NCBI RefSeq assembly: GCF_030294945.1
Contig: NZ_AP018448.1
Span: forward strand, 1,240,001-1,304,000
DNA from: Streptomyces graminofaciens
GTDB lineage: Bacteria > Actinomycetota > Actinomycetes > Streptomycetales > Streptomycetaceae
DNA length: 64,000 nt
Reading direction: 5' to 3'
Shown here: piece by piece, positions 1 to 64,000 of the stretch
Numbering within the stretch: position 1 is the first letter of the stretch
Layout: each line of letters starts with the position of its first letter
Made by a program: the position numbers and the translations under genes
The notes under the pieces: model-generated
What the model saw: the letters and a program-made list of their open reading frames with translations, nothing else
Databases searched by the model: none
What the model was told of the DNA's origin: nothing

Positions 1-395
1 GGCGGTTGAAGACCTGCAGGGCGTCCGGGTCGTACCAGCCGCGGCGGGTGTGGAAGCCGAGCGTCATCATCACCATCCAGAACGTGGCGCAGGTGATGAT
101 CATCGTGGCGAAAGTCGAGATGGACTGGACGAGGTTCAGGCCGAAACGGCAGACGAAGATGACTCCGATGGACAGCACGCCGACCAGCAGCGTCGCCTGA
201 ACGCGGCGACAGCCGCGGGAACACGGACGAGAAGTCGAGCCCCGTGCCGTACAGCGATTGTGGTGCCGTGGGCATGCCTCCCATCAGGGCGAGCAGGCAG
301 ACCGGCAGGAAGAACCAGCCCGGTGAGATGGCGAGCGGCCCGCCCACGAAGTCGAGGGCAACCGGATCGACGTACTCCGGGGCCGGCCATAGTCG
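1..395 (-). pseudogene. NCS1-type permease remnant, frameshifted, runs off left edge
   Basis: Reading right to left, the minus strand encodes the middle of a purine/cytosine-type (NCS1) permease: a part with VDPVALDF, a hydrophobic segment and GLDFSSVFPRL, then a second frame with QATLLVGVLSIGVIF, another hydrophobic segment and GWYDPDALQVFNR at the edge. The two parts join if one C is removed from the CC near 204-207 (RLSRVQATL restored), so a single-base insertion breaks the frame. No convincing N-terminal half lies between here and the sigma-factor gene at 565; intact family members are about 450 residues. The segment is therefore both truncated and frameshifted, unless the base is a sequencing error. 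Family assignment is from motif recognition. Confidence 0.65.
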
Positions 396-564
396 GCACC
401 CACACTGGATGATTCGGCCACCATCCTGGCGCAGGCCCCCCTACGCCTGCCCGCCCCTGGTCGCCCATCCATGAGGTCTGGATCACATTTCAGAAGCGGA
501 TGTCACACTCCCGGCGCCTGGATCCCTCTCAGTTCGGAACGTATCCGCGACGGGAGGCCCCACG

Positions 565-1467
565 ATGTCCGACACGGCGACACAGGTGTTCCACGACCAC
601 CGTGAGCTGCTCTTCTCCATCGTCTACAACATGCTCGGCAGCGTCTCCGACACCGAGGACGTACTGCAGGAGACGTGGCTGGCGTGGACGGGCAGGAGCC
701 AGGTGCCGGGCGCGGAGCGGATCGACAATCCGCGCGCCTACCTCGTACGGATCGCGGTGAACGGCGCCCTCGCCCACCGGACCGCCGTCAGCCGCCGCCG
801 TGAGACCTACGTCGGGCCGTGGCTGCCCGAGCCGCTCGTCAGCCCCCTCTGCGGCATCCCGGCCCCCGACGACGCCGCGGACGCGGCGGTGCGCGCGGAG
901 TCGGTGTCGATGGCGCTGCTGGTGGTCCTGGAAACCCTCACTCCGCTGGAGCGCGGGGTGTTCGTCCTGCACGAGGTGTTCGGGTACGCCCACACCGAGA
1001 TCGCGGAGATCCTCGGCCGCAGTCCCTCGGCGATCCGCCAGCTCGCCCATCGCGCCCGCGAGCACGTCCACGCCCGGCGCCCCCGCTACGAACCCGACCC
1101 GCACGTCCGGCAGCAGGTGACCGAACGGTTCCTGGTCGCCGCGCTCGGCGGTGATCTGGACGCCCTCCTGCGGATCCTCGCGCCGGAGGTGACGTTGTGG
1201 AGTGACGGCGGAGGCAAGACCCGGGCGGCGGGCCTGCGTCCGGTCCACGGCCGGGACAAGGTCGCCCGCCTCTTCGCCGGCCTCGCCCCCCGCTCCGGCA
1301 AGGGCCTCGACGTGGTCTACCGCAGAGTCAACGGCGACCCGTCGGCACTGCTGTTCGCCGGCGACACCCCCTACGCCGTCATGGTCCTCGACCTCACTCC
1401 GGACGGCGATCAGGTGTGCGGGATCTACACCGTCGCCAACCCCGACAAGCTCGCCCACGTCAACTGA
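565..1467 (+). CDS. ECF41-group RNA polymerase sigma factor with C-terminal SnoaL-like domain
   Basis: A 300-residue extracytoplasmic-function sigma factor. Sigma region 2 lies near residues 8-75 (DTEDVLQETWLAW) and region 4 near 115-165 (LTPLERGVFVLHEVFGY, then the AIRQLAHRAREH recognition helix). The C-terminal half is an NTF2/SnoaL-like domain. It carries the ECF41 signatures WLPEP (86-90), DGGGK (214-218) and NPDKL (292-296). In this group the extra domain modulates core polymerase binding and replaces an anti-sigma factor, so none is expected nearby and none is seen. GGGAGG lies just before the ATG. The stop is 17 bp from the MMPL gene, so the two are probably co-transcribed. ECF41 genes usually sit beside carboxymuconolactone decarboxylase, oxidoreductase or epimerase genes; a transporter partner is less common. 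Confidence 0.93.
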   Translation: MSDTATQVFHDHRELLFSIVYNMLGSVSDTEDVLQETWLAWTGRSQVPGAERIDNPRAYLVRIAVNGALAHRTAVSRRRETYVGPWLPEPLVSPLCGIPAPDDAADAAVRAESVSMALLVVLETLTPLERGVFVLHEVFGYAHTEIAEILGRSPSAIRQLAHRAREHVHARRPRYEPDPHVRQQVTERFLVAALGGDLDALLRILAPEVTLWSDGGGKTRAAGLRPVHGRDKVARLFAGLAPRSGKGLDVVYRRVNGDPSALLFAGDTPYAVMVLDLTPDGDQVCGIYTVANPDKLAHVN

Positions 1468-1484
1468 GGACCGAGGAAATCCAC

Positions 1485-3668
1485 ATGGTGCGGAAAATAG
1501 CGTCTTTGCCCAGTGGCAGAGTGGCGAAGTGGGTCGTCCTCGCCCTTTGGACGGCCCTGCTGGTCCCGGCCCTCTTGCTGGCCGGCGGGCTCGGCGAGGT
1601 CGAGGAGAACGACAACTCGGCCTGGTTGCCCGGCAACGCGGAGTCCACCGAGGTCGTCGAGCGGGCCGAGAGGTTCCAGCCCGCCGACACCCTGCCCGCG
1701 ATCGTGGTCTACGACCGGCCCGAGGGCGTCACCTCGGCCGACCTGGCCAAGGCCCGAGCCGATGCCGAGGCGTTCCAGGACATCGACAACGTGGTGGGGC
1801 AGCCGCAGGGCCCCTCGAAGGCCGAAGACGGCAAGGCCATCCAGACCGTGGTGCAGGTCCGCAAGGACAGGACGGGCTGGGAGGGGATCGGCGAGGTCGT
1901 CGACGCGATGACCGACGTCGGTGAGAAGAACGCGGACGGTCTCGGCTTCCATGTAACCGGTTTGGCCGGTTACGCGTCCGACTCGATCAAGGCCTTCAGC
2001 GGAGGAGGCGACCTAACGACGATCACCGCGGTGGTGGTGGTCGTGATTCTGCTGCTCACCTACCGCAGCCCGGTACTGCCCCTGCTCCCCTTGCTGACCT
2101 TGGGCGTCGCCCTGGTCACGTCAGAAGCGGTCATCTACGTGCTGGCGAAGAACGCCGGACTCGTCGTCAACAAGCAGACAAGCTTCATCCTGACGGTGCT
2201 GGTCTTCGGCGCCGCCACCGACTACGCGCTACTGCTCATCTCGCGCTACCGGGAGGAGTTGAGGCGGCACGAGGACCGGCACGAGGCCATGGCGGAGGCC
2301 CTGCGCCGGTCCGGTCCCGCGATCGTCGCCAGCGCCGCTACCGTCGCGGTCAGCCTGATGCTGCTGATGCTCGCCACCCTCAACTCCACCCAGGGGCTCG
2401 GACCGGCCTGCGCCGTGGGCATCCTCGTCGGACTGCTCGCCATGCTCACCCTGATGCCCGCCCTGTTGGTCATCTGCGGCCGCTGGGTCTTCTGGCCGGT
2501 GAGACCGTCGTACGAGGCGTACGGATCGGCCGGCATGCCCGGAACGACAGGAGTGGCCGGGGCGAACTCGGCGGGCAGGGGCGGGCTCTGGACCCGAGTC
2601 GGCACCGCCGTCGCGGGCCGACCCCGGGTCGTGTGGATCGGCACCGCGCTCGTTCTCGGCGTCATGGCCATCGGAGTGTTCGGGCTCAAGGCCGACGGGC
2701 TCTCCAACACGGACCAGTTCACCGACCGACCGCAGATGGCCGTGGGCGAGGAGATCCAGGCCAGGCACTTCCCGGCCGGGTCGGGGGATCCCCTCTACGT
2801 CGTCGCCAGGGCCTCCTCGGCCGAGCAGGTGCGGGCAGCCTTGTCCGGCGTCCAGGGAGTCGCCGGTGTCTCGACGCCGATGGTCAAGGGCGGTGAGGCC
2901 CTCCTGCTCGGGGAGTTGAGGGACGCTCCCAGCAGCACGGCCGCGCTGCGCACCGTCGAGCGGGCCAGAGCCGCGGTGTACAGGATCGAGGGCGCGCACG
3001 CCCAGGTCGGCGGCAACACGGCGATCGTTCTCGACACGCAGGAGGCCGCCGCACGTGACTCCGAGGTGATCATTCCCATCGTGTTGGTCGTGGTGTTCCT
3101 CGTCCTCGCGCTGCTGCTGCGGGCGATCGTCGCGTCTCTGCTGCTGATGGCGACGGTGGTGTTGTCCTTCGGCGCGGCCCTCGGTGTGAGCAGTCTGATG
3201 TTCAACCACGTGTTCCGATTCGCCGGCGCGGAAGCCTCCTTCCCGCTCCTGACGTTCGTGTTCCTGGTCGCCCTGGGCATCGACTACAACATCTTCCTGG
3301 TCACCCGCGTACGCGAGGAGGCACTGCTGCACGGCACCCGGCGCGGTGCGCTGACGGGCCTGTCCGCCACCGGGGGTGTGATCACCTCGGCGGGCCTGGT
3401 GCTGGCCGGCACCTTCGCGGCAATGGCCTCACTGCCGCTGGTGTTCGCGGCCGAACTCGGCTTCGCGGTGGCGTTCGGCGTGCTCCTGGACACCATGGTC
3501 GTCCGGTCGGTCCTGGTCACCGCGCTGACCCTGGACGTGGGCCGATGGATGTGGTGGCCGGGCGCACTGTTCAGACGTCACGACTTTCTTGCCTGTGCGC
3601 TCGGAGCGCGTCACGAAGCGGGCGGTTCTCCGGCTGACCGGTTCACCGGTGAGGCGGCTGGTAACTAG
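1485..3668 (+). CDS. MMPL/RND-family membrane transporter
   Basis: A 727-residue membrane protein of the MMPL branch of the RND superfamily (proton-driven export of lipids or drugs in actinobacteria). It shows the duplicated RND plan: N-terminal membrane segment, extracytoplasmic domain (PGNAESTEVVERAERFQPAD), then a block of membrane segments with the family signature FGAATDYALLLISRYREE, repeated in the second half as LGIDYNIFLVTRVREE. The start is the ATG after GAGGAAAT, 17 bp from the sigma-factor stop; a longer frame reaching back to 1416 lies inside the sigma gene. The GntR-type ACCGGT motifs at 3636-3650 fall within its last codons. The substrate cannot be read from sequence. Confidence 0.93.
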   Translation: MVRKIASLPSGRVAKWVVLALWTALLVPALLLAGGLGEVEENDNSAWLPGNAESTEVVERAERFQPADTLPAIVVYDRPEGVTSADLAKARADAEAFQDIDNVVGQPQGPSKAEDGKAIQTVVQVRKDRTGWEGIGEVVDAMTDVGEKNADGLGFHVTGLAGYASDSIKAFSGGGDLTTITAVVVVVILLLTYRSPVLPLLPLLTLGVALVTSEAVIYVLAKNAGLVVNKQTSFILTVLVFGAATDYALLLISRYREELRRHEDRHEAMAEALRRSGPAIVASAATVAVSLMLLMLATLNSTQGLGPACAVGILVGLLAMLTLMPALLVICGRWVFWPVRPSYEAYGSAGMPGTTGVAGANSAGRGGLWTRVGTAVAGRPRVVWIGTALVLGVMAIGVFGLKADGLSNTDQFTDRPQMAVGEEIQARHFPAGSGDPLYVVARASSAEQVRAALSGVQGVAGVSTPMVKGGEALLLGELRDAPSSTAALRTVERARAAVYRIEGAHAQVGGNTAIVLDTQEAAARDSEVIIPIVLVVVFLVLALLLRAIVASLLLMATVVLSFGAALGVSSLMFNHVFRFAGAEASFPLLTFVFLVALGIDYNIFLVTRVREEALLHGTRRGALTGLSATGGVITSAGLVLAGTFAAMASLPLVFAAELGFAVAFGVLLDTMVVRSVLVTALTLDVGRWMWWPGALFRRHDFLACALGARHEAGGSPADRFTGEAAGN
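3636..3650. promoter_or_regulatory. Candidate GntR operator half-sites upstream of gntR
   Basis: GACCGGTTCACCGGT contains two ACCGGT cores 8 bp apart. It lies in the last codons of the MMPL gene, about 55 bp before the GntR ATG. The same ACCGGTT core occurs three times in the operator at 4471-4502, so this is a plausible autoregulatory site. Inference from motif sharing only. Confidence 0.45.
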
Positions 3669-3705
3669 AATCCGGCCACCCCGTCCGTACCGAAGTGAGG
3701 ACCCC

Positions 3706-4422
3706 ATGGCCGAACTCGCGAGGATCAAGGTCGAGCCGCGGGAGCCGCTGGCCTCCGAGGTCGCCCGGCGTCTGATCGACTACCTGATGTCGGGTGAGGT
3801 GCAGCCCGGGGACCGGATCCCCTCGGAGCGGCAGCTGACCGAACTGCTCGGGGTGAACCGGCCAACCGTCCGCGAAGCGATCAAGTCGCTGGGATTTCTC
3901 GGTCTGCTGGAGGTCCGGCAGTCCAGCGGCACCTACTTCCGCGGAACCGACTCCGACGTCCTCTACCGCCTCTTCGAACTCGGGCTGATCCTCGGGGAGC
4001 GCGGCGCGCACGACATGCTGCAGGCGCGGGCGGAGATGGAGGTGGTGGTCGCGGGGCTGGCCGCGCAGGCGCGGGACAAGGCCGGTGTGGAACTGCTGCG
4101 CACCCGGCTGACGGTGATGCGCGACTGCCCGGACGAGGACTTCCCCGAAGCCGACACCGCCTTCCACGCGGCACTGGACGAACTGGCCGGCAACACCGTG
4201 CTGCGGGACATGCTCAAGGGGATGCGCGCCATGATCCAGCGCGGCTGGGTCGAGCGAACCGGCGCGGTCCGCCCCCGCGAGATCGCCTACGCGGACCACG
4301 TGCCGATCTTCGAGGCGGTCGAGAAGGGTGACGCCGAGGCGGCGCGCGCCGCGATGGCGGCCCATATGGAGGGCGCGTCCCGGCGCCTGAGGGAGGCCCT
4401 GGTTCAGCGCGACGACGCCTGA
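3706..4422 (+). CDS. GntR-family (FadR subfamily) transcriptional regulator
   Basis: A 238-residue regulator. The N-terminal winged helix-turn-helix spans about residues 15-75 (GDRIPSERQLTELLGVNRPTVREAIKSL), followed by an all-helical FCD effector domain (ARAEMEVVVAGLAAQA, FHAALDELAGN, HVPIFEAVEKGDAEAARAAM). FadR-type regulators with FCD domains normally bind an organic acid and repress the adjacent catabolic operon. The start is the ATG after GTGAGG at 3696-3701; a longer frame back to 3589 lies in the MMPL gene. A hairpin follows the stop (4435-4463), and a perfect 12-bp inverted repeat then precedes the operon at 4645. The effector is probably a hydroxy- or keto-acid handled by that operon (inference). 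Confidence 0.93.
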   Translation: MAELARIKVEPREPLASEVARRLIDYLMSGEVQPGDRIPSERQLTELLGVNRPTVREAIKSLGFLGLLEVRQSSGTYFRGTDSDVLYRLFELGLILGERGAHDMLQARAEMEVVVAGLAAQARDKAGVELLRTRLTVMRDCPDEDFPEADTAFHAALDELAGNTVLRDMLKGMRAMIQRGWVERTGAVRPREIAYADHVPIFEAVEKGDAEAARAAMAAHMEGASRRLREALVQRDDA

Positions 4423-4434
4423 CCAGGGCCCGGA

Positions 4435-4463
4435 TCTGCGCGGGGAGAAACGACCCGCGCAGA
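4435..4463 (+). terminator. Hairpin after gntR
   Basis: TCTGCGCGGG at 4435-4444 pairs perfectly with CCCGCGCAGA at 4454-4463 around a 9-nt loop, 12 bp after the GntR stop. There is no T-tract, as is usual in Streptomyces. Confidence 0.6.
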
Positions 4464-4470
4464 ACTGTAA

Positions 4471-4502
4471 ACACAACCGGTCTACCGGTTGACCGGTTGT
4501 GT
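4471..4502. promoter_or_regulatory. Palindromic operator, likely for the adjacent GntR protein
   Basis: ACACAACCGGTC (4471-4482) and GACCGGTTGTGT (4491-4502) are exact reverse complements, with an 8-bp spacer that itself carries ACCGGTT. ACCGGT therefore occurs three times, at 4477, 4484 and 4492. The site lies between gntR and the operon starting at 4645. Position and symmetry strongly suggest an operator; binding by this GntR protein is inferred. Confidence 0.7.
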
Positions 4503-4644
4503 CAAAGATCTCTACAGTGGCGGCCCGACGGAAACGGGCTTGCCGTGCCCCGTCCGGGCCCGCTCTCAGCACTGCTCCGATCGGAACAGGCCCAGGCGGC
4601 AGCTCGTTCCGGCTCTCCGCCTACCGGAGGAGGAAGAAACCCCG

Positions 4645-4941
4645 GTGATCGAGCCCCGCCCCCTGGTCGCCCTGATCCACGCCGTTCCGCCCGTCGTACG
4701 CATCGCCCGGCAGGCGTTCGCCCACGCATTCCCCGAGGCCCGGCTGCGGAACATCCTCGACGACCGTCCCCTGGACGACGCCCGTGACGCCGACGGCCTG
4801 ACCGAGGCCCTGCGCCGCCGCATGCTCCGCCTGATCGCCCACGCCATGGACACAGGCGCCCAGGGCCTGCCGCTGACCAGGCCGCCGGGCACCTGGCCGA
4901 CCTCGGTCACACCGGCCTGGGGGTACAAGTGCGCCGGGTGA
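4645..4941 (+). pseudogene. N-terminal part of an Asp/Glu racemase-like protein, truncated
   Basis: The GTG start follows GGAGGAGGAAG. The first 80 residues (PLVALIHAVPPVV, FPEARLRNILDDRPLDDA, LRRRMLRLIAHAMDTGAQG) resemble the N-terminal domain of aspartate/glutamate racemase-like or arylmalonate decarboxylase-like proteins. The reading then becomes proline/threonine-rich and stops at 98 residues, where the family needs about 230 and its first catalytic cysteine segment. The next frame (4929-5135) overlaps the end. Probably decayed by internal deletion and frameshift. Family assignment is tentative. Confidence 0.5.
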
Positions 4942-5135
4942 GCGAGCGGGACGCTCCCGCCCTGACGGCGGCAGCCGAAGCCGTGGGCATCCGCGTCCTG
5001 GCCATCGGCACGATCAATGGCCCAGAGGCAGCGGCCCGCTCATCGGCCGCGCTCGACGACACGGCCATCACCCTGACCTGTACCGACCCCGCTGTCGCGC
5101 AGCGCAGCCGACCGAAAGAGGAACCTGCATCATGA
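4929..5135 (+). CDS. Short protein of unknown function, possibly the end of the decayed gene before it
   Basis: A 68-residue frame that overlaps the racemase-like fragment and, through ATGA, the start of the dehydrogenase at 5132. Its codon usage looks genuine (PALTAAAEAVGIRVLAIGTI, then SSAALDDTAITLTC). In the same frame, coding-like sequence continues upstream of the annotated start (HLADLGHTGLGV), suggesting it is the C-terminal remnant of a longer protein whose middle was lost. I do not recognise the family. The ATGA overlap may still couple translation to the dehydrogenase. Confidence 0.4.
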   Translation: MRRVSERDAPALTAAAEAVGIRVLAIGTINGPEAAARSSAALDDTAITLTCTDPAVAQRSRPKEEPAS

Positions 5136-6229
5136 GCACCACCTACCGCCTCGGTGTCCTCGCGGGCGACGGCATCGGCCCCGAGATCGTCCCCTCCGCC
5201 GTGGAGATCGCCACCGCCGCCGCGCAGGCAGCCGGCGTATCCGTCGACTGGGTCACCCTCCCGCTCGGCGCCACCGCCATCGAGACCCACGACAACCCAG
5301 TACCGGAGGAGACCAGGCGGACCCTGGCCGAGCTGGACGGCTGGTACCTCGGCCCGCACGACTCCGTCGGCTACCCCGAGCCGCACAAGTCCGCCCTCAA
5401 CCCCTCGGGCACCCTGCGCAAGCACTTCCAGCTGTTCGCCAACATCCGCCCGGCGAAGAGCTTCCCCGGCGCGAAGGCCGTCTGTAACAGCGCCGACCTG
5501 GTCATCGTCCGCGAGAACACCGAGGGCTTCTACGCCGACCGCAACACCTACGCCGGGACCGGGGAGTTCATGCCCACGCCCAACACGGCGATCATGATGG
5601 GCATCATCACCCGCGAGGCCACGGAACGCGTCGCCCGCGTCGCCTTCGAACTGGCCCGCTCGCGCCGCAGGAAGCTGACCATCGTCCACAAGGCCAACGT
5701 CCTCAAGCTCACCACCGGGCTGTTCCGCACGGTCTGCCAGGAGGTCGCCCAGGAGTACCCGGACGTGACGGTCGACGACTTCCACATCGACGCCATGACC
5801 GTCCATCTGGTGCGTCGCGCCCAGGACTTCGACGTCATCGTCACCGAGAACATGTTCGGCGACATCCTCTCCGACCTCGCCGGCGAGATCAGCGGCTCCC
5901 TGGGCACCGCGCCCTCCATCAACGCCTCCGCCACCACCGCCATGGCCCAGGCCTCGCACGGCTCCGCCCCCGACATCGCCAGGCGGAACATCGCCAACCC
6001 GGTCGCCATGATCCTCTCCGGCGCGATGCTCTTCGAGTGGCTCGGAGCCCGGCACGGGGACGAGGCCACCGCCCGGGCCGCGAAGATCATCGAGAAGGGG
6101 GTGGCCGAGACGATCGCCTCCGGCACCTCCACCCGCGACCTGGGCGGCTCGGCCTCCACGACCGAGTTCACCGCCGCCGTCATCAAGGCCATCACCGCCG
6201 GCATCGGCCTGAACTCACCTTGTGAGTAG
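5132..6229 (+). CDS. Isocitrate/isopropylmalate dehydrogenase-family NAD(P)-dependent decarboxylating dehydrogenase
   Basis: A 365-residue beta-decarboxylating dehydrogenase acting on a 2-hydroxyacid with a C3 carboxylate. Visible landmarks are GDGIGPEIV near the N-terminus, the substrate loop with VIVRENTEGFY, HKANVLK (catalytic Lys) and the metal/nucleotide segment VTENMFGDILSDLAGEISGSLG. Length is normal. The active-site helix differs from textbook LeuB, so tartrate, homoisocitrate or another malate derivative is as likely as isopropylmalate. It starts by ATGA overlap and is followed at once by an aldolase fragment. No leuC/leuD genes are nearby, so I favour a catabolic role under the GntR regulator. 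Confidence 0.85.
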   Translation: MSTTYRLGVLAGDGIGPEIVPSAVEIATAAAQAAGVSVDWVTLPLGATAIETHDNPVPEETRRTLAELDGWYLGPHDSVGYPEPHKSALNPSGTLRKHFQLFANIRPAKSFPGAKAVCNSADLVIVRENTEGFYADRNTYAGTGEFMPTPNTAIMMGIITREATERVARVAFELARSRRRKLTIVHKANVLKLTTGLFRTVCQEVAQEYPDVTVDDFHIDAMTVHLVRRAQDFDVIVTENMFGDILSDLAGEISGSLGTAPSINASATTAMAQASHGSAPDIARRNIANPVAMILSGAMLFEWLGARHGDEATARAAKIIEKGVAETIASGTSTRDLGGSASTTEFTAAVIKAITAGIGLNSPCE

Positions 6230-6503
6230 CCCGACCACGTCCCTGCGCACCGCCCTGGTCCTCGGCGCTCCCGGACCGGACACCTCACTGCCCGCCGACT
6301 GCGACGCCGCCGGCAACACCGTCGAATCCCGCTCCCCACCCACCGAGGAAGCCGTCGCCGTACCCGGCGACACGAACCTGGACGCCCCCGCCGAGCAGAT
6401 CACACGCGCCCATCACGCCGTCCTGCTCGCCAACCACGGTCCCGTCGTCACCGCTCCCGCCCTGCAACGGCAGACTGCCGCGCTCGCGCCGATCCCGTCC
6501 TGA
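6222..6503 (+). pseudogene. Class II aldolase fragment
   Basis: The GTG start overlaps the dehydrogenase stop. Most of the 93 residues are unlike any family I know, but ITRAHHAVLLANHGPVVTA near the C-terminus is the conserved HxVLLxNHG segment of class II aldolases/adducin-like proteins, which are normally about 220 residues. Upstream and downstream parts of the fold are missing. Probably a deletion remnant of the last gene of the GntR operon. Confidence 0.5.
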
Positions 6504-6556
6504 CGACCGGAAACGCCACGAGCGCGGCAGCCCCTACGTGGACACCCTCAGGGGGG

Positions 6557-7150
6557 TCAGATGTATTCCGTCGCCGCGTCCAGCAGCCAGTCCGCCAGAT
6601 AGCCGGCGAAGGACGAACGGACCAGCACCCAGAAGCCGGCCCTGGGTTCGTCCCGGGCGACCACGACGACCTGGGTGCGGCCCAGTGTGGTCTGGGCGCA
6701 GCGTCCGGGACCGAAGGCGCGTGGGTGCAGGTCCAGCGCGCAGCCGTGGGCCAGGAGGTCACGGGCGCGGGGGCCCGCCACGAGCAGCGTGGTGCGCTGG
6801 GCGGAGACGTCGGTGACGGAGACGGGCTCGTCCCCGGCGGCCTCCCGGATCCGGCTCTCCAGGTCCCGCTGTGTGCCGGCCGGGCCCACCAGCAGCCATT
6901 CGTCCGGGCCGAGCCACAGTGCGGTCAACTCCCCGGCGCGTACGACGGTGTTGGGTTCGAGCGGCAGTTGGAGGCCCAGGGCGAGCCCGACGGCGTCCGC
7001 CGCTGTCCCCTTGGCGTCGAGGCGCAGGTCGATCTGGGCCAGGAAGGGCAGCTCGGCCAGCCGGACCGCGCCCCCGGAGGCGTGCGTCGTGGCGGCCAGG
7101 CGGTCGGCGGCGGGCCCGAGAGGGCTGCGGGGCAGGGCGGTGTCAGCCAT
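6557..7150 (-). CDS. soxG: Sarcosine oxidase gamma subunit
   Basis: A 197-residue protein with the gamma-subunit pattern: LPFLAQIDLRLDAKG, LWLGPDEWLLVGP, SVTDVSAQRTTLLVAGP, and the C-terminal SFAGYLADWLLDAATEY. The gamma subunit has a GcvT-like fold and helps assemble the heterotetramer. The ATG overlaps the end of soxDA by 8 nt, so it is translationally coupled. It is the last gene of the run dmgO-folD-glyA-soxB-soxDA-soxG. I see no strong hairpin before the convergent aldolase fragment. Confidence 0.93.
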   Translation of the reverse strand: MADTALPRSPLGPAADRLAATTHASGGAVRLAELPFLAQIDLRLDAKGTAADAVGLALGLQLPLEPNTVVRAGELTALWLGPDEWLLVGPAGTQRDLESRIREAAGDEPVSVTDVSAQRTTLLVAGPRARDLLAHGCALDLHPRAFGPGRCAQTTLGRTQVVVVARDEPRAGFWVLVRSSFAGYLADWLLDAATEYI

Positions 7151-10100
7151 CGCGACGGGCTCCCTCGGGGTCGAAGAGGACGGGGTTGGCGACGGTCACC
7201 GGCACCAGCCGGTCGCCGACGGGGGCGTACAGCCGCTCGCCGATACGGTCCCGGCCGCCCTTGATCAGGGCGAGCGCGAAGGTCCGGCCGAGGGCGGCAC
7301 TGCGGTAGCTGGAGGTGACATGGCCCAGCATCGGGACGGGCGGGGCGGGCAGCACGCTGTCGGCGACCAGGTGTGTGCCTTCGGGGAGGAAGGTGCCGGG
7401 GTCGTCCGGGAGCAGGCCGACCAGGTGCTTGCGGTCGGGGCGGGCGTTGTCGGCGCGGGCGTAGGAGCGTTTGCCGATGAAGTCGGGCTTCTTCTTCGAC
7501 ACCGCCCAGCCCATGCCGAGGTCCTGCGGGGTGACCGTGCCGTCGGTGTCCTGACCGATGATCGGGTAGCCCTTCTCGGCGCGCAGGACGTGCATGGTCT
7601 CGGTGCCGTACGGGGTGATGCCGTACGGGGCGCCGGCCTCGTACAGCGCCTCCCAGAGGGTGCGGGCCTCCCACGGTGACACGTTGATCTCGTAGGCGAG
7701 TTCGCCGGAGAAACTGATCCGGCAGACCCTGGCGTCGAGGCCCGCGACGGTCGTGTCCCGCCAGGCCATGAACGGGAAGTCGTCGTTGGACACGGCCAGT
7801 TGAGGTGCGAGGGCGCCGAGGACGTCACGAGAACGCGGGCCCACCAGGGCGACCGTGGCCCACTGCTCGGTCACGGACGTGCAGTGGACGCGCAGCTCCG
7901 GCCACTCGGTCTGGAGCCACTCCTCCATCCAGTCCAGTACGGCGGCGGCGTTGCCCGTGGTCGTGGTGACGAGGAAGCGGTCCTGGGCGAGGCGGATGAC
8001 CGTGCCGTCGTCGAAGACCATGCCGTCCATGCGGCACATGACGCCGTAGCGGATCATGCCGACTTTCAGGGTGCTCATCATGTTGGTGTAGAGCAGGTCG
8101 AGGAAGACGGCGGCGTCCGGGCCCTGGACGTCGATCTTGCCGAGGGTGGAGGCGTCCATGAACGCCACACTGTCGCGGGCTGCGGCGCACTCGCGCAGCA
8201 CGGCCGCTTCCATGTCCTCGCCGTCCTGGGGGTAGTACCAGGGGCGCTTCCACTGGCCGACGTTCTCGAACAGGGCGCCGTGCTCGACATGCCACTCGTG
8301 GATCGCGGTCGTGCGGACCGGGTCGCTCAGCGCGCCGCGGTCCCGGCCGGCGAGGGCGGCGAAGGAGACGGGGGTGTAGGGCGGGCGGAACGTGGTCGTG
8401 CCGAGCGCCGAGATGTCCACGCCGAGCAGTTCGGCGACGACCCCGCTGGCCAGAACACCTGAGGTCTTGCCCTGGTCGTTGGCGGTGCCGGCCGTGGTGT
8501 AGCGCTTGGTGTGCTCGACCGAGCGCATACCGGCGCCGGTCGCCCGGGCCAGGTCGTCGATGGTGACGTCGCGCTGGAGGTCCACGAAGCGGGGGGCGCC
8601 TTCCCGGCCGGGGACGGCGTACACATGCATGGGCGGCGTGTGCGGCCGCGCGGCAACGTCCGGCAGCCGGGGCGCCTCGGCGGCGTAGCCCTCCGCCTCC
8701 GTCGCGCGGGCACCGGCTGCGGCACCCTGGGCGAGCACCGAGGCCAGGTCCAGTACGCCGTTCGCGCTGCCCGCGACCTCGACCGCCTGGCGGCACTCGG
8801 CGGGGACGAAGGAACCGAGCGCCTCGTCGTGGCGGAGCTTGCCGCCCGCCTGACTGAACAGGTGCCCCACCGGATTCCAGCCGCCGGAGACCAGCAGCAG
8901 ATCGGCGGCGAACTCCCGCTGCCCGGCGGACTCCCCGTACGGGGCGACGGTCACGGCGGTGAGACGCGGGGCGCCCTCCGTGCCGGTGACGGCGTGCCCG
9001 GGAAGCACCTCGACACCGGCGGCCCGGGCGCGCTGCGCCCACTCCCCCGGCTCGGAGCGGGTGTCGACGACCGCGACGACGTCCACTCCCGCCGCGGCGA
9101 GGTCCAGCGCCGCCGCGTAGGCACTGTCGTTGGTGGTGAAGACGACCGCGCGGCGGCCGGGCAGGACTCCGTGACGGTTGACGTAGGTGCGGGCCGAGGC
9201 GGCCAGCATCACGCCGGGGCGGTCGTTGTCCGCGAAGGCCAGTGAGCGCTCGTGGGCGCCGGTGGCGAGGACGACGCGGCGGGCGCGGATGCGCCAGACA
9301 CGTTCGCGGGAGACGTTCTCGGGGGCGTCGGCGCCCAGGTGGTTGGTGCGGCGTTCGACGGCGAGGAGGTGGTTGTCGTCGTAGTAACCGAAGACGGTGG
9401 TGCGGCGCAGGACGCGCACATCGGGTGCGCTGTCCAGTCGCGCGGCGGTCTCCGCCACCCAGTCGAGGTGCTCTCCCGTGCCCAGGAGGCTGCCGCCCGG
9501 CTCGGGCTGGTCGTCGGCGAGGATGACGCGGGCGCCGCTCTTCGCCGCCGCCGCCGCGGCCGCGAGGCCGGCCGGGCCCGCGCCGACCACGAGCAGGTCG
9601 CAGTGCGCGTGTACGGCGTCGTAGCGGGCCGGGTCGGGTTCGGTGGCGAGGCGGCCCTGGCCGGGGAGGCTGGTCGCGACCAGGCCGTCGTACAGCTCGA
9701 CGGTCGTGGCGGGGAGCATCGGCTCGGGGAACGGGGCCTCGATCTGGATGACGGCGTTGGGTTCCTCGACGCCGGCCGAGAAGATGCCGCGTGGGCGGCC
9801 GAGCTTGATGCTGGTGCCGGCCTGGATGACGCCGTTGGCGAGGAGGGCGGAGGCGAGGGTGTCGCCTCGGTAGCCCTGGTACGCGGTGCCGTCGAAGGTG
9901 AAGGTGAGGGGGGTGTCTCGGTCCACTCGGCCGTGGGTGGGGTGGCGGAACGGGTGGCTCGCGGCGGAGCCGCTGACGGGTGCGGCGCCCCCGCCGCCCC
10001 TACCCGTCCCATCCCTGGGGGCTGCCGCCCCCAGACCCCCGCTTTCGGCCTGAACGGCCTCGTCCGCAAGCGCCGGACCGGCTGGTTGTGCCGGCCCGGG

Positions 10101-10445
10101 CTGAGAAGTGACCGTACTCGGCCCAGCTGTTGCCGTACGCGGCTCGGAAGTCGTCGCAGGCCTCAGTTCCGTGTCGGCCGGACGCGGCTCCCCCGACCGA
10201 TAGACGGAGAGGATCTCGTTCGTCGCCGTGTCCCGCACCGCGTTGAACCAGCGGCGGCAGCCCGCCGCGTGGCTCCAGCGCTCGGCGAAGGGGCCTTTGG
10301 TGTTGTCACGGAAGAACAGGTAGCGGGCCCACTCCTCGTCGGTGAGGGCCGCCGGGTTCTCCGGGTACGGCACGTGTGCCTGGCCGCCGTAGTGGAACTC
10401 GGCCTCGTCGCGGGGCCCGCACCACGGGCAGGGGATGAGCAGCAT
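7143..10445 (-). CDS. soxA: Sarcosine oxidase delta-alpha fusion
   Basis: One uninterrupted 1100-residue frame joins two subunits that are normally separate. Residues 1-90 are the zinc-binding delta subunit (MLLIPCPWCG; Cys6, Cys9, His59, Cys63; EEWARYLFFRDNTKGPFAERW). A Pro/Ala/Thr/Gly-rich linker follows (about 91-152). The rest is the alpha subunit: an N-terminal ferredoxin-like part (TFTFDGTAYQGYRGDTLASALL), a Rossmann fold (LLVVGAGPAGLAAAAAAAKSG) and a C-terminal GcvT-type folate-binding domain. The enzyme oxidises sarcosine to glycine, passing the methyl group to tetrahydrofolate. The start is the ATG at 10445 after GGAG, 11 bp from the soxB stop. Part of the linker (residues about 126-146) is a translated dispersed repeat (10008-10085). 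An internal start for a separate alpha chain is possible. Confidence 0.88.
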   Translation of the reverse strand: MLLIPCPWCGPRDEAEFHYGGQAHVPYPENPAALTDEEWARYLFFRDNTKGPFAERWSHAAGCRRWFNAVRDTATNEILSVYRSGEPRPADTELRPATTSEPRTATAGPSTVTSQPGPAQPAGPALADEAVQAESGGLGAAAPRDGTGRGGGGAAPVSGSAASHPFRHPTHGRVDRDTPLTFTFDGTAYQGYRGDTLASALLANGVIQAGTSIKLGRPRGIFSAGVEEPNAVIQIEAPFPEPMLPATTVELYDGLVATSLPGQGRLATEPDPARYDAVHAHCDLLVVGAGPAGLAAAAAAAKSGARVILADDQPEPGGSLLGTGEHLDWVAETAARLDSAPDVRVLRRTTVFGYYDDNHLLAVERRTNHLGADAPENVSRERVWRIRARRVVLATGAHERSLAFADNDRPGVMLAASARTYVNRHGVLPGRRAVVFTTNDSAYAAALDLAAAGVDVVAVVDTRSEPGEWAQRARAAGVEVLPGHAVTGTEGAPRLTAVTVAPYGESAGQREFAADLLLVSGGWNPVGHLFSQAGGKLRHDEALGSFVPAECRQAVEVAGSANGVLDLASVLAQGAAAGARATEAEGYAAEAPRLPDVAARPHTPPMHVYAVPGREGAPRFVDLQRDVTIDDLARATGAGMRSVEHTKRYTTAGTANDQGKTSGVLASGVVAELLGVDISALGTTTFRPPYTPVSFAALAGRDRGALSDPVRTTAIHEWHVEHGALFENVGQWKRPWYYPQDGEDMEAAVLRECAAARDSVAFMDASTLGKIDVQGPDAAVFLDLLYTNMMSTLKVGMIRYGVMCRMDGMVFDDGTVIRLAQDRFLVTTTTGNAAAVLDWMEEWLQTEWPELRVHCTSVTEQWATVALVGPRSRDVLGALAPQLAVSNDDFPFMAWRDTTVAGLDARVCRISFSGELAYEINVSPWEARTLWEALYEAGAPYGITPYGTETMHVLRAEKGYPIIGQDTDGTVTPQDLGMGWAVSKKKPDFIGKRSYARADNARPDRKHLVGLLPDDPGTFLPEGTHLVADSVLPAPPVPMLGHVTSSYRSAALGRTFALALIKGGRDRIGERLYAPVGDRLVPVTVANPVLFDPEGARRDG
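10008..10085. repeat. Streptomyces-type intergenic repeat inside the soxDA frame
   Basis: Contains the hairpin CTGGGGGC-TGCC-GCCCCCAG (10015-10034), then CAGACCCCCGC, a GGCC-TGAAC-GGCC element and CGTCCGCAAGCGCCGGACC. I recognise this as a degenerate copy of a repeat found in many Streptomyces intergenic regions (from memory, not searched). Here it is read through in frame as the linker between the delta and alpha domains. Confidence 0.6.
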
Positions 10446-10456
10446 GGTTCGGCTCC

Positions 10457-11689
10457 CTAGTGGGCCACCGCGGCCGCGCCGTGCTCGTCGACGAGCGCGC
10501 CGGTGGTGAAACGGTCGAGCGAGAAGGGGGCGTTGAGGGCGTGCGGGGTGTCGTGGGCGATGGTGTGGGCGTAGACCCAGCCGACGCCCGGGGTGGCCTT
10601 GAAGCCGCCCGTGCCCCAGCCACAGTTGAGGTAGAGGTTGTCCACCGGGGTGAGGCCGATGATCGGCGAGGCGTCGGGGCTGACGTCCACGATGCCGCCC
10701 CAGGTGCGCAGGACGTGGGCCCGGGCGAAAACCGGGAAGAGCTCCAGGGCCGCCGACATCTGTTCCTCGATGATGTGGAAGGCGCCGCGCTGGGTGTAGG
10801 AGTTGTACGCGTCGATGCCCGCGCCCATGACCAGCTCGCCCTTGTGCGCCTGACTGACGTACACGTGGACCGCGTTGGACATGACGACCGTGGGGTGGAC
10901 CGGCTCCAGCAGTTCGGAGACCAGGGCCTGCAACGGGTGGCTCTGCAGCGGGAGTTCGATGCCCGCCATGGCGGCGAGGACCGAGGTGTGGCCCGCGGAG
11001 CAGAGCGCCACCTTGCCCGCGGCGATGGGGCCGAGGCTGGTCTGGACTCCGACCACCCGGCCGCCGACCACGTCCAGGCCGGTGACCTCGCAGTTCTGGA
11101 TGATGTCGATACCGGCCGCGTCGGCCGAGCGGGCCAGGCCCCAGGCCACGTGGTCGTGCTTCGCGATGCCGGCGCGTGGCTGGTAGGTGCCGCCGAGGAC
11201 CGGGTAGCGCACATCCGGGGAGATGTTGACGATCGGGCAGACTTCCTTGACCTGCTCGGCGTCGAGCCACTCCGCGTCCACGCCGTTGAGGCGGTTCGCC
11301 TCCACCCGGCGCACGCTGTCGCGGACGTCCTGCAGGCTGTGCGCGAGGTTCAGCACGCCGCGCTGGGAGAAGAGGATCGGGTAGTCGAGCTCCTCCGCGA
11401 GCCCCTCCCACAGCTTGAGGGCGTGCTCGTAGATGCCCGCGCTCTCGTCCCACAGGTAGTTGGAGCGGATGATCGTGGTGTTGCGGGCCATGTTGCCGCC
11501 CGCCAGCCAGCCCTTCTCCAGCACGGCGACGTTGGTGATGCCGTGGTTCCTCGCCAGGTAGTGGGCGGTGGCCAGCCCGTGGCCGCCGCCACCCACGACG
11601 ATCACGTCGTACGAGCGCTTAGGCTCGGGCGTGCGCCACAGCCAGTCGGGGTGTTCGGGGAGCGCGGCGCCTGGGGTGCGGGGGCTCAT
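10457..11689 (-). CDS. soxB: Sarcosine oxidase beta subunit
   Basis: A 410-residue flavoprotein of the DAO family. FAD-binding motif [22 protein letters not shown] lies near residues 29-50. Subunit-specific stretches are [20 protein letters not shown], the long FAD domain, and the C-terminal [15 protein letters not shown] that closes on the flavin. It holds the FAD and the covalently bound FMN where sarcosine is oxidised. The ATG overlaps the glyA stop by 4 nt (ATGA), and soxDA begins 11 bp downstream. The gene order glyA-soxBDAG is the usual one, apart from the fused D and A. Confidence 0.96.
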
Positions 11690-12969
11690 CGGGCGTCTCC
11701 GTGTTCCGAGAGGTGCGGGTAGAGCGGGTGTTTGGCGGCCAGCGCCTCCGTACGGGCGCGCAGGGCGCCGATGTCCGGACCGGGCTGGAGGGCCAGCGCG
11801 ATCACGTCGGCGACCTCGGTGAAGTCGTCCTCGGTGAAGCCCCGGGTGGCCAGCGCGGGGGTGCCGATGCGCAGGCCCGAGGTGACCATGGGCGGGCGCG
11901 GGTCGAAGGGGACGGCGTTGCGGTTGACGGTGATGCCGATCTCGTGGAGCAGGTCCTCGGCCTGTCGGCCGTCGAGCTCCGATTCCCGCAGGTCGACGAG
12001 GACGAGGTGGACGTCCGTGCCGCCGGTCAGCACCTTCACCCCGGCGGCCGCCGCGTCGGGGCGGGTGAGGCGTTCGGCGAGGATGCGGGAGCCGGCCAGC
12101 GTACGGGCCTGGCGTTCGGCGAACTCCTCGGACGCGGCGACCTTGAACGACACCGCCTTCGCGGCGATGACGTGCTCCAGCGGTCCGCCCTGCATCCCCG
12201 GGAACACCGCCGAGTTGATCTTCTTGGCGAGGTCGGCCTCGTTGGTGAGGATGACGCCGCCGCGCGGACCGCCGAGCGTCTTGTGGGTCGTCGTGGTCGT
12301 CACATGGGCGTGCGGGACGGGGTTGGGGTGCAGCCCGGCGGCGACCAGGCCGGCGAAGTGGGCCATGTCGACCATCAGCAGGGCGCCCACCTCGTCGGCG
12401 ATCCGCCGGAAGGCCGCGAAGTCCAGCTGCCTCGGGTACGCCGACCAGCCCGCGATGATCATCTTGGGGCGGTGTTCCTTGGCGAGCCGCTCGACCTCGT
12501 CCATGTCGACGAGGTTGTCCTCCGCGGCCACGTGGTACGGCACGACGTTGAGCATCTTGCCGCTGTAGTTGATGCGCATGCCGTGGGTGAGGTGCCCGCC
12601 GTGCGCGAGGTCGAGCCCGAGGATCGTGTCGCCCGGCTGGAGCAGGGCGAAGAAGACGGCGGTGTTGGCCTGGGCGCCCGAGTGCGGCTGGACGTTGGCG
12701 TAGCCCGCGCCGAAGAGGGCTTTGACCCGCTCGATGGCGAGCCGCTCGGTGACGTCGACGTGTTCGCAGCCGCCGTAGTACCGGCGTCCGGGGTAGCCCT
12801 CGGCGTACTTGTTGGTCGCGACCGAGCCCTGCGCCTCCATCACGGCGGTGGGCGCGAAGTTCTCCGAGGCGATCATCTCGAGGGTGGACTGCTGGCGGTG
12901 CAGTTCGGCGCGCAGGGCTTCGTGGACCTCGGGGTCCAGCTGCGCCAGGGGGGTGTTCAGCGCGCTCAT
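11686..12969 (-). CDS. glyA: Serine hydroxymethyltransferase
   Basis: A 427-residue PLP enzyme interconverting glycine plus 5,10-methylene-THF and serine. Family motifs: [38 protein letters not shown], and the PLP-lysine segment [14 protein letters not shown]. The start is set by ATGA overlap with the folD stop; a longer frame would run into folD. In this operon it condenses the glycine and methylene-THF released by dimethylglycine and sarcosine oxidation. A second housekeeping glyA is likely elsewhere in the genome (inference). Confidence 0.97.
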
Positions 12970-13826
12970 ACGGCGTTCACGTTCCTCTCGGCGGCCTCGA
13001 CGACATTGGCGAGCAGCATGGCTCGGGTCATGGGGCCCACGCCCCCGGGCATCGGCGCCAGCCATCCGGCGACCGTGGTGGCCTCCGGGTGTACGTCGCC
13101 GACCAGCCCTTGTTCGGTGCGGGTGATACCGACGTCCAGGACGGCCGCGCCGGAACGCAGCATGTCCTTGGTGATCAGTCCGGGCGATCCTGCGGCGGCG
13201 ATGACGATGTCGGCCTCACGTGTGTGCCAGGCCAGGCCCTTGGTTCCGGTGTGGCAGAGGGTGACGGTGGCGTTCTCCGAGCGGCGGGTCAGCAGCAGCC
13301 CGATGGGCCGCCCGACCGTGATGCCGCGTCCGATCACGCACACCCGCGCCCCGGCGAGCGGCACCTCGTACCGGCGGAGCAGTTCGACGATGCCGCGCGG
13401 GGTGCACGGCAACGGGGCCTCGACGCCGAGGACGAGCCGGCCGAGGTTGACGGGATGCAGGCCGTCGGCGTCCTTGGCCGGGTCCATGCGTTCCAGTACG
13501 GCGTTGGCGTCGAGGTGGCGCGGGAGCGGAAGCTGGACGATGTAGCCGGTGCAGGCCGGGTCGGCGTTGAGTTCGTCGATGACGTCCTCGACCTGCCGCT
13601 GCGAGGCGTCGGCAGGCAGGTCCCGGCGAATCGAGGCGATGCCCACCTGCGCGCAGTCGCGGTGCTTGCCGGCGACGTAGGCACGACTGCCGGGGTCGTC
13701 GCCGACCAGGACCGTGCCGAGCCCGGGCGGGCGGCCACCGGTGGCCGTCAACTTGGCGACGCGCTCGGCGAGTTCGCGGCGGATGTCGGCAGCGGTCGCC
13801 TTGCCGTCAAGCAGCTGTGCGGTCAC
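12966..13826 (-). CDS. folD: Bifunctional methylene-THF dehydrogenase/methenyl-THF cyclohydrolase
   Basis: A 286-residue FolD. Conserved features: [23 protein letters not shown] (catalytic Tyr and Lys region), [40 protein letters not shown], the NADP-binding [13 protein letters not shown], and the C-terminal [14 protein letters not shown]. It oxidises 5,10-methylene-THF to 10-formyl-THF, which the PurU protein of this island can hydrolyse. The start ATG lies 146 bp from the dimethylglycine oxidase stop, with a dispersed repeat in between, so it may still be on the same transcript. Confidence 0.97.
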
Positions 13827-13859
13827 CGACGGTACTCCTTCCTACGGGCCTGAGGCTGA

Positions 13860-13942
13860 GCGCCCCAAAGGGGCGCGGGGCTGTATCGATCTGCGGCTCC
13901 GCCGCGGAGCGCGACCAGCCACGACGCACCCGCAGCCGACGG
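13860..13942. repeat. Dispersed intergenic repeat with hairpin
   Basis: Begins with the hairpin GCGCCCC-AAA-GGGGCGC (13860-13876), followed by GGGGCTGTATCGATCTGCGG, GCTCCGCCGCGGAGC (itself inverted) and a CGACCAGCCACGACGCACCC tail. I recognise this as a very common Streptomyces intergenic repeat. It sits between the dmgO stop and the folD start and could attenuate or process the transcript. Confidence 0.65.
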
Positions 13943-13972
13943 ACAACACATCGCGGCGCCCCCTCGGACCAC

Positions 13973-16447
<2,475 letters not shown>

Positions 16448-16450
16448 TCA

Positions 16451-16486
16451 GTTGCTGTCTGCGCAACATGGTTCAGGTTGCGCAAC
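16451..16486. promoter_or_regulatory. Paired 17-bp operator before dimethylglycine oxidase
   Basis: Site 1 is GTTGC-TGTCTGC-GCAAC (16451-16467), with perfect arms. After 2 bp, site 2 is GGTTC-AGGTTGC-GCAAC (16470-16486). The centres are 19 bp apart. The same arrangement occurs at seven other promoter regions of the island. Probably bound by the IclR protein encoded at 26077 (inference). Confidence 0.8.
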
Positions 16487-16559
16487 TCAATGTGCCTGCC
16501 CCGAGGAGGGGGTGTCAAGGGGTCCGTGAGGGGAGGAAAAAGGCCCCGAACACGGCGAT

Positions 16560-16601
16560 GCCCGGCGGGCGGCGCACACGTGTGCACACCGCCCGCCGGG
16601 C
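16560..16601 (-). terminator. Strong hairpin after the betaine transporter operon
   Basis: GCCCGGCGGGCGG (16560-16572) pairs perfectly with CCGCCCGCCGGGC (16589-16601). The loop contains a further palindrome, GCACACGTGTGC. It lies 26 bp past the end of the substrate-binding-protein gene, before the dmgO promoter region. Confidence 0.85.
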
Positions 16602-16626
16602 ATGTTCGACCACCCCGGAGCAGGGG

Positions 16627-17604
16627 TCACTTGATCCAGGCGTCGACCTTGTCGCGGTTGGCCTCGACCCACTTCTTCGCCGCCGCCTCGGGCGCCATCT
16701 TGTCCACCGCGATGTACTTGGCCACGGTGTTCTGGTCGTCGTTCGTCCAGCTGAAGTTCTTCACCAGGTCATAGGCGGGGCTGCCCGACTTGGCGAACTT
16801 CGCGCTGACGATCTTGTCGAGGTCGTACACGGGGTAGTCGCAGGCGACCTTCTCCGCGTCGGCGTCACAGCCGTCCGTGTACTTGGGCAGGTTCACCTTG
16901 ACCAGGGGCACCTCGGACAGGAACCACTGCGGCTCGTAGAAGTAGCCGATCACCCATTCCTTGTTCTTCTCGGCCTTGCGGAAGGCCTGGATGAGCGCGG
17001 TCTCGCTGCCCGCGTACACCACCTTGAAGTCCAGCTTCAGGTTCTTCACCAGCGCCTCGTCGTTGGTGACGTACGACGGGTCGCCGTCCAGGAGCTGGCC
17101 CTTGCCGCCCGACTCGGACGTCTTGAACTTCGAGGCGTACTTGTTGAGGTTCTTGTAGTCGGTGATGTCCGGGTGGGCCTTGGCCAGCCACGGCGGCACG
17201 TACCAGCCGATGATGCCTTTGTTGCCGGTCGAGCCGGCCTCCACGGCGGTCTTCTGGTCGGTGATGTACTTCTTCTTCAGATCGTCGTGGCCCCAGTTCT
17301 CGATGACGGCGTCGACCTCGCCCGTCCCGAAGCCCTGCCAGGCGATCTCCTCCTTCAGGTCCTTCTGGGTGACCGTACAGCCGAGGTCGTGCTCCGCGAC
17401 GTACGCGACGACCGCCGCGTCCGCCTCGTAGCCCACCCACGGGTTGACGGCGAGGTTGAAGGCTCCGCACTTGCCGGAGTCGCCCGAGCTGTCCGAGGCC
17501 GAGGAGCTGTCACCGACCTTCGCGCCGCCACAGGCGGTGAGGGTGAGACCGAGAACGGCCAGACCGGCCGCGCCGACTCTCCACTGACGTACTTGTGTTG
17601 CCAT
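16627..17604 (-). CDS. Glycine betaine/choline ABC transporter substrate-binding lipoprotein
   Basis: A 325-residue OpuAC/ProX-type binding protein. The signal peptide ends in a lipobox (LTLTACGG), so it is a membrane-anchored lipoprotein. The mature part has NLAVNPWVGYEADAAVVAYV, the Trp-containing VIENWGHDDLKKKY and GIIGWYVPPWLAKAHP; tryptophans of this kind form the aromatic box that cages quaternary amines. The start ATG follows AAGGAG, which overlaps the permease stop, and the gene ends at the strong hairpin at 16560. It is the last gene of the betB-ATPase-permease-binding protein operon. Choline versus betaine preference cannot be told from sequence. Confidence 0.95.
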   Translation of the reverse strand: MATQVRQWRVGAAGLAVLGLTLTACGGAKVGDSSSASDSSGDSGKCGAFNLAVNPWVGYEADAAVVAYVAEHDLGCTVTQKDLKEEIAWQGFGTGEVDAVIENWGHDDLKKKYITDQKTAVEAGSTGNKGIIGWYVPPWLAKAHPDITDYKNLNKYASKFKTSESGGKGQLLDGDPSYVTNDEALVKNLKLDFKVVYAGSETALIQAFRKAEKNKEWVIGYFYEPQWFLSEVPLVKVNLPKYTDGCDADAEKVACDYPVYDLDKIVSAKFAKSGSPAYDLVKNFSWTNDDQNTVAKYIAVDKMAPEAAAKKWVEANRDKVDAWIK

Positions 17605-17616
17605 GGTCCGTGCTCC

Positions 17617-22206
<4,590 letters not shown>

Positions 22207-22231
22207 GCGCCAAGCCCCTCAGCCGAAATGC

Positions 22232-22267
22232 GTTGCGCATTGTGCATCAAATTGCTTGTGGTGGAAC
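22232..22267. promoter_or_regulatory. Paired 17-bp operator before betB
   Basis: GTTGC-GCATTGT-GCATC (22232-22248) and, 2 bp on, ATTGC-TTGTGGT-GGAAC (22251-22267). Nine of ten arm bases match GTTGC/GCAAC in the first site and eight of ten in the second. It starts 26 bp upstream of the betB GTG. Confidence 0.7.
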
Positions 22268-22375
22268 ACCATGGCCAACGTCATAGACCTGCGTCAAGAG
22301 GTTGGAGGATGACGATTCAGCCAGCGGACACTTCCGCGACCAACTCTTGACCGCGAGCGAAGTCGAGCCGACCAT

Positions 22376-22411
22376 GTTGCGTATCGCTCACCTTGTTGTG
22401 CAATACGCACC
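22376..22411. promoter_or_regulatory. Paired 17-bp operator before purU
   Basis: GTTGC-GTATCGC-TCACC (22376-22392) and, 2 bp on, GTTGT-GCAATAC-GCACC (22395-22411). It ends 13 bp before the purU GTG. The pair lying here supports that GTG as the true start, rather than an upstream in-frame ATG that would put the operator inside the gene. Confidence 0.7.
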
Positions 22412-22424
22412 GACGGAGGCCGAC

Positions 22425-23306
22425 GTGTCCCCTAACACCCCACGACCGCAATCTGGCCGTGAGTTCGTCCTCACCCTCTCGTGTCCCGACAGCGCCGGAC
22501 TGGTCCATGCAGTGAGCGGCTTCCTCGTCAGGAACTCGGGCAACATCCTGGAGAGCCAGCAGTTCGATGATCGACTCCAGGGCCGATTCTTCATGAGGGT
22601 CCACTTCGACGTCTCCGATCCGGACGCGAATCTGAAAAATCTGCGTTACCGATTCGGTCCCGTCGCCGAGGCGTACCGCATCTCGTGGACCCTGCGCGAG
22701 GCGTCCACCCCGACCCGGACGCTCATCATGGTGTCCAAGTTCGGCCACTGCCTCAACGATCTGCTCTTCCGCCGGCGCACCGGCGCCCTGAACATCGAGA
22801 TCCCCGCGATCGTCTCCAACCATCGCGACTTCGAGGGGCTGGCGGAGACCTACGGTGTCCCCTTCCATCACATCCCGGTCACCAAGGACACCAAGGCCGA
22901 GGCCGAGGCGCGCCTGCTGGAGCTGGTGCGCGAGCTGGACGTGGACCTGGTGGTGCTGGCCCGCTACATGCAGATCCTCTCCGACGACCTGTGCAAGCAG
23001 CTCGAGGGCCACGCCATCAACATCCACCACTCCTTCCTCCCCAGCTTCAAGGGCGCGCGTCCGTACGAGCAGGCCTACGACCGTGGTGTGAAGCTCGTCG
23101 GCGCGACGGCGCACTATGTGACTCCGGACCTCGACGAGGGCCAGATCATCGAGCAGGACGTCGTCAGGGTCGACCACTCGCTCGACCCCCGGGACCTGGT
23201 CACGGTCGGCCGGGACGTCGAGGCCCAGGTACTCGCGCACGCCGTGAAGTGGCACAGCGAGAACCGCGTCATGGTGTACGGCAACCGCACGGTGGTCTTC
23301 CGCTGA
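22425..23306 (+). CDS. purU: Formyltetrahydrofolate deformylase
   Basis: A 293-residue PurU: an N-terminal ACT domain (FVLTLSCPDSAGLVHAVSGFLV) and a C-terminal formyltransferase-like hydrolase domain (MVSKFGHCLNDLLFR, VVLARYMQILSDDLC, INIHHSFLPSFKGARPYEQAYDRGVKLVGATAHYVT; the Asn, His and Asp of the catalytic set are present). It hydrolyses 10-formyl-THF to formate and THF, regenerating the acceptor for demethylation. The GTG start follows GGAGG; an ATG at 22302 gives a longer frame but without a ribosome site and across the operator. It is the only gene of the island on the + strand besides iclR. Confidence 0.95.
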   Translation: MSPNTPRPQSGREFVLTLSCPDSAGLVHAVSGFLVRNSGNILESQQFDDRLQGRFFMRVHFDVSDPDANLKNLRYRFGPVAEAYRISWTLREASTPTRTLIMVSKFGHCLNDLLFRRRTGALNIEIPAIVSNHRDFEGLAETYGVPFHHIPVTKDTKAEAEARLLELVRELDVDLVVLARYMQILSDDLCKQLEGHAINIHHSFLPSFKGARPYEQAYDRGVKLVGATAHYVTPDLDEGQIIEQDVVRVDHSLDPRDLVTVGRDVEAQVLAHAVKWHSENRVMVYGNRTVVFR

Positions 23307-23320
23307 GCGGTACGGCAGGA

Positions 23321-23395
23321 CGGCGGGGCGGAGCTGGGGGTCCAGCTCCGCCCCGCCGCCGTATACGGGCGTGAGGGGCTTCGCCCCCCTCACGC
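23321..23395. terminator. Two hairpins between purU and the MetF-like gene
   Basis: A 17-bp perfect stem, CGGCGGGGCGGAGCTGG (23321-23337) with its complement at 23342-23358, is followed by a second hairpin: GCGTGAGGGG (23370-23379) with CCCCTCACGC (23386-23395). They separate convergent genes and probably terminate both. Confidence 0.85.
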
Positions 23396-23407
23396 ACGCA
23401 TCAAAAC

Positions 23408-24244
23408 TCAGCCCTCGAGCCGCGCGAGCACCGCGCGGCGCCACGCCTCCGTCTCGGCGATCTGGTTGAACGTGAACAGGTGCAGGCCCGCCACACCCGC
23501 CGAAGGGGCGGTGAGCGCGTCCTCGGCGCGGGTCAGCAGCCTCTCCGGCGAATAGCCCCCAGGCGTCGCGAACCGCACGAACCACGAGGCGTGCTTCGTC
23601 AGGAAGCGCGTCGACTCCCCCACACCGATCTTCGTCGCCATGGCCAGCAGCTTCGCCCGCTGCACCGGCCCGGCCACCCCCAGGTGCACCGGCAGACCGA
23701 CGTCCCGGCGCCGTATCCGCGCGATCCACTCCCCGAGCACCCGCGGATCGAAGCACAGGTTGCTCACGATGTACGTGGCGTGCTCGCGCTTGTCCCACAT
23801 CGCCTGGATGGTGATGTCGTCATGGATGAGCGGATGACTCTCGGGGTAACCGGTGACGCCGACATGCGCGAAGGGCCTGCCCAACTCGCTGAGCCTGCGC
23901 AGCACCGGCAGCGCCCCGTCGTAGGTCCCGGCCGGCGGATCGGCGTCGCCCGCCGGGACGAAGACGTCGTCCACGCCCGACGCGCGGAGCCTGTCGACGA
24001 CGTCCTTCAGCTGTGCGTCGTCCCGCAGCAGCCGCGCCGGCACATGCGGGACGACGCGGTAGCCGTGCGCCGCGAGCCGGGCGGTGAGATCGAGGGTCGG
24101 CTCCAGGCCCTTGACCGGCGACGCCGTCACCGTGACGACGACGTCGCGCGGGACATGGGCGAGGACCTTGTCCTCGGTGGCCTTCGCGGGCAGCACCTCG
24201 TAGCGGACGCTCTCCAGCAGCGTCCTCAGCCCTGCGGCACCCAA
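23408..24244 (-). CDS. Methylenetetrahydrofolate reductase-like protein
   Basis: A 278-residue TIM-barrel protein resembling MetF: ATEDKVLAHVPRDVVVTVTASPVKGLEPTLDLTARL, FVPAGDADPPAG, FAHVGVTGYPESHP and AGVAGLHLFTFNQ near the end. True MetF reduces methylene-THF to methyl-THF with NADH/FAD. This copy is shorter and divergent, as in the MetF-like genes placed beside one-carbon demethylation genes, so a folate role is likely but the reaction is not certain. It starts with TTG, 3 bp after the choline dehydrogenase stop, with no clear ribosome site, which implies translational coupling. Confidence 0.78.
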   Translation of the reverse strand: MGAAGLRTLLESVRYEVLPAKATEDKVLAHVPRDVVVTVTASPVKGLEPTLDLTARLAAHGYRVVPHVPARLLRDDAQLKDVVDRLRASGVDDVFVPAGDADPPAGTYDGALPVLRRLSELGRPFAHVGVTGYPESHPLIHDDITIQAMWDKREHATYIVSNLCFDPRVLGEWIARIRRRDVGLPVHLGVAGPVQRAKLLAMATKIGVGESTRFLTKHASWFVRFATPGGYSPERLLTRAEDALTAPSAGVAGLHLFTFNQIAETEAWRRAVLARLEG

Positions 24245-24247
24245 CGT

Positions 24248-25924
24248 CTACCCGGCCTGCTGCTGGTCGTCGCGGTGGCGGTAGTACACGGCCTCGGAGG
24301 CTGGCAGCGGCTTCTTGCCGAGGATCAGGTCGGCGGCCTTCTCCGCGATCATCATCACCGGCGCGTAGATGTTGCCGTTGGTGACGTACGGCATCACCGA
24401 GGCGTCGACGACGCGCAGCCCCTCCACGCCGTGCACCCGCATGCTCTCCGGGTCGACGACAGCCATCTCGTCGGCGGAGGGGCCCATCTTGCAGGTGCAG
24501 GACGGGTGCAGAGCCGTCTCGCCCTCCTTGGCGACCCATTCGAGGATCTCCTCGTCCGTCTCCACCTTCGCCCCGGGCGAGACCTCACCGTCGTTGTAGG
24601 GGGCAAGGGCGGGCTGGTTGAGGAGCTTTCGCGCGACCCGGATCGCCTCGACCCACTCGCGGCGGTCCTGCTCGGTGGACAGGTAGTTGAAGCGCAGCGC
24701 CGGGTGTTCGCGCGGGTCCTTGCTCTTGATCTTCACCGAGCCGATGGCGTCGGAGTACATGGGGCCCACGTGCACCTGGTAGCCGTGGCCGCCGGCGGGC
24801 GAGGAGCCGTCGTAGCGGACGGCGATGGGCAGGAAGTGGAACATCAGGTTGGGGTAGTCCACGTCGTCGTTGCTGCGGGCGAAGCCGCCGGCCTCGAAGT
24901 GGTTGGTCGAGGCCGGGCCCTTGCGGAAGAGCCACTGGAGCCCGATGAAGGGGGCACGCCACTTGGCCATGTACGGCTGCATGGAGACGGGCTGCTTGCA
25001 GGCGTACTGGACGTAGACCTCCAGGTGGTCCTGCATGTTCTCGCCGACGCCCGGGAGATCGTGGACGACGTCGATGCCGAGGGCGCTCAGTTCCTCCGCG
25101 TTGCCGACGCCGGAGAGCTGGAGCAGTTGCGGGGAGTTGATCGCGCCGCCGCAGAGGATGACCTCCTTGGCGCGGACCTGCGTCAGGGCGCCCTTGCCGC
25201 GCTGGTACTCGACGCCGACGGCCTTCTTGCCCTCGAAGAGGACGCGGGTGACCAGGGCGCGGGTGGTGACGGTGAGGTTGGGACGCTTCCTGACGGGCTT
25301 GAGGTACGCCTTGGAGGCCGACAGGCGGCGACCGCGGGAGACATTGCGGTCGAACTTGGCGAAACCTTCCTGGCGATAGCCGTTGACGTCCTCGGTGGGC
25401 GCGTAGCCCGCCTCCTGGGTGGCCTTGAGGAAGGCACCGAAGAGCGGGTTGGTGGCCGGGCCGCGTTCGAGGACGAGGGGGCCGTCGTGGCCGCGGAACT
25501 CGTCGTCCGGGTCGGCCGCGAGACAGTTCTCCATCCGGCGGAAGTACGGCAGACAGTGCGCGTAGTCCCAGCTCTCCATGCCGGGGTCGGCCGCCCAGCG
25601 TTCGTAGTCCATGGGGTTGCCGCGCTGGAAGATCATGCCGTTGATGCTGCTGGAGCCGCCGAGCACCTTGCCGCGCGCGTGGTAGATGCGCCGGCCGCCC
25701 ATGTGGGGCTCGGGTTCGGACTCGTACTTCCAGTCGTAGAACCGGCTGCCGATGGGATAGGTCAGCGCGGCGGGCATGTGGATGAACACGTCCCAGGGGT
25801 AGTCGGGCCGGCCGGCCTCCAGCACCAGGACCCGGTTGGCCGGATCCGCGGAGAGCCTGTTCGCCAGTGCACTGCCGGCCGATCCGCCGCCGACGATGAC
25901 GAAGTCGTACTGCAAGGGAGCCAT
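24248..25924 (-). CDS. betA: Choline dehydrogenase (GMC oxidoreductase)
   Basis: A 558-residue GMC-family flavoprotein with BetA length. FAD motif [19 protein letters not shown] (residues 6-24); GMC signatures [14 protein letters not shown] and [19 protein letters not shown]; the C-terminal active-site region [10 protein letters not shown] and [19 protein letters not shown]. It oxidises choline to betaine aldehyde at the membrane or with an electron acceptor. The start is the ATG after GAGGG; a longer frame to 25990 crosses the operator. It is divergent from iclR; the MetF-like gene follows on the same transcript. Other GMC alcohol oxidases are possible, but context strongly favours choline. 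Confidence 0.92.
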
Positions 25925-25974
25925 GGTGCCCTCGTCTCGCTCGCGCCATAGATACGCGAGGCATGCTAGTACTG

Positions 25975-26010
25975 GTAGCGCTATACGCACCAGGTTGCGA
26001 GCAACGCAAC
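25975..26010. promoter_or_regulatory. Paired 17-bp operator before choline dehydrogenase
   Basis: GTAGC-GCTATAC-GCACC (25975-25991) and, 2 bp on, GTTGC-GAGCAAC-GCAAC (25994-26010); the second has perfect arms. It lies 51-86 bp upstream of the betA ATG in the betA-iclR divergent region. Confidence 0.78.
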
Positions 26011-26039
26011 TTATAAGACCTTGGTTTCTACCCTGTTAC

Positions 26040-26070
26040 TTGCAATCGCGTTGTTTACTCCGCGTATAGT
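26040..26070 (+). promoter_or_regulatory. Candidate iclR promoter giving a leaderless transcript
   Basis: TATAGT (26065-26070) is a good -10 hexamer, placed so that transcription would begin at or next to the GTG at 26077. TTGCAA (26040-26045) is a possible -35 with a long 19-bp spacer. No ribosome site precedes the GTG, which fits a leaderless mRNA. Confidence 0.45.
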
Positions 26071-26085
26071 TTCGCTGTGAGCAAC
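26050..26085. promoter_or_regulatory. Paired 17-bp operator over the iclR start
   Basis: GTTGT-TTACTCC-GCGTA (26050-26066) is the weaker site; 2 bp on, GTTTC-GCTGTGA-GCAAC (26069-26085) covers the -10 end and the GTG start. Same 19-bp phase as the other pairs. The position suggests negative autoregulation. Confidence 0.6.
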
Positions 26086-26874
26086 CACAGCCAAGACACC
26101 GAAGCGACAAATTCACAGGCCGGCGGAGTGCAGTCGGTCGACCGCGCCATCAGCGTCCTGGAGATTCTGGCCCAGCGCGGCGAGGCGGGCGTCAGTGAAG
26201 TGGCCGCCGAGATCGATGTTCACAAGTCCACCGCGTTCCGTCTACTCGGTGCCCTGGAGTCACGCGGCCTGGTGGAACAGGCCGGCGAGCGCGGCAAGTA
26301 CCGCCTCGGCTTCGGCATCGTCCGGCTGGCCGGCGCGGTCACGGGCCGGCTCGACATCACCCAGCAGGGCCGCCCGATCTGCGAGCGTCTCGCCGAGGAG
26401 ATCGGCGAGACGGTCAACATCGCGGTGATGCAGGAGCAGTACGCGATCAACCTGTACCAGGTGCGCGGCCCCGCGGCCGTCGCCGCGCACAACTGGGTCG
26501 GCGAACTGACCCCGCTGCACGCGACGTCCAGCGGCAAGATCCTGCTGGCGCACCTGCCCGCCAGGCAGCGCACCGCGCTGCTGGCCGAGGCCGGCCTGAA
26601 GAAGGTCACCCCGCACACCATCACCGCGAAGGCGAAACTCGAGAAGAACCTCGCCGAGGCGCGGGAGCGCGGGTACGCCTGGACGCTGGAGGAGTTGGAG
26701 ATCGGGCTCCACGCCCTGGCCGCGCCGATCCGCGACAAGGACGGAGAGGTCATCGCGGCGGTCACCGCTTCCGGGCCCTCGTACCGGTTCACCGAGGAGC
26801 GGATGCACGAGCTGGCCCCCGCGCTGGTCAAGGGCGCGGAGGAGATCAGCCAGCGGATGGGTTACCTGGGCTGA
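26077..26874 (+). CDS. IclR-family transcriptional regulator of the betaine island
   Basis: A 265-residue regulator. The N-terminal winged helix-turn-helix spans roughly residues 17-75 (VQSVDRAISVLEILAQRGE, VSEVAAEIDVHKSTAFRLLGALESRGLVEQ given in parts), followed by the IclR effector domain (ETVNIAVMQEQYAINLYQVRG, LHATSSGKILLAHL, GYAWTLEELEIGLHALAAPI, AAVTASGPSYRF). IclR proteins usually act as tetramers of dimers on paired sites. It lies in the centre of the catabolic genes with a copy of their shared paired operator over its own start, so it is the obvious candidate regulator. The effector may be choline, betaine or a demethylation product (inference). Confidence 0.93.
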   Translation: MSNHSQDTEATNSQAGGVQSVDRAISVLEILAQRGEAGVSEVAAEIDVHKSTAFRLLGALESRGLVEQAGERGKYRLGFGIVRLAGAVTGRLDITQQGRPICERLAEEIGETVNIAVMQEQYAINLYQVRGPAAVAAHNWVGELTPLHATSSGKILLAHLPARQRTALLAEAGLKKVTPHTITAKAKLEKNLAEARERGYAWTLEELEIGLHALAAPIRDKDGEVIAAVTASGPSYRFTEERMHELAPALVKGAEEISQRMGYLG

Positions 26875-26884
26875 GCGCCCACGG

Positions 26885-28015
26885 CTAACCCTGGTGGGCG
26901 CCCAGGCGCTCGTTCACCCAGTCGTGGAAGGCGCCGATGTGGTGCTCGCTGGGCACGAGGACGCCGCCCTTGGCGTACATCCGGGAACTCATCCCGGGCT
27001 GCGTGCGCTCGCAGGCGTCGAAGTCCTGCCGGTTGACCCGGTCGAAGAGCTCCACGGACCGGCTGACGTCCTTGCCGCTGTCGACGACGTGCGGGAGGTA
27101 GAGCCAGTCGCACTCGACGATCGTGCGGTCGGCGGCCACCGGGTACATACGGTGGAAGATCACATGGTCGGGGACGAGGTTGATGAAGACCTGCGGCTTG
27201 ATGGTGATCGCGTAGTAGCGGCGGTCCTGTTCCTCGGCGACGCCTGGAATGCGGTCCAGGCCCTCGCTGCCGTCGACGGTGAAGCCCTGGATCTCCTCGC
27301 CGAACTCGGCGCCGTGGCCGACGTAGTACTGGGCGGCGTAGCCGTCGGCGAACTCCGGGAGCACCTCGGTGAGTTCGGGGTGGATCGTGGCGCAGTGGTA
27401 GCACTCCATGAAGTTCTCGATGATGAGCTTCCAGTTGGCCTGTACGTCGTAGACGATCCGCTTGCCGACGGAGAGGTTGTCGATGTCGTAGCGCTCGATG
27501 GACTCGACGTCGCCGAGGCGCTCGACGACCGCACCGATCACGTCCTCCTCGAAGGACGGCGGGTTCTCCGCCAGACAGACCCAGACATAACCGAGCCATT
27601 CGCGCACGGCCACGCTCGCCAGGCCGTACTCGGTGCGGCCGACGTCGGGCATCTTGGTGAGGTTGGGCGCCGCGACGAGCTTGCCGTTCAGGTCGTAGGT
27701 CCAGGCGTGGTACGGGCACTGGAAGGCCCGCTTGACCTCGCCGGTCTCCTCCGTGCAGAGCTTGGCGCCGCGGTGCCGGCAGACGTTGAAGTAGGCGCGG
27801 ATCGAGTTGTCCCGGGCGCGGGTCACGAGGATGCTCTCGCGGCCCACGTCGACGGTGCGGAAGGCGCCGGGCTTCGCCAGTTCGGAGGCGCGCGCGACGC
27901 AGAACCACATGGTCTCGAATATGCGCTCCTGCTCCTGGGCGAAAATGCCCGGATCCGTGTAGGAGGAGCCGGGGAGGGTGGCGATCAGGCTGTCCGGCAG
28001 GCTGGTCGAGGTCAC
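26885..28015 (-). CDS. Rieske-type oxygenase alpha subunit, probable glycine betaine monooxygenase
   Basis: A 376-residue aromatic-ring-hydroxylating-type oxygenase. The Rieske cluster ligands are Cys79/His81 (NVCRHRGAKLC) and Cys100/His103 (QCPYHAWTYDLNG). The mononuclear iron site is in NFMECYHCATIHPEL. Closest by eye to the GbcA/stachydrine-demethylase group, which hydroxylates an N-methyl group so that formaldehyde leaves. Context (BetA, BetB upstream in the pathway, dimethylglycine oxidase downstream) makes betaine to dimethylglycine the expected step. The GTG start follows GAGGAG; the frame extends to another GTG at 28054 without a ribosome site. It converges on iclR with only 10 bp between stops. 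Confidence 0.9.
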   Translation of the reverse strand: MTSTSLPDSLIATLPGSSYTDPGIFAQEQERIFETMWFCVARASELAKPGAFRTVDVGRESILVTRARDNSIRAYFNVCRHRGAKLCTEETGEVKRAFQCPYHAWTYDLNGKLVAAPNLTKMPDVGRTEYGLASVAVREWLGYVWVCLAENPPSFEEDVIGAVVERLGDVESIERYDIDNLSVGKRIVYDVQANWKLIIENFMECYHCATIHPELTEVLPEFADGYAAQYYVGHGAEFGEEIQGFTVDGSEGLDRIPGVAEEQDRRYYAITIKPQVFINLVPDHVIFHRMYPVAADRTIVECDWLYLPHVVDSGKDVSRSVELFDRVNRQDFDACERTQPGMSSRMYAKGGVLVPSEHHIGAFHDWVNERLGAHQG

Positions 28016-28081
28016 GGTGCACTCCTCGGGAAACGTCGTGGATCGGACTGTCACACGCCGGGAAGAGCGACTCCGGACGGT

Positions 28082-28117
28082 GTTGTGTATAGAGCAACGC
28101 TACGCGCCATATGAAAC
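28082..28117. promoter_or_regulatory. Paired 17-bp operator before the Rieske oxygenase
   Basis: GTTGT-GTATAGA-GCAAC (28082-28098) and, 2 bp on, TACGC-GCCATAT-GAAAC (28101-28117). On the coding (minus) strand the first site reads GTTGC-TCTATAC-ACAAC, so a possible -10, TATACA, lies inside the operator: a layout expected for repression. Confidence 0.72.
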
Positions 28118-28145
28118 CGCAGCATGGGATGTCGTGCGACCGCTG

Positions 28146-29309
28146 TCAAGAGGTGGCCGCGGCGAGCTGCTTGCGCCAGCGGGTGAACAGCCGCGGCTGG
28201 TTCATCCCGAGCACGGCGACCGGCTCACCGGCGCGCCGGTAGACGGCCAGGACGTTGCGGTCGTCCGCGGCGCCCTCCTCGATGGTGACGCTGTCGGCGC
28301 CGACCGAATGCCCGGCGAACTGGATCTTCACGCCGTACTGGTCCGACCAGAAGTACGGCGGCCGGGGCACGCCCGACTCCACCGCGCCCCCGGCCAGCAG
28401 CGTGGCGACGGCCACTGCGGGGCGCTCCAGCGCACCGGTCCAGTGTTCGACTCTGCGGTGGGCGCCCGCGCGGGGGTCGTACCAGTTGGCGCAGTCACCG
28501 ACCGCGACCACGCCGGCCAGGCTGCTGCGACCGTCGGCGCCGCACTTCACGCCGTTGTCGAGCGTGACGCCGGACCCTTCCAGCCACTCGACGCACGGGC
28601 GCGCGCCCACACCGACGACGACGATGTCGGCGGGGATCGTGCGACCGTCCTCCAGCAGGACGGCGTCGACCCGGCTCTCCCCGCTCAGCCCCTTGACGCC
28701 CACACCGCACAGCAGCCGTACACCGTGGTCGGTGTGGAGGCCGGAGACAATGGTGCCCATGTCGGCGCCGAGCGGGCCGGCGAGCGGGGTCGGGGCCGCC
28801 TCGATCACCGTCACGTCGAGGCCGAGGGCGTACGCCGTGGAGGCGACCTCGGCTCCGATGAATCCGCCGCCGATCACGACGAGCCGTCCGCCTCGGGCGA
28901 GTTCGTCCCGCAGGGCGAGCGCGTCGTCCAGGGTGCGCAGGACGTGCACTCCGGCCAGCCCGTCGGAACCGGGCAACCGCCGTGCGGCCGCGCCGGTCGC
29001 GATGACGAAGCCGTCGGCCCGGATCTCCCTGCCGTCGGCGAGCCGGACGGCACGCTCCCTGGCGTCCAGTCCGGTGGCGCGGGTGCCGAGCAGCCACTCC
29101 GCCCGCAGATCCTCGCCGTCCGTCTCCAGCACGAGGTCGGCCTCGCCGACCTCACCGGCCAGGAACTCCTTGGACAGCGGGGGCCGGTCGTAGGGACGGT
29201 GGGGCTCGTCACCGATGACGACCAGCCGCCCGTCGTAGCCCTGCTTCCGCAGCGAGCGCGCCGCCGACAGTCCGGCCAGCGAGGCGCCGACCACGGCCAC
29301 CGTCCTCAC
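28146..29309 (-). CDS. FAD-dependent ferredoxin reductase
   Basis: A 387-residue pyridine-nucleotide-disulfide-type reductase of the rubredoxin/ferredoxin reductase class. It has an N-terminal FAD site (TVAVVGASLAGLSAARSLRKQG), PYDRPPLSKEFL, a second nucleotide-binding site (LVVIGGGFIGAEVASTAYALG) and a conserved GVVAVGDCANW FAD contact. It should pass electrons from NAD(P)H to the Rieske ferredoxin encoded just before it. The GTG start overlaps the ferredoxin stop (GTGA). A longer upstream frame only shadows the ferredoxin gene. Confidence 0.92.
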   Translation of the reverse strand: MRTVAVVGASLAGLSAARSLRKQGYDGRLVVIGDEPHRPYDRPPLSKEFLAGEVGEADLVLETDGEDLRAEWLLGTRATGLDARERAVRLADGREIRADGFVIATGAAARRLPGSDGLAGVHVLRTLDDALALRDELARGGRLVVIGGGFIGAEVASTAYALGLDVTVIEAAPTPLAGPLGADMGTIVSGLHTDHGVRLLCGVGVKGLSGESRVDAVLLEDGRTIPADIVVVGVGARPCVEWLEGSGVTLDNGVKCGADGRSSLAGVVAVGDCANWYDPRAGAHRRVEHWTGALERPAVAVATLLAGGAVESGVPRPPYFWSDQYGVKIQFAGHSVGADSVTIEEGAADDRNVLAVYRRAGEPVAVLGMNQPRLFTRWRKQLAAATS

Positions 29310-29668
29310 GCGGGACCCCCGGCGAGCCGGGCTGACACGCAGGGCGGCAGGTTGGGGGCCTCCGTGGACACCTTGACGTAGATCATGCCGTCCTCGACGA
29401 CGACCTCGTGGGTGCGGACGGGGAGCTTGGCCGGCGGGGCGTCGACCGCTCCGGTCCTCAGGTCGAACTTCGAAGCATGCAGCGGGCATTCCACCTCGCA
29501 GCCCTCCAGCCAGCCGTCGGCGAGCGAGGCGTCCTGGTGGGTGCAGGTGTCGTCGATGGCGAACACCTCGCCGTCGTCGGTGTGGAACACCGAGACCGGC
29601 GGTTCGACATCGAGCCGGATGGCCTCGCCTCGCGGGAGATCCGCGAGACGGCACGCGGGAATCATCAT
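29306..29668 (-). CDS. Rieske [2Fe-2S] ferredoxin
   Basis: A 120-residue Rieske ferredoxin with both ligand pairs: CTHQ (in DDTCTHQDASLADGW) and CPLH (in EVECPLHASKFDLRTG). No signal peptide. It is the electron carrier between the reductase and a terminal Rieske oxygenase, presumably the one at 26885. The start region has two ATG codons in a row; the paired operator lies immediately upstream (29677-29712). Confidence 0.93.
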   Translation of the reverse strand: MMIPACRLADLPRGEAIRLDVEPPVSVFHTDDGEVFAIDDTCTHQDASLADGWLEGCEVECPLHASKFDLRTGAVDAPPAKLPVRTHEVVVEDGMIYVKVSTEAPNLPPCVSARLAGGPA

Positions 29669-29676
29669 GACACCTC

Positions 29677-29712
29677 GGTGCGTATAGCGAAACGGATTGC
29701 GGTAAGCGCAAC
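29677..29712. promoter_or_regulatory. Paired 17-bp operator before the Rieske ferredoxin
   Basis: GGTGC-GTATAGC-GAAAC (29677-29693) and, 2 bp on, ATTGC-GGTAAGC-GCAAC (29696-29712). It begins 9 bp from the ferredoxin start codon. Confidence 0.75.
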
Positions 29713-29858
29713 ATCAGTCTGAGGTCGCCCCGAACCCTTGTCAAGGCATCCAGAGAGCATGGAACCGGACCTCCAAGGGTTTCTTTTGACGCAACAGAGT
29801 GCGCAGTAAACAACAGCGAGGGGCGTCAGGAGCCCGCCGCCGTGGGCACATGAAGGCA

Positions 29859-29895
29859 GCCCGCCTCCCCGGCGCGCAAGGCCGGGGAGGCGGGC
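29859..29895 (-). terminator. Hairpin after the MBL hydrolase gene
   Basis: GCCCGCCTCCCCGGC (29859-29873) pairs perfectly with GCCGGGGAGGCGGGC (29881-29895) over a 7-nt loop, 27 bp downstream of the MBL-fold gene's stop. Confidence 0.85.
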
Positions 29896-29922
29896 GGGTT
29901 CCTGCTGGTGGGCGGCAGGCGA

Positions 29923-30558
29923 TCAGAAGCCTCGGTCGATCCACTCCTGGAGGTGCGGGGCCTCCGCGGCTACGGTGGTCCGCTCCCCGTGTCCGGTGTG
30001 CACGACGGTGTCGCCGGGCAGGGTCAGCAGCCGGTCCCGGATCGAGTCGACGATGGTCGGGAAGTCACTGTACGACCGTCCCGTGGCCCCCGGCCCGCCC
30101 GCGAAGAGCGTGTCACCGCTGAAGAGGGCTGTCAGGGCCGGCGCGTACAGACAGACCGCACCGGGAGCATGGCCGGGGGTGTGCAGCACGGTCAGCTCGA
30201 CGCCCGCGACCGTGAGGACCTGGCCGTCGGCGAGTTCGCCGTCGGGGGTCCGGTCGGGGTGGGTCTGTTTCCACAGCGGCAGATCGTCGGGGTGCAACAG
30301 GATCGGGGCGCCGGTGCGCCCGGCGAGGGCGGGCGCGGCGTCGATGTGGTCGTTGTGGGCGTGAGTGCACACGATGGCCCGCAGGGCGCGTCCACCGAGG
30401 GCTTCGGCGATCGCCTCGGCGTCGTGGGCGGCGTCGATGACGACGGCCTCGGTGTCGTCGCCGATGATCCACACGTTGTTGTCGACGTCCCAGGTGCCGC
30501 CGTCGAGCGAGAAGGTTCCCGAGGTGACGAGATGCTCGATGCGGGCGCCCGGCATCAC
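29923..30558 (-). CDS. MBL-fold metallo-hydrolase, likely formaldehyde-pathway thioester hydrolase
   Basis: A 211-residue metallo-beta-lactamase-fold hydrolase. Zinc ligands are visible: THAHNDHID (HxHxDH type), [10 protein letters not shown], and SGDTLF. This resembles glyoxalase-II-type thioesterases. Beside a mycothiol-dependent formaldehyde dehydrogenase it probably hydrolyses S-formylmycothiol to formate and mycothiol (known neighbourhood, activity inferred). Starts GTG at 30558 or ATG at 30555, overlapping the dehydrogenase stop; there is no ribosome site, so translation is coupled. Confidence 0.88.
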
Positions 30559-31640
30559 AGCACCACCACCGAGCGCAGGACATCGCCGCCGTGCATCCGC
30601 TCGAAGGCCTTCTCGACCTCGTCCAGCGCGATCGTCTCCGTGACGAAGGCGTCCAGGTCGAGGCGGCCCTGGAGATAGAGGTCGACGAGCATCGGGAAGT
30701 CACGGGAGGGCAGGCAGTCGCCGTACCAGGACGACTTCAGCGCGCCGCCCCGTCCGAACACGTCGAGCAGCGGCAGCTCGAGCTTCATCTCCGGGGTCGG
30801 CACCCCGACCAGGACGACCGTGCCGGCGAGGTCGCGGGCGTAGAAGGCCTGCTTGTACGTCTCCGGGCGGCCCACCGCCTCGATGACCACGTCGGCGCCG
30901 AAGCCGCCGGTCAGCTCGCGGATCGCCTCGACGGCGTCGGTGTCGCGCGAGTTGACGGTGTGGGTCGCGCCCAGCTTCCGGGCGGTCTCCAGTTTGCGGT
31001 CGTCGATGTCCACGGCGATGATCTTCGCCGCGCCCGCCAGGTTCGACCCGACGACGGCCGCGTCCCCGACGCCGCCGCAGCCGATGACGGCCACGGTGTC
31101 GCCGCGTCCGACGTTTCCGGTGTTGATGGCGGCGCCGATGCCGGCCATCACACCGCAGCCCAGCAGACCGACGGCGGCCGCCGAGGCGGCCCGGTCGACC
31201 TTGGTGCACTGCCCGGCCGCGACCAGCGTCTTCTCCGCGAAGGCCCCGATGCCCAGCGCGGGGGAGAGTTCGGTGCCGTCGAGGAGGGTCATCTTCTGCT
31301 TGGCGTTGTGCGTGTTGAAGCAGTACCAGGGGCGGCCGCGCTGACAGGCCCGGCACTGGCCGCAGACGGCTCGCCAGTTGAGGATGACGAAGTCACCGGG
31401 CGCGACGTCGGTCACGCCCTCCCCCACCGACTCCACGACACCCGCGGCCTCGTGGCCGAGGAGGAAGGGGAAGTCGTCGTTGATGCCGCCCTCGCGGTAG
31501 TGCAGATCGGTGTGACAGACCCCGCAGGCCTCGATCTTCACCAGCGCCTCACCCGGACCGGGGTCGGGCACGATGATCGTTTCCAGGCTGACGGGGGCGC
31601 CCTTCCCCCGCGCGACGACAGCACGGACCTGGTGAGTCAT
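30555..31640 (-). CDS. mscR: S-(hydroxymethyl)mycothiol dehydrogenase
   Basis: A 361-residue zinc-containing medium-chain dehydrogenase matching mycothiol-dependent formaldehyde dehydrogenase. Catalytic-zinc ligands are in [15 protein letters not shown], with [14 protein letters not shown]; structural zinc is in [15 protein letters not shown]; the nucleotide site is [14 protein letters not shown]. It oxidises the adduct of formaldehyde with mycothiol to S-formylmycothiol. In this island it removes formaldehyde from the Rieske demethylation. The ATG follows GAGGAG by 5 nt; a GTG 6 bp earlier is too close to that site. Confidence 0.93.
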
Positions 31641-31675
31641 GGCCACTCCTCAGCTGGTGCGAGACCTGAATCCAA

Positions 31676-31711
31676 GTTGCTCATTACGGCACACTCATCG
31701 TGTACCGCAAC
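31676..31711. promoter_or_regulatory. Paired 17-bp operator before the formaldehyde dehydrogenase
   Basis: GTTGC-TCATTAC-GGCAC (31676-31692) and, 2 bp on, TCATC-GTGTACC-GCAAC (31695-31711). The two outer arms are perfect and the two inner arms are degenerate. It lies 36-71 bp upstream of the ATG. Confidence 0.65.
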
Positions 31712-31993
31712 ACAGCATGGGGGAGGGTCGACCGAGGGTCAAGGATTGGACGTGCGTGGGGTTGGGGACCTGCCGGTGCGGTGGCGGCCAGGGGCCGGTG
31801 TCGGGTCCGGGTCGGGGTCCGGGGTCGGTGATGCGGCTACTCGGCGGGGTGCGGCGAGGGAGCGCGGGAGGGAGCCCGTGGCACTCCGGGGGCGGGGGCC
31901 TGCCCCTGTATCAGGGCGCGGCGTGATCAACCGCATCGGCGACGGTGCCGCCGCGCCGGGATCGACCAAGGACAGGGCTGCGAGCCGTACCCC

Positions 31994-32055
31994 TGTATGT
32001 ACAAGTCGACGGGCGCAGCCCCGTTGTATGCACAAGTCGCCGGGCGCAGCCCCGT
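31994..32055. repeat. Two 31-bp direct repeats in the 31712-32060 gap
   Basis: Units 31994-32024 and 32025-32055 differ at two positions; each contains ACAAGTCG and GGGCGCAGCCCCGT. The rest of the 31712-32060 interval is GC-rich with GGGTCCGGGTC-like runs and no gene that I can support. Confidence 0.6.
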
Positions 32056-32060
32056 GGTCG

Positions 32061-32390
32061 TCAGTCGGTGAGCACGGGGCTGCGGTGGATCCACTCGGTG
32101 CCGTGGGCCGCCTTGTGCATGAAGGCGGCGACATCCGCCCTGCTGATCGTCGGATTGCCCTTCATCGGCAGCCGGTCAGCCGCGCCGAACGTGCCCTTGG
32201 CCGAGTCGTTGGTCAACCTCGTCGGGAGGACACGGTCCAGTCCAGCCCGCTGGAGCGGATGCGCTCGTCCGCGATCGCCTTGTCCGCGTAGACCGACCGC
32301 AGCAGCGAGCGGTAGATCAGTTTTTGGGCGGTGCTCGACCAGTCGAGCGTGTGGCCGACCCCGGACGACGACAGCCACGGCCCGACGGCC
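32061..32390 (-). pseudogene. C-terminal half of an NAD(P)H-binding (NmrA/SDR-type) protein, frameshifted
   Basis: Frame 1 reads KLIYRSLLRSVYADKAIADE and RIRSSGLDWTV; frame 2 continues as LPTRLTNDSAKGTFGAADRL, then ISRADVAAFMHKAAHGTEWI, to the stop at 32061. Adding one G near 32230-32233 restores WTVVLPTRLTN, so a one-base deletion separates the frames. The N-terminal Rossmann half with GATG motif is absent. These are recognisable C-terminal features of NAD(P)H-binding atypical SDRs. Confidence 0.65.
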
Positions 32391-32575
32391 GCGCGCCTGT
32401 CGCGATGACAGCGAAGCGGACAGCTGTGAGAGACGGCCCGGCCGGCCCAGCCGTTGCCGCGGACGCGCTCGGCCATGAGGTTGCCGAGGAGGGCGGTGCG
32501 CAGGGGGCGTGGCCGTCGACCACCACGAGCGAGAACGGCCGGAAGCTCTACGCCGCGAACGAGCGCGGCCACGCC
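32391..32575 (-). pseudogene. Possible RraA-like fragment, degenerate
   Basis: On the minus strand one frame reads VVVDGHA, and a second continues as LRTALLGNLMAERVRGNGWAG. Together they resemble the active-site segment of RraA-like proteins/4-carboxy-4-hydroxy-2-oxoadipate aldolases. Nothing else of the family remains. The frame change and truncation mark it as a remnant. Low certainty. Confidence 0.35.
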
Positions 32576-32667
32576 ATCGTCATCTACGGCACGGACCGAC
32601 AGATTGTATCAGTGAGCGTGTTAAGACAATATGAGCGCAGTCGCCACGCCTACGACAGCAGGGGATC

Positions 32668-34046
32668 ATGAACGCCGACCGCACCGCGCTGCTCACCGTC
32701 GGGCGCCGCTCCTACCGCTATCAGCCCTTGGACCGGATCCTGCCGCCCGCGGAGCTGGACGCCCTCCCGTACGCGATCCGGGTGTTGCTGGAGAACGTGG
32801 CTCGTCGGGCGCCGGAATCGCTTGCGGACGTGGTGTCGCGGATGCGCGCCGGGAGCGGCGCGGGTGAGGTTCCCGTGCACCCGAACCGGATCATGCTGCA
32901 CGACACGACCTGTCTGCCGGCGCTGGCCGACTTCGCAGCCATGCGGGACAGCGTCGCGGAACTCGGCGGGGATCCCGAACGGCTGCAGCCGTCGATTCCC
33001 GTGGACCTGACCGTGGACCACTCCGTGATCGTCGAGGAGTACGGCCGCGCGGACGCCGTCGAGCGCAATCTGCTGATCGACTTCCACCGCAACGGCGAGC
33101 GGTACGAGATGGTGAAGTGGGCCGAGCGCAGCGTGGACAACTTCCGTGTCGTGCCGCCGGGGACCGGCATCATCCACCAGGTCAACATGGAGGCGCTGGC
33201 TCGCGTCGTCTGGCAGGACGACCCGGGTGACGGCGGCCTGCCGGTGCTGCACCCGGACGTGCTGGTCGCGACCGACAGCCACACCCCGATGATCAACGCC
33301 CTGGGCGTCGTCGGCTGGGGCGTCGGCGGCCTCGAAGGGCAGGCCGCCATGCTCGGTGAGCCGGTCACCATCCCCTACCCGGACGTCGTCGGTGTCCGCC
33401 TGACGGGACGGCTGCGCCAAGGCGTCGGCGCCACCGACCTCGCCCTGACCCTGACCGAACTGCTGCGCGTCACGGACGTGGTGAACAAGTTCGTCGAGTT
33501 CTGCGGCGACGGCGTCACCACACTGGGCTGGGCAGAACGCGCCGCCGTCTCCAACATGGCACCCGAGTACGGCGCGACCTGCGTCTACTTCCCTACGACG
33601 ACGAGACCGCCGCCTATCTCCGCCTGAGCGGCCGGGAAGAGGAACACGTCCGTCTCGTCGACGCCTACCTCACCGCCCAGGGGCTCAAGCGCACCGACAA
33701 CCGTCCGGTTCCCCACTATGACCAGCTGCTCGACCTCGATCTGGACACGGTCGAGCCCAGCGTGGCGGGGCCGAACCTGCCGCACCAGCGGCTACTGCCG
33801 CTCGAGTTCGCCGAGGGCGACGACGCGTCGTCCCACTCGTTCAGCAGCGGGCAGGAGCTCTCCTTCGAGGGGCTCGACAGCCTGGACGTCGGCACCAACC
33901 ACGTCACCCTCCGCCTACGAGGGGCGGAGGGACGGTACGCCTCGGCGGAACTGAGGTTGCGGATCTTCTCCCGCCAGGAGCTGGCCTACCTCCGGCACGG
34001 GGGCATCCTCCCGTACGTGGTCCGCCGCGCCCTTGCCTCGCCGTGA
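32668..34046 (+). pseudogene. Aconitase with a frameshift and a large internal deletion
   Basis: Residues 1-310 are a good aconitate hydratase A N-terminus (RYQPLDRILPPAELDALPY, VDLTVDHSVIVEEYG, GTGIIHQVNMEALARVVW, VATDSHTPMINALGVVGWGVGG). At about 33592 one C is missing: CCC-TAC restored gives CVYFPYDDETAAYLRLSGR in the next frame. That frame runs on to LDLDTVEPSVAGPNLPHQR and then jumps directly to the extreme C-terminus (LPLEFAEGDD, IFSRQELAYLRHGGILPYVV). About 460 codons against roughly 900 in intact AcnA; the missing middle carries the Fe-S cysteines. Dead twice over. An intact housekeeping copy must exist elsewhere (inference). Confidence 0.85.
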
Positions 34047-34085
34047 GCCGCAAACCGGGCGGCCTCCCTCCACGCGGACCAATTC

Positions 34086-36476
34086 CTACGGAGTGCGCAC
34101 CTCGTCGGGAAGGGCCTGTTCGGCCCAGATGGTCTTGCCCGTGCGGGTGTGGCGACTGCCCCAGCGTTGGCTGAGCTGGGCGACCAGCAGGAGGCCGCGG
34201 CCGCCTTCGTCGAATGCACGGGCCCGGCGCATGTGCGGAGCGGTGCCGCTGGAGTCGGAGACCTCGCAGATGAGGGTGGAGTCGCGGATCAGCCGTAGCT
34301 GGATGGGGGACCCGCCGTAGCGGATGGCGTTGGTGACCAGCTCGCTGACGATGAGTTCGGTGACGAACGCGACGTCCTCCAGCTGCCAGGCGGCGAGTTG
34401 CTCGCAGGCCAGCTTGCGGGCACGGGCGACGAATTCGGGGTCGGCGGGAACGTCCCAGGTGGCGACCCGCTCGGCGTCCAACGCGTGGGTGCGGGCCAGG
34501 AGAAGGGCGACGTCGTCGGCGGGGCGATCCGTCAGCAGCCGCCCCAGAACGCCGTCACACATCTCTTCCAGGGGACGGCCCACACCGCCCAGAGTCTGGC
34601 GCAGCAGGGCGAGGCCGCCGTCGAGGTCGTGGTCGGGTGCCTGGACTAGGCCGTCGGTGTACAGGGCGAGCACGCTGTTCTCGGGGAGGTCGAACTCCGC
34701 GGTCTCGAAGGGCAGACCGCCCACGCCCAGCGGCGGCCCGGTCGGCAGGTCGAGGAACACCGCTTCGCCGCCGGGGGAGACCAGGGCCGGTGGCGGGTGG
34801 CCGGCTCTGGCCATGGAACAGCGGCGCGTGACCGGGTCGTAGACGGCGTACAGGCAGGTGGCACCGATCTCGCCCGGGCTGCCGGCGTCCTCGGCACCGT
34901 CCGCCGTCGTCTCGGCATCCAGGCGCAGGACGATGTCGTCGAGCCGGGTGAGCAGCTCCTCCGGAGCCAGATCCACATCGGCCAGAGTCCGTACGGCGGT
35001 GCGCAGCCGGCCCATCGTGGCGGACGCCTGCACTCCGTGGCCGACGACATCGCCCACCACCAGTCCCACTCTGGCCCCGGACAAGGGAATGACGTCGAAC
35101 CAGTCACCGCCGATCCCGGCACGGGAGCTGGCCGGCCGGTAACGGGAAGCGACCTCGACAGCCGCCTGCCGTGGCGCACGGTGCGGAAGGAGACTGCGCT
35201 GCAGCTCGAGAGCGATGGCACGTTCACGGGTGTAGCGGCGGGCGTTGTCCACGCACACCGCGGCACGCGCGGCCAGCTCCTCGGCCAGCAGCAGATCATC
35301 CTTGGTGAAGGGCTCCGGGGTCCGGTGGCGGGCGAGGACCGCCAGGCCGAGGGTGATGCCACGGGCTCGCAGCGGCACCGCCATCAGTGAGTGGATGCCA
35401 TGGGTCTCGATGCTGCGGGCACGCTCGGGCGAGCCCGCAGCCCACAGGGGCCGGGTGGTGTCGTCGAGCACGTACATCAGGGCCCGGCCCGTGGCCAGCG
35501 CACGGTCCGGCGGCGAGTCCTCGTCATAGGTGTGCCTGCTTCCCACCGCGATCACGGCCTCCGGACAGCCCTCCAGCACAGACCGCTCAGCCGTGCGACG
35601 AAAGACCAGAAGATCGCCGCTGGGCGACGGAACCGCTTCCTCACCGGCCAGCACGGAATCCAACAGGTCCACGACGGCGAAGTCGGCGAGATAGTCCGTG
35701 TACACCTCAGCCAGTTCCTCGGCGGTGCGCGCCACGTCCAGGGTGGAGCCGATCCGGTTGCCGGACTCGTTGAGCATGCTCAGGCGTCGGCGGGCCAGGA
35801 ACTGTTCCGTGCTGTCCATCGCCGCCAGACACATGCCCCGCACCGCGCCCATGCCGTCCTTCAACGGGCTGAGGGACACCAGCCACGCGTGCTCACGGCT
35901 CTCGCCGGGCGCGCGCAGCCATGCCTCGTACGGCACCGACTCACCCGTGCGCAGCACGCGCTGCACCGCGTCGTCGAGCCCCTCGAAGCCCCGGAGCCGT
36001 CGCCGCCCGTCGGCCGACTCCCCCACGCGCCGGCCCAGCAGGTCCTCCTCCGGCCTGCCCATCACCCTTTCCATCGCGGAGTTCGCGGACACCGCGAGCC
36101 CGTCATGATCGAAGAGCGCGATCGGAACGGGAAGCTGGTCCAGAGCCCACCGCCGGAGCCGGACCGCGGGCTCCGGCACCGTGGCCGTCAGGAACCACTG
36201 CACTTCCCCCGCCGAGTCCACCAGCGGATGGGCCTCCAGTTCCAGGTGCACACCGTGACCGTCCTGATGCCGTACGCGAACGGGGCCGCGCCACTCGCTC
36301 CGTTCGGCCAGGCAGCTCCGGGCCGAGGCCGGAAGGACGTCGGCCAGCAGCTCGGCCGCCCGGCGGCCGAGGACATCCCCCGGCTCGTATCCGAGCACCC
36401 GGCGGGCGTCGGCGCTCCACGCGATGACCACCCCCTTCGCGTCCACCGCGGCCGAGGCGACACCGTGCTGGCCCAT
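34086..36476 (-). CDS. PAS-GAF-SpoIIE phosphatase with C-terminal HATPase (anti-sigma kinase-like) domain
   Basis: A 796-residue signalling protein. Order: PAS domains near residues 1-230 (VLGYEPGDVLGRRAAELL; FDHDGLAVSANSAMERVMGRPEEDLLGR), a GAF domain (about 260-430; THGIHSLMAVPLRARG), a SpoIIE/PP2C phosphatase core (IGGDWFDVIPLSGARVGLVVGDVVGHG with metal-binding aspartates; LALYTDGLVQ; RPADDVALLLAR), and a HATPase_c/RsbW-like end (ELIVSELVTNAIRYGG; GGRGLLLVAQLSQRWG). Such proteins tune partner-switching control of sigma factors by dephosphorylating anti-anti-sigma proteins. Both opposed activities are in one chain. The ATG at 36476 follows a GGAGAGAAGGA site; a longer frame to 36575 has no ribosome site. 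No anti-anti-sigma gene is adjacent. Confidence 0.92.
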   Translation of the reverse strand: MGQHGVASAAVDAKGVVIAWSADARRVLGYEPGDVLGRRAAELLADVLPASARSCLAERSEWRGPVRVRHQDGHGVHLELEAHPLVDSAGEVQWFLTATVPEPAVRLRRWALDQLPVPIALFDHDGLAVSANSAMERVMGRPEEDLLGRRVGESADGRRRLRGFEGLDDAVQRVLRTGESVPYEAWLRAPGESREHAWLVSLSPLKDGMGAVRGMCLAAMDSTEQFLARRRLSMLNESGNRIGSTLDVARTAEELAEVYTDYLADFAVVDLLDSVLAGEEAVPSPSGDLLVFRRTAERSVLEGCPEAVIAVGSRHTYDEDSPPDRALATGRALMYVLDDTTRPLWAAGSPERARSIETHGIHSLMAVPLRARGITLGLAVLARHRTPEPFTKDDLLLAEELAARAAVCVDNARRYTRERAIALELQRSLLPHRAPRQAAVEVASRYRPASSRAGIGGDWFDVIPLSGARVGLVVGDVVGHGVQASATMGRLRTAVRTLADVDLAPEELLTRLDDIVLRLDAETTADGAEDAGSPGEIGATCLYAVYDPVTRRCSMARAGHPPPALVSPGGEAVFLDLPTGPPLGVGGLPFETAEFDLPENSVLALYTDGLVQAPDHDLDGGLALLRQTLGGVGRPLEEMCDGVLGRLLTDRPADDVALLLARTHALDAERVATWDVPADPEFVARARKLACEQLAAWQLEDVAFVTELIVSELVTNAIRYGGSPIQLRLIRDSTLICEVSDSSGTAPHMRRARAFDEGGRGLLLVAQLSQRWGSRHTRTGKTIWAEQALPDEVRTP

Positions 36477-36670
36477 CGTTCCTTCTCTCCACACGACCGG
36501 AGCCGCCGTCAGTGGGCTCACGGATCGACTGCCGACAGTACTTTCAGGGTTCATTGTGCGCCGGGCACTCCGCACGCCGCGCGCGACTCGTTACCAACAG
36601 CCACGACGGCGAAGCGTCGAAGCGCCCCTGGCCTCGGGGTTCGCATCGCACGCGCCGGGCCCTCGCCACG

Positions 36671-37411
36671 CTACCGGGGCGTCAGCACACAGAACTCGTT
36701 GCCGTCGGGATCGGCCAGCACCACCTGGCCGGTGTCGCCCTGACCGGTGTCGCCCTGGCCGGTGTCGATGCGGGTCGCCCCGAGGGAGAGCAGACGGTCG
36801 ATCTCTGCCTGCCGATCACCGTGGGCAGGGGGCGCGAGGTCGAAATACAGCCGGTTCCTGCCTGGCTTCGGCGCCACCGGTGGACCACCCCATGTGATCT
36901 TCGGGCCGCCGTGCGGTGAGCGGATCGCGGTCTCCTGGTCCTGGTCCCAGACCAACGGCCACCCGAGTGCTTCGCTCCAGAAGTACCCGACTTCCTGGGA
37001 ACCGTCGCAGGCGAGCGCTCCGACGAAGCCGCAGTCGGCGAGGAACTTGTTGTCCGGCCCGATGACACAGAACTCGTTGCCTTCGGGGTCGGCGAGCACG
37101 ACATGATCATCGTCCGGGCTCTGGCCGATGTCTATGTGCCGTCCGCCAAGTCCCAGCGCCCTGGTCACCGTCTGCCGCTGATCCTCCGGGGACGTACTCG
37201 TCAGATCGAAGTGCATCCGGTTCTGGACGGTCTTCGGCTCCTCGGTCGGAAGAAAACGGATGCGGAACCCGGTGTCATCACTGGGCAGCAGCGCGACGCC
37301 GTCCTGTGGATCGTCGGCCAGCTCCCACCCCAGAACCCCGGACCAGAACCGCGCGAGACGTAATGGCTGACTTGCGTAGAAACTGAGTGCGAACAGTTGA
37401 CAGGTCATTCT
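36671..37411 (-). CDS. VOC-superfamily (glyoxalase-like) protein with two VOC modules
   Basis: A 246-residue protein with two VOC modules: module 1 has LARFWSGVLGWELADDP, then VVLADPEGNEFCVI; module 2 has GYFWSEALGWPLVWDQ, then VVLADPDGNEFCVL. Such proteins are small metal-dependent enzymes or resistance/binding proteins; the function here is unknown. The start is the ATG of MTCQLFALSFY. The frame is open for a further 143 codons upstream, where it contains a Tat signal unrelated to VOC proteins. Near the C-terminus DTGQG is repeated by a 15-bp triplication (36724-36768). Confidence 0.8.
   Translation of the reverse strand, partial: RMTCQLFALSFYASQPLRLARFWSGVLGWELADDPQDGVALLPSDDTGFRIRFLPTEEPKTVQNRMHFDLTSTSPEDQRQTVTRALGLGGRHIDIGQSPDDDHVVLADPEGNEFCVIGPDNKFLADCGFVGALACDGSQEVGYFWSEALGWPLVWDQDQETAIRSPHGGPKITWGGPPVAPKPGRNRLYFDLAPPAHGDRQAEIDRLLSLGATRIDTGQGDTGQGDTGQVVLADPDGNEFCVLTPR
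36724..36768. repeat. Three 15-bp tandem repeats in the VOC gene
   Basis: Unit CCTGGCCGGTGTCGC, copies at 36724, 36739 and 36754, with one or two differences. In frame it adds DTGQG repeats just before the last conserved strand of the VOC module. Confidence 0.85.
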
Positions 37412-37840
37412 CCGGCGCATCTCCGATCCACTGACTGACCACTGTCGACAGGGCACCTTGTCAGCCCCCGAACAGAAGCCTAAGCGTGACACGGCGTCAC
37501 CCGCAGCCAAGTATTCGATCTCTTGGGACTGGGCGGCGAATACTTGGATGAGCCAGTCACCGTCCCGGTAGGGGATGCCGTCCGGCGAGGTGGCTGTCCT
37601 GGCGGCGTCCTCCGCGTGGGCTTCGCCGGTGCCGACTACGCCCAGTGTGGCGGCCCCCACCGTGACCGCCGCTCCCTTGAGGATTCCACGCCGGGACAGC
37701 GCTCCGGGGCGGGCGGCTCGATCCGTGCCCAGCCGGTCACGCCCACGCTCACCAGGTGGACCCCCGGCCGGTTTCACCGGGCCGAGGGTCCTCCGTGCGC
37801 ACCTCCTCGCGACACTCGGGGTAGTCGCCTCCGAAGGCAA
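37412..37840 (-). pseudogene. N-terminal Tat-signal fragment fused in frame to the VOC gene
   Basis: The frame upstream of the VOC start contains SRRGILKGAAVTVGAATLGV followed by AHAEDA, a classic twin-arginine signal peptide with an AHA cleavage site, then about 55 residues including SPDGIPYRDGDWLIQVFAA. VOC proteins are not exported this way. I read this as the surviving start of a secreted enzyme, possibly the same one whose C-terminal module lies at 37894-38184, although the order on the strand means a rearrangement. If the fusion is translated, it would be an exported VOC protein. Confidence 0.45.
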
Positions 37841-37893
37841 TCAACTGGTGGTACTCGTCAAGCGGCTGTCGAGGCGTCGTGTGTCGATGTCGT

Positions 37894-38184
37894 TCATGGC
37901 TCGGTCAGGGTGACTTCGTCGCAGTGGCCGTCGCCGCTCCCGGGGACGAGGTGACAGTAGATGCGAGCGGTGGTCACACCTGCCCCTGGCGTGAAGGTCG
38001 TCGACTGTTTCAAGTAGGTGCTCGACGTGGTCGACGCGCTCGTGAGCGAGAAGTCACCGTTGCGCCAGGGCACTGTGTGGCCGTACTCGGAGTTGCCGTT
38101 GATCACGTGGTTCTCGACGGGGGTCGGCGCCGGCCCGACCCGAGCCGCGTAGGTTCCGCTGTGGGCACCCGAGTTCACCACTGA
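37894..38184 (-). pseudogene. C-terminal carbohydrate-binding-module-like remnant
   Basis: About 96 residues end at a normal stop: SVVNSGAHSGTYAARVG, then TSSTYLKQSTTFTPGAG and VTLTEP. The alternating pattern resembles a CBM4/9-type jelly-roll (HSGTYAARVG, YLKQSTTFTPGAGVT). It begins abruptly exactly where a galactonate-dehydratase fragment starts on the other strand (38185), so the junction looks like a deletion or recombination point. Confidence 0.5.
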
Positions 38185-38774
38185 GCGGTCAAGCTCAACC
38201 CCTGCGGCCAGCTGGAGCCACTCGCCGCGCCCGCCGCGATCAACGCCATCGTGGCCGGGGTGACCGCGGTCCGGGAGGCCATCGGCCCGTAGCGCGACCT
38301 GGCACTCCACTTCCACGGCCGGTTCAGCGGAGCGATGTCCCGCCGCGTACTGCCCCTCCTGGAGCCCTGCTGCCGCCCATGTGACTTCCGCTCGGTGCTC
38401 TCCGACGGCATCGCCGTGGCCCAGCCCGACATCAGCCACGCCGGCGGCATCTCCGAGTCCCGCCGAATCAGCCGCGATGGCCGAGGTGTACGGCGGACTG
38501 CTGGACCACCTCGACGACGCCACGCCCTCCACCTTCCGTGACGGCTACATCGACCACCCCACCGCCCCCGCCCCGGCATCGGCATCGGCATCGGCATCGG
38601 CATCGGCATCGACGAGGACGCGGTCCGGGCCGCCGCGGAACGCGGCCACCGCTGGCGCAACCCGGACCGGCGCAACACGGACGGCTCGCTGGCCTCCTGG
38701 CAGGAAGGCGCCATAACGCTGGGCAACTCTCCCTTCGGCCGGTGCTGTGTCCGGTTGGAGCCTGTCGCCTGATC
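38185..38774 (+). pseudogene. Galactonate dehydratase/mandelate-racemase-family remnant
   Basis: Reading from 38185: AVKLNPCGQLEPLAAPAAIN, then VREAIGP, an in-frame TAG near 38288-38290, RDLALHFHGRFSGAMSRRVL, an abrupt jump to DFRSVLSDGIAVAQPDISHA, a frame change to AMAEVYGGLL, then FRDGYIDHPT. A last frame with GIGIGIGIGIGIDEDAVRAA ends in the family's C-terminus (GHRWRNPDRRNTDGSLASWQ). These are landmarks of D-galactonate dehydratase-type enolase-superfamily enzymes, but the catalytic middle is gone. At least one nonsense codon, two frame changes and one deletion. Confidence 0.75.
38575..38610. repeat. Hexanucleotide microsatellite (GGCATC)6
   Basis: Six perfect copies of GGCATC, encoding (Gly-Ile)6 in the remnant frame where intact homologues have a single GLGI-like turn. 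Expansion in a dead gene, probably by replication slippage. Confidence 0.9.
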
Positions 38775-39175
38775 ATGTGTCTCACGTCAGCGGCAGGTCG
38801 TCCTGGCTCGCGGTGCGGGTGCTCTGGAGCCTCGCGCGTGAGGTAGGACACATTCCCTGAGCCGTTCGGCATCCCGGATGGATCGTGGCGAAAAAGCGTG
38901 CACACGTGGACGCCCTCCCAAGGTCGCGACACCTCAGGAGCGACGACCGCCGAAGGTCGACAATCACGCTCCGTCGTTCCATCGCTCACCCTCCATGCCG
39001 ATCATCAGAGCAGCTCAGGACGCGCGTCGGTCATGCGCAACCGAAGCGAACACACCTTACTAGGCAGTCGATCTGTGCCGACATATGACCATTGATCGCC
39101 TATCTCAACGATGATGCATTTTTGCGCATATTGCCCTCTCACTTAACAGGGATGGTCACCGTCCGAAACCTTTTG
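38775..39175. other. Non-coding interval upstream of the oxygenase cluster
   Basis: No supportable gene. The right half is clearly AT-richer than the surroundings (for example TTTTTGCGCATATTGCCC near 39118), which fits a regulated promoter region. Confidence 0.5.
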
Positions 39176-39204
39176 TTGACGGAGTGAATTTACGCGGGTT
39201 AGGT
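39176..39204 (+). promoter_or_regulatory. Sigma-HrdB-type promoter of the oxygenase cluster
   Basis: TTGACG (39176-39181), 17-bp spacer, TTAGGT (39199-39204). Transcription would start near 39211, giving a leader of about 40 nt before the TTG at 39252 and ruling out the upstream TTG at 39204 as start. Confidence 0.6.
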
Positions 39205-39251
39205 TGATCAACGTCTTCGATGAGTGCACATGCGAAGCAAGGAGGGGGATA

Positions 39252-40241
39252 TTGACCACCACCGCTCAAGGTGTGACGAGCTATCACTTAACCGAGGCCG
39301 AGGCGACCAAGACACGCGAGTTGTCGGCACTCGCGGGTCGCCTGTCCAACTCGCTCCCCATCGTCATTTCGGGACTGCTGCTCGACCTACCCGAAGGGAT
39401 GCGGAATTCTCTGCTCAACTTCGGGGCGGAGAACGGGGCGAGCGACTATTTCATGCTCCGCGGTCTGATGGTGGACGATCTTCCGGAGACCCCCGCGGTT
39501 CACGGAATGTCGGCTCTCGACGACCATTTCACGAACGGCACTCTCATGCTCGTCGCGGATCTCCTCGGTTCCCTCATGGGATACCAGGACGAGAAGTCGG
39601 GAGCGTTGTTCCACGATGTGCATCCGGTTCGCGGCGAGGAGCACCATATCGAGAACAGCGGATCGGTCGCCTTCGACTTCCACACCGAGAACGTGCACCA
39701 TCCCCTGCGGCCGGACTTCCTGGGGCTGCTCTGTCTGCGCCAGGACCACGAGGCGATCGCCGCGACCCGCCTGTCGTCCGTCCGCGACGCCCTGCCGCTC
39801 CTCACCGAAGGCCAGGTGGCTGAGCTGCGGAAACCGCAGTTCCACAGCCTGTACCCGACGTCCTTCACCCGGAACACCGAGGGACCGCGGCCGTCGTCGG
39901 GTCCGCACCCGGTGATCTTCGGGCCCGTGGACCGGCCCTTCATCCGCTTCAACTCGCACAACACACGCGCTGCCGACGCCGGCGGTGAACACGTGCTGCG
40001 TGCGCTGACCGAGGCGCTGGAGAGCGTCTGCCGCGACCTGGTACTCGCGCCGGGCGACCTCGTCGTCCTGGACAACCACGTGGTGGTGCACGGTCGCAGC
40101 GCGTTCCAGCCCCGCTACGACGGGCGCGACCGCTGGCTGCGCCGCTTCTACTCCTTGCGTTCCACCCCGCTTTGGGCCCAGCGGATGATGCGGCACCCGC
40201 GTGTGCTGCCCGCGATGGCGGACATCCGCGGCGTCGCCTGA
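39252..40241 (+). CDS. Fe(II)/2-oxoglutarate-dependent oxygenase, clavaminate synthase/VioC-AsnO type
   Basis: A 329-residue oxygenase. Iron ligands are His144 and Glu146 (FDFHTENVHHPLRPDFLGLL), with the distal His at about 280 (DNHVVVHGRSAFQPRYDGRDRW) and a following Arg for 2-oxoglutarate. The HxE (not HxD) ligand and the HPxRPD context are typical of the VioC, OrfP and AsnO enzymes that beta-hydroxylate free arginine or asparagine for peptide antibiotics. Length matches AsnO (about 330). Start TTG after AAGGAGGGGG. It is first in a five-gene cluster. The substrate is probably a free amino acid (inference). Confidence 0.9.
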   Translation: MTTTAQGVTSYHLTEAEATKTRELSALAGRLSNSLPIVISGLLLDLPEGMRNSLLNFGAENGASDYFMLRGLMVDDLPETPAVHGMSALDDHFTNGTLMLVADLLGSLMGYQDEKSGALFHDVHPVRGEEHHIENSGSVAFDFHTENVHHPLRPDFLGLLCLRQDHEAIAATRLSSVRDALPLLTEGQVAELRKPQFHSLYPTSFTRNTEGPRPSSGPHPVIFGPVDRPFIRFNSHNTRAADAGGEHVLRALTEALESVCRDLVLAPGDLVVLDNHVVVHGRSAFQPRYDGRDRWLRRFYSLRSTPLWAQRMMRHPRVLPAMADIRGVA

Positions 40242-40323
40242 CCCGCACCCACAGCACTGCCCACCGCGCCTGACGTCGTGCCACGCGGGCCGAGGGTGAC
40301 CCATGTGACACGAATGAGGAAAA

Positions 40324-41091
40324 GTGGATCTGTACGAGGTACTCGGCCTGCTCGTCGCCGCGACGGCAGCCGGCTGGGTGGATGCCGTCGTGGGCGGGGG
40401 CGGGGTGCTTCTCATCCCTGTGCTGCTGTTGTCCTTCCCGCAGTACCCGCCCGCGACGGCGCTCGGCACCAACAAGATCGCAGCCGTCATGGGCACCGCG
40501 ACCGCCGCGTACATGTACCAACGGCGCACCCGGCTGGACCGCTCGGTCCTCATACCGGCCGCGGCGCTCGCGGTCCCCTTCGGCGCACTGGGCGCGCTGT
40601 CGGCGGCGAGCGTGCCGACGAGTTACTTCCGGCCCGTCATCATGGCCCTGCTGGTCTCGGTGGCACTTTTCGTGGCCTTCAGACCGAGTTTCGGCGTGCA
40701 GCAGACGGACACGGTCGTAACCCGGCGCCGCCGTGTCACGGCCATAGTTCTGGCAGGCGTCGGAATCGGTTTCTACGACGGCGTTTTCGGCCCCGGAGTG
40801 GGCACCTTCCTCATCATTTCCTTCACCACCCTCCTTGCCACGCAATTCCTGGAGAGCGCCGCCATGGCGAAGGTCATCAACGCCTCGTCGAATCTGGGCG
40901 CCCTGGCAGTTTTCGCCTGGCAGGGGAACGTTCTGTGGGCCATTGGCCTCGGCATGGCCGTGGGGAATATAACGGGCGCGATGATCGGCTCGCGTACCGC
41001 GATGAAAAAGGGCTCTGGATTCGTACGGATCGTATTGGTTCTCGTGGTCACCGGAATGGTGATCAAGATGGGATTCGATCAGTTCGCGTAA
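40324..41091 (+). CDS. TauE/SafE-family membrane exporter
   Basis: A 255-residue integral membrane protein with about eight hydrophobic segments in two repeats, each opening with the family's Gly-rich motif (AGWVDAVVGGGGVLLIPVLL with the ALGTNK segment; and VGIGFYDGVFGPGVGTFLII). TauE/SafE proteins move sulfonates, sulfite or small organic anions. GTG start, 82 bp after the oxygenase and 71 bp before the oxidase. In this cluster it may export the product or an intermediate. Confidence 0.88.
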   Translation: MDLYEVLGLLVAATAAGWVDAVVGGGGVLLIPVLLLSFPQYPPATALGTNKIAAVMGTATAAYMYQRRTRLDRSVLIPAAALAVPFGALGALSAASVPTSYFRPVIMALLVSVALFVAFRPSFGVQQTDTVVTRRRRVTAIVLAGVGIGFYDGVFGPGVGTFLIISFTTLLATQFLESAAMAKVINASSNLGALAVFAWQGNVLWAIGLGMAVGNITGAMIGSRTAMKKGSGFVRIVLVLVVTGMVIKMGFDQFA

Positions 41092-41162
41092 GTGAACTCT
41101 CCATGTCGCTGGGGGAAATCTCCCTGAAACGGCGACTGGTGAGATCGTAGACAGGAGAGCTT

Positions 41163-42233
41163 ATGGCAAGGGAACTGTCCGCGCTGTTGACCCTGCCCGA
41201 CTTCGAGCGTGCGGCCGACTCCGTGCTCGACGCCGCTTCCTGGGCATACGTTGCCGGCGGCGCTGATACGCAGGTCACGGTGCGTGCCAACACCGAGGCG
41301 TTCGACCGGGTCTGGCTGCGGCCCCGGGCCCTCGGGAGTGCGAGCGAAAAGCCGGACACATCGGTGAGTGTGTTCGGGGAGCGGCTCGCCCTGCCTGTGC
41401 TGCTCGCTCCGACCAGCCCGCAGCGGCTTCTGCACGACGACGCGGAGATCGCCACCGCCCGGGCCGCCGAGGCTGCGGGAACGGTCTCCATCGTCAGCAC
41501 CGACAGTCACCATGCCTTCCCCGAGGTGGCCGGGTCCGTCAAGGGCGGCTGTTGGTTCCAGCTCTATGCCTACCGCTCCCGGGAGGATGTCGCTGCGACG
41601 ATCGCCCTGGCGGAGGAGGCCGGCGCAACCGCTCTGGTGGTCACCGTCGACGCCAGCCACGCGGCCCGCCGGATCACCACCCGGCGAGCGGGCTTCCGTA
41701 CCCCCGCCCATGTCGACTTCGGCAATCTGCGCTCGCTGGGTATCCTCACTGGCGCGATCCCGGACGGTGCGCGCATCGAACGCCTCCCCCTGACGTGGGA
41801 CGACCTCGAATGGATACGGAACCGGACCGGGATGCGCCTGGTGGTCAAGGGCATCCTGCGTCCTGAGGACGCCGAGCGGTGTCTCGATCTCGGGGCTGAC
41901 GGAGTCATCGTCTCCAATCACGGCGGCCGCCAGCTCGACGGCGCGGTGCCGAGTCTGGTTGCGCTCGAACAGGTCGCTGCGGCGGTGTCCGGTCGCGGCC
42001 TGGTGCTGATGGACGGCGGCATACGGTCCGGGGTCCATGTGGTCAAAGCCCTTGCCCTCGGCGCGGATGCCGTGTGCATCGGCCGGCCCTATCTGTGGGG
42101 GCTCGGCCTCGCCGGGCAGGAGGGCGTCGAAGCGGTCCTGGACCTTCTCAAGGACGAGATCGAGGACACGCTCCTGCAACTCGGCGCGGACTCGGTCGCC
42201 GATATCGGCCCCGACTTCGCGACCCGGGCCTGA
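41163..42233 (+). CDS. FMN-dependent 2-hydroxyacid oxidase
   Basis: A 356-residue TIM-barrel flavoenzyme of the glycolate/lactate/mandelate oxidase family. Landmarks: LPVLLAPTSPQRLLH, STDSHHAFPEVA, LVVTVDASHAAR, LVVKGILRPEDAERCLDLGADGVIVSNHGGRQLDG (given in part; contains the catalytic His and the FMN contacts), and LMDGGIRSGVHVVKALALGADAV. It converts a 2-hydroxyacid to a 2-ketoacid. The active-site loop after residue 180 is short. An ATG start follows GGAGAG. Its pairing with an aminotransferase mirrors hydroxymandelate oxidase plus HpgT in hydroxyphenylglycine biosynthesis, but no hydroxymandelate synthase is present. Confidence 0.9.
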   Translation: MARELSALLTLPDFERAADSVLDAASWAYVAGGADTQVTVRANTEAFDRVWLRPRALGSASEKPDTSVSVFGERLALPVLLAPTSPQRLLHDDAEIATARAAEAAGTVSIVSTDSHHAFPEVAGSVKGGCWFQLYAYRSREDVAATIALAEEAGATALVVTVDASHAARRITTRRAGFRTPAHVDFGNLRSLGILTGAIPDGARIERLPLTWDDLEWIRNRTGMRLVVKGILRPEDAERCLDLGADGVIVSNHGGRQLDGAVPSLVALEQVAAAVSGRGLVLMDGGIRSGVHVVKALALGADAVCIGRPYLWGLGLAGQEGVEAVLDLLKDEIEDTLLQLGADSVADIGPDFATRA

Positions 42234-42278
42234 TGCCGCCTCGGGCTCTGCCCACCCATTCGCTCTAGGAGACGACCT

Positions 42279-43403
42279 GTGACTGTCCGGACCGTCCACT
42301 TCTCTCGCGGCATACCCCCGCTCGAAGCCATTCCCTCCGCCGCCATCGCCGAGCACACCTCCGCGGTCCTCGCCGCGGAACCCGACCGGGTCTTCCAGTA
42401 CGCGCCCATCGGCCGCCACACAGGTGACCAGGAACTGCGGGAGCAACTCGGCAAGTTCCACGCGGTCGACCCCGACCGGGTGTTCGTCACCAACGGTTCC
42501 CTGCAGGCCCTCGACCTGCTCGCGGCCCACCTGCTGCGCGACGCCGTCGAGCCGCAGGTCCTGGTCGAGGCGCCGACGTACGACCGCGCGGTGCAGATCT
42601 TCGAGCGGCATGGGGCCCGGGTGTCCGGGGTGCCCCTGCGGCACGACGGTGTCGACCTGAACGTCCTCCGAGAGCTCGTGCGGACCAAAGTCCCCGCCTT
42701 CGTCTATGTCATCCCGGACTTCCAGAACCCGAGCGGTGTCACCACGAGCGAGGACAAGCGCCGCGAGCTGGTGCGCCTGTCCGCCGAGTACGGCTTCACG
42801 ATCCTGGAGGACATCCCGTACCGGGAACTCCGCTTCAGCGGTACCGCCCCCACACCTCTCGGTGAACTGGCTGAATCCATCGACGGCGCACGGGTGCTGA
42901 CCATCGGCTCACTGAGCAAGGTGCTCAGTCCCGGCCTGCGCGTCGGCTACGTCATCGGCCCGCCCGGAACGCCCCACGCCCTCGCGGCCCTGGCCGAGAG
43001 CATCTATCTGTCCCCGGCCCCGTTGCTCCAGGCTGTCGCCGCGCGGGCCCTCGCGAACGGTCTCGTCCAGGAGAACGTCGAGCACGTACGGCAGTTGCTG
43101 CGCCCCCGGCACGACGCCGCGGTCGAGGCGGTACGGCAGACGCTCGGCGATGTCCACCTGTGCGTTCCGGACGGCGGCTACTACATCAGCGTGCACCTTC
43201 CGATCCGTACCGACGAGGAGTCCTTCCTGGCCGCGGCGCGGAACGACGGCCTTGCCCTGACACGCGGTTCGGCCTTCTATCCGTCGGAGTCCGCGCCGCC
43301 CTCCGGCACCGCGTTCCTGCGGCTGCCGTTCCAGGCACTCGATCCCGAGGAGTTCGCGGAAGGTGTCCGGCGACTCGCCGCTGCCGCTGAACGAGCGGAG
43401 TAA
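42279..43403 (+). CDS. PLP-dependent aminotransferase, class I/II
   Basis: A 374-residue fold-type I aminotransferase of the 2-aminoadipate/valine-type (MocR-related) group. PLP-site features: VTNGSLQALDLLAAHLL, PDFQNPSGVTTSEDKR, ILEDIPYRELRFSG, and the Schiff-base lysine in IGSLSKVLSPGLRVGYV. GTG start, 45 bp after the hydroxyacid oxidase. It probably aminates the ketoacid made by that oxidase, or runs the reverse step. The amino donor and acceptor are unknown. Confidence 0.9.
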   Translation: MTVRTVHFSRGIPPLEAIPSAAIAEHTSAVLAAEPDRVFQYAPIGRHTGDQELREQLGKFHAVDPDRVFVTNGSLQALDLLAAHLLRDAVEPQVLVEAPTYDRAVQIFERHGARVSGVPLRHDGVDLNVLRELVRTKVPAFVYVIPDFQNPSGVTTSEDKRRELVRLSAEYGFTILEDIPYRELRFSGTAPTPLGELAESIDGARVLTIGSLSKVLSPGLRVGYVIGPPGTPHALAALAESIYLSPAPLLQAVAARALANGLVQENVEHVRQLLRPRHDAAVEAVRQTLGDVHLCVPDGGYYISVHLPIRTDEESFLAAARNDGLALTRGSAFYPSESAPPSGTAFLRLPFQALDPEEFAEGVRRLAAAAERAE

Positions 43404-43416
43404 GGAACAGGAGGCG

Positions 43417-44655
43417 GTGCCCGCAGCGGCGGGCACCGCCGGCCGGACCGGTGAGGACGGAGGGGCAGGACGACGTGGCATCGCCCGCGACGCCTCGCTC
43501 TCGGCCGTCCTCGCCGGGCTCGTCGCGGTTGTGGTCTCGTGCTCCGGCCCCTTGGTGATCGTGCTCGCCGCGGCGGACGCCGGACGGCTCAGCAACGAGC
43601 AGACGGCCTCCTGGGTCTGGGCCGCGTGCATCGGCAGCGGGGTGACGTGCGCAGCCCTGAGCTGGTGGACCCGTATGCCGGTGATCACCGCCTTCTCGAC
43701 ACCGGGCGCGGCGGTCCTGGTGGGCAGCCTCGGCTCATACCCGTACTCCGAGGCGGTCGGGGCGTTCCTGGTCACCGGCTTGCTCATGGCGCTGGTCGGG
43801 GTGACAGGCGCCTTCGGGTGGGCCATGCGGCGCGTGCCGCCCGGGGTGGTGGCCGGCATGCTCGCGGGCGTGCTGTTCTCCTTCGGGGCCGGCGTGTTCT
43901 CCGCGCTGGACAGCACTCCCGTCCCGGTGCTCGCCTCGCTCGTCACGTACTTCGCGGCCAAGCGACGGTCACCGAGGTACGCAGTGGCTTGTGCCCTTCT
44001 CGCCGCTGTGCTCGCGACGGCTGCGGGGCCAGGCATCCATGTCGCGGCGGGTGACATCGCCCCGGCCGTCCCGTTGTTCACCACTCCCGACTTCTCGCTC
44101 CAGGCGATGGTGGGCATCGCGGTCCCTCTGACCGTGGTCACCATGGCTTCGCAGAACGCCCCCGGTCTCGCCGTGCTCACCGCGTTCGGTTACCGCCCGA
44201 GTGACCGTGTGCTGATCGGCGTCACCGGACTGGCCACGACAGCGCTCGCTCCGTTCGGCGGGCACGCGATCAACCTGGCGGCCATCACCGCCGCGATCTG
44301 CACCGGCGAGGAGGCACACCCCGATCGACGGCGCCGCTATGTCGCCGGAATTGCGTGCGGCTTCTTCTACGTGGTGACCGGGGTTTGCGGAGCCGCCCTC
44401 GTTGGGCTGTTCACCGCGCTGCCGACCGACTTGGTCGCCGTCATCGCCGGAGTGGCTCTCCTGGGCGCGTTCTCCACGAGTCTCGCCCAAGCCGTCGCCG
44501 ACGAATCCGGCCGGGACGCAGCCGTGGTCACATTTCTGACCACGGCGTCGGGCGTCACACTCGGCGGCATCGGCTCGGCCTGCTGGGGCCTTGTCCTGGG
44601 ACTCGCCACCCACGGAACGCTCACCTTCCGACAACGGGCCCACGCCCGACGATGA
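43417..44655 (+). CDS. BenE-family transporter
   Basis: A 412-residue protein with about 12 hydrophobic segments matching benzoate/H+ symporter BenE: VVVSCSGPLVIVLAAADAG, TPGAAVLVGSLGSYPYSEAVGAFL, VPLTVVTMASQNAPGLAVL, FGGHAINLAAITAAICTG. The start is uncertain: GTG at 43417 gives a 13-bp gap after the aminotransferase; an in-frame GTG at 43363 would overlap it by 41 bp. It suggests uptake of an aromatic or other carboxylate substrate for the cluster. Last gene of the run. Confidence 0.85.
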   Translation: MPAAAGTAGRTGEDGGAGRRGIARDASLSAVLAGLVAVVVSCSGPLVIVLAAADAGRLSNEQTASWVWAACIGSGVTCAALSWWTRMPVITAFSTPGAAVLVGSLGSYPYSEAVGAFLVTGLLMALVGVTGAFGWAMRRVPPGVVAGMLAGVLFSFGAGVFSALDSTPVPVLASLVTYFAAKRRSPRYAVACALLAAVLATAAGPGIHVAAGDIAPAVPLFTTPDFSLQAMVGIAVPLTVVTMASQNAPGLAVLTAFGYRPSDRVLIGVTGLATTALAPFGGHAINLAAITAAICTGEEAHPDRRRRYVAGIACGFFYVVTGVCGAALVGLFTALPTDLVAVIAGVALLGAFSTSLAQAVADESGRDAAVVTFLTTASGVTLGGIGSACWGLVLGLATHGTLTFRQRAHARR

Positions 44656-45092
44656 CCAAGAATTCCAGCGGCATGGTGGCTATCCCCTTGGGCCAGGGGC
44701 TGGTTCGCGGGGCTGGTTGGCGCTACGGCAGCGGGGTCACCGAACGGGACGGAGTTTGGGTGCCGGCGCCTTCTGCCAGCCAGTACCCGGCAGTCGGCAG
44801 CTGGACCGGGGTGGACTGAAACGCCTCCGGGTCGGCCCGGAACAGGTGACGGGGGCGCGGCGCGAGTGGGTCGTCGCGCAGGCGCCGTCGGCATCCCACC
44901 TGGTGTGGGGTCTGTGGATGGGGCGGCACGAGGGGATGTCGGCGTCTGCGTGGGGGCCCCGCTGGGCCACGGCTTGTTCAGCCAGTGCCCAGCTCCGTGC
45001 GCCGGACCGCCTCCTGCCCTCACCGCTCCAGTGCACGCCACCTGACACGCGACGGCCGCGCCCCGCCATAGGACAGCGGCATCGACCTGGGG
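44656..45092. other. No supportable gene
   Basis: Open frames exist on both strands but show no recognisable domain or normal codon use. I see no clear hairpin or repeat. Confidence 0.4.
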
Positions 45093-45440
45093 TCAGCTGA
45101 TCGTGTCCGGTTCCGGCGTGGTGAGGTCGGCTGGGCTGATGCGGAGCATGGCCTTGTGGAGGGCGTCGTGCTCCGGCGAGGCGGGCAGGGGGCCGCGGGC
45201 CGGGGCCTCGAAGGACTGGATGAACAGGGCGGCGACACGTCGCCAGGCGTCGGGGGCAGCGGCGCCGGTGGCGTTGACGACACCGGCGTTGGCCATGTGG
45301 AGCAGCACGATGTCCGAGGAGTCGAAGTCCTCGCGCAACCGGCCCGCGGCCTTGGCCCGGTCGATGAGCCGCACCATGCCCTCGAGCGCCTTGTCGCGGT
45401 GCCCCTCCAACGTCTTGACGGTGGGGAAGCTTCGGACGGC
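45093..45440 (-). pseudogene. TetR-family regulator, C-terminal fragment
   Basis: About 105 residues resemble the ligand-binding half of TetR regulators: LEGMVRLIDRAKAAGRLRED, DIVLLHMANAGVVNATG, WRRVAALFIQSFEA. The helix-turn-helix N-terminus is missing; upstream sequence changes frame and loses similarity near 45440. Likely a deletion remnant. Confidence 0.55.
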
Positions 45441-45763
45441 TGAGCGTCAGGAGTCATATCAGCCACTCCATCAATCGGATTACCCTATCCATTTATGCAG
45501 CCACCCTGGCCGCTGACACGGGACGCGCACGGTTCACGTTGGGTTATCGGTGTCTGCGCTGTCCCAGAGACTGCCAGAAGGCCCAGCTCACAGCTGGCTT
45601 CTCGTCCCAGCGTCCCCGGAATCGCCTGTGTGCTTGCCCTGTTCGACGATGAAACCCGACGCTGACCCGCGCAGGGCTCCAGGGAACGGTGTGTGCCGCA
45701 CTCGCCCTGCCGGCAGTCACGCGAACCGTGGCCGAGCCGACGCAACACGAGAATGGAACTGGC
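45441..45763. other. No supportable gene
   Basis: Region before the secreted protein. It should hold that gene's promoter, but I cannot point to clear hexamers. Open frames on the minus strand look spurious. Confidence 0.35.
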
Positions 45764-46243
45764 ATGCGCAAGATGATGTCCCGAGCGAACAGGACGGCTG
45801 TCGCCATCGTCGCCGTCGCCTTCATGGCGTCCGGAGTGGTCGTCGCGGGGGCGACGACCGCCTCTGCGGACGGGTGCGTAGGTCCCCTGTGCGGGGCGGT
45901 GAAGAACAGGACGGGCCGCACGATGCACTACACGACGAGTCTCGGCGACGGCCCGCACTTCTGCGACGTGTGGAACTGGGACGGCGGTACCGGGAGCAAG
46001 TTCAAGCACGCCGAGTGCGAGCAGAAGTCGTTCGGCAACGGAACGGTGGGCGGTAACGGCACCGGCAAGGACGTCGACGCCTTCACGTTCGCCACCCACG
46101 GGTACCACGAGCGGTTCTCGCGGGTCGGTACGTGGCACTGGCGGCAGAAGGGTGTCTGGACGAAGATCCGGAGCGGGGAGATCGCCGACTGCGGCATCGG
46201 CGACAACAACGAGGTCTGGTGCACCGTTCTCGTGCAGGCCTGA
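45764..46243 (+). CDS. Small secreted six-cysteine protein of unknown function
   Basis: A 159-residue protein with a Sec signal peptide (MRKMMSRANRTAVAIVAVAF, cleavage after ASA near residue 35). The mature part is about 124 residues with six cysteines (38, 43, 67, 85 and two near the C-terminus in ADCGIG and VWCTVL), enough for three disulfides. It is rich in Trp, Gly, Lys and His, with GRTMHYTTSL and CDVWNWDGGTG. I do not recognise a named family. It stands alone with its own hairpin terminator. A secreted inhibitor, antimicrobial or binding protein would fit, but that is speculation. The ATG at 45764 has only a weak GGAA upstream; the ATG three codons later is also possible. Confidence 0.75.
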   Translation: MRKMMSRANRTAVAIVAVAFMASGVVVAGATTASADGCVGPLCGAVKNRTGRTMHYTTSLGDGPHFCDVWNWDGGTGSKFKHAECEQKSFGNGTVGGNGTGKDVDAFTFATHGYHERFSRVGTWHWRQKGVWTKIRSGEIADCGIGDNNEVWCTVLVQA

Positions 46244-46250
46244 GACGGCC

Positions 46251-46290
46251 CCGGTAGGCGGTCGGGACGTGCGTTCCGACCGCCTACCGG
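46251..46290 (+). terminator. Hairpin after the six-cysteine protein
   Basis: CCGGTAGGCGGTCGG (46251-46265) pairs perfectly with CCGACCGCCTACCGG (46276-46290) over a 10-nt loop, 8 bp after the stop. Confidence 0.85.
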
Positions 46291-46470
46291 CGTAACCAAG
46301 TGCCGTTGGCCGTCTCACCGTCCGCCCACTCGCGGATGAGCCGCATCGTGCGCTCGGCCCGCTCCTCGTGCAGACAGTGGCCGGTGCCGGGCCAGTACTC
46401 GGCGCGGCGGGCCGCGATCGTCGTGCCCTCGGCTTCGGGCTCGCCGTGCGCGGGGGGGGCGAGGGCGAGC
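46284..46470 (-). pseudogene. Alpha/beta-hydrolase C-terminal fragment
   Basis: The last 45 residues read EYWPGTGHCLHEERAERTMR and LIREWADG, the catalytic-histidine end of alpha/beta hydrolases (GTGHCLHEE). The rest of the enzyme is absent or scrambled. Its stop overlaps the stem of the hairpin at 46251-46290. Confidence 0.5.
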
Positions 46471-46767
46471 CTGCGCACTGCGCGCGCAGAAACCACATCC
46501 GGGGCCTGCGGCGCGTTCGACCGCACCGCAGGCCTCCACGCGTATCGCTTCGCGCTCAAGTTGCGCCAGCCCGCTCTCACGTACACAGTCACGACGCGGT
46601 GGAGGGAACCTGCCGCACCGCAGTGCGCGTCGCCGGTGGCACATCGAACGCGGCCTCGATCTTCACATGACTGACGACCGGTCGCGGGCAGGATCCGGCC
46701 GGTCGTGCGGCGGAGTCGCCACGGGTCGACACAAGGACGGCCCACCGTCGCCGCTGGCGCTGCCACC

Positions 46768-46803
46768 GCCACTGCCACTGCCACTGCCACTGCCACTGCC
46801 ACT
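46768..46803. repeat. Hexanucleotide microsatellite (GCCACT)6 in a gene-free stretch
   Basis: Six perfect copies of GCCACT. It lies in 46471-47131, about 660 bp in which I can support no gene. It is the second hexanucleotide run in the window after 38575-38610, with a different unit. Confidence 0.9.
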
Positions 46804-47131
46804 GCGGGAGTCTGAAGCTTCTGTTCAAGAAAGCCGTGACAGGTACCAGCAGGCACCATCGCCCCTCCGCCGGGAATACGGGCAGCGAACGGGCACGCGC
46901 AGCGGACAAACGGGCAGCGAGCTCGCACTCCCCGGGGCCCTCCACCGCCTCGTCCAGGGCCTCCAGACTTCGTTAAACGGGCACATTCGGTCATGAAGTG
47001 CTCCGCCAAGAGCCTGGTCAGCAGGTCTGTCGCCTTGTAGAAATTAGCCACCGGACGCCCAAACGGGCAGGGCCTTCGGAAATCAGCCGACGCGGGCACA
47101 CCGCGCGGAGCCGTGGAACGGAGGTGTCGCC

Positions 47132-47893
47132 GTGGACACCGAGGAGCGAAGGCGCTGGATTCTGGAGACGGCACGCCGTACCGGATCCGTGGACGTCGGA
47201 AAGCTCGCCGCCGATCTCACGGTCTCCAAGGAGACCGTGCGGCGCGATCTGAACGTACTGGAGGAGCACGGGCTGGTCCGGCGTACCCATGGCGGTGCCC
47301 ATCCCGTGGAGAGCGCGGGCTTCGAGACCACGCTCGCCTTCCGCACCACCATGCACGTCCCCGAGAAGTCCCGGATCGCGGCCGCCGCGGCCGAACTGCT
47401 CGGAGACGCCGAGACCGTCTTCATCGACGAGGGCTACACCCCACAGCTCATCGCCGCCGCCCTCCCCCGCGACCGGCCACTGACCGTGGTCACCTCCTCA
47501 CTGGCCACGGCGGGTGATCTGGCCTCCGCCGAGAACATCACCGTGCTGCTGCTCGGCGGCCGGGTGCGTGGCGGGACGCTGGCCACGGTCGACCACTGGG
47601 CGACCCGCATGCTGTCCGGCTTCGTCATCGACCTGGCGTACGTCGGTGCCAACGGCATCTCCCGCGAGTACGGACTCACCACCCCCGACCCCGCGGTCAG
47701 CGAGGTCAAGGCCCAGGTCATGAGGGCCGCCCGGCGCCGGGTCTTCTCCGGCGTCCATACGAAGTTCGGTGCCGCGAGCTTCTGCCGCTTCGCGGAGGTC
47801 ACGGAGTTCGAGGCGATCGTCACCGACGCCGGGCTCCCCGCCTCCGAGGCACACCGCTACTCGCTGCTGGGCCCCGAGGTCATCCGGGCCTGA
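47132..47893 (+). CDS. DeoR-family transcriptional regulator
   Basis: A 253-residue sugar-type repressor. The N-terminal helix-turn-helix is RRRWILETARRTGSVDVGKLA and LTVSKETVRRDLNVLEEHGL, followed by the DeoR sensor domain (SRIAAAAAELLGDAETVFID; LTVVTSSLATAGDLA; VDLAYVGANGISREYGLTTP-type motif; FGAASFCRFAEVTEFEAIVTD). DeoR proteins usually sense a sugar phosphate. GTG start after GGAGGTG. It directly precedes the polyol ABC operon, which it most likely controls. Confidence 0.93.
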   Translation: MDTEERRRWILETARRTGSVDVGKLAADLTVSKETVRRDLNVLEEHGLVRRTHGGAHPVESAGFETTLAFRTTMHVPEKSRIAAAAAELLGDAETVFIDEGYTPQLIAAALPRDRPLTVVTSSLATAGDLASAENITVLLLGGRVRGGTLATVDHWATRMLSGFVIDLAYVGANGISREYGLTTPDPAVSEVKAQVMRAARRRVFSGVHTKFGAASFCRFAEVTEFEAIVTDAGLPASEAHRYSLLGPEVIRA

Positions 47894-47985
47894 GCCGCGG
47901 TTCAGCTCCATTCCCACCCTCCCCGCCACCCGCGCAAGCCCGGGGGCCTGGTTCCCCATGCCCTCGAACACCCCTGGAGTCAGTC

Positions 47986-49341
47986 ATGCGTACACGGAGA
48001 ATGATCCACATCCTCGCCACGGCCACGGCCACAAGCTCGCTGCTGGTCGCCTGCAGTGGCGCGGGCGGCTCCTCGAGCTCGGGCGGTGACGGGGAGAGCA
48101 TCAATGTGCTGATGGTCGGCAATCCGCAGATGGAGGACATCGCGAAGCTGACGAAGAGCACGTTCACCAAGGACACCGGCATCAAGGTCAACTTCACGAT
48201 CCTGCCCGAGAACGAGCTGCGCGACAAGGTCACCCAGGACATCGCCACTCAGGCCGGCCAGTACGACGTCGCCACGATCGGCGCCTACGAGGTGCCGATC
48301 TGGGAGAAGAACGGCTGGCTGCACGAACTCAGCTCCTACGCCGACAAGGACACCGGCTTCGACAAGGCCGACCTGCTCAAGCCGATGGTCACGTCCCTGT
48401 CCGGCTCCGACGGCAAGCTCTACGCCCTGCCGTTCTACGGCGAGTCCTCGATGCTCATGTACAACAAGGACGTCATGAAGGCGAAGGGCGTCACGGTGCC
48501 CGAGCACCCGACCTGGCAGCAGATCGCCGACATCGCGGCCAAGGTCGACGGCGCGGAACCCGGCATGAAGGGCATCTGTCTGCGCGGTCTGGCCGGCTGG
48601 GGCGAACTCGGGGCGTCACTGACGACCGTGGTCAACACCTTCGGCGGCACCTGGTTCACCAAGGACTGGAAGGCCCAGGTCAACGGCCCCGAGTTCAAGA
48701 AGGCGACGAACTTCTACGTCGACCTGGTGAGGAGGCACGGGCAGGCGGGAGCGGCGCAGGCCGGCTTCACGGAGTGCCTCAACGCCATGAGCCAGAAGAA
48801 GGTCGCGATGTGGTACGACGCGACCAGCGCGGCCGGGCCACTGGAGGACGCCGGCTCCAGCAAGATCGCCGGCCATGTCGGCTACGCCTACGCCCCGACC
48901 GTCGAGACCAAGAGCAGTGGCTGGCTGTGGAGTTGGGCGTGGGCCATGCCCAAGACCACGAAGAACGCCGACGCCGCCTCGAAGTTCATGCTGTGGGCCT
49001 CCAGCAAGAAGTACGAGAACCTCGTCGGCGAGAAGCTCGGCTGGTCACGCGTTCCGGCCGGCAAGCGGGCCAGCACCTACGAGAACCCCGAGTACCAGAA
49101 GGCCGCCGCGTCGTTCGGTGACATCACGCTGAAGTCCATCGAGGCGGCCGACCCGGCCAACCCGGGCGTCCAGCCCAGGCCGACCGTGGGCATCCAGTAC
49201 GTGGCCATCCCCGAGTTCCAGGACCTGGGGACCAAGGTCACGCAGGAGATCTCCGCCGCCATCGCCGGAAAGACGAGCGTGGACAAGGCGCTGAACGACG
49301 GCCAGAAGCTCGCCGAGGACGTCGCCAAGAACTACCAGTGA
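47986..49341 (+). CDS. Sugar/polyol ABC transporter substrate-binding lipoprotein
   Basis: A 451-residue extracellular binding protein with a lipoprotein signal ending LLVACSGAGG. Family 1 solute-binding features: YDVATIGAYEVPIWEKNGWL, YALPFYGESSMLMYNKDVMK, GICLRGLAGWGELGASLTTV. It resembles the SmoE/MtlE-type polyol (sorbitol/mannitol) binding proteins. First of an ABC-dehydrogenase-kinase operon 92 bp after the DeoR gene; the dehydrogenase supports a polyol ligand. Confidence 0.92.
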   Translation: MRTRRMIHILATATATSSLLVACSGAGGSSSSGGDGESINVLMVGNPQMEDIAKLTKSTFTKDTGIKVNFTILPENELRDKVTQDIATQAGQYDVATIGAYEVPIWEKNGWLHELSSYADKDTGFDKADLLKPMVTSLSGSDGKLYALPFYGESSMLMYNKDVMKAKGVTVPEHPTWQQIADIAAKVDGAEPGMKGICLRGLAGWGELGASLTTVVNTFGGTWFTKDWKAQVNGPEFKKATNFYVDLVRRHGQAGAAQAGFTECLNAMSQKKVAMWYDATSAAGPLEDAGSSKIAGHVGYAYAPTVETKSSGWLWSWAWAMPKTTKNADAASKFMLWASSKKYENLVGEKLGWSRVPAGKRASTYENPEYQKAAASFGDITLKSIEAADPANPGVQPRPTVGIQYVAIPEFQDLGTKVTQEISAAIAGKTSVDKALNDGQKLAEDVAKNYQ

Positions 49342-49423
49342 CCCGCCCGAACCGCCCGGCCGGCCCTCCCCCCGGCCGGGCACCGCTTCCCCCACCCCGG
49401 CCGTCATCGGCAGAGGAACCATC

Positions 49424-50383
49424 ATGACCACGCTCACCGCCCCACCCAAGACAGCCCCACCGCCCAGCCGCAGGCGCGCCCCCGCCCAAGTCAGCAAGTG
49501 GAAGCGCCGCTTCCCGCTGCTGCCGGCGCTGGTCTTCACCATCGTCGTCACACAGCTGCCGTTCGTGGCCACGCTCGTCATCTCCACCTTCCGGTGGAAC
49601 ATCCTCAAGCCGGGAGAGCGGCAATTCGTCGGCCTGTCCAACTTCACGTTCGTCTTCACCGACGAGCGACTGCGGACAGCGGTGCTCAACACCATCGTGC
49701 TCACCGCCTCGGTGGTGCTCATCAGCGTGGTCCTCGGCCTCGGCCTGGCGATGCTGCTCGACCGCAGGTTCGTCGGCCGCGGGCTGGCTCGCACCCTGCT
49801 CATCGCGCCGTTCCTCGTCATGCCGGTAGCGGCCGCGCTGCTGTGGAAGCACGCCATCTACAACCCCGACTACGGCCTGCTCAACGGCACCCTCAACGCC
49901 GTCTACCGGCTCTTCGGCGCGGACAACGGTCCCACGATCGACTGGGTGTCCTCCTACCCCATGCCGGGGGTCGTGGTGTCGCTGGTGTGGCAGTGGACAC
50001 CGTTCATGATGCTGATCCTCCTGGCCGGTCTGCAGGCGCAGCCCGGTGACGTCCTGGAGGCGGCCCGCGTCGACGGGGCCTCGGCCATTGCGACCTTCCG
50101 CCACATCACCCTGCCGCACCTGCGCCAGTACATCGAGCTGGGCGTCCTGCTCGGCACGATCTACGTCGTGCAGACCTTCGACGCGGTCTACACCATCACC
50201 CAGGGCGGACCGGGCTCCCAGACGACCAACCTGCCCTACGAGATCTACCTGACCATGTTCCGCAAATTCGAGTACGGCGAGGCCGCGGCCGCCGGAGTGG
50301 TCGTCGTCCTCGGCTCGATCGTGATCGCGACCTTCGCGCTGCGCACCATCGCGTCGCTGTTCCGTGAGGAGGTGTCCCGATGA
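49424..50383 (+). CDS. Polyol/sugar ABC transporter permease (MalF-like)
   Basis: A 319-residue inner-membrane permease with six hydrophobic segments. The coupling-loop signature is EAARVDGASAIATFRHITLPHL. N-terminal Pro/Ala-rich tail before the first membrane helix (FPLLPALVFTIVVTQLPFV). It overlaps the next permease by 4 nt (ATGA). Confidence 0.93.
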   Translation: MTTLTAPPKTAPPPSRRRAPAQVSKWKRRFPLLPALVFTIVVTQLPFVATLVISTFRWNILKPGERQFVGLSNFTFVFTDERLRTAVLNTIVLTASVVLISVVLGLGLAMLLDRRFVGRGLARTLLIAPFLVMPVAAALLWKHAIYNPDYGLLNGTLNAVYRLFGADNGPTIDWVSSYPMPGVVVSLVWQWTPFMMLILLAGLQAQPGDVLEAARVDGASAIATFRHITLPHLRQYIELGVLLGTIYVVQTFDAVYTITQGGPGSQTTNLPYEIYLTMFRKFEYGEAAAAGVVVVLGSIVIATFALRTIASLFREEVSR

Positions 50384-51264
50384 CTCACGCAGCTGTCACC
50401 GCGCCCGGCGCGAAGCTCAGGAAACTCGTCCGCCGACGCGACGACCAGGGCGGTGCGCCCCGGCTGTCACCCGCGTGGACCTTCGTCGCCTGGCTCGCCA
50501 CGCTGGCGTTCTTCGCGCCTGTGGCGTGGATGGTGCTCACCTCCTTCCACCAGGAGGCGGACGCGGCGACCAACCCGCCGACCCCCTTCGCCGCCCTCAC
50601 CCTCGACCAGTACGAACTGTTGTTCAGCCGGGACATCACTCCGTTCCTCCTCAACTCGGCGATGGCCAGCGTCATTTCGACGCTGCTGGTGCTCGCCCTG
50701 GCGGTGCCGACGGCCTACGCGCTGTCCATCAAGCCGGTCGAGAAGTGGACCGACGTGATGTTCTTCTTCCTGTCCACCAAGTTCCTACCCGCCATCGCGG
50801 CCCTGCTTCCGGTGTACCTGATCGTCAAGGACGCCGGGATGCTCGACAACGTGTGGACACTGATCGTCCTCTACACCGCCATGAACCTGCCGATCGCGGT
50901 GTGGATGATGCGCTCGTTCCTCGCCGAGGTCCCCAAGGAGATTCTCGAGGCGGCCGAGGTCGACGGCGCCAACCTGCCCACCGTGCTGTTGCGGATCGTC
51001 GCACCGGTCGCCATGCCGGGACTCGCCGCCACCTCGCTGATCTGCTTCATCTTCAGCTGGAACGAGTTCATGTTCGCCGTCAACCTGACGGCGACCAAGG
51101 CGTCGACCGCGCCTGTCTTCCTCGTCGGCTTCATCACCAGCGAGGGGCTGTTCCTCGCCCGGCTGTGTGCCGCCGCCACGTTGGTCTCCCTGCCGGTCCT
51201 CATCGCCGGTTTCGCCGCCCAGGACAAACTGGTCCGCGGCCTGTCCCTAGGAGCAGTCAAGTGA
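50380..51264 (+). CDS. Polyol/sugar ABC transporter permease (MalG-like)
   Basis: A 294-residue permease; coupling loop EILEAAEVDGANLPTVLLRIVAPVAMPG (core EAAEVDGA). Six membrane segments starting at FVAWLATLAFFAPVAWMVL. No ATPase gene is in the operon, so a shared MsiK-type ATPase probably energises it, as is usual for Streptomyces sugar importers (established knowledge, inferred here). Confidence 0.93.
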   Translation: MTHAAVTAPGAKLRKLVRRRDDQGGAPRLSPAWTFVAWLATLAFFAPVAWMVLTSFHQEADAATNPPTPFAALTLDQYELLFSRDITPFLLNSAMASVISTLLVLALAVPTAYALSIKPVEKWTDVMFFFLSTKFLPAIAALLPVYLIVKDAGMLDNVWTLIVLYTAMNLPIAVWMMRSFLAEVPKEILEAAEVDGANLPTVLLRIVAPVAMPGLAATSLICFIFSWNEFMFAVNLTATKASTAPVFLVGFITSEGLFLARLCAAATLVSLPVLIAGFAAQDKLVRGLSLGAVK

Positions 51265-52250
51265 AAGCCGCTGTCATCGAAGCCCCCGGCAAGGTCATCG
51301 TCACCACGGTGCCCGACCCCACTCCCGGGCCGCGCGAGGTCGTGGTCGATGTGGCGGCCTGCGGGCTGTGCGGGACCGATCTGCACATCCTCCAGGGCGA
51401 GTTCGCCCCGACACTGCCCATCGTGCCGGGCCACGAGTTCGCCGGAGAGGTCGTGGGCCTCGGCAGCGAGGTCACCGAACTGAAGGTCGGCGACCGGGTC
51501 GCCGTGGATCCCTCGCTGTACTGCAACGAGTGCCGCTACTGCCGGGTGGGACGCAACAACCTCTGCGACCGGTGGCAGGCGATCGGCGTGACCGTCGCCG
51601 GCGGCGCCGCCGAGTACGCGGTGGCGCCCGTCGCCAACTGCGTACGGCTGCCCGACCACGTGGACGTCCAGGACGCGGCCCTGATCGAGCCGCTGTCCTG
51701 CGCCGTGCGCGGCTACGACGTCCTCAACAGCAGGCTCGGCTCCCACGTGCTGATCTACGGCAGCGGGACGATGGGCCTGATGATGCTGGAGCTGGCCAAG
51801 CGCACCGGCGCCTCCTCGGTCGACGTCGTCGACATCAACCCGGAGCGACTGGCGACGGCCGAGAAGCTGGGCTGCTCCCAAGCGGCCCTCTCCGCCGACG
51901 AGTTGGGGCGGCCGGCCGGCTGGGACGTGGTGGTCGACGCGACCGGCAACGCCGCCGCCATCCAGGACGGCCTGGAACGGGTCGCCAAGGCCGGGACGTT
52001 CCTGCAGTTCGGCGTCTCCGACTACGCGACGACAGCCACCATCTCCCCGTACCGCATCTACAACCAGGAGATCACCATCACCGGCTCCATGGCGGTGCTG
52101 CACAGCTACGAACGCGCGGCCGAGCTGTTCGCCACCGGGGTACTCGATCCCCAGGTCTTCATCAGCCACCGGATGCCGCTGACGGAGTACCCGCAGGCAC
52201 TGGACCAGTTCGCCGCCGGCCAGGGGCGCAAGATCGTCGTACTGCCCTGA
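51261..52250 (+). CDS. Zinc-dependent polyol/alcohol dehydrogenase (MDR family)
   Basis: A 329-residue medium-chain dehydrogenase of the sorbitol/threonine-dehydrogenase group. Catalytic zinc: ACGLCGTDLHILQGE and PGHEFAGEVVGLG; structural zinc: CNECRYCRVGRNNLC; nucleotide site: VLIYGSGTMGLMMLELAKRTG. It should oxidise the imported polyol at C2 to a ketose. The GTG start overlaps the permease stop (GTGA) after AGGAG. A 20-bp hairpin separates it from the kinase. Confidence 0.92.
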   Translation: MKAAVIEAPGKVIVTTVPDPTPGPREVVVDVAACGLCGTDLHILQGEFAPTLPIVPGHEFAGEVVGLGSEVTELKVGDRVAVDPSLYCNECRYCRVGRNNLCDRWQAIGVTVAGGAAEYAVAPVANCVRLPDHVDVQDAALIEPLSCAVRGYDVLNSRLGSHVLIYGSGTMGLMMLELAKRTGASSVDVVDINPERLATAEKLGCSQAALSADELGRPAGWDVVVDATGNAAAIQDGLERVAKAGTFLQFGVSDYATTATISPYRIYNQEITITGSMAVLHSYERAAELFATGVLDPQVFISHRMPLTEYPQALDQFAAGQGRKIVVLP

Positions 52251-52310
52251 CCACCCCCTCCCTGCCGGTGCCCTCGTCATCTTCCTCGACGTCACGCCCG
52301 GTCGTACCTG

Positions 52311-52359
52311 TCGGGCGGGGGCCGGACCCGAACGAAGCCCGGGTCCGGCCCCCGCCCGA
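52311..52359 (+). terminator. Long hairpin between dehydrogenase and kinase genes
   Basis: TCGGGCGGGGGCCGGACCCG (52311-52330) pairs over all 20 bp with its complement at 52340-52359, around a 9-nt loop. It lies inside the operon, so it may terminate partially or protect the upstream mRNA. Confidence 0.8.
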
Positions 52360-52409
52360 TTCCGCCCTTCGTTTCCGAACTCTTCGAGCCTTTCCGAGGG
52401 AGAGCAACC

Positions 52410-53372
52410 ATGAGCCCGCATCAGATCACCGTTCTGGGAGAGTGCGTCGCGGACGCCTTCACCGAACCGGCAGACGCCGCGAACGAACTCGCCCTGCGGG
52501 TGCTGCCTGGCGGCGGACCCGCGAACACGGCGGTGGCCCTGGCGCGGCTGGGCACGCCGGCCCGCTTCCTCGCACGTCTGTCCAGCGACGTGTTCGGCCG
52601 CCTGTTCCAGGCCCACCTGGAGGCATCCGGCGTCGACCTGTCGTACGCCGTCGCCGCCGACGAGCCCAGCACACTGGCCGTGGCGGAGCTGGATGCCACT
52701 GGGCAGGCCGCGTTCTCGTTCCATGCCCAGAACACGGCCGACTGGCAGTGGACTCCAGCGGAACTGGCCAGGGTGGACCTGTCCGAAACCGCCTGTCTGC
52801 ACACCGGGTCGCTGGCGCTGATCCGAGAGCCCGGCGGGGCGGTGGTGGAGGAGTTCCTGGCGGCAGCGGCTCCGCAGGCCACCATCAGCATCGATCCCAA
52901 CGTAAGGCCGCTGCTGGTGCGCCCCGAGGTCTACCGCGCCCGGCTGGCACACTGGTGCGGTCTCGCCGACATCCTGCGCCTGAGCGAGGACGACCTGGAA
53001 CTCCTCCTGCCGGGCACCCCGCCCGAGCAGGCGTGCGACACCTGGCACGCCGCGGGGGTACGGCTCGTCGTGATCACGCTCGGCGGCGACGGCGCCCTGG
53101 CCTCACTCGACGGCGAACGGCTGCGGGTGCCCGCGGTGACCACGCAGGTCGTCGACACGGTCGGCGCGGGCGACTCCTTCACCGCCGGCCTGCTGCACCA
53201 CCTCGGCGCCCGCGGCCTCCTCGGCGGCCGGCTGGCCCGTCTCGGTGTCGACGATGTCGCGGAAGCCTGCCGGTTCGGCACCCGGGTCGCGGCCCTGACC
53301 TGTTCGGTCGCCGGTCCCAATCCGCCATGGCGGAACCAGTTGACAGAGCTCGCGACCACCGGCGGTGTCTGA
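52410..53372 (+). CDS. PfkB-family carbohydrate kinase, probable fructokinase
   Basis: A 320-residue ribokinase-fold sugar kinase. N-terminal ITVLGECVADAF, substrate-binding LPGGGPANTAVALARLG, and the PfkB signature with catalytic Asp, DTVGAGDSFTAGLLHHLG. It would phosphorylate the ketose made by the dehydrogenase before it. ATG start after GAGGGAGAG. Lies 51 bp after the hairpin. Confidence 0.93.
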   Translation: MSPHQITVLGECVADAFTEPADAANELALRVLPGGGPANTAVALARLGTPARFLARLSSDVFGRLFQAHLEASGVDLSYAVAADEPSTLAVAELDATGQAAFSFHAQNTADWQWTPAELARVDLSETACLHTGSLALIREPGGAVVEEFLAAAAPQATISIDPNVRPLLVRPEVYRARLAHWCGLADILRLSEDDLELLLPGTPPEQACDTWHAAGVRLVVITLGGDGALASLDGERLRVPAVTTQVVDTVGAGDSFTAGLLHHLGARGLLGGRLARLGVDDVAEACRFGTRVAALTCSVAGPNPPWRNQLTELATTGGV

Positions 53373-53594
53373 CGGGCAGGCAGGTCAGGCCGGACATCCC
53401 GGCCACCTGTCGCCTTCAGTTCCACTTCACGCCGGAGATGCACGGGACGAGCGACCCCAACGGCCGTCGGTGATCTCGCGGATGTCTCGGTGGGACATTC
53501 TCCTGACGGCGCCCCCGCTGTCGCGCCTCGCCCACCGGTAGACGTCTGGTGGGTGATCTGCTTTGCCTCAATAATTCGATCAGGTAGCCCCTGC

Positions 53595-54242
53595 CTAGGC
53601 TTTGCGGACGAGCAGTTGAATCTCCTGAAACTGCCGTCGGTCCGTGGGCTGAGGCTCGCGAATCATCCGGGCCACCTCGGCCAACCCGGACTTGCGTAGC
53701 ATCGCGGCGAGGTGATCGGGCCACCACCGATAGGCGGGCGCGACTGCGTGATCGAAGGCCTGCGTCGCGTGAAACGGATCGTCGCTTGCCGAAAAGCCGA
53801 CCAGCAGGTGGCCGCCCGATGCCAGTACACGGTGGAACTCCGCCAAGATGGCGGGCAGTTCTCGCGGCGGAGTGTGAATGATGGACCAACGTGAGAGTAC
53901 GCCGCCCAGCGCGCCGTCAGCGATGTTCAACGCCGCCATCGAGCCCACATCGAACCGCAGGCCCGGATAGGCCTGTCGAGCCAACTCGATCATCGCAGAA
54001 GAGGCATCAACGCCAAACGCCGCCAGACCCAACTCGTTCAGATAGGCGGTGATATGGCCAGGCCCACACCCCAGATCCGCGACCTGACCGTTCCCACTCG
54101 CACTTACGACCTCGGCGAAAACACTCAAGATCGCGCGATCCAGAGGCCTGTCACGCAGTTCGTCGCGGAACAGCTGCGCATAGGTGGAGGCAGCAGCGTC
54201 GTAAGCCTCGCGGGAGACACTGAGGGCATCGTGTTCGACCAT
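53595..54242 (-). CDS. Class I SAM-dependent methyltransferase
   Basis: A 215-residue methyltransferase. SAM-binding motif I VADLGCGPGHITAYLNELG, motif II VDASSAMIELARQAYP, motif III region RVLASGGHLLVGFSA. Codon use is less GC-biased than its neighbours. The substrate cannot be inferred. It is isolated; the 220 bp between it and the convergent kinase gene hold nothing I can name. Confidence 0.88.
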   Translation of the reverse strand: MVEHDALSVSREAYDAAASTYAQLFRDELRDRPLDRAILSVFAEVVSASGNGQVADLGCGPGHITAYLNELGLAAFGVDASSAMIELARQAYPGLRFDVGSMAALNIADGALGGVLSRWSIIHTPPRELPAILAEFHRVLASGGHLLVGFSASDDPFHATQAFDHAVAPAYRWWPDHLAAMLRKSGLAEVARMIREPQPTDRRQFQEIQLLVRKA

Positions 54243-54585
54243 GCTCGCGACAGTAGTTCTTGGCGCTGAGGCGAGCCGAGAGAAATCACGGTCTCCCCGC
54301 CCGCCTGTTCGTCCGGGCTACCGCTGGTTCAGAGAAGGTTGGTGCAGAGCTTCGTCGCCGGCTGGACGCCGCAGCCTCCGAGCAGCAGCCCGCACCAGGG
54401 CGTGTCGTGCTCGTGCGCGACGGCGACACCGCCGACGACTGCGTCGGCCCGGGATGTACCGGGGCCGGGCTCGTCCAGGTGTGGGCAGAGATCCACTCGA
54501 TCACGGTGGCGGTCAGATCGCTGAGCCCATGTGTGTGTGGGTGGGGAGCCGAAGCCCCCGCCCCGTGGCAGGCCAGCGGCAGTGA
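54243..54585. other. Possible decayed gene on the minus strand
   Basis: The minus strand has coding-like stretches in two frames: LSDLTATVIEWISAH, then after one frame change LDEPGPGTSRADAVVGGVAV and PWCGLLLGGCGV, ending at a stop near 54335. I do not recognise the family. Treated as a remnant with no function assigned. Confidence 0.3.
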
Positions 54586-54613
54586 GGCCCGCCAGCCTTC
54601 CGACTGGCGGGCC
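54586..54613 (-). terminator. Hairpin after the cold-shock gene
   Basis: GGCCCGCCAG (54586-54595) pairs with CTGGCGGGCC (54604-54613), about 73 bp past the stop of the cold-shock protein gene. Confidence 0.7.
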
Positions 54614-54685
54614 ACGCGCCGCGGTCGCACCCGTCGCGGGCGGCTGCTCGGAGAGCGCGGCCCCAGCGCGGCGGGCTGTGCCGGA

Positions 54686-54889
54686 TCAGGCGGGGGTGAT
54701 GTTCTCCGCCTGCGGGCCCTTCTGGCCCTGGGTGATGTCGAAGGAGACTGCCTGGCCCTCCTGGAGCTCACGGAAGCCCGAGGCGTTGATGTTGGAGTAG
54801 TGCGCGAAGACGTCGGGACCGCCCCCGTCCTGGGCGATGAACCCGAAGCCCTTCTCCGCGTTGAACCACTTGACGGTGCCGCTGGCCAT
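54686..54889 (-). CDS. Cold-shock protein (CspA family)
   Basis: A 67-residue OB-fold RNA/ssDNA-binding protein. RNP1-like KGFGFI and RNP2-like DVFAHYS are intact ([32 protein letters not shown]). Length is exactly that of Streptomyces SC/Csp proteins, of which several paralogues are usual. A ribosome site AGGAAGG precedes the ATG. Confidence 0.97.
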
Positions 54890-55583
54890 GTTGGTGCCTT
54901 CCTATCGGTGACGGGTCCCCGCGGTGCGGGCCCGGAGGTGGTCGTCCTGGTCCTCGGGCACACAGCAAAGCGCCCGCGCCACGGCGCGGGCTGGTACGGC
55001 GAACCACGACATCTACCGAGGACGCTACACGGCGACGCAGGGCCCCACCAGTAGGGAACGCCGGTGTTGTCGGCTGGTGTTGGATCCATGCCGCCAGGGC
55101 CTGCCCGGCGCACCACATGCGCGAGGACACCCGGCTCACTGCCTCACGGTGACCGCCATCGCTCGTACGGGCCTCTGCCGCAACCGCCGCACGGCCAGAT
55201 CGCCGCCCCTGGCGCCTCCGCTTCGAACACTCACTGAGCGCGCCCGGCCCCGTGCCCGGCACGGAAACCTCCCGCCGCCCCGCCCCCTGCGGGCGTTCGG
55301 GGGCTTCGGGCTCGGGCCAGGTGGCGATCCTGCCGCCGCTGGAGCAAGGTGTGGCAGTGCTCGGCCGACGGCCGGTGCCGGCCTTCGTCGATGACCAGGG
55401 CGATTGTGTGGACGCCATTGTCTGCGGCAGCGCCCGCGCGGGGCTGGGTGGCGGGAAGGTTGGGCCGGTAGCGGCCGTGGGCGAAGCCGGAGGCAGCGCG
55501 CCGTGCGGCGCACACCCCCACTGCCGTCAGCCCGGCGGCGGGGGCGGCCTGGGTGAGGACTGAGGGCACTCGAACGACGCCCC
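54890..55583. other. Gene-free interval upstream of the cold-shock gene
   Basis: Nearly 700 bp. It must contain the csp promoter and leader; the segment GGTTCGCCGTACC near 54993-55005 (minus strand) is not conclusive. Scattered coding-like frames on the minus strand (for example VHTIALVIDEG near 55400) may be debris, but I cannot assign them. Confidence 0.35.
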
Positions 55584-56465
55584 TCAGGCCGACGACGCCT
55601 GCCAGGCTCCGAGCACGGCCTCCAACTGCCCCAGCGGATCCTCGCCCACGAAGCGCAGGACGACCGTGTCCGCACCGGCCGCCGCGAGTTCGCGGATGCC
55701 GTCGGCGGCCCGGGCGGCGTCGCCGGACACGGTGAAGACCTCCTCCTGGGGGCGGCCCAACCAGGCGCCGTGGCCCTCGGTGTGGGGGTGGAGGGTGCGG
55801 GCCACCTCGTCGGGGTCGTCGCCGACGCACGCGAAGGCGAAGGCGGTCAGGGCGTGGTCGGCGGTGGCACCGCCCTTGGCGATCAGCTCCCGGATGTGTT
55901 CCAGATCGCGCGGACCGTGGCCCTCGGCGATCAGCGTGCCGTCGGCGACCCGACCGGACAGTTCGAGGGAGCGCGGGCGCACCACGCCCGCGACGACCGG
56001 CGGGACCTCGGTCGGCGGATGCACCAGCTTGACTCCGTCCAGCCGTACCTCACGCCCCGTCATTTCGACGCGCTCACCACGCAGCAGCGCCCGCACGGAG
56101 GTGATCGTCTCCTCCAGCAGGGCCAGCGGGGAGCGGGGCGCGACGCCGACCTGAGCCATCCACTCCCGCACGCCGTGCCCGATGCCGGCCACCAGTCGGC
56201 CGGGGAACACCCGGGCCAGCGTGGCCAGTTCCATCGCCAGCAGCGCCGGGCTGCGCAGCGGGGCCGGGGTGATGCCGATGCCCACCCGAAGGCGGTGTGT
56301 CGCGCCCAGGGCCACGGCCGCCGCCGACACGCCGCCGTTCCAACCGAGGTCCTCCACCACCCACAGGTCATCCACACCGAGCGCCTCGGCCCGCCGCGCG
56401 AACTCCGGCAACCCCTCCGGGGCCCAGTCGCGGTCGTGCATCACACCGATCCGTACGTTTGTCAT
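55584..56465 (-). CDS. LLM-class flavin-dependent oxidoreductase
   Basis: A 293-residue luciferase-like monooxygenase-family protein: FARRAEALGVDDLWVVEDLG, HRLRVGIGITPAPLRSPALLAMELATLARVFPGRL (given as core; the family's F420/FMN-barrel start), and AAAGADTVVLRFVGEDPL at the end. Members use FMN or F420. Single gene with no informative neighbour. ATG start. Confidence 0.9.
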   Translation of the reverse strand: MTNVRIGVMHDRDWAPEGLPEFARRAEALGVDDLWVVEDLGWNGGVSAAAVALGATHRLRVGIGITPAPLRSPALLAMELATLARVFPGRLVAGIGHGVREWMAQVGVAPRSPLALLEETITSVRALLRGERVEMTGREVRLDGVKLVHPPTEVPPVVAGVVRPRSLELSGRVADGTLIAEGHGPRDLEHIRELIAKGGATADHALTAFAFACVGDDPDEVARTLHPHTEGHGAWLGRPQEEVFTVSGDAARAADGIRELAAAGADTVVLRFVGEDPLGQLEAVLGAWQASSA

Positions 56466-56754
56466 GTGGGGGAACCTATGCGGCGGACGACGAGCGGATC
56501 AACGGCGTATCCCACCTGACGAACGTCCATCCGTGGCTTGTCGGTGAGTGTTCCGGCAACACCCGAGGCCTTGCGACGCGGACCCGGCGTGGTGAGGCTG
56601 GACAGGGCGAGGCGGAATCCGGTGCATGCACCAGATCACCGCATCCGCAGGGGCTGTCGTGCCGTCGCTCCACAGGCGAGGCCGTTCCAGACACATGACC
56701 CTGGCGACGCAGCGGGCGGCCCGTGCGGTACGCGGGGAGGTCCGGAAGGAGGAT

Positions 56755-57807
56755 CTAGTCAGCCCATGGACCCTGGCCCGGCTTTCCCGCCGCGAGCGAT
56801 GGGTCGGCCAGGACTGCGTCGGGGTGGGCGAGGTAGTCCCGCACCACCGATGCGAAGCTCGGGTCGGGATCCAGCCCCAGCGCGGCGGCGCGCGCGTTGT
56901 CGAAGACGGAAGGCCACGAGCCCACGATGGCCTCGACGGCAGGGTCGGGCGTGACCGTCACCAGGTCGGCGACGGCGTCGCCGGCCATCTGCCGCAGCGT
57001 GGCCATCATCTCGGCGACCGAGACTGTGAGTGCCGGAAGGTTGACCGGAAGTCCGCCGTCGAGCCGACCTTTCTCCACCCCGCGCTCTACTTCCGCGATG
57101 CGGAGGATTGCCTCGACGGTGCGGCGCGGCGAGGCCAGGGCCACCCGCAGGTCGGGATGTACCGGGCAGATGGCCGGGAGGCCCGCGAGGGGCTCGCGGA
57201 CGATACCGGACAGGAAGCCGGAAGCGGCCGCGTTCGGCTTGCCGGGCCGCACCGACACGGTCATCAGGCGGGCGACCCGTCCGTCGACGAAACCGCGCCG
57301 GGTGTAGTCCGCGATCAGTTGCTCGCAGACGAGTTTCTGGATCCCGTAGCTGGATCGCGGCGTGGGCAGGGTCGCCTCGCTGACGACAGACGGGAGCGGG
57401 AGCGCCGGGTCGGAACCGTACACCGCCACACTGCTGGAGAACACCAGGCGTGGCGTCGGCCCGCAGGTGGCCGACTGCGTCCGGGCGGCTTCGAGGAGCG
57501 CGCGAGTGGTGTCCAGGTTGGCGCCCATGCCCAGGTCGAAGTCGGCCTCGCACTCGGCCGAGACGGCGGCTGCGAGGTGGATCAGCACGTCCACCGGCTC
57601 TGCGAACGCCTCACCGAGATGGTCGATCAGGTCGCCCCGCATGATCTCCACGAGTGGGTCGGACGCCGACTGCGGCTCGGACGGCACGATCCGGTCGACG
57701 AGCACCAGGCGATCGATCGGTGCCCCTCGAAACGTCCGCGTCTTGAGCAGTGTGCTGGTGACCTGTCGTCCCAGGAAGCCGAAGCCACCCGTGATGACGA
57801 TCCTCAT
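56755..57807 (-). CDS. denD: NAD-dependent epimerase/dehydratase-family protein, D-erythronate dehydrogenase-like
   Basis: A 350-residue extended SDR. Nucleotide site MRIVITGGFGFLGRQVTSTLL, catalytic SSSVAVYG with YGIQK (Tyr-x-x-x-Lys type), and the DenD-like stretch RRGFVDGRVARLMTVSVRPGK followed by PNAAASGFLSGIVREPLAGL. In four-carbon sugar-acid pathways DenD oxidises D-erythronate ahead of an OtnK-OtnC kinase/aldolase pair. Here it stands alone; the class II aldolase fragment of this window is 50 kb away. Start ATG after GAGGAG; a longer frame to 57846 has no ribosome site. Confidence 0.8.
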   Translation of the reverse strand: MRIVITGGFGFLGRQVTSTLLKTRTFRGAPIDRLVLVDRIVPSEPQSASDPLVEIMRGDLIDHLGEAFAEPVDVLIHLAAAVSAECEADFDLGMGANLDTTRALLEAARTQSATCGPTPRLVFSSSVAVYGSDPALPLPSVVSEATLPTPRSSYGIQKLVCEQLIADYTRRGFVDGRVARLMTVSVRPGKPNAAASGFLSGIVREPLAGLPAICPVHPDLRVALASPRRTVEAILRIAEVERGVEKGRLDGGLPVNLPALTVSVAEMMATLRQMAGDAVADLVTVTPDPAVEAIVGSWPSVFDNARAAALGLDPDPSFASVVRDYLAHPDAVLADPSLAAGKPGQGPWAD

Positions 57808-57892
57808 GCGGTGTCTCCTCGGTAGTCGGATCCGGGAGTGCAGCATGCCCGCGGAACGGATACGCGAACGTGCCCGGCCCCATTGATCCGGC

Positions 57893-57924
57893 TTGCGGGT
57901 TGCGGGTTGCGGGTTGCGGGTTGC
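57893..57924. repeat. Heptanucleotide tandem repeat (TTGCGGG)4
   Basis: Four copies of TTGCGGG plus TTGC. The surrounding interval, 57808-58165, has no gene I can support. Confidence 0.85.
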
Positions 57925-58165
57925 TCGATGGCGGCCTCTTGTCCCCGCCGGCCGGGACGTGCGGGTAGACGCAGCCGATCAGGTCGTAGGCCTGCCCGTC
58001 GTCACCTCCCGAGCCGACAACACGGCGCAGACCGGTGTCCTGTCCGTGTGCCGTATCCGCCGGCCTCCGAACCACGCTCCCGGCCGGTCGGGGTGCTGCT
58101 CGGTGACGCGCACGTGGCAGTGCCGGCACTGGACCTTCCTCCGGCTTCGGCGTCGGAGAGGTCTC

Positions 58166-59370
58166 TCAAGATCCGGAGCGTTCCCGGGCCATCAATCCGC
58201 CGTCCGCCTCAGAGGAGGGGGTTTCCCCTGGTCGACAGCGGTCCAGTGTGTATCGGTCGAGCCGGGCCAGCAGATCGTCCAGGTCGGAGGTGGTGAACTT
58301 CCACTGGAACGGCTGTGCTGTGGCGTTGTAGCGGTCTTCGAAGGCTCGGAGCTGGTTTCGGATTTGGTCGAGGTCCGTGAAGTCGTTGGGTGCCACGACT
58401 TTGCGTTGGAGGACGGAGAAGAAGATCTCTATCTGGTTGGTCCAGGAGGCGTGGACCGGGGTGTGGACCATGACGGCGTTGGGAAACGCCTTGGCCAGGC
58501 GGTCGATGGCGGCCTTGCCGCGGTGGGAGGAGCCGTTGTCGACGATCCAGAAGTCACGTTTCGCGCTGGCGTAGGGCTCGCTGGTCATGACCTGGGTGAC
58601 CAGGCTCATGAAGGGCACGATGCCGGTGGTGGGCTCGCAGCGCCCGAGGACGCGGGCGTGGTGGGCGTCGTAGGCGGCGAGGTAGGCCAGGGCGCCGCCG
58701 CGTCGGTACTCGTGGTTGACCCGCATGGCCCGGGCCTGTCCGGGGGCGAGGGTGGGGTGGCAGCGGCAGCGGGCCTGGATCGAGGTCTATTCGTCGCTGG
58801 AGACCACGTACTCGTCCGCGCCCAGCGGGACGCCGTCGAAGGTGCCGGCATACAGGTCCATGATGCGGGCGGCCTTGGGCCGGAACTTCGGATCGCGGAT
58901 GAAGATCCAGGACCGGTACTGCCAGGGCTTGAGTGTGTCTCGCGCAGCCAGCGGCGGACGGTGGAGGCAGAGATCGAGCCGGCGATGCGACGGACGACGA
59001 CCTCACGTGCCAGTTCCGGACACGACCAGCGCGACAGCGGGGTGCCGGTCCCGGCGGGCAGTTGGCAGGCCAGGGCCTTGACCTCGGCGACCTGCACCGG
59101 GGGGAAGCGTCGTGGACGGCCGCAGCGCCTGCGATCGGCCAGGGCAGCCAGGCCGCCGTCGGCGAAGCGGACCCGCCAGGTGCGCACGGTGTCCAGGTGC
59201 GCTCCCGTTTCGCGGGCGATGGCTGCGTTGCCCCGCCCCCGGGCAGCCTGCAGCACGATCTGCGCCCGCAGGCGGTCACGGTGCGGGGTGCTGTGGCCGT
59301 AGGCCGCCTTCTTCAGCCGGTGCCGTTCGGCGGCGGTCAGGACGATCGGGCGCGCGGCGGCTACGGGCAA
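58166..59370 (-). mobile_element. IS630-family transposase, inactivated
   Basis: N-terminal part from 59370: a helix-turn-helix region (GNAAIARETGAHLDTVRTWR, FADGGLAALADRRRCGRPR, RWLRET). A 2-bp insertion near 58931-58940 shifts the frame; the next frame carries WIFIRDPKF, IMDLYAGTFDG and ADEYVVSSDE, then a TAG at 58787-58789 where homologues have Lys (DEKTSIQ), then CHPTLAPGQARAM and the C-terminal part (WIVDNGSSHRGKAAIDRL; NQIEIFFSVLQRKV). All three DDE acidic residues survive, so it died recently. I could not identify terminal inverted repeats. Confidence 0.85.
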
Positions 59371-59451
59371 GGCAGGCAGACCGTTCAGCAGAAGCGGATC
59401 AGGGCACCCGGAGCTCCCGCATCCAGCCCGACTGTTGGCCGCCCAGGTCCA

Positions 59452-60588
59452 TCAGATGATGAACAAGCTGTCCGGCCCGCCGATCCGACGGATCGCCTCC
59501 AGGGGATACGGGGTCTGCCTGCTCTCAAAACGGAACTCGCGGTAGTAGTCCGTCATCACTGCGGCGACCGGGGCGTAGCGGGTGAGGATCGCCGCGACCT
59601 GCGGCGGAATTCCCGTCGGAGGTTCCCCTCGGGCGCAGGCGTGCACGAACGCACTGCGCTCATCCCCCTCGTACCCGTACAGGGCAGTGACGAGCCACTG
59701 CACCAGGTGGGTGACGGTGTAGCAGCGGTCATAGGTCTGGTGTTCGGCGAAGAAGTCGGCTTCCTCCTTCGACAGGTCGAACCGGGAGGAGATCGCGAGG
59801 CCGTAGTCCGTGAAGAACAGACGCTTGCCGGCGGTGAGGATGTTCTGGAAGTGGCCATCGAAATGCAGGAGCCCGCGGGCGTTCATGAAAGAGGTTCCGG
59901 CCTCAAGTTCCTTCGCCACCATGGTGCATGCCTGCTCGGCCGTCTCATCGTCGGCTTTGACCTGACCGTCCAGCCAGTCGTGCAGGTTCTGCGGGATGTA
60001 CTCCAGGAACAGTGCGACGCTCGCCGAGGAGTCCCGCAGCGCCTCGATCCGGTGGCGCACCTGCGGTCCGCCTCCCCAGTAGGCGACAGCTTTCTCCACG
60101 TCGGCCAGTTGCTCGGGCAGCACCTGCCCGGGGTGCGGCAGCACCCGCCAGTGGTACATCAACGGAAAGCCCTCATGGTCCTGTGCGAGCACCCAGTTCG
60201 TCGTCATGGTGTGCACGGCCAACTCCCGCCAGGCCCCCCATCCCGGGCTTCCGGGAACCCCGAGGCCGGGATGACAGAAGGTCGGTAGCTCGAAGAGGTT
60301 CGCCGTGGATTGGACGTTCTCCGGCTGCCTTTCCAGATCGGTCAGCGGCAGCCGCTTAACGAAGACTGGGGTTCCGCCGACCTCCAGCAACGCTGAGGTC
60401 CCGCCGATGCCAGAACCCATCGGCGCAGCCGTATCCATAAGGTCGCGCAGTTCGCGATCACTGCATAGCGCCAGCGATGTGGAGACGGCACTGTAGGCCG
60501 CCAAACGCGCACCACGCGACGCGTCGAAGCTCTCGACGGCTACCTCCACCAGGGCACCAACCTCTCGGAAATACCTGGGCCCGTCCAA
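59452..60588 (-). CDS. Protein-kinase-like fold protein of unknown target
   Basis: A 378-residue protein with the protein-kinase/aminoglycoside-phosphotransferase layout: a Gly-rich loop (GSGIGGTS, residues 58-65), Lys78 (VFVKRL), Glu122 (WRELAVH), a catalytic loop HFDGHFQN (242-249) and a TDYG metal motif (260-263). Thus all residues needed for phosphotransfer are present, though HFDGHFQN is unlike the Ser/Thr kinase HRDxKxxN and closer to small-molecule kinases. No membrane segment or sensor domain. The start is uncertain: TTG at 60588 or GTG at 60549. It lies between a dead IS630 and integrase debris, so it may have been acquired by transfer. Confidence 0.75.
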   Translation of the reverse strand: MDGPRYFREVGALVEVAVESFDASRGARLAAYSAVSTSLALCSDRELRDLMDTAAPMGSGIGGTSALLEVGGTPVFVKRLPLTDLERQPENVQSTANLFELPTFCHPGLGVPGSPGWGAWRELAVHTMTTNWVLAQDHEGFPLMYHWRVLPHPGQVLPEQLADVEKAVAYWGGGPQVRHRIEALRDSSASVALFLEYIPQNLHDWLDGQVKADDETAEQACTMVAKELEAGTSFMNARGLLHFDGHFQNILTAGKRLFFTDYGLAISSRFDLSKEEADFFAEHQTYDRCYTVTHLVQWLVTALYGYEGDERSAFVHACARGEPPTGIPPQVAAILTRYAPVAAVMTDYYREFRFESRQTPYPLEAIRRIGGPDSLFII

Positions 60589-60988
60589 AGGGCGCGCACG
60601 CGACGCATAGCCCTAGGGTTCGCCCCCTGGCACGGGCGAAGGGCATCCAGGACCGTTTGTGAACACGGATCCGAACACCCTTTGGCCGCACTGTACGTGA
60701 AGATCGACAACAAGGTCGGGCGAACACGATGCCCCGGCAGACCGCCACTGCTCAGGGGCTCGGATCTGGCCTGTCTCGCCATGTGTCGAGCTCCATCCGC
60801 ACCGTCTTCGACGCCCGGACCGCGAACACGCCCTCCAGGCCCAGGGGTCAACCCCCGAAGGACTTCCGGAGCCGACCACTTGGACAGCGAGTCGAAATTG
60901 GGCCCTGCTCCAGATATCTCCCACCCCTATCTCACCTCTGACCAGCTGTTCCGGGATTGATCCGAGCCAGATCACAACTGACGCACCT
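60589..60988. other. No supportable gene
   Basis: About 400 bp of lower-quality coding signal on both strands; no repeats or hairpins worth noting. It should contain the kinase-like gene's promoter. Confidence 0.35.
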
Positions 60989-61282
60989 TCAGAGGCGGCT
61001 GGTCGGCTCCTCCCAGCCCCTCATCGATTCCTCGATCAGCCGGTTGGCGTGGTCTCGCGTTTCGGCCAGGAACTTGGCGTGGAAGCAGAAGAGGACATGG
61101 ATGCTCTGTCCGGCTCGGCGCGCGCACTCTGCGGGGTCAACGCCGGAGGTCAGCAGGAACGAGATGCCCGCATGCCGCAGGTCATAAGGGCGCTTGGCTA
61201 GTGTCCGCGACGTGAAAAGCCCCCACGGCGGTGCGAGGTTCATCTTGTCAGCCAGGGGTCCAAAACGTCGTAGATGGCCCAT
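60989..61282 (-). pseudogene. Tyrosine recombinase (integrase) C-terminal fragment
   Basis: About 97 residues from the catalytic end of a phage/ICE integrase: YDLRHAGISFLLTSGVDPAE carries the RHxG-type motif, then CARRAGQSIHVLFCFHAKFL. Where the catalytic tyrosine is expected (xYAKFL) there is His (CFHAKFL). The N-terminal DNA-binding part is missing. Inactive on both counts. Confidence 0.65.
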
Positions 61283-61929
61283 CCCCTCTGGGCGAGAGCC
61301 TCGGCGTGGGGCTCTGCTCGCTCCCGCAACGCGGCCAGGGCGAGGAAGTGCGTGGGGCGTGTGGCTCCGACGAAGATGAGTTGTGCCGCGCGGCGAACTG
61401 TCGGGGAAGCACGGGCGAGGTCGCCAGCTCCGGCCAGCAGCGCCAGCACTTCAGTGACATCGTGCTTCTTTCCCGTTCTGTCCAGGCACTCAAGAACGAG
61501 GGTCGCGGCGTGTGTTTCGCCCTTGGCACTCTGAATAGTGCCCACCAAGGAGACCGCGTGGCCGGACTCGTTGGTCGAGTGACGAGTTGTCGGCTGGTCA
61601 GCCGGGACGTAGGCCAACGGTTCATGGAGCGCGGCGCGGTCGTCCCATGGTGCTTGGGTGAGTTCGGGCAACACCTCAAGCAGCTGTTCCGTCAGCCGTT
61701 GCCATCCTTCCTCGTTGTCCAGTGAATCGGTCAGCAACGAGTTCAGCAATGAGCGGATCCGCCAGCCCGCTGTGCTGACGGCGCGGTCGAGAGGCCGAGC
61801 GGAGGAAGGCCCTCTGGAGCGCAGGGCCGGACGACACCGCGTACCGTGTTCCAGAGCTGCTGCACGGCGGCGTGGCTGTCGCCGTGACGGCGTTGATCCC
61901 CCTACATCACCGACGGCCCCCAGCTCCAC
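61240..61929 (-). pseudogene. UvrD/Rep-like helicase C-terminal fragment
   Basis: The last 150 residues read SLVGTIQSAKGETHAATLVL, then AAQLIFVGATRPTHFLALAA, the motif V/VI region of UvrD-type helicases (HSxKGxE-like and VxxTRxxxxL). Walker A and all earlier motifs are missing, and the first 60 residues look non-native. It overlaps the integrase fragment by 43 bp; together they are debris of an integrated element or defence locus. Confidence 0.55.
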
Positions 61930-62207
61930 CGCCCCTTCGAGAGCGCGCGGGGCAAGCCGTACGAGATGGAGCTCGCCGGCCAGGAGCTACGGGTGCTGCG
62001 CCGACGCGCGGACCTGGACGGCGGCGGCCGACGCGGCGCTGCACCGCGGATAGACCGGACAGGTCGGACAGGTCGGACAGGTGCGACGCGACGCCGGTCG
62101 TCGACACATTCGATTACCCGGCCGACCTGCCTTTACGATCAATACCGTTGCTCTGCAAGGGGATTGACAACGGGCCGTGCTGCGCCGCGTGCCGGAGGGG
62201 CGGGTAC
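61930..62207. other. Debris and probable promoter region before the acyl ligase
   Basis: The + strand near 61905-62000 reads YITDGPQLHRPFESARGKPY and EMELAGQELRVLRRRADLD, a coding-like remnant of unknown family. The more AT-rich stretch 62105-62170 (CTTTACGATCAATACCG, ATTGACAAC) probably holds the promoter of the ligase gene. Confidence 0.3.
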
Positions 62208-64000
62208 ATGACGCGCGACGAGCTGATCCGGCCGCTGCCCGAGCTGTTGAAGGCGCACGCCGAGAGGTCACCGTCGCGGGTGGCGTACGCCGACGACGAA
62301 CGGGAGGTCACCTACGCGGAGTTGGAGCGGCGCACGGGTCGACTGGCCGCGTATCTCGCGGGGGTGGGTGTGCGGCGCGGGGACCGGGTCGCGATCCTGC
62401 TGGGCAACCGTGTGGAGATGGTGGAGAGCGTCCTCGCCGGTGTCCGGGCGGGTGCGGTCGGCGTGCCTCTCAACCCCCGGTCCTCGGACGCCGAACTGGC
62501 CCATTTCCTGGAGGACAGCGGGGCCTCGGTCGTCGTCACCGACCGTACGCACCTGGCCCGCTTGAACCGCGTGGGGAGCCTGCACGACCGTACGCGCGTC
62601 CTGTTCACCGGCACGGATCCGGTGCCGTCGGACGCCCCCGACGGCACGGTCCTCTTCGAGGTGGCGGCCGAGGCGGAGCCCGCCGTGCCGCCCCGCGACG
62701 ATCTCGGGCTCGACGAGCCGGCCTGGATGCTCTACACCTCCGGCACCACCCATCGGCCCAAGGGCGTGCTGTCCACGCAGCGTGCGGCCCTGTGGTCGGT
62801 TGCGGCCTGCTACACGCCGATCTTCGGGCTCTCCCCCGAGGACCGGCTGCTCTGGCCGCTCCCGCTGTTCCACAGCTTCGGGCACTCGCTGGCGATCCTG
62901 GGGGTCACCGCGGTCGGCGCGAGCGCGCGGATCACCGGCGAACTGCTGCCTCCTGGCGGCCTGTTGAGGGAGCTGCGCACGCCTCGCGCATCCCTGGGCG
63001 GCTCCTACACCGTCCTGGCCGGGGTGCCCGCCGTGTACCACCAGCTGGTGGCGTCGGCGGCCGAGGACACCTCGCCCGTACCCGCTCTGCGGACGTGTGT
63101 CGTGGCGGGCGCTCCGAGCGCGCCGGCCCTGCGACGGGCGGTGGAGGACCTGCTGGGGGCGCCGCTGCTCGACGCGTACGGCAGTACCGAGACCTGCGGG
63201 ATGATCGCGGTGAACCGACCGGACGGGCCGATGGTCGACGGGTCCTGTGGGCCGCCGGTCCCGGGGATGGACGTACGGCTGGTCGATCCGGGCTCCGGCA
63301 ACGATGTCGCGGACGGCGACGAGGGCGAGATCTGGGCGCGTGGGCCGAGTCTGATGAGCGGCTACCACCATCAGCCCGAGGCGACGGCGGCCGCGCTGCG
63401 GGACGGCTGGTACCGCACCGGTGACCTGGGGCGACGCGTCGCGCACGGGCATCTCACCCTCACCGGCCGGGTCAGCGAGCTGATCATCCGGGGCGGGGAG
63501 AACATCCACCCCACCGAGATCGAGCAGGCCCTGCTGCACTGTCCCGGCGTGCGGGACGCGGTGGTGGTGGGCAGGCCGCACGACGTCCTCGGCGAGGTCC
63601 CGGTGGCGTACGTCGTTCCGGGACCGGACGGGTTCGACCCTCGGCGGATACTGGCCGCGTGCCGGGAGCGGCTGGCCGCGTACAAGCTGCCCGTCGAGAT
63701 CCACGAGATCGCGGCCGTCCCACGTACGGCGTCCGGCAAGATCACCCGCCACGCGGTCCTGCCGGACCTGGCCCGACCGGTACCCGAGGTTCGCCCCGCA
63801 TCCCCGACGGCGGCCGACGGTGCCCTGCGCCGACGCCTGCTCGCTCTCCCGCCGGAGGGGAGGGAACGCGCCCTGCGCGAGGCGGTACTCGCGCAGACGT
63901 CCGCGGTGTGCGGCGACGGATCGTACGAAGGGCTCGACGCCGACGGATCGAACGAGCGGCCCGACGCCGACGGTCCCCATGAACGGCTCGACGCCGACCG
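62208..64000 (+). CDS. Acyl-AMP ligase running into a probable carrier-protein domain, start of a PKS/NRPS (incomplete)
   Basis: Open to the window edge, 597 codons seen. Residues 1-510 are an adenylate-forming ligase: A3 motif YTSGTTHRPKG (176-186; His replaces the usual Gly), A5 LDAYGSTETCGM, A7 WYRTGDLG, A8 LIIRGGENIHPTEIEQALL, A10 PRTASGKITRHAVL with the catalytic Lys. The sequence then becomes LRRRLLALPPEGRERALREA and VLAQTSAVCG, the linker that normally introduces an acyl-carrier domain in modular PKSs. An acidic tail follows with repeated DADGSNERPDADG. This looks like a loading module that activates a carboxylic acid as starter. ATG start after GGAGGGG. Confidence 0.85.
   Translation, partial: MTRDELIRPLPELLKAHAERSPSRVAYADDEREVTYAELERRTGRLAAYLAGVGVRRGDRVAILLGNRVEMVESVLAGVRAGAVGVPLNPRSSDAELAHFLEDSGASVVVTDRTHLARLNRVGSLHDRTRVLFTGTDPVPSDAPDGTVLFEVAAEAEPAVPPRDDLGLDEPAWMLYTSGTTHRPKGVLSTQRAALWSVAACYTPIFGLSPEDRLLWPLPLFHSFGHSLAILGVTAVGASARITGELLPPGGLLRELRTPRASLGGSYTVLAGVPAVYHQLVASAAEDTSPVPALRTCVVAGAPSAPALRRAVEDLLGAPLLDAYGSTETCGMIAVNRPDGPMVDGSCGPPVPGMDVRLVDPGSGNDVADGDEGEIWARGPSLMSGYHHQPEATAAALRDGWYRTGDLGRRVAHGHLTLTGRVSELIIRGGENIHPTEIEQALLHCPGVRDAVVVGRPHDVLGEVPVAYVVPGPDGFDPRRILAACRERLAAYKLPVEIHEIAAVPRTASGKITRHAVLPDLARPVPEVRPASPTAADGALRRRLLALPPEGRERALREAVLAQTSAVCGDGSYEGLDADGSNERPDADGPHERLDAD

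Follow-up and report, generated by a model that had tools for sequence, protein, structure and literature searches.

Nine tandem sites suggest control of a Streptomyces choline/betaine island by one IclR-family repressor

We analysed 64,000 nucleotides of Streptomyces graminofaciens (NZ_AP018448.1, positions 1,240,001 to 1,304,000), hereafter the window, whose first letter is position 1. It holds an island of choline/betaine pathway and one-carbon genes:

11686..13065, minus strand: glyA, serine hydroxymethyltransferase (sequence match)
12966..13826, minus strand: folD-like methylene-THF dehydrogenase/cyclohydrolase (sequence match)
13973..16411, minus strand: dmgO, dimethylglycine-oxidase-like, with FAD oxidoreductase and folate-binding domains (named from domains and neighbours)
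16627..20717, minus strand: choline/betaine-type ABC transporter (binding protein 16627-17604, fused double permease 17617-19632, ATPase 19629-20717)
20737..22206, minus strand: betB-like betaine aldehyde dehydrogenase (TIGR01804, 593.7 bits, under the cut-off of 668.6)
22425..23306, plus strand: purU, formyl-THF deformylase (sequence match)
23408..24244, minus strand: MTHFR-like protein, metF in the counts (weak Pfam match, under cut-off)
24248..25924, minus strand: betA, choline dehydrogenase (sequence match)
26077..26874, plus strand: iclR, IclR-family regulator of 265 aa (PF09339 and PF01614; recognition helix DVHKSTAFRLL, residues 47-57)
26885..28054, minus strand: gbcA-like Rieske oxygenase, judged from its neighbours a probable glycine betaine demethylase (GbcA model, 226.3 bits, under the cut-off of 670)
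28146..29309, minus strand: gbcR, ferredoxin reductase (GTG start proposed)
29306..29668, minus strand: fdx, Rieske ferredoxin (sequence match)
29923..30558, minus strand: mbl, metallo-beta-lactamase-fold hydrolase (sequence match)
30555..31646, minus strand: mscR, S-(hydroxymethyl)mycothiol dehydrogenase (TIGR03451, 699 bits, above the cut-off of 513)

The original prediction placed paired sites upstream of eight of these genes, starting at 16451, 22232, 22376, 25975, 26050, 28082, 29677 and 31676, and all eight are present, each with a gap of 2 bp. Each pair consists of two imperfect 17-bp palindromes that begin with GTT, end in AAC and are A/T-rich in the middle, 19 bp from start to start, giving a putative operator of 36 bp. 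The total rises to nine, as a further pair at 29779/29798, also spaced by 19 bp and absent from the weight-matrix training set, had been overlooked. Position 4 is G in 73% of the 16 original window sites (smoothed) and in 79% of 48 pairs from distant loci. The GTATAGC-like spacers that had also been proposed occur at some sites only and are not a general feature. Single sites can be weak: those at 26050, 28101, 31695 and 22251 score 8-11 bits each. The putative operators are as follows, with predicted promoter boxes and the share of relatives in which TTGAC is found:

16451..16486, minus strand: dmgO tandem operator; -35 TTGACA 16513-16518, -10-like CACATT 16489-16494; TTGAC at the same spacing in 67/68 relatives
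22232..22267, minus strand: betB tandem operator; -35 TTGACG 22292-22297, -10-like CATGGT 22268-22273; TTGAC in 90/96
22376..22411, plus strand: purU tandem operator; -35 TTGACC 22347-22352, -10-like GACCAT 22370-22375; TTGAC in 80/80
25975..26010, minus strand: betA tandem operator; TTATAA adjoins the upstream edge; TTGAC in 0/106
26050..26085, plus strand: iclR tandem operator; overlaps the start codon GTG at 26077, with TATAGT 26065-26070 across the 2-bp gap; TTGAC in 0/118
28082..28117, minus strand: gbcA tandem operator; -35 TTGACA 28144-28149, -10-like CATGCT 28121-28126; TTGAC in 43/46 relatives keeping the pair
29677..29712, minus strand: fdx proximal tandem operator; -35 TTGACA 29739-29744, -10-like CAGACT 29716-29721; TTGAC in 108/108
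29779..29814, minus strand: fdx distal tandem operator (the ninth pair), upstream of the -35; present in 61 relatives vs 112 with the proximal pair
31676..31711, minus strand: mscR tandem operator; -35 TTGACC 31737-31742, -10-like CATGCT 31714-31719; TTGAC in 91/91

A leave-one-promoter-out weight matrix ranked all eight original pairs within the top nine places of the 64 kb, the remaining place being the ninth pair. All nine real pairs scored at least 23.5 bits, whereas on the same scoring no pair reached 20.4 bits in 100 dinucleotide shuffles of the window (maximum 18.2) or in 2000 shuffles of pooled intergenic DNA (maximum 17.0). The matrix ranking and the shuffles together rule out a chance origin. 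Single GTTGC-N7-GCAAC sites, allowing one mismatch at most, show no genome-wide enrichment (208 per strand vs 441 for the reversed pattern), so the signal lies in pairing and placement.

Placement was followed through the 11.6 Mb genome with two profile models. R1 was built from the 9 window pairs, 39 of 56 rows sampled from relatives and 3 BCCT-type rows, one row (L088:6156) being out of register. With it, the nine island pairs were the nine best matches among the 150 of 1073 first-look candidates that were scored (at least 16.7 bits vs 13.0 for the best elsewhere), in a scan that is not out of sample since R1 includes the window's own sites. R2 was built from 44 of the 48 distant pairs, that is, from operators of other actinomycete families; these were chosen with a matrix descended from the window sites, which makes its scan out of sample, not blind. 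Scoring 150 of 768 candidates, R2 gave 11 matches at E<=10, all inside the island, covering 7/9 pairs and missing those of iclR and mscR. Either model can match a single place twice, once per strand, so that two or more matches need not mean two or more places. Random placement, which the original prediction had named as evidence against itself, was not seen; both scans point to the island, and a motif scattered over the genome can be dismissed. The pairs are restricted to this pathway.

Six promoters (dmgO, betB, purU, gbcA, fdx and mscR) share a register in which TTGAC lies 29-33 bp before the operator and the operator begins 0-3 bp after a -10-like box; the coordinates were derived by hand and then checked. 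These TTGAC/CANNNT-like boxes are the better-supported candidate promoters. No TTGAC box was found at the betA, iclR or distal fdx pairs. TATAnn elements had been proposed at betA, iclR and the Rieske gene; they are plausible for iclR and betA only, whereas at the Rieske gene the TTGAC/CANNNT-like boxes are better supported. As a general promoter, TATAnn in the spacer was dropped because an A/T centre is part of the IclR motif as such, and the six promoters are better explained by the TTGAC/CANNNT-like boxes. Beyond close relatives, TTGAC accompanies 15/16 pairs of the group with 56-61% IclR and 18/48 distant pairs (30/48 are without it), counting only pairs of at least 24 bits and leaving out locus L159 and the weaker pairs of L153, L154 and L157.

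By the TTGAC register, transcription is predicted to start within the first palindrome, at operator bases 4-7. The second palindrome would then be transcribed, and the palindromes could act as RNA leader hairpins instead of protein operators. We find this very unlikely: conservation extends to the base identities, the 19-bp spacing is constant, the promoter is downstream of the distal fdx pair and the iclR site covers the start codon.

We then turn to close relatives; Streptomyces antibioticus DSM 40234 and S. cellostaticus DSM 40189 are two non-pathogenic strains that carry the island. In 60 relative loci, hand-picked from the upper part of the iclR match list with contig-end and other matches skipped, sites of at least 12 bits were spaced by 19 bp in 206 cases, and no other distance up to 60 bp occurred more than 4 times; looser thresholds bring lesser peaks at 20, 26 and 55-57 bp. 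The related stretches used were the best 80 of 250. Upstream pairs were counted at a threshold of 18 bits within 250 bp in 122 loci, left from 140 after removal of identical iclR sequences, and loci with a cut-off gene start or a match beginning more than 25 residues in were dropped. Pairs precede dmgO in 67/67, betB in 99/99, purU in 82/82, betA in 106/106, iclR in 121/122, fdx in 113/113 and mscR in 93/97 relatives, the mscR pairs being weak (62/97 at 22 bits). For some pairs a spacing of 20 bp fits better (betA 4/106, iclR 12/122). The genes that we take to be operon-internal have none: the transporter's binding-protein, permease and ATPase genes (sbp 0/94, perm 0/87, atp 0/100), metF 0/90, gbcR 0/112, mbl 0/92 and folD 0/1. 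The original prediction saw a pair at every transcription unit; this holds in the window, but only 52/112 relatives retain the one at gbcA. Loss of the motif where gene and iclR persist, which had been named as counter-evidence, therefore occurs at the gbcA promoter in roughly half of the relatives, and not at the other promoters.

The promoters scored in relatives were the very ones that had supplied the first weight matrix, and the relatives are not independent. The pairs could accordingly be read as mere shared ancestry of similar promoters, with no function. At the distal fdx pair, however, the half-sites are conserved at 1.37 bits and the flanks have drifted to 0.29 and 0.41 bits, and pairs recur in other gene orders and families. 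All seven inspected clusters with a 56-61% IclR have a different gene order and still keep 19-bp pairs before fdx and mscR. Among 20 loci of other families we counted 51 pairs at 19 bp and never more than 9 at another offset between 10 and 40, one locus (L215) having no pair at 16 bits. Together with the ability of the other-family model R2 to find the island in the 11.6 Mb genome, these observations rule out ancestry alone, to which we give practically no weight.

The candidate reader of these sites is the IclR protein, which has an N-terminal HTH_IclR domain (PF09339, 56.3 bits) and a C-terminal IclR_C domain (PF01614, 152.4 bits), both above cut-off. Across 392 same-genus genomes, profile matches occur in 92/93 with a close iclR (E<=1e-80), 68/110 with a more distant one and 1/189 with neither; the genus- and class-wide profile runs were filtered more strictly. 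One genome (G168) whose iclR scores 2.1e-80 and which has a pair falls outside the limit of 1e-80, and 4 of the 189 were rechecked at a looser limit. The 42/110 genomes with a distant IclR only and no match are a profile result. A pair without any IclR at E<=1e-40 occurs in one genome (G338). The comparison with genomes that have dmgO but lack such an IclR covers only two, and in neither was a pair found in about 20 kb around dmgO. As iclR and its targets are mostly neighbours, part of this co-occurrence reflects shared inheritance. The claim of one regulon with IclR at its centre is nevertheless upheld: the co-occurrence of operators with iclR extends over different gene orders and bacterial families, which strongly supports such a regulon, and from this we infer binding by IclR.

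A different IclR paralog might read the operators, alone or sharing the sites. Many relatives carry two or three close paralogs, so another IclR may be the acting one in some genomes, and paralog genes can adjoin a pair too (L164, L212, L213). We consider this quite improbable, since the source genome has a single IclR at E<=1e-80 and yet has the pairs, and the recognition-helix His is absent from all seven other IclRs of the inspected loci (paralogs at 32-38% identity). The helix motif (V/I)H(K/R)ST is present in 22/22 IclRs of the group from other families. A common recognition helix may only mirror overall relatedness.

The best named model for the window protein is that of BhcR (NF045644), the IclR-family regulator of the beta-hydroxyaspartate cycle; the score of 202.8 bits is well under the cut-off of 350, and the gene set here is that of the choline/betaine pathway. 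TtgV bound to its operator (PDB 2XRO) is an IclR-family regulator on DNA and a model for two dimers sharing one long site; it matches residues 18-218 of the window protein at 61.9 bits. Unlike the candidate described here, TtgV controls efflux transporters (PMC8222616). The family survey by Suvorova and Gelfand (2021, PMC8222616) describes tandem sites with 18-22 bp between centres in 94/181 IclR-family groups, read as tetramer sites; the spacing in 9/9 window pairs falls in this range, and the location near gene starts is also alike. The sites resemble the GTT-11-AAC subgroup of that survey in being odd 17-bp palindromes with GTT...AAC ends and an A/T-rich centre. They depart from its consensus GTTYC...GRAAC (Y at 4, R at 14) in having mostly G at position 4 (GTTGC). 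The survey also correlates His27 with G/C at 10/22 and Lys28 with G/C at 7/25; our IclR has both residues, and these operators have T at position 10, where the His27 correlation would lead one to expect G.

Taken together, we favour, at a probability of roughly 0.8, the explanation that a single IclR-family repressor, the product of the gene at 26077-26874, uses the nine pairs as operators and controls the betaine pathway. With 19 bp being about two helical turns, two dimers would sit as a tetramer on one DNA face of each 36-bp operator. The six operators that directly follow a TTGAC-N17/18-CANNNT-like promoter span the predicted start, and a tetramer bound there would keep initiation from occurring; on the iclR operator it would cover the start codon, giving autorepression. 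Release of the repressor would fall to a pathway metabolite, with glycine betaine or dimethylglycine as the most likely one. The set induced would comprise choline/betaine uptake, betA-betB oxidation and Rieske demethylation, along with one-carbon handling by dmgO-folD-glyA and purU and formaldehyde removal by mscR-mbl.

The same IclR on the same operators could also be an activator, or a dual activator/repressor in the manner of PcaU and PobR, both of which are activators. The family includes activators, and the position of the distal fdx site, upstream of the -35, would suit activation. Six operators, however, lie 0-3 bp past the -10-like box over the predicted start and the iclR operator lies over its own start codon, and to our knowledge activators rarely bind at the transcription start. 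We regard activation as unlikely.

In proteobacteria, choline/betaine genes are regulated by BetI (TetR family) and GbdR (AraC family), which serve the same metabolic task with other protein families and operators; here the protein is an IclR. To judge by a title, Meskys et al. in 2001 reportedly described grouped dimethylglycine/sarcosine breakdown genes in Arthrobacter and their link to betaine catabolism. Such clusters include glyA, soxBDAG, sdaA and purU (PMC3534580), and the passages on them in that paper describe enzymes and give no regulator or operator. The words betaine and choline are likewise absent from the main text of PMC8222616. The abstracts and paper passages searched held no report of this regulon and no named regulator of choline/betaine breakdown in actinomycetes. 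The view that no operator of this form had been described needs narrowing: the tandem form is already common in the IclR family (PMC8222616), while the regulon and the operator sequence appear new. We think it slightly better than an even bet that a promoter-operator cassette (TTGAC, N17-18, CANNNT and a 36-bp operator with strict outer and relaxed inner half-sites), absent from print, is read as a unit by one IclR tetramer in several actinomycete families, coupling the uptake and demethylation of choline/betaine to one-carbon flow through folate and to mycothiol-dependent formaldehyde detoxification.

Choline and betaine are common soil nutrients and osmolytes. Our findings offer a regulator candidate and a precise operator, with nine target sites in a single strain and matches in other genera; the operator could become a compact choline/betaine sensor part. 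A single regulator probably switches the whole choline/betaine pathway on and off, and formaldehyde detoxification is predicted to be switched on jointly with the demethylases that make formaldehyde.

All eight operators of the original prediction were found in the window at the predicted starts, each made of two 17-bp imperfect palindromes (GTTGC-N7-GCAAC-like) with a gap of 2 bp. With a weight matrix of the 16 sites and the tested promoter left out, every pair still placed among the nine best scores of the 64-kb window. The one position left in that ranking belongs to a ninth pair (29779/29798, spacing exactly 19 bp), 5' of the Rieske ferredoxin gene (fdx). No comparable pair arose in 100 shuffles of the window and 2000 shuffles of pooled intergenic DNA. 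Across the genome, single sites allowing up to one mismatch show no enrichment (208 per strand vs 441 for the backwards-read pattern), so the signal resides in the pairing. The paired-operator observation is confirmed and extended.

The genes of this choline/betaine island were assigned from profile searches:

glyA, a folD-like gene, dmgO, a choline/betaine-type ABC transporter (fused double permease), a betB-like gene, purU
a weakly MTHFR-like gene (metF), betA, iclR (26077-26874, + strand), a GbcA-like Rieske oxygenase (gbcA), a ferredoxin reductase (gbcR)
the Rieske ferredoxin, a metallo-beta-lactamase-fold hydrolase (mbl), mscR

Jointly, their products would convert choline to glycine and serine, pass methyl groups to folate and oxidise formaldehyde via mycothiol. 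Because the GbcA-like, betB-like and dmgO-like proteins fall under the curated cut-off of every NCBIfam model shown, their naming relies in part on domain make-up and gene context. The betaine-type ABC permease (17617-19632) is a single protein of 671 aa in which two permease stretches follow one another. The betaine demethylase (26885-29668) looks like a three-part Rieske system of oxygenase, ferredoxin and reductase; the known GbcAB system comprises two components. An aconitase reading frame at 32668-33627 (319 aa) looks like a truncated remnant, since it aligns with no more than roughly the first third of full-length AcnA models.

A genome scan for the paired motif had been proposed, and by two profiles its best matches are confined to the island. 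R1, a sequence-only profile of 51 operators that includes the window's own sites, returned the nine island pairs as its top matches on the 11.6-Mb genome, the weakest at 16.7 bits vs 13.0 for the best match outside the island (150 of 1073 first-look candidates scored). Because R1 contains the window's sites, we derived a second profile, R2, from 44 operators found in other families. Its 11 matches at E≤10 all lie in the island and cover seven of the nine pairs, missing those at iclR and mscR (150 of 768 first-look candidates scored); this test is out of sample and not blind, because the rows were picked with a matrix descended from Streptomyces sites.

Loci around close iclR orthologs were fetched in sets of 60 and 80, the latter nearly all Streptomyces with one Actinacidiphila and one other actinobacterium. 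In the 60 loci, sites of at least 12 bits are spaced by 19 bp 206 times and by any other distance up to 60 bp at most four times, and five shuffled matrices gave zero site pairs at 19 bp. At 9 bits we counted 345 at 19 bp, 27 at 56, 12 each at 26 and 55, and 10 at 20, the 56-bp peak being the distance between adjacent betA and iclR sites; summed pair scores gave 397 at 19, 40 at 26 and 22 at 20.

Table. Genes with an upstream pair (at least 18 bits; 122 non-redundant loci) and TTGAC register in relatives
dmgO: pair 67/67; TTGAC 67/68
betB: pair 99/99; TTGAC 90/96
purU: pair 82/82; TTGAC 80/80
betA: pair 106/106
iclR: pair 121/122
gbcA: pair 52/112; TTGAC 43/46
fdx: pair 113/113; TTGAC (proximal pair) 108/108
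mscR: pair 93/97; TTGAC 91/91

The counts for betB and purU, and for betA and iclR, overlap because divergent regions are shared; separate pairs were assigned to both genes in 80 and 103 loci, respectively. Operon-internal genes had no upstream pair at the same threshold: 0/94 for the transporter binding protein, 0/87 for the permease, 0/100 for the ATPase, 0/90 for metF, 0/112 for gbcR, 0/92 for mbl and 0/1 for folD. Among the 833 pairs found, 23 were left unassigned to a known start; these include several dmgO pairs at locus ends and eight of a further class beyond mscR. Half-sites carry 1.37-1.96 bits per column vs 0.29-1.48 in the flanks, most clearly at the ninth pair (1.37 vs 0.29 and 0.41), which occurs in 61 loci; the proximal fdx pair occurs in 112.

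Upstream of six operators, TTGAC lies at -29 to -33 from the operator's first base, a register kept in relatives (Table); elsewhere within the same 60 bp TTGAC occurs at 21 of 32592 positions. The register also appears in 15/16 pairs of the distant-homolog group (0.24 expected) and 18/48 other-family pairs (about 2 expected). The betA, iclR and distal fdx pairs lack it, and the operator at iclR covers the gene's GTG start codon. In the window, a hexamer lies 17-18 bp after TTGAC, with 0-3 bp left between it and the operator; it reads CANNNT in five of six promoters and GACCAT at purU; at mscR in relatives it is mostly GATGCT. Transcription is predicted to start at operator bases 4-7, seven bases past the hexamer, which would leave leaders of 41-71 bases. 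Five of the six TTGAC promoters have a purine-rich ribosome site near the start codon.

The motif had also been expected to accompany iclR. A close iclR (E<1e-100) is present in 93 of 392 same-genus genomes; R1 matched at least twice at E≤0.05 in 92 of them, where a single place may match on both strands. The sole exception, G061, has little of the island in the fetched 20 kb and keeps one pair at iclR by weight matrix. In the 110 genomes whose closest homolog is more distant (E 1e-80 to 1e-93; 56-61% identity where seen), R1 matched in 68, once in 61 and more often in seven, and left 42 without a match; with neither, it matched in 1 of 189. R1 undercounts, since single-match genomes among the seven distant-homolog clusters we fetched, all from the 68 with a match, held two pairs. 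All seven have an altered gene order (gbcR-fdx, iclR, then mscR and dmgO, with gbcA and betB after these where seen), and in all seven 19-bp pairs again lie 5' of fdx and mscR. Of the 392 genomes, 178 contain dmgO (E≤1e-200): close iclR accompanies it in 86, the distant homolog in 89 and neither in three. In one of these three, G168, a pair is present and an IclR narrowly misses the threshold; the other two (G058, G312) show no IclR of the island kind, nor any pair within about 20 kb. G338, an assembly of about 1500 contigs, has a pair 5' of a betaine-type ABC ATPase gene and no IclR at E≤1e-40. Two or three close IclR paralogs are present in many relatives (G153, G336, G201 and others; loci L163, L164), frequently separated by 10-40 kb and in some cases much farther apart; they seem to stem from a duplicated or split island.

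In a class-wide sample of 296 genomes (IclR limit E≤1e-68, R1 limit E≤0.05), 41 have the IclR, and R1 matched in 31 of these. Among the other 255 it matched in six, a number below chance expectation at E≤0.05; for at least two of the 31 (G514, G621), every match lies away from the detected iclR. Twenty fetched loci of other families hold 51 pairs at 19 bp and at most nine at other offsets of 10-40, with no pair in one locus (L215). The pairs precede betB, purU, dmgO, fdx, mscR, a metF-like gene and iclR. In two loci (L212, L213) one cluster contains two group IclR genes, about 70% and 50% identical to the window's, with pairs nearby. All 22 group IclRs of these loci (47-71% identical) have His-(Lys/Arg)-Ser-Thr in the recognition helix; seven other IclRs from fetched loci carry Ala, Pro or Asn at the His position. 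Among 145 matches from the genus, duplicates included, the His-containing helix is also the consensus, and the eight distant homologs keep it with Lys or Arg. This fits a single binding specificity, but would also follow from relatedness.

The original prediction knew of no described operator of this form for choline/betaine genes. The geometry itself is known: 17-bp GTT-11-AAC palindromes are described for the IclR family, and tandem sites 18-22 bp apart, taken as tetramer sites, occur in 94 of 181 IclR groups (PMC8222616), so the tandem arrangement is a family trait. Island operators mostly have G at position 4, where that consensus has Y. No choline or betaine regulon was found in the main text of that paper or in literature searches.

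The proposal of one regulon is well supported, with IclR binding, its sign and its ligand as predictions from sequence. An IclR tetramer on the 36-bp operator would cover the predicted start of transcription, which makes repression the natural reading, and the operator at iclR would provide autorepression. In seven of the eight promoter classes, betA being the exception, the outer half-sites are closer to GTTGC than the inner half-sites, and in the distant set the two match 4.70 vs 3.73 of its five bases, which suggests that the 36 bp are read as one unit. Since iclR sits with dmgO, purU or mscR and no close betA/betB in the fetched 20 kb of several distant loci, the signal seems likelier to be glycine betaine or dimethylglycine than choline.

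Eight relatives have an extra 19-bp pair of distinct type beyond mscR:

L089 (position 17527), L047, L050, L054, L058, L091, L092, L099

Its target was identified in L089 only, as a BCCT betaine/carnitine/choline transporter gene that is immediately preceded on its strand by a molybdopterin oxidoreductase gene (17589-19964), at a guess formate-dehydrogenase-like. The pair is upstream of the BCCT gene, and this link widens the regulon in the expected direction.
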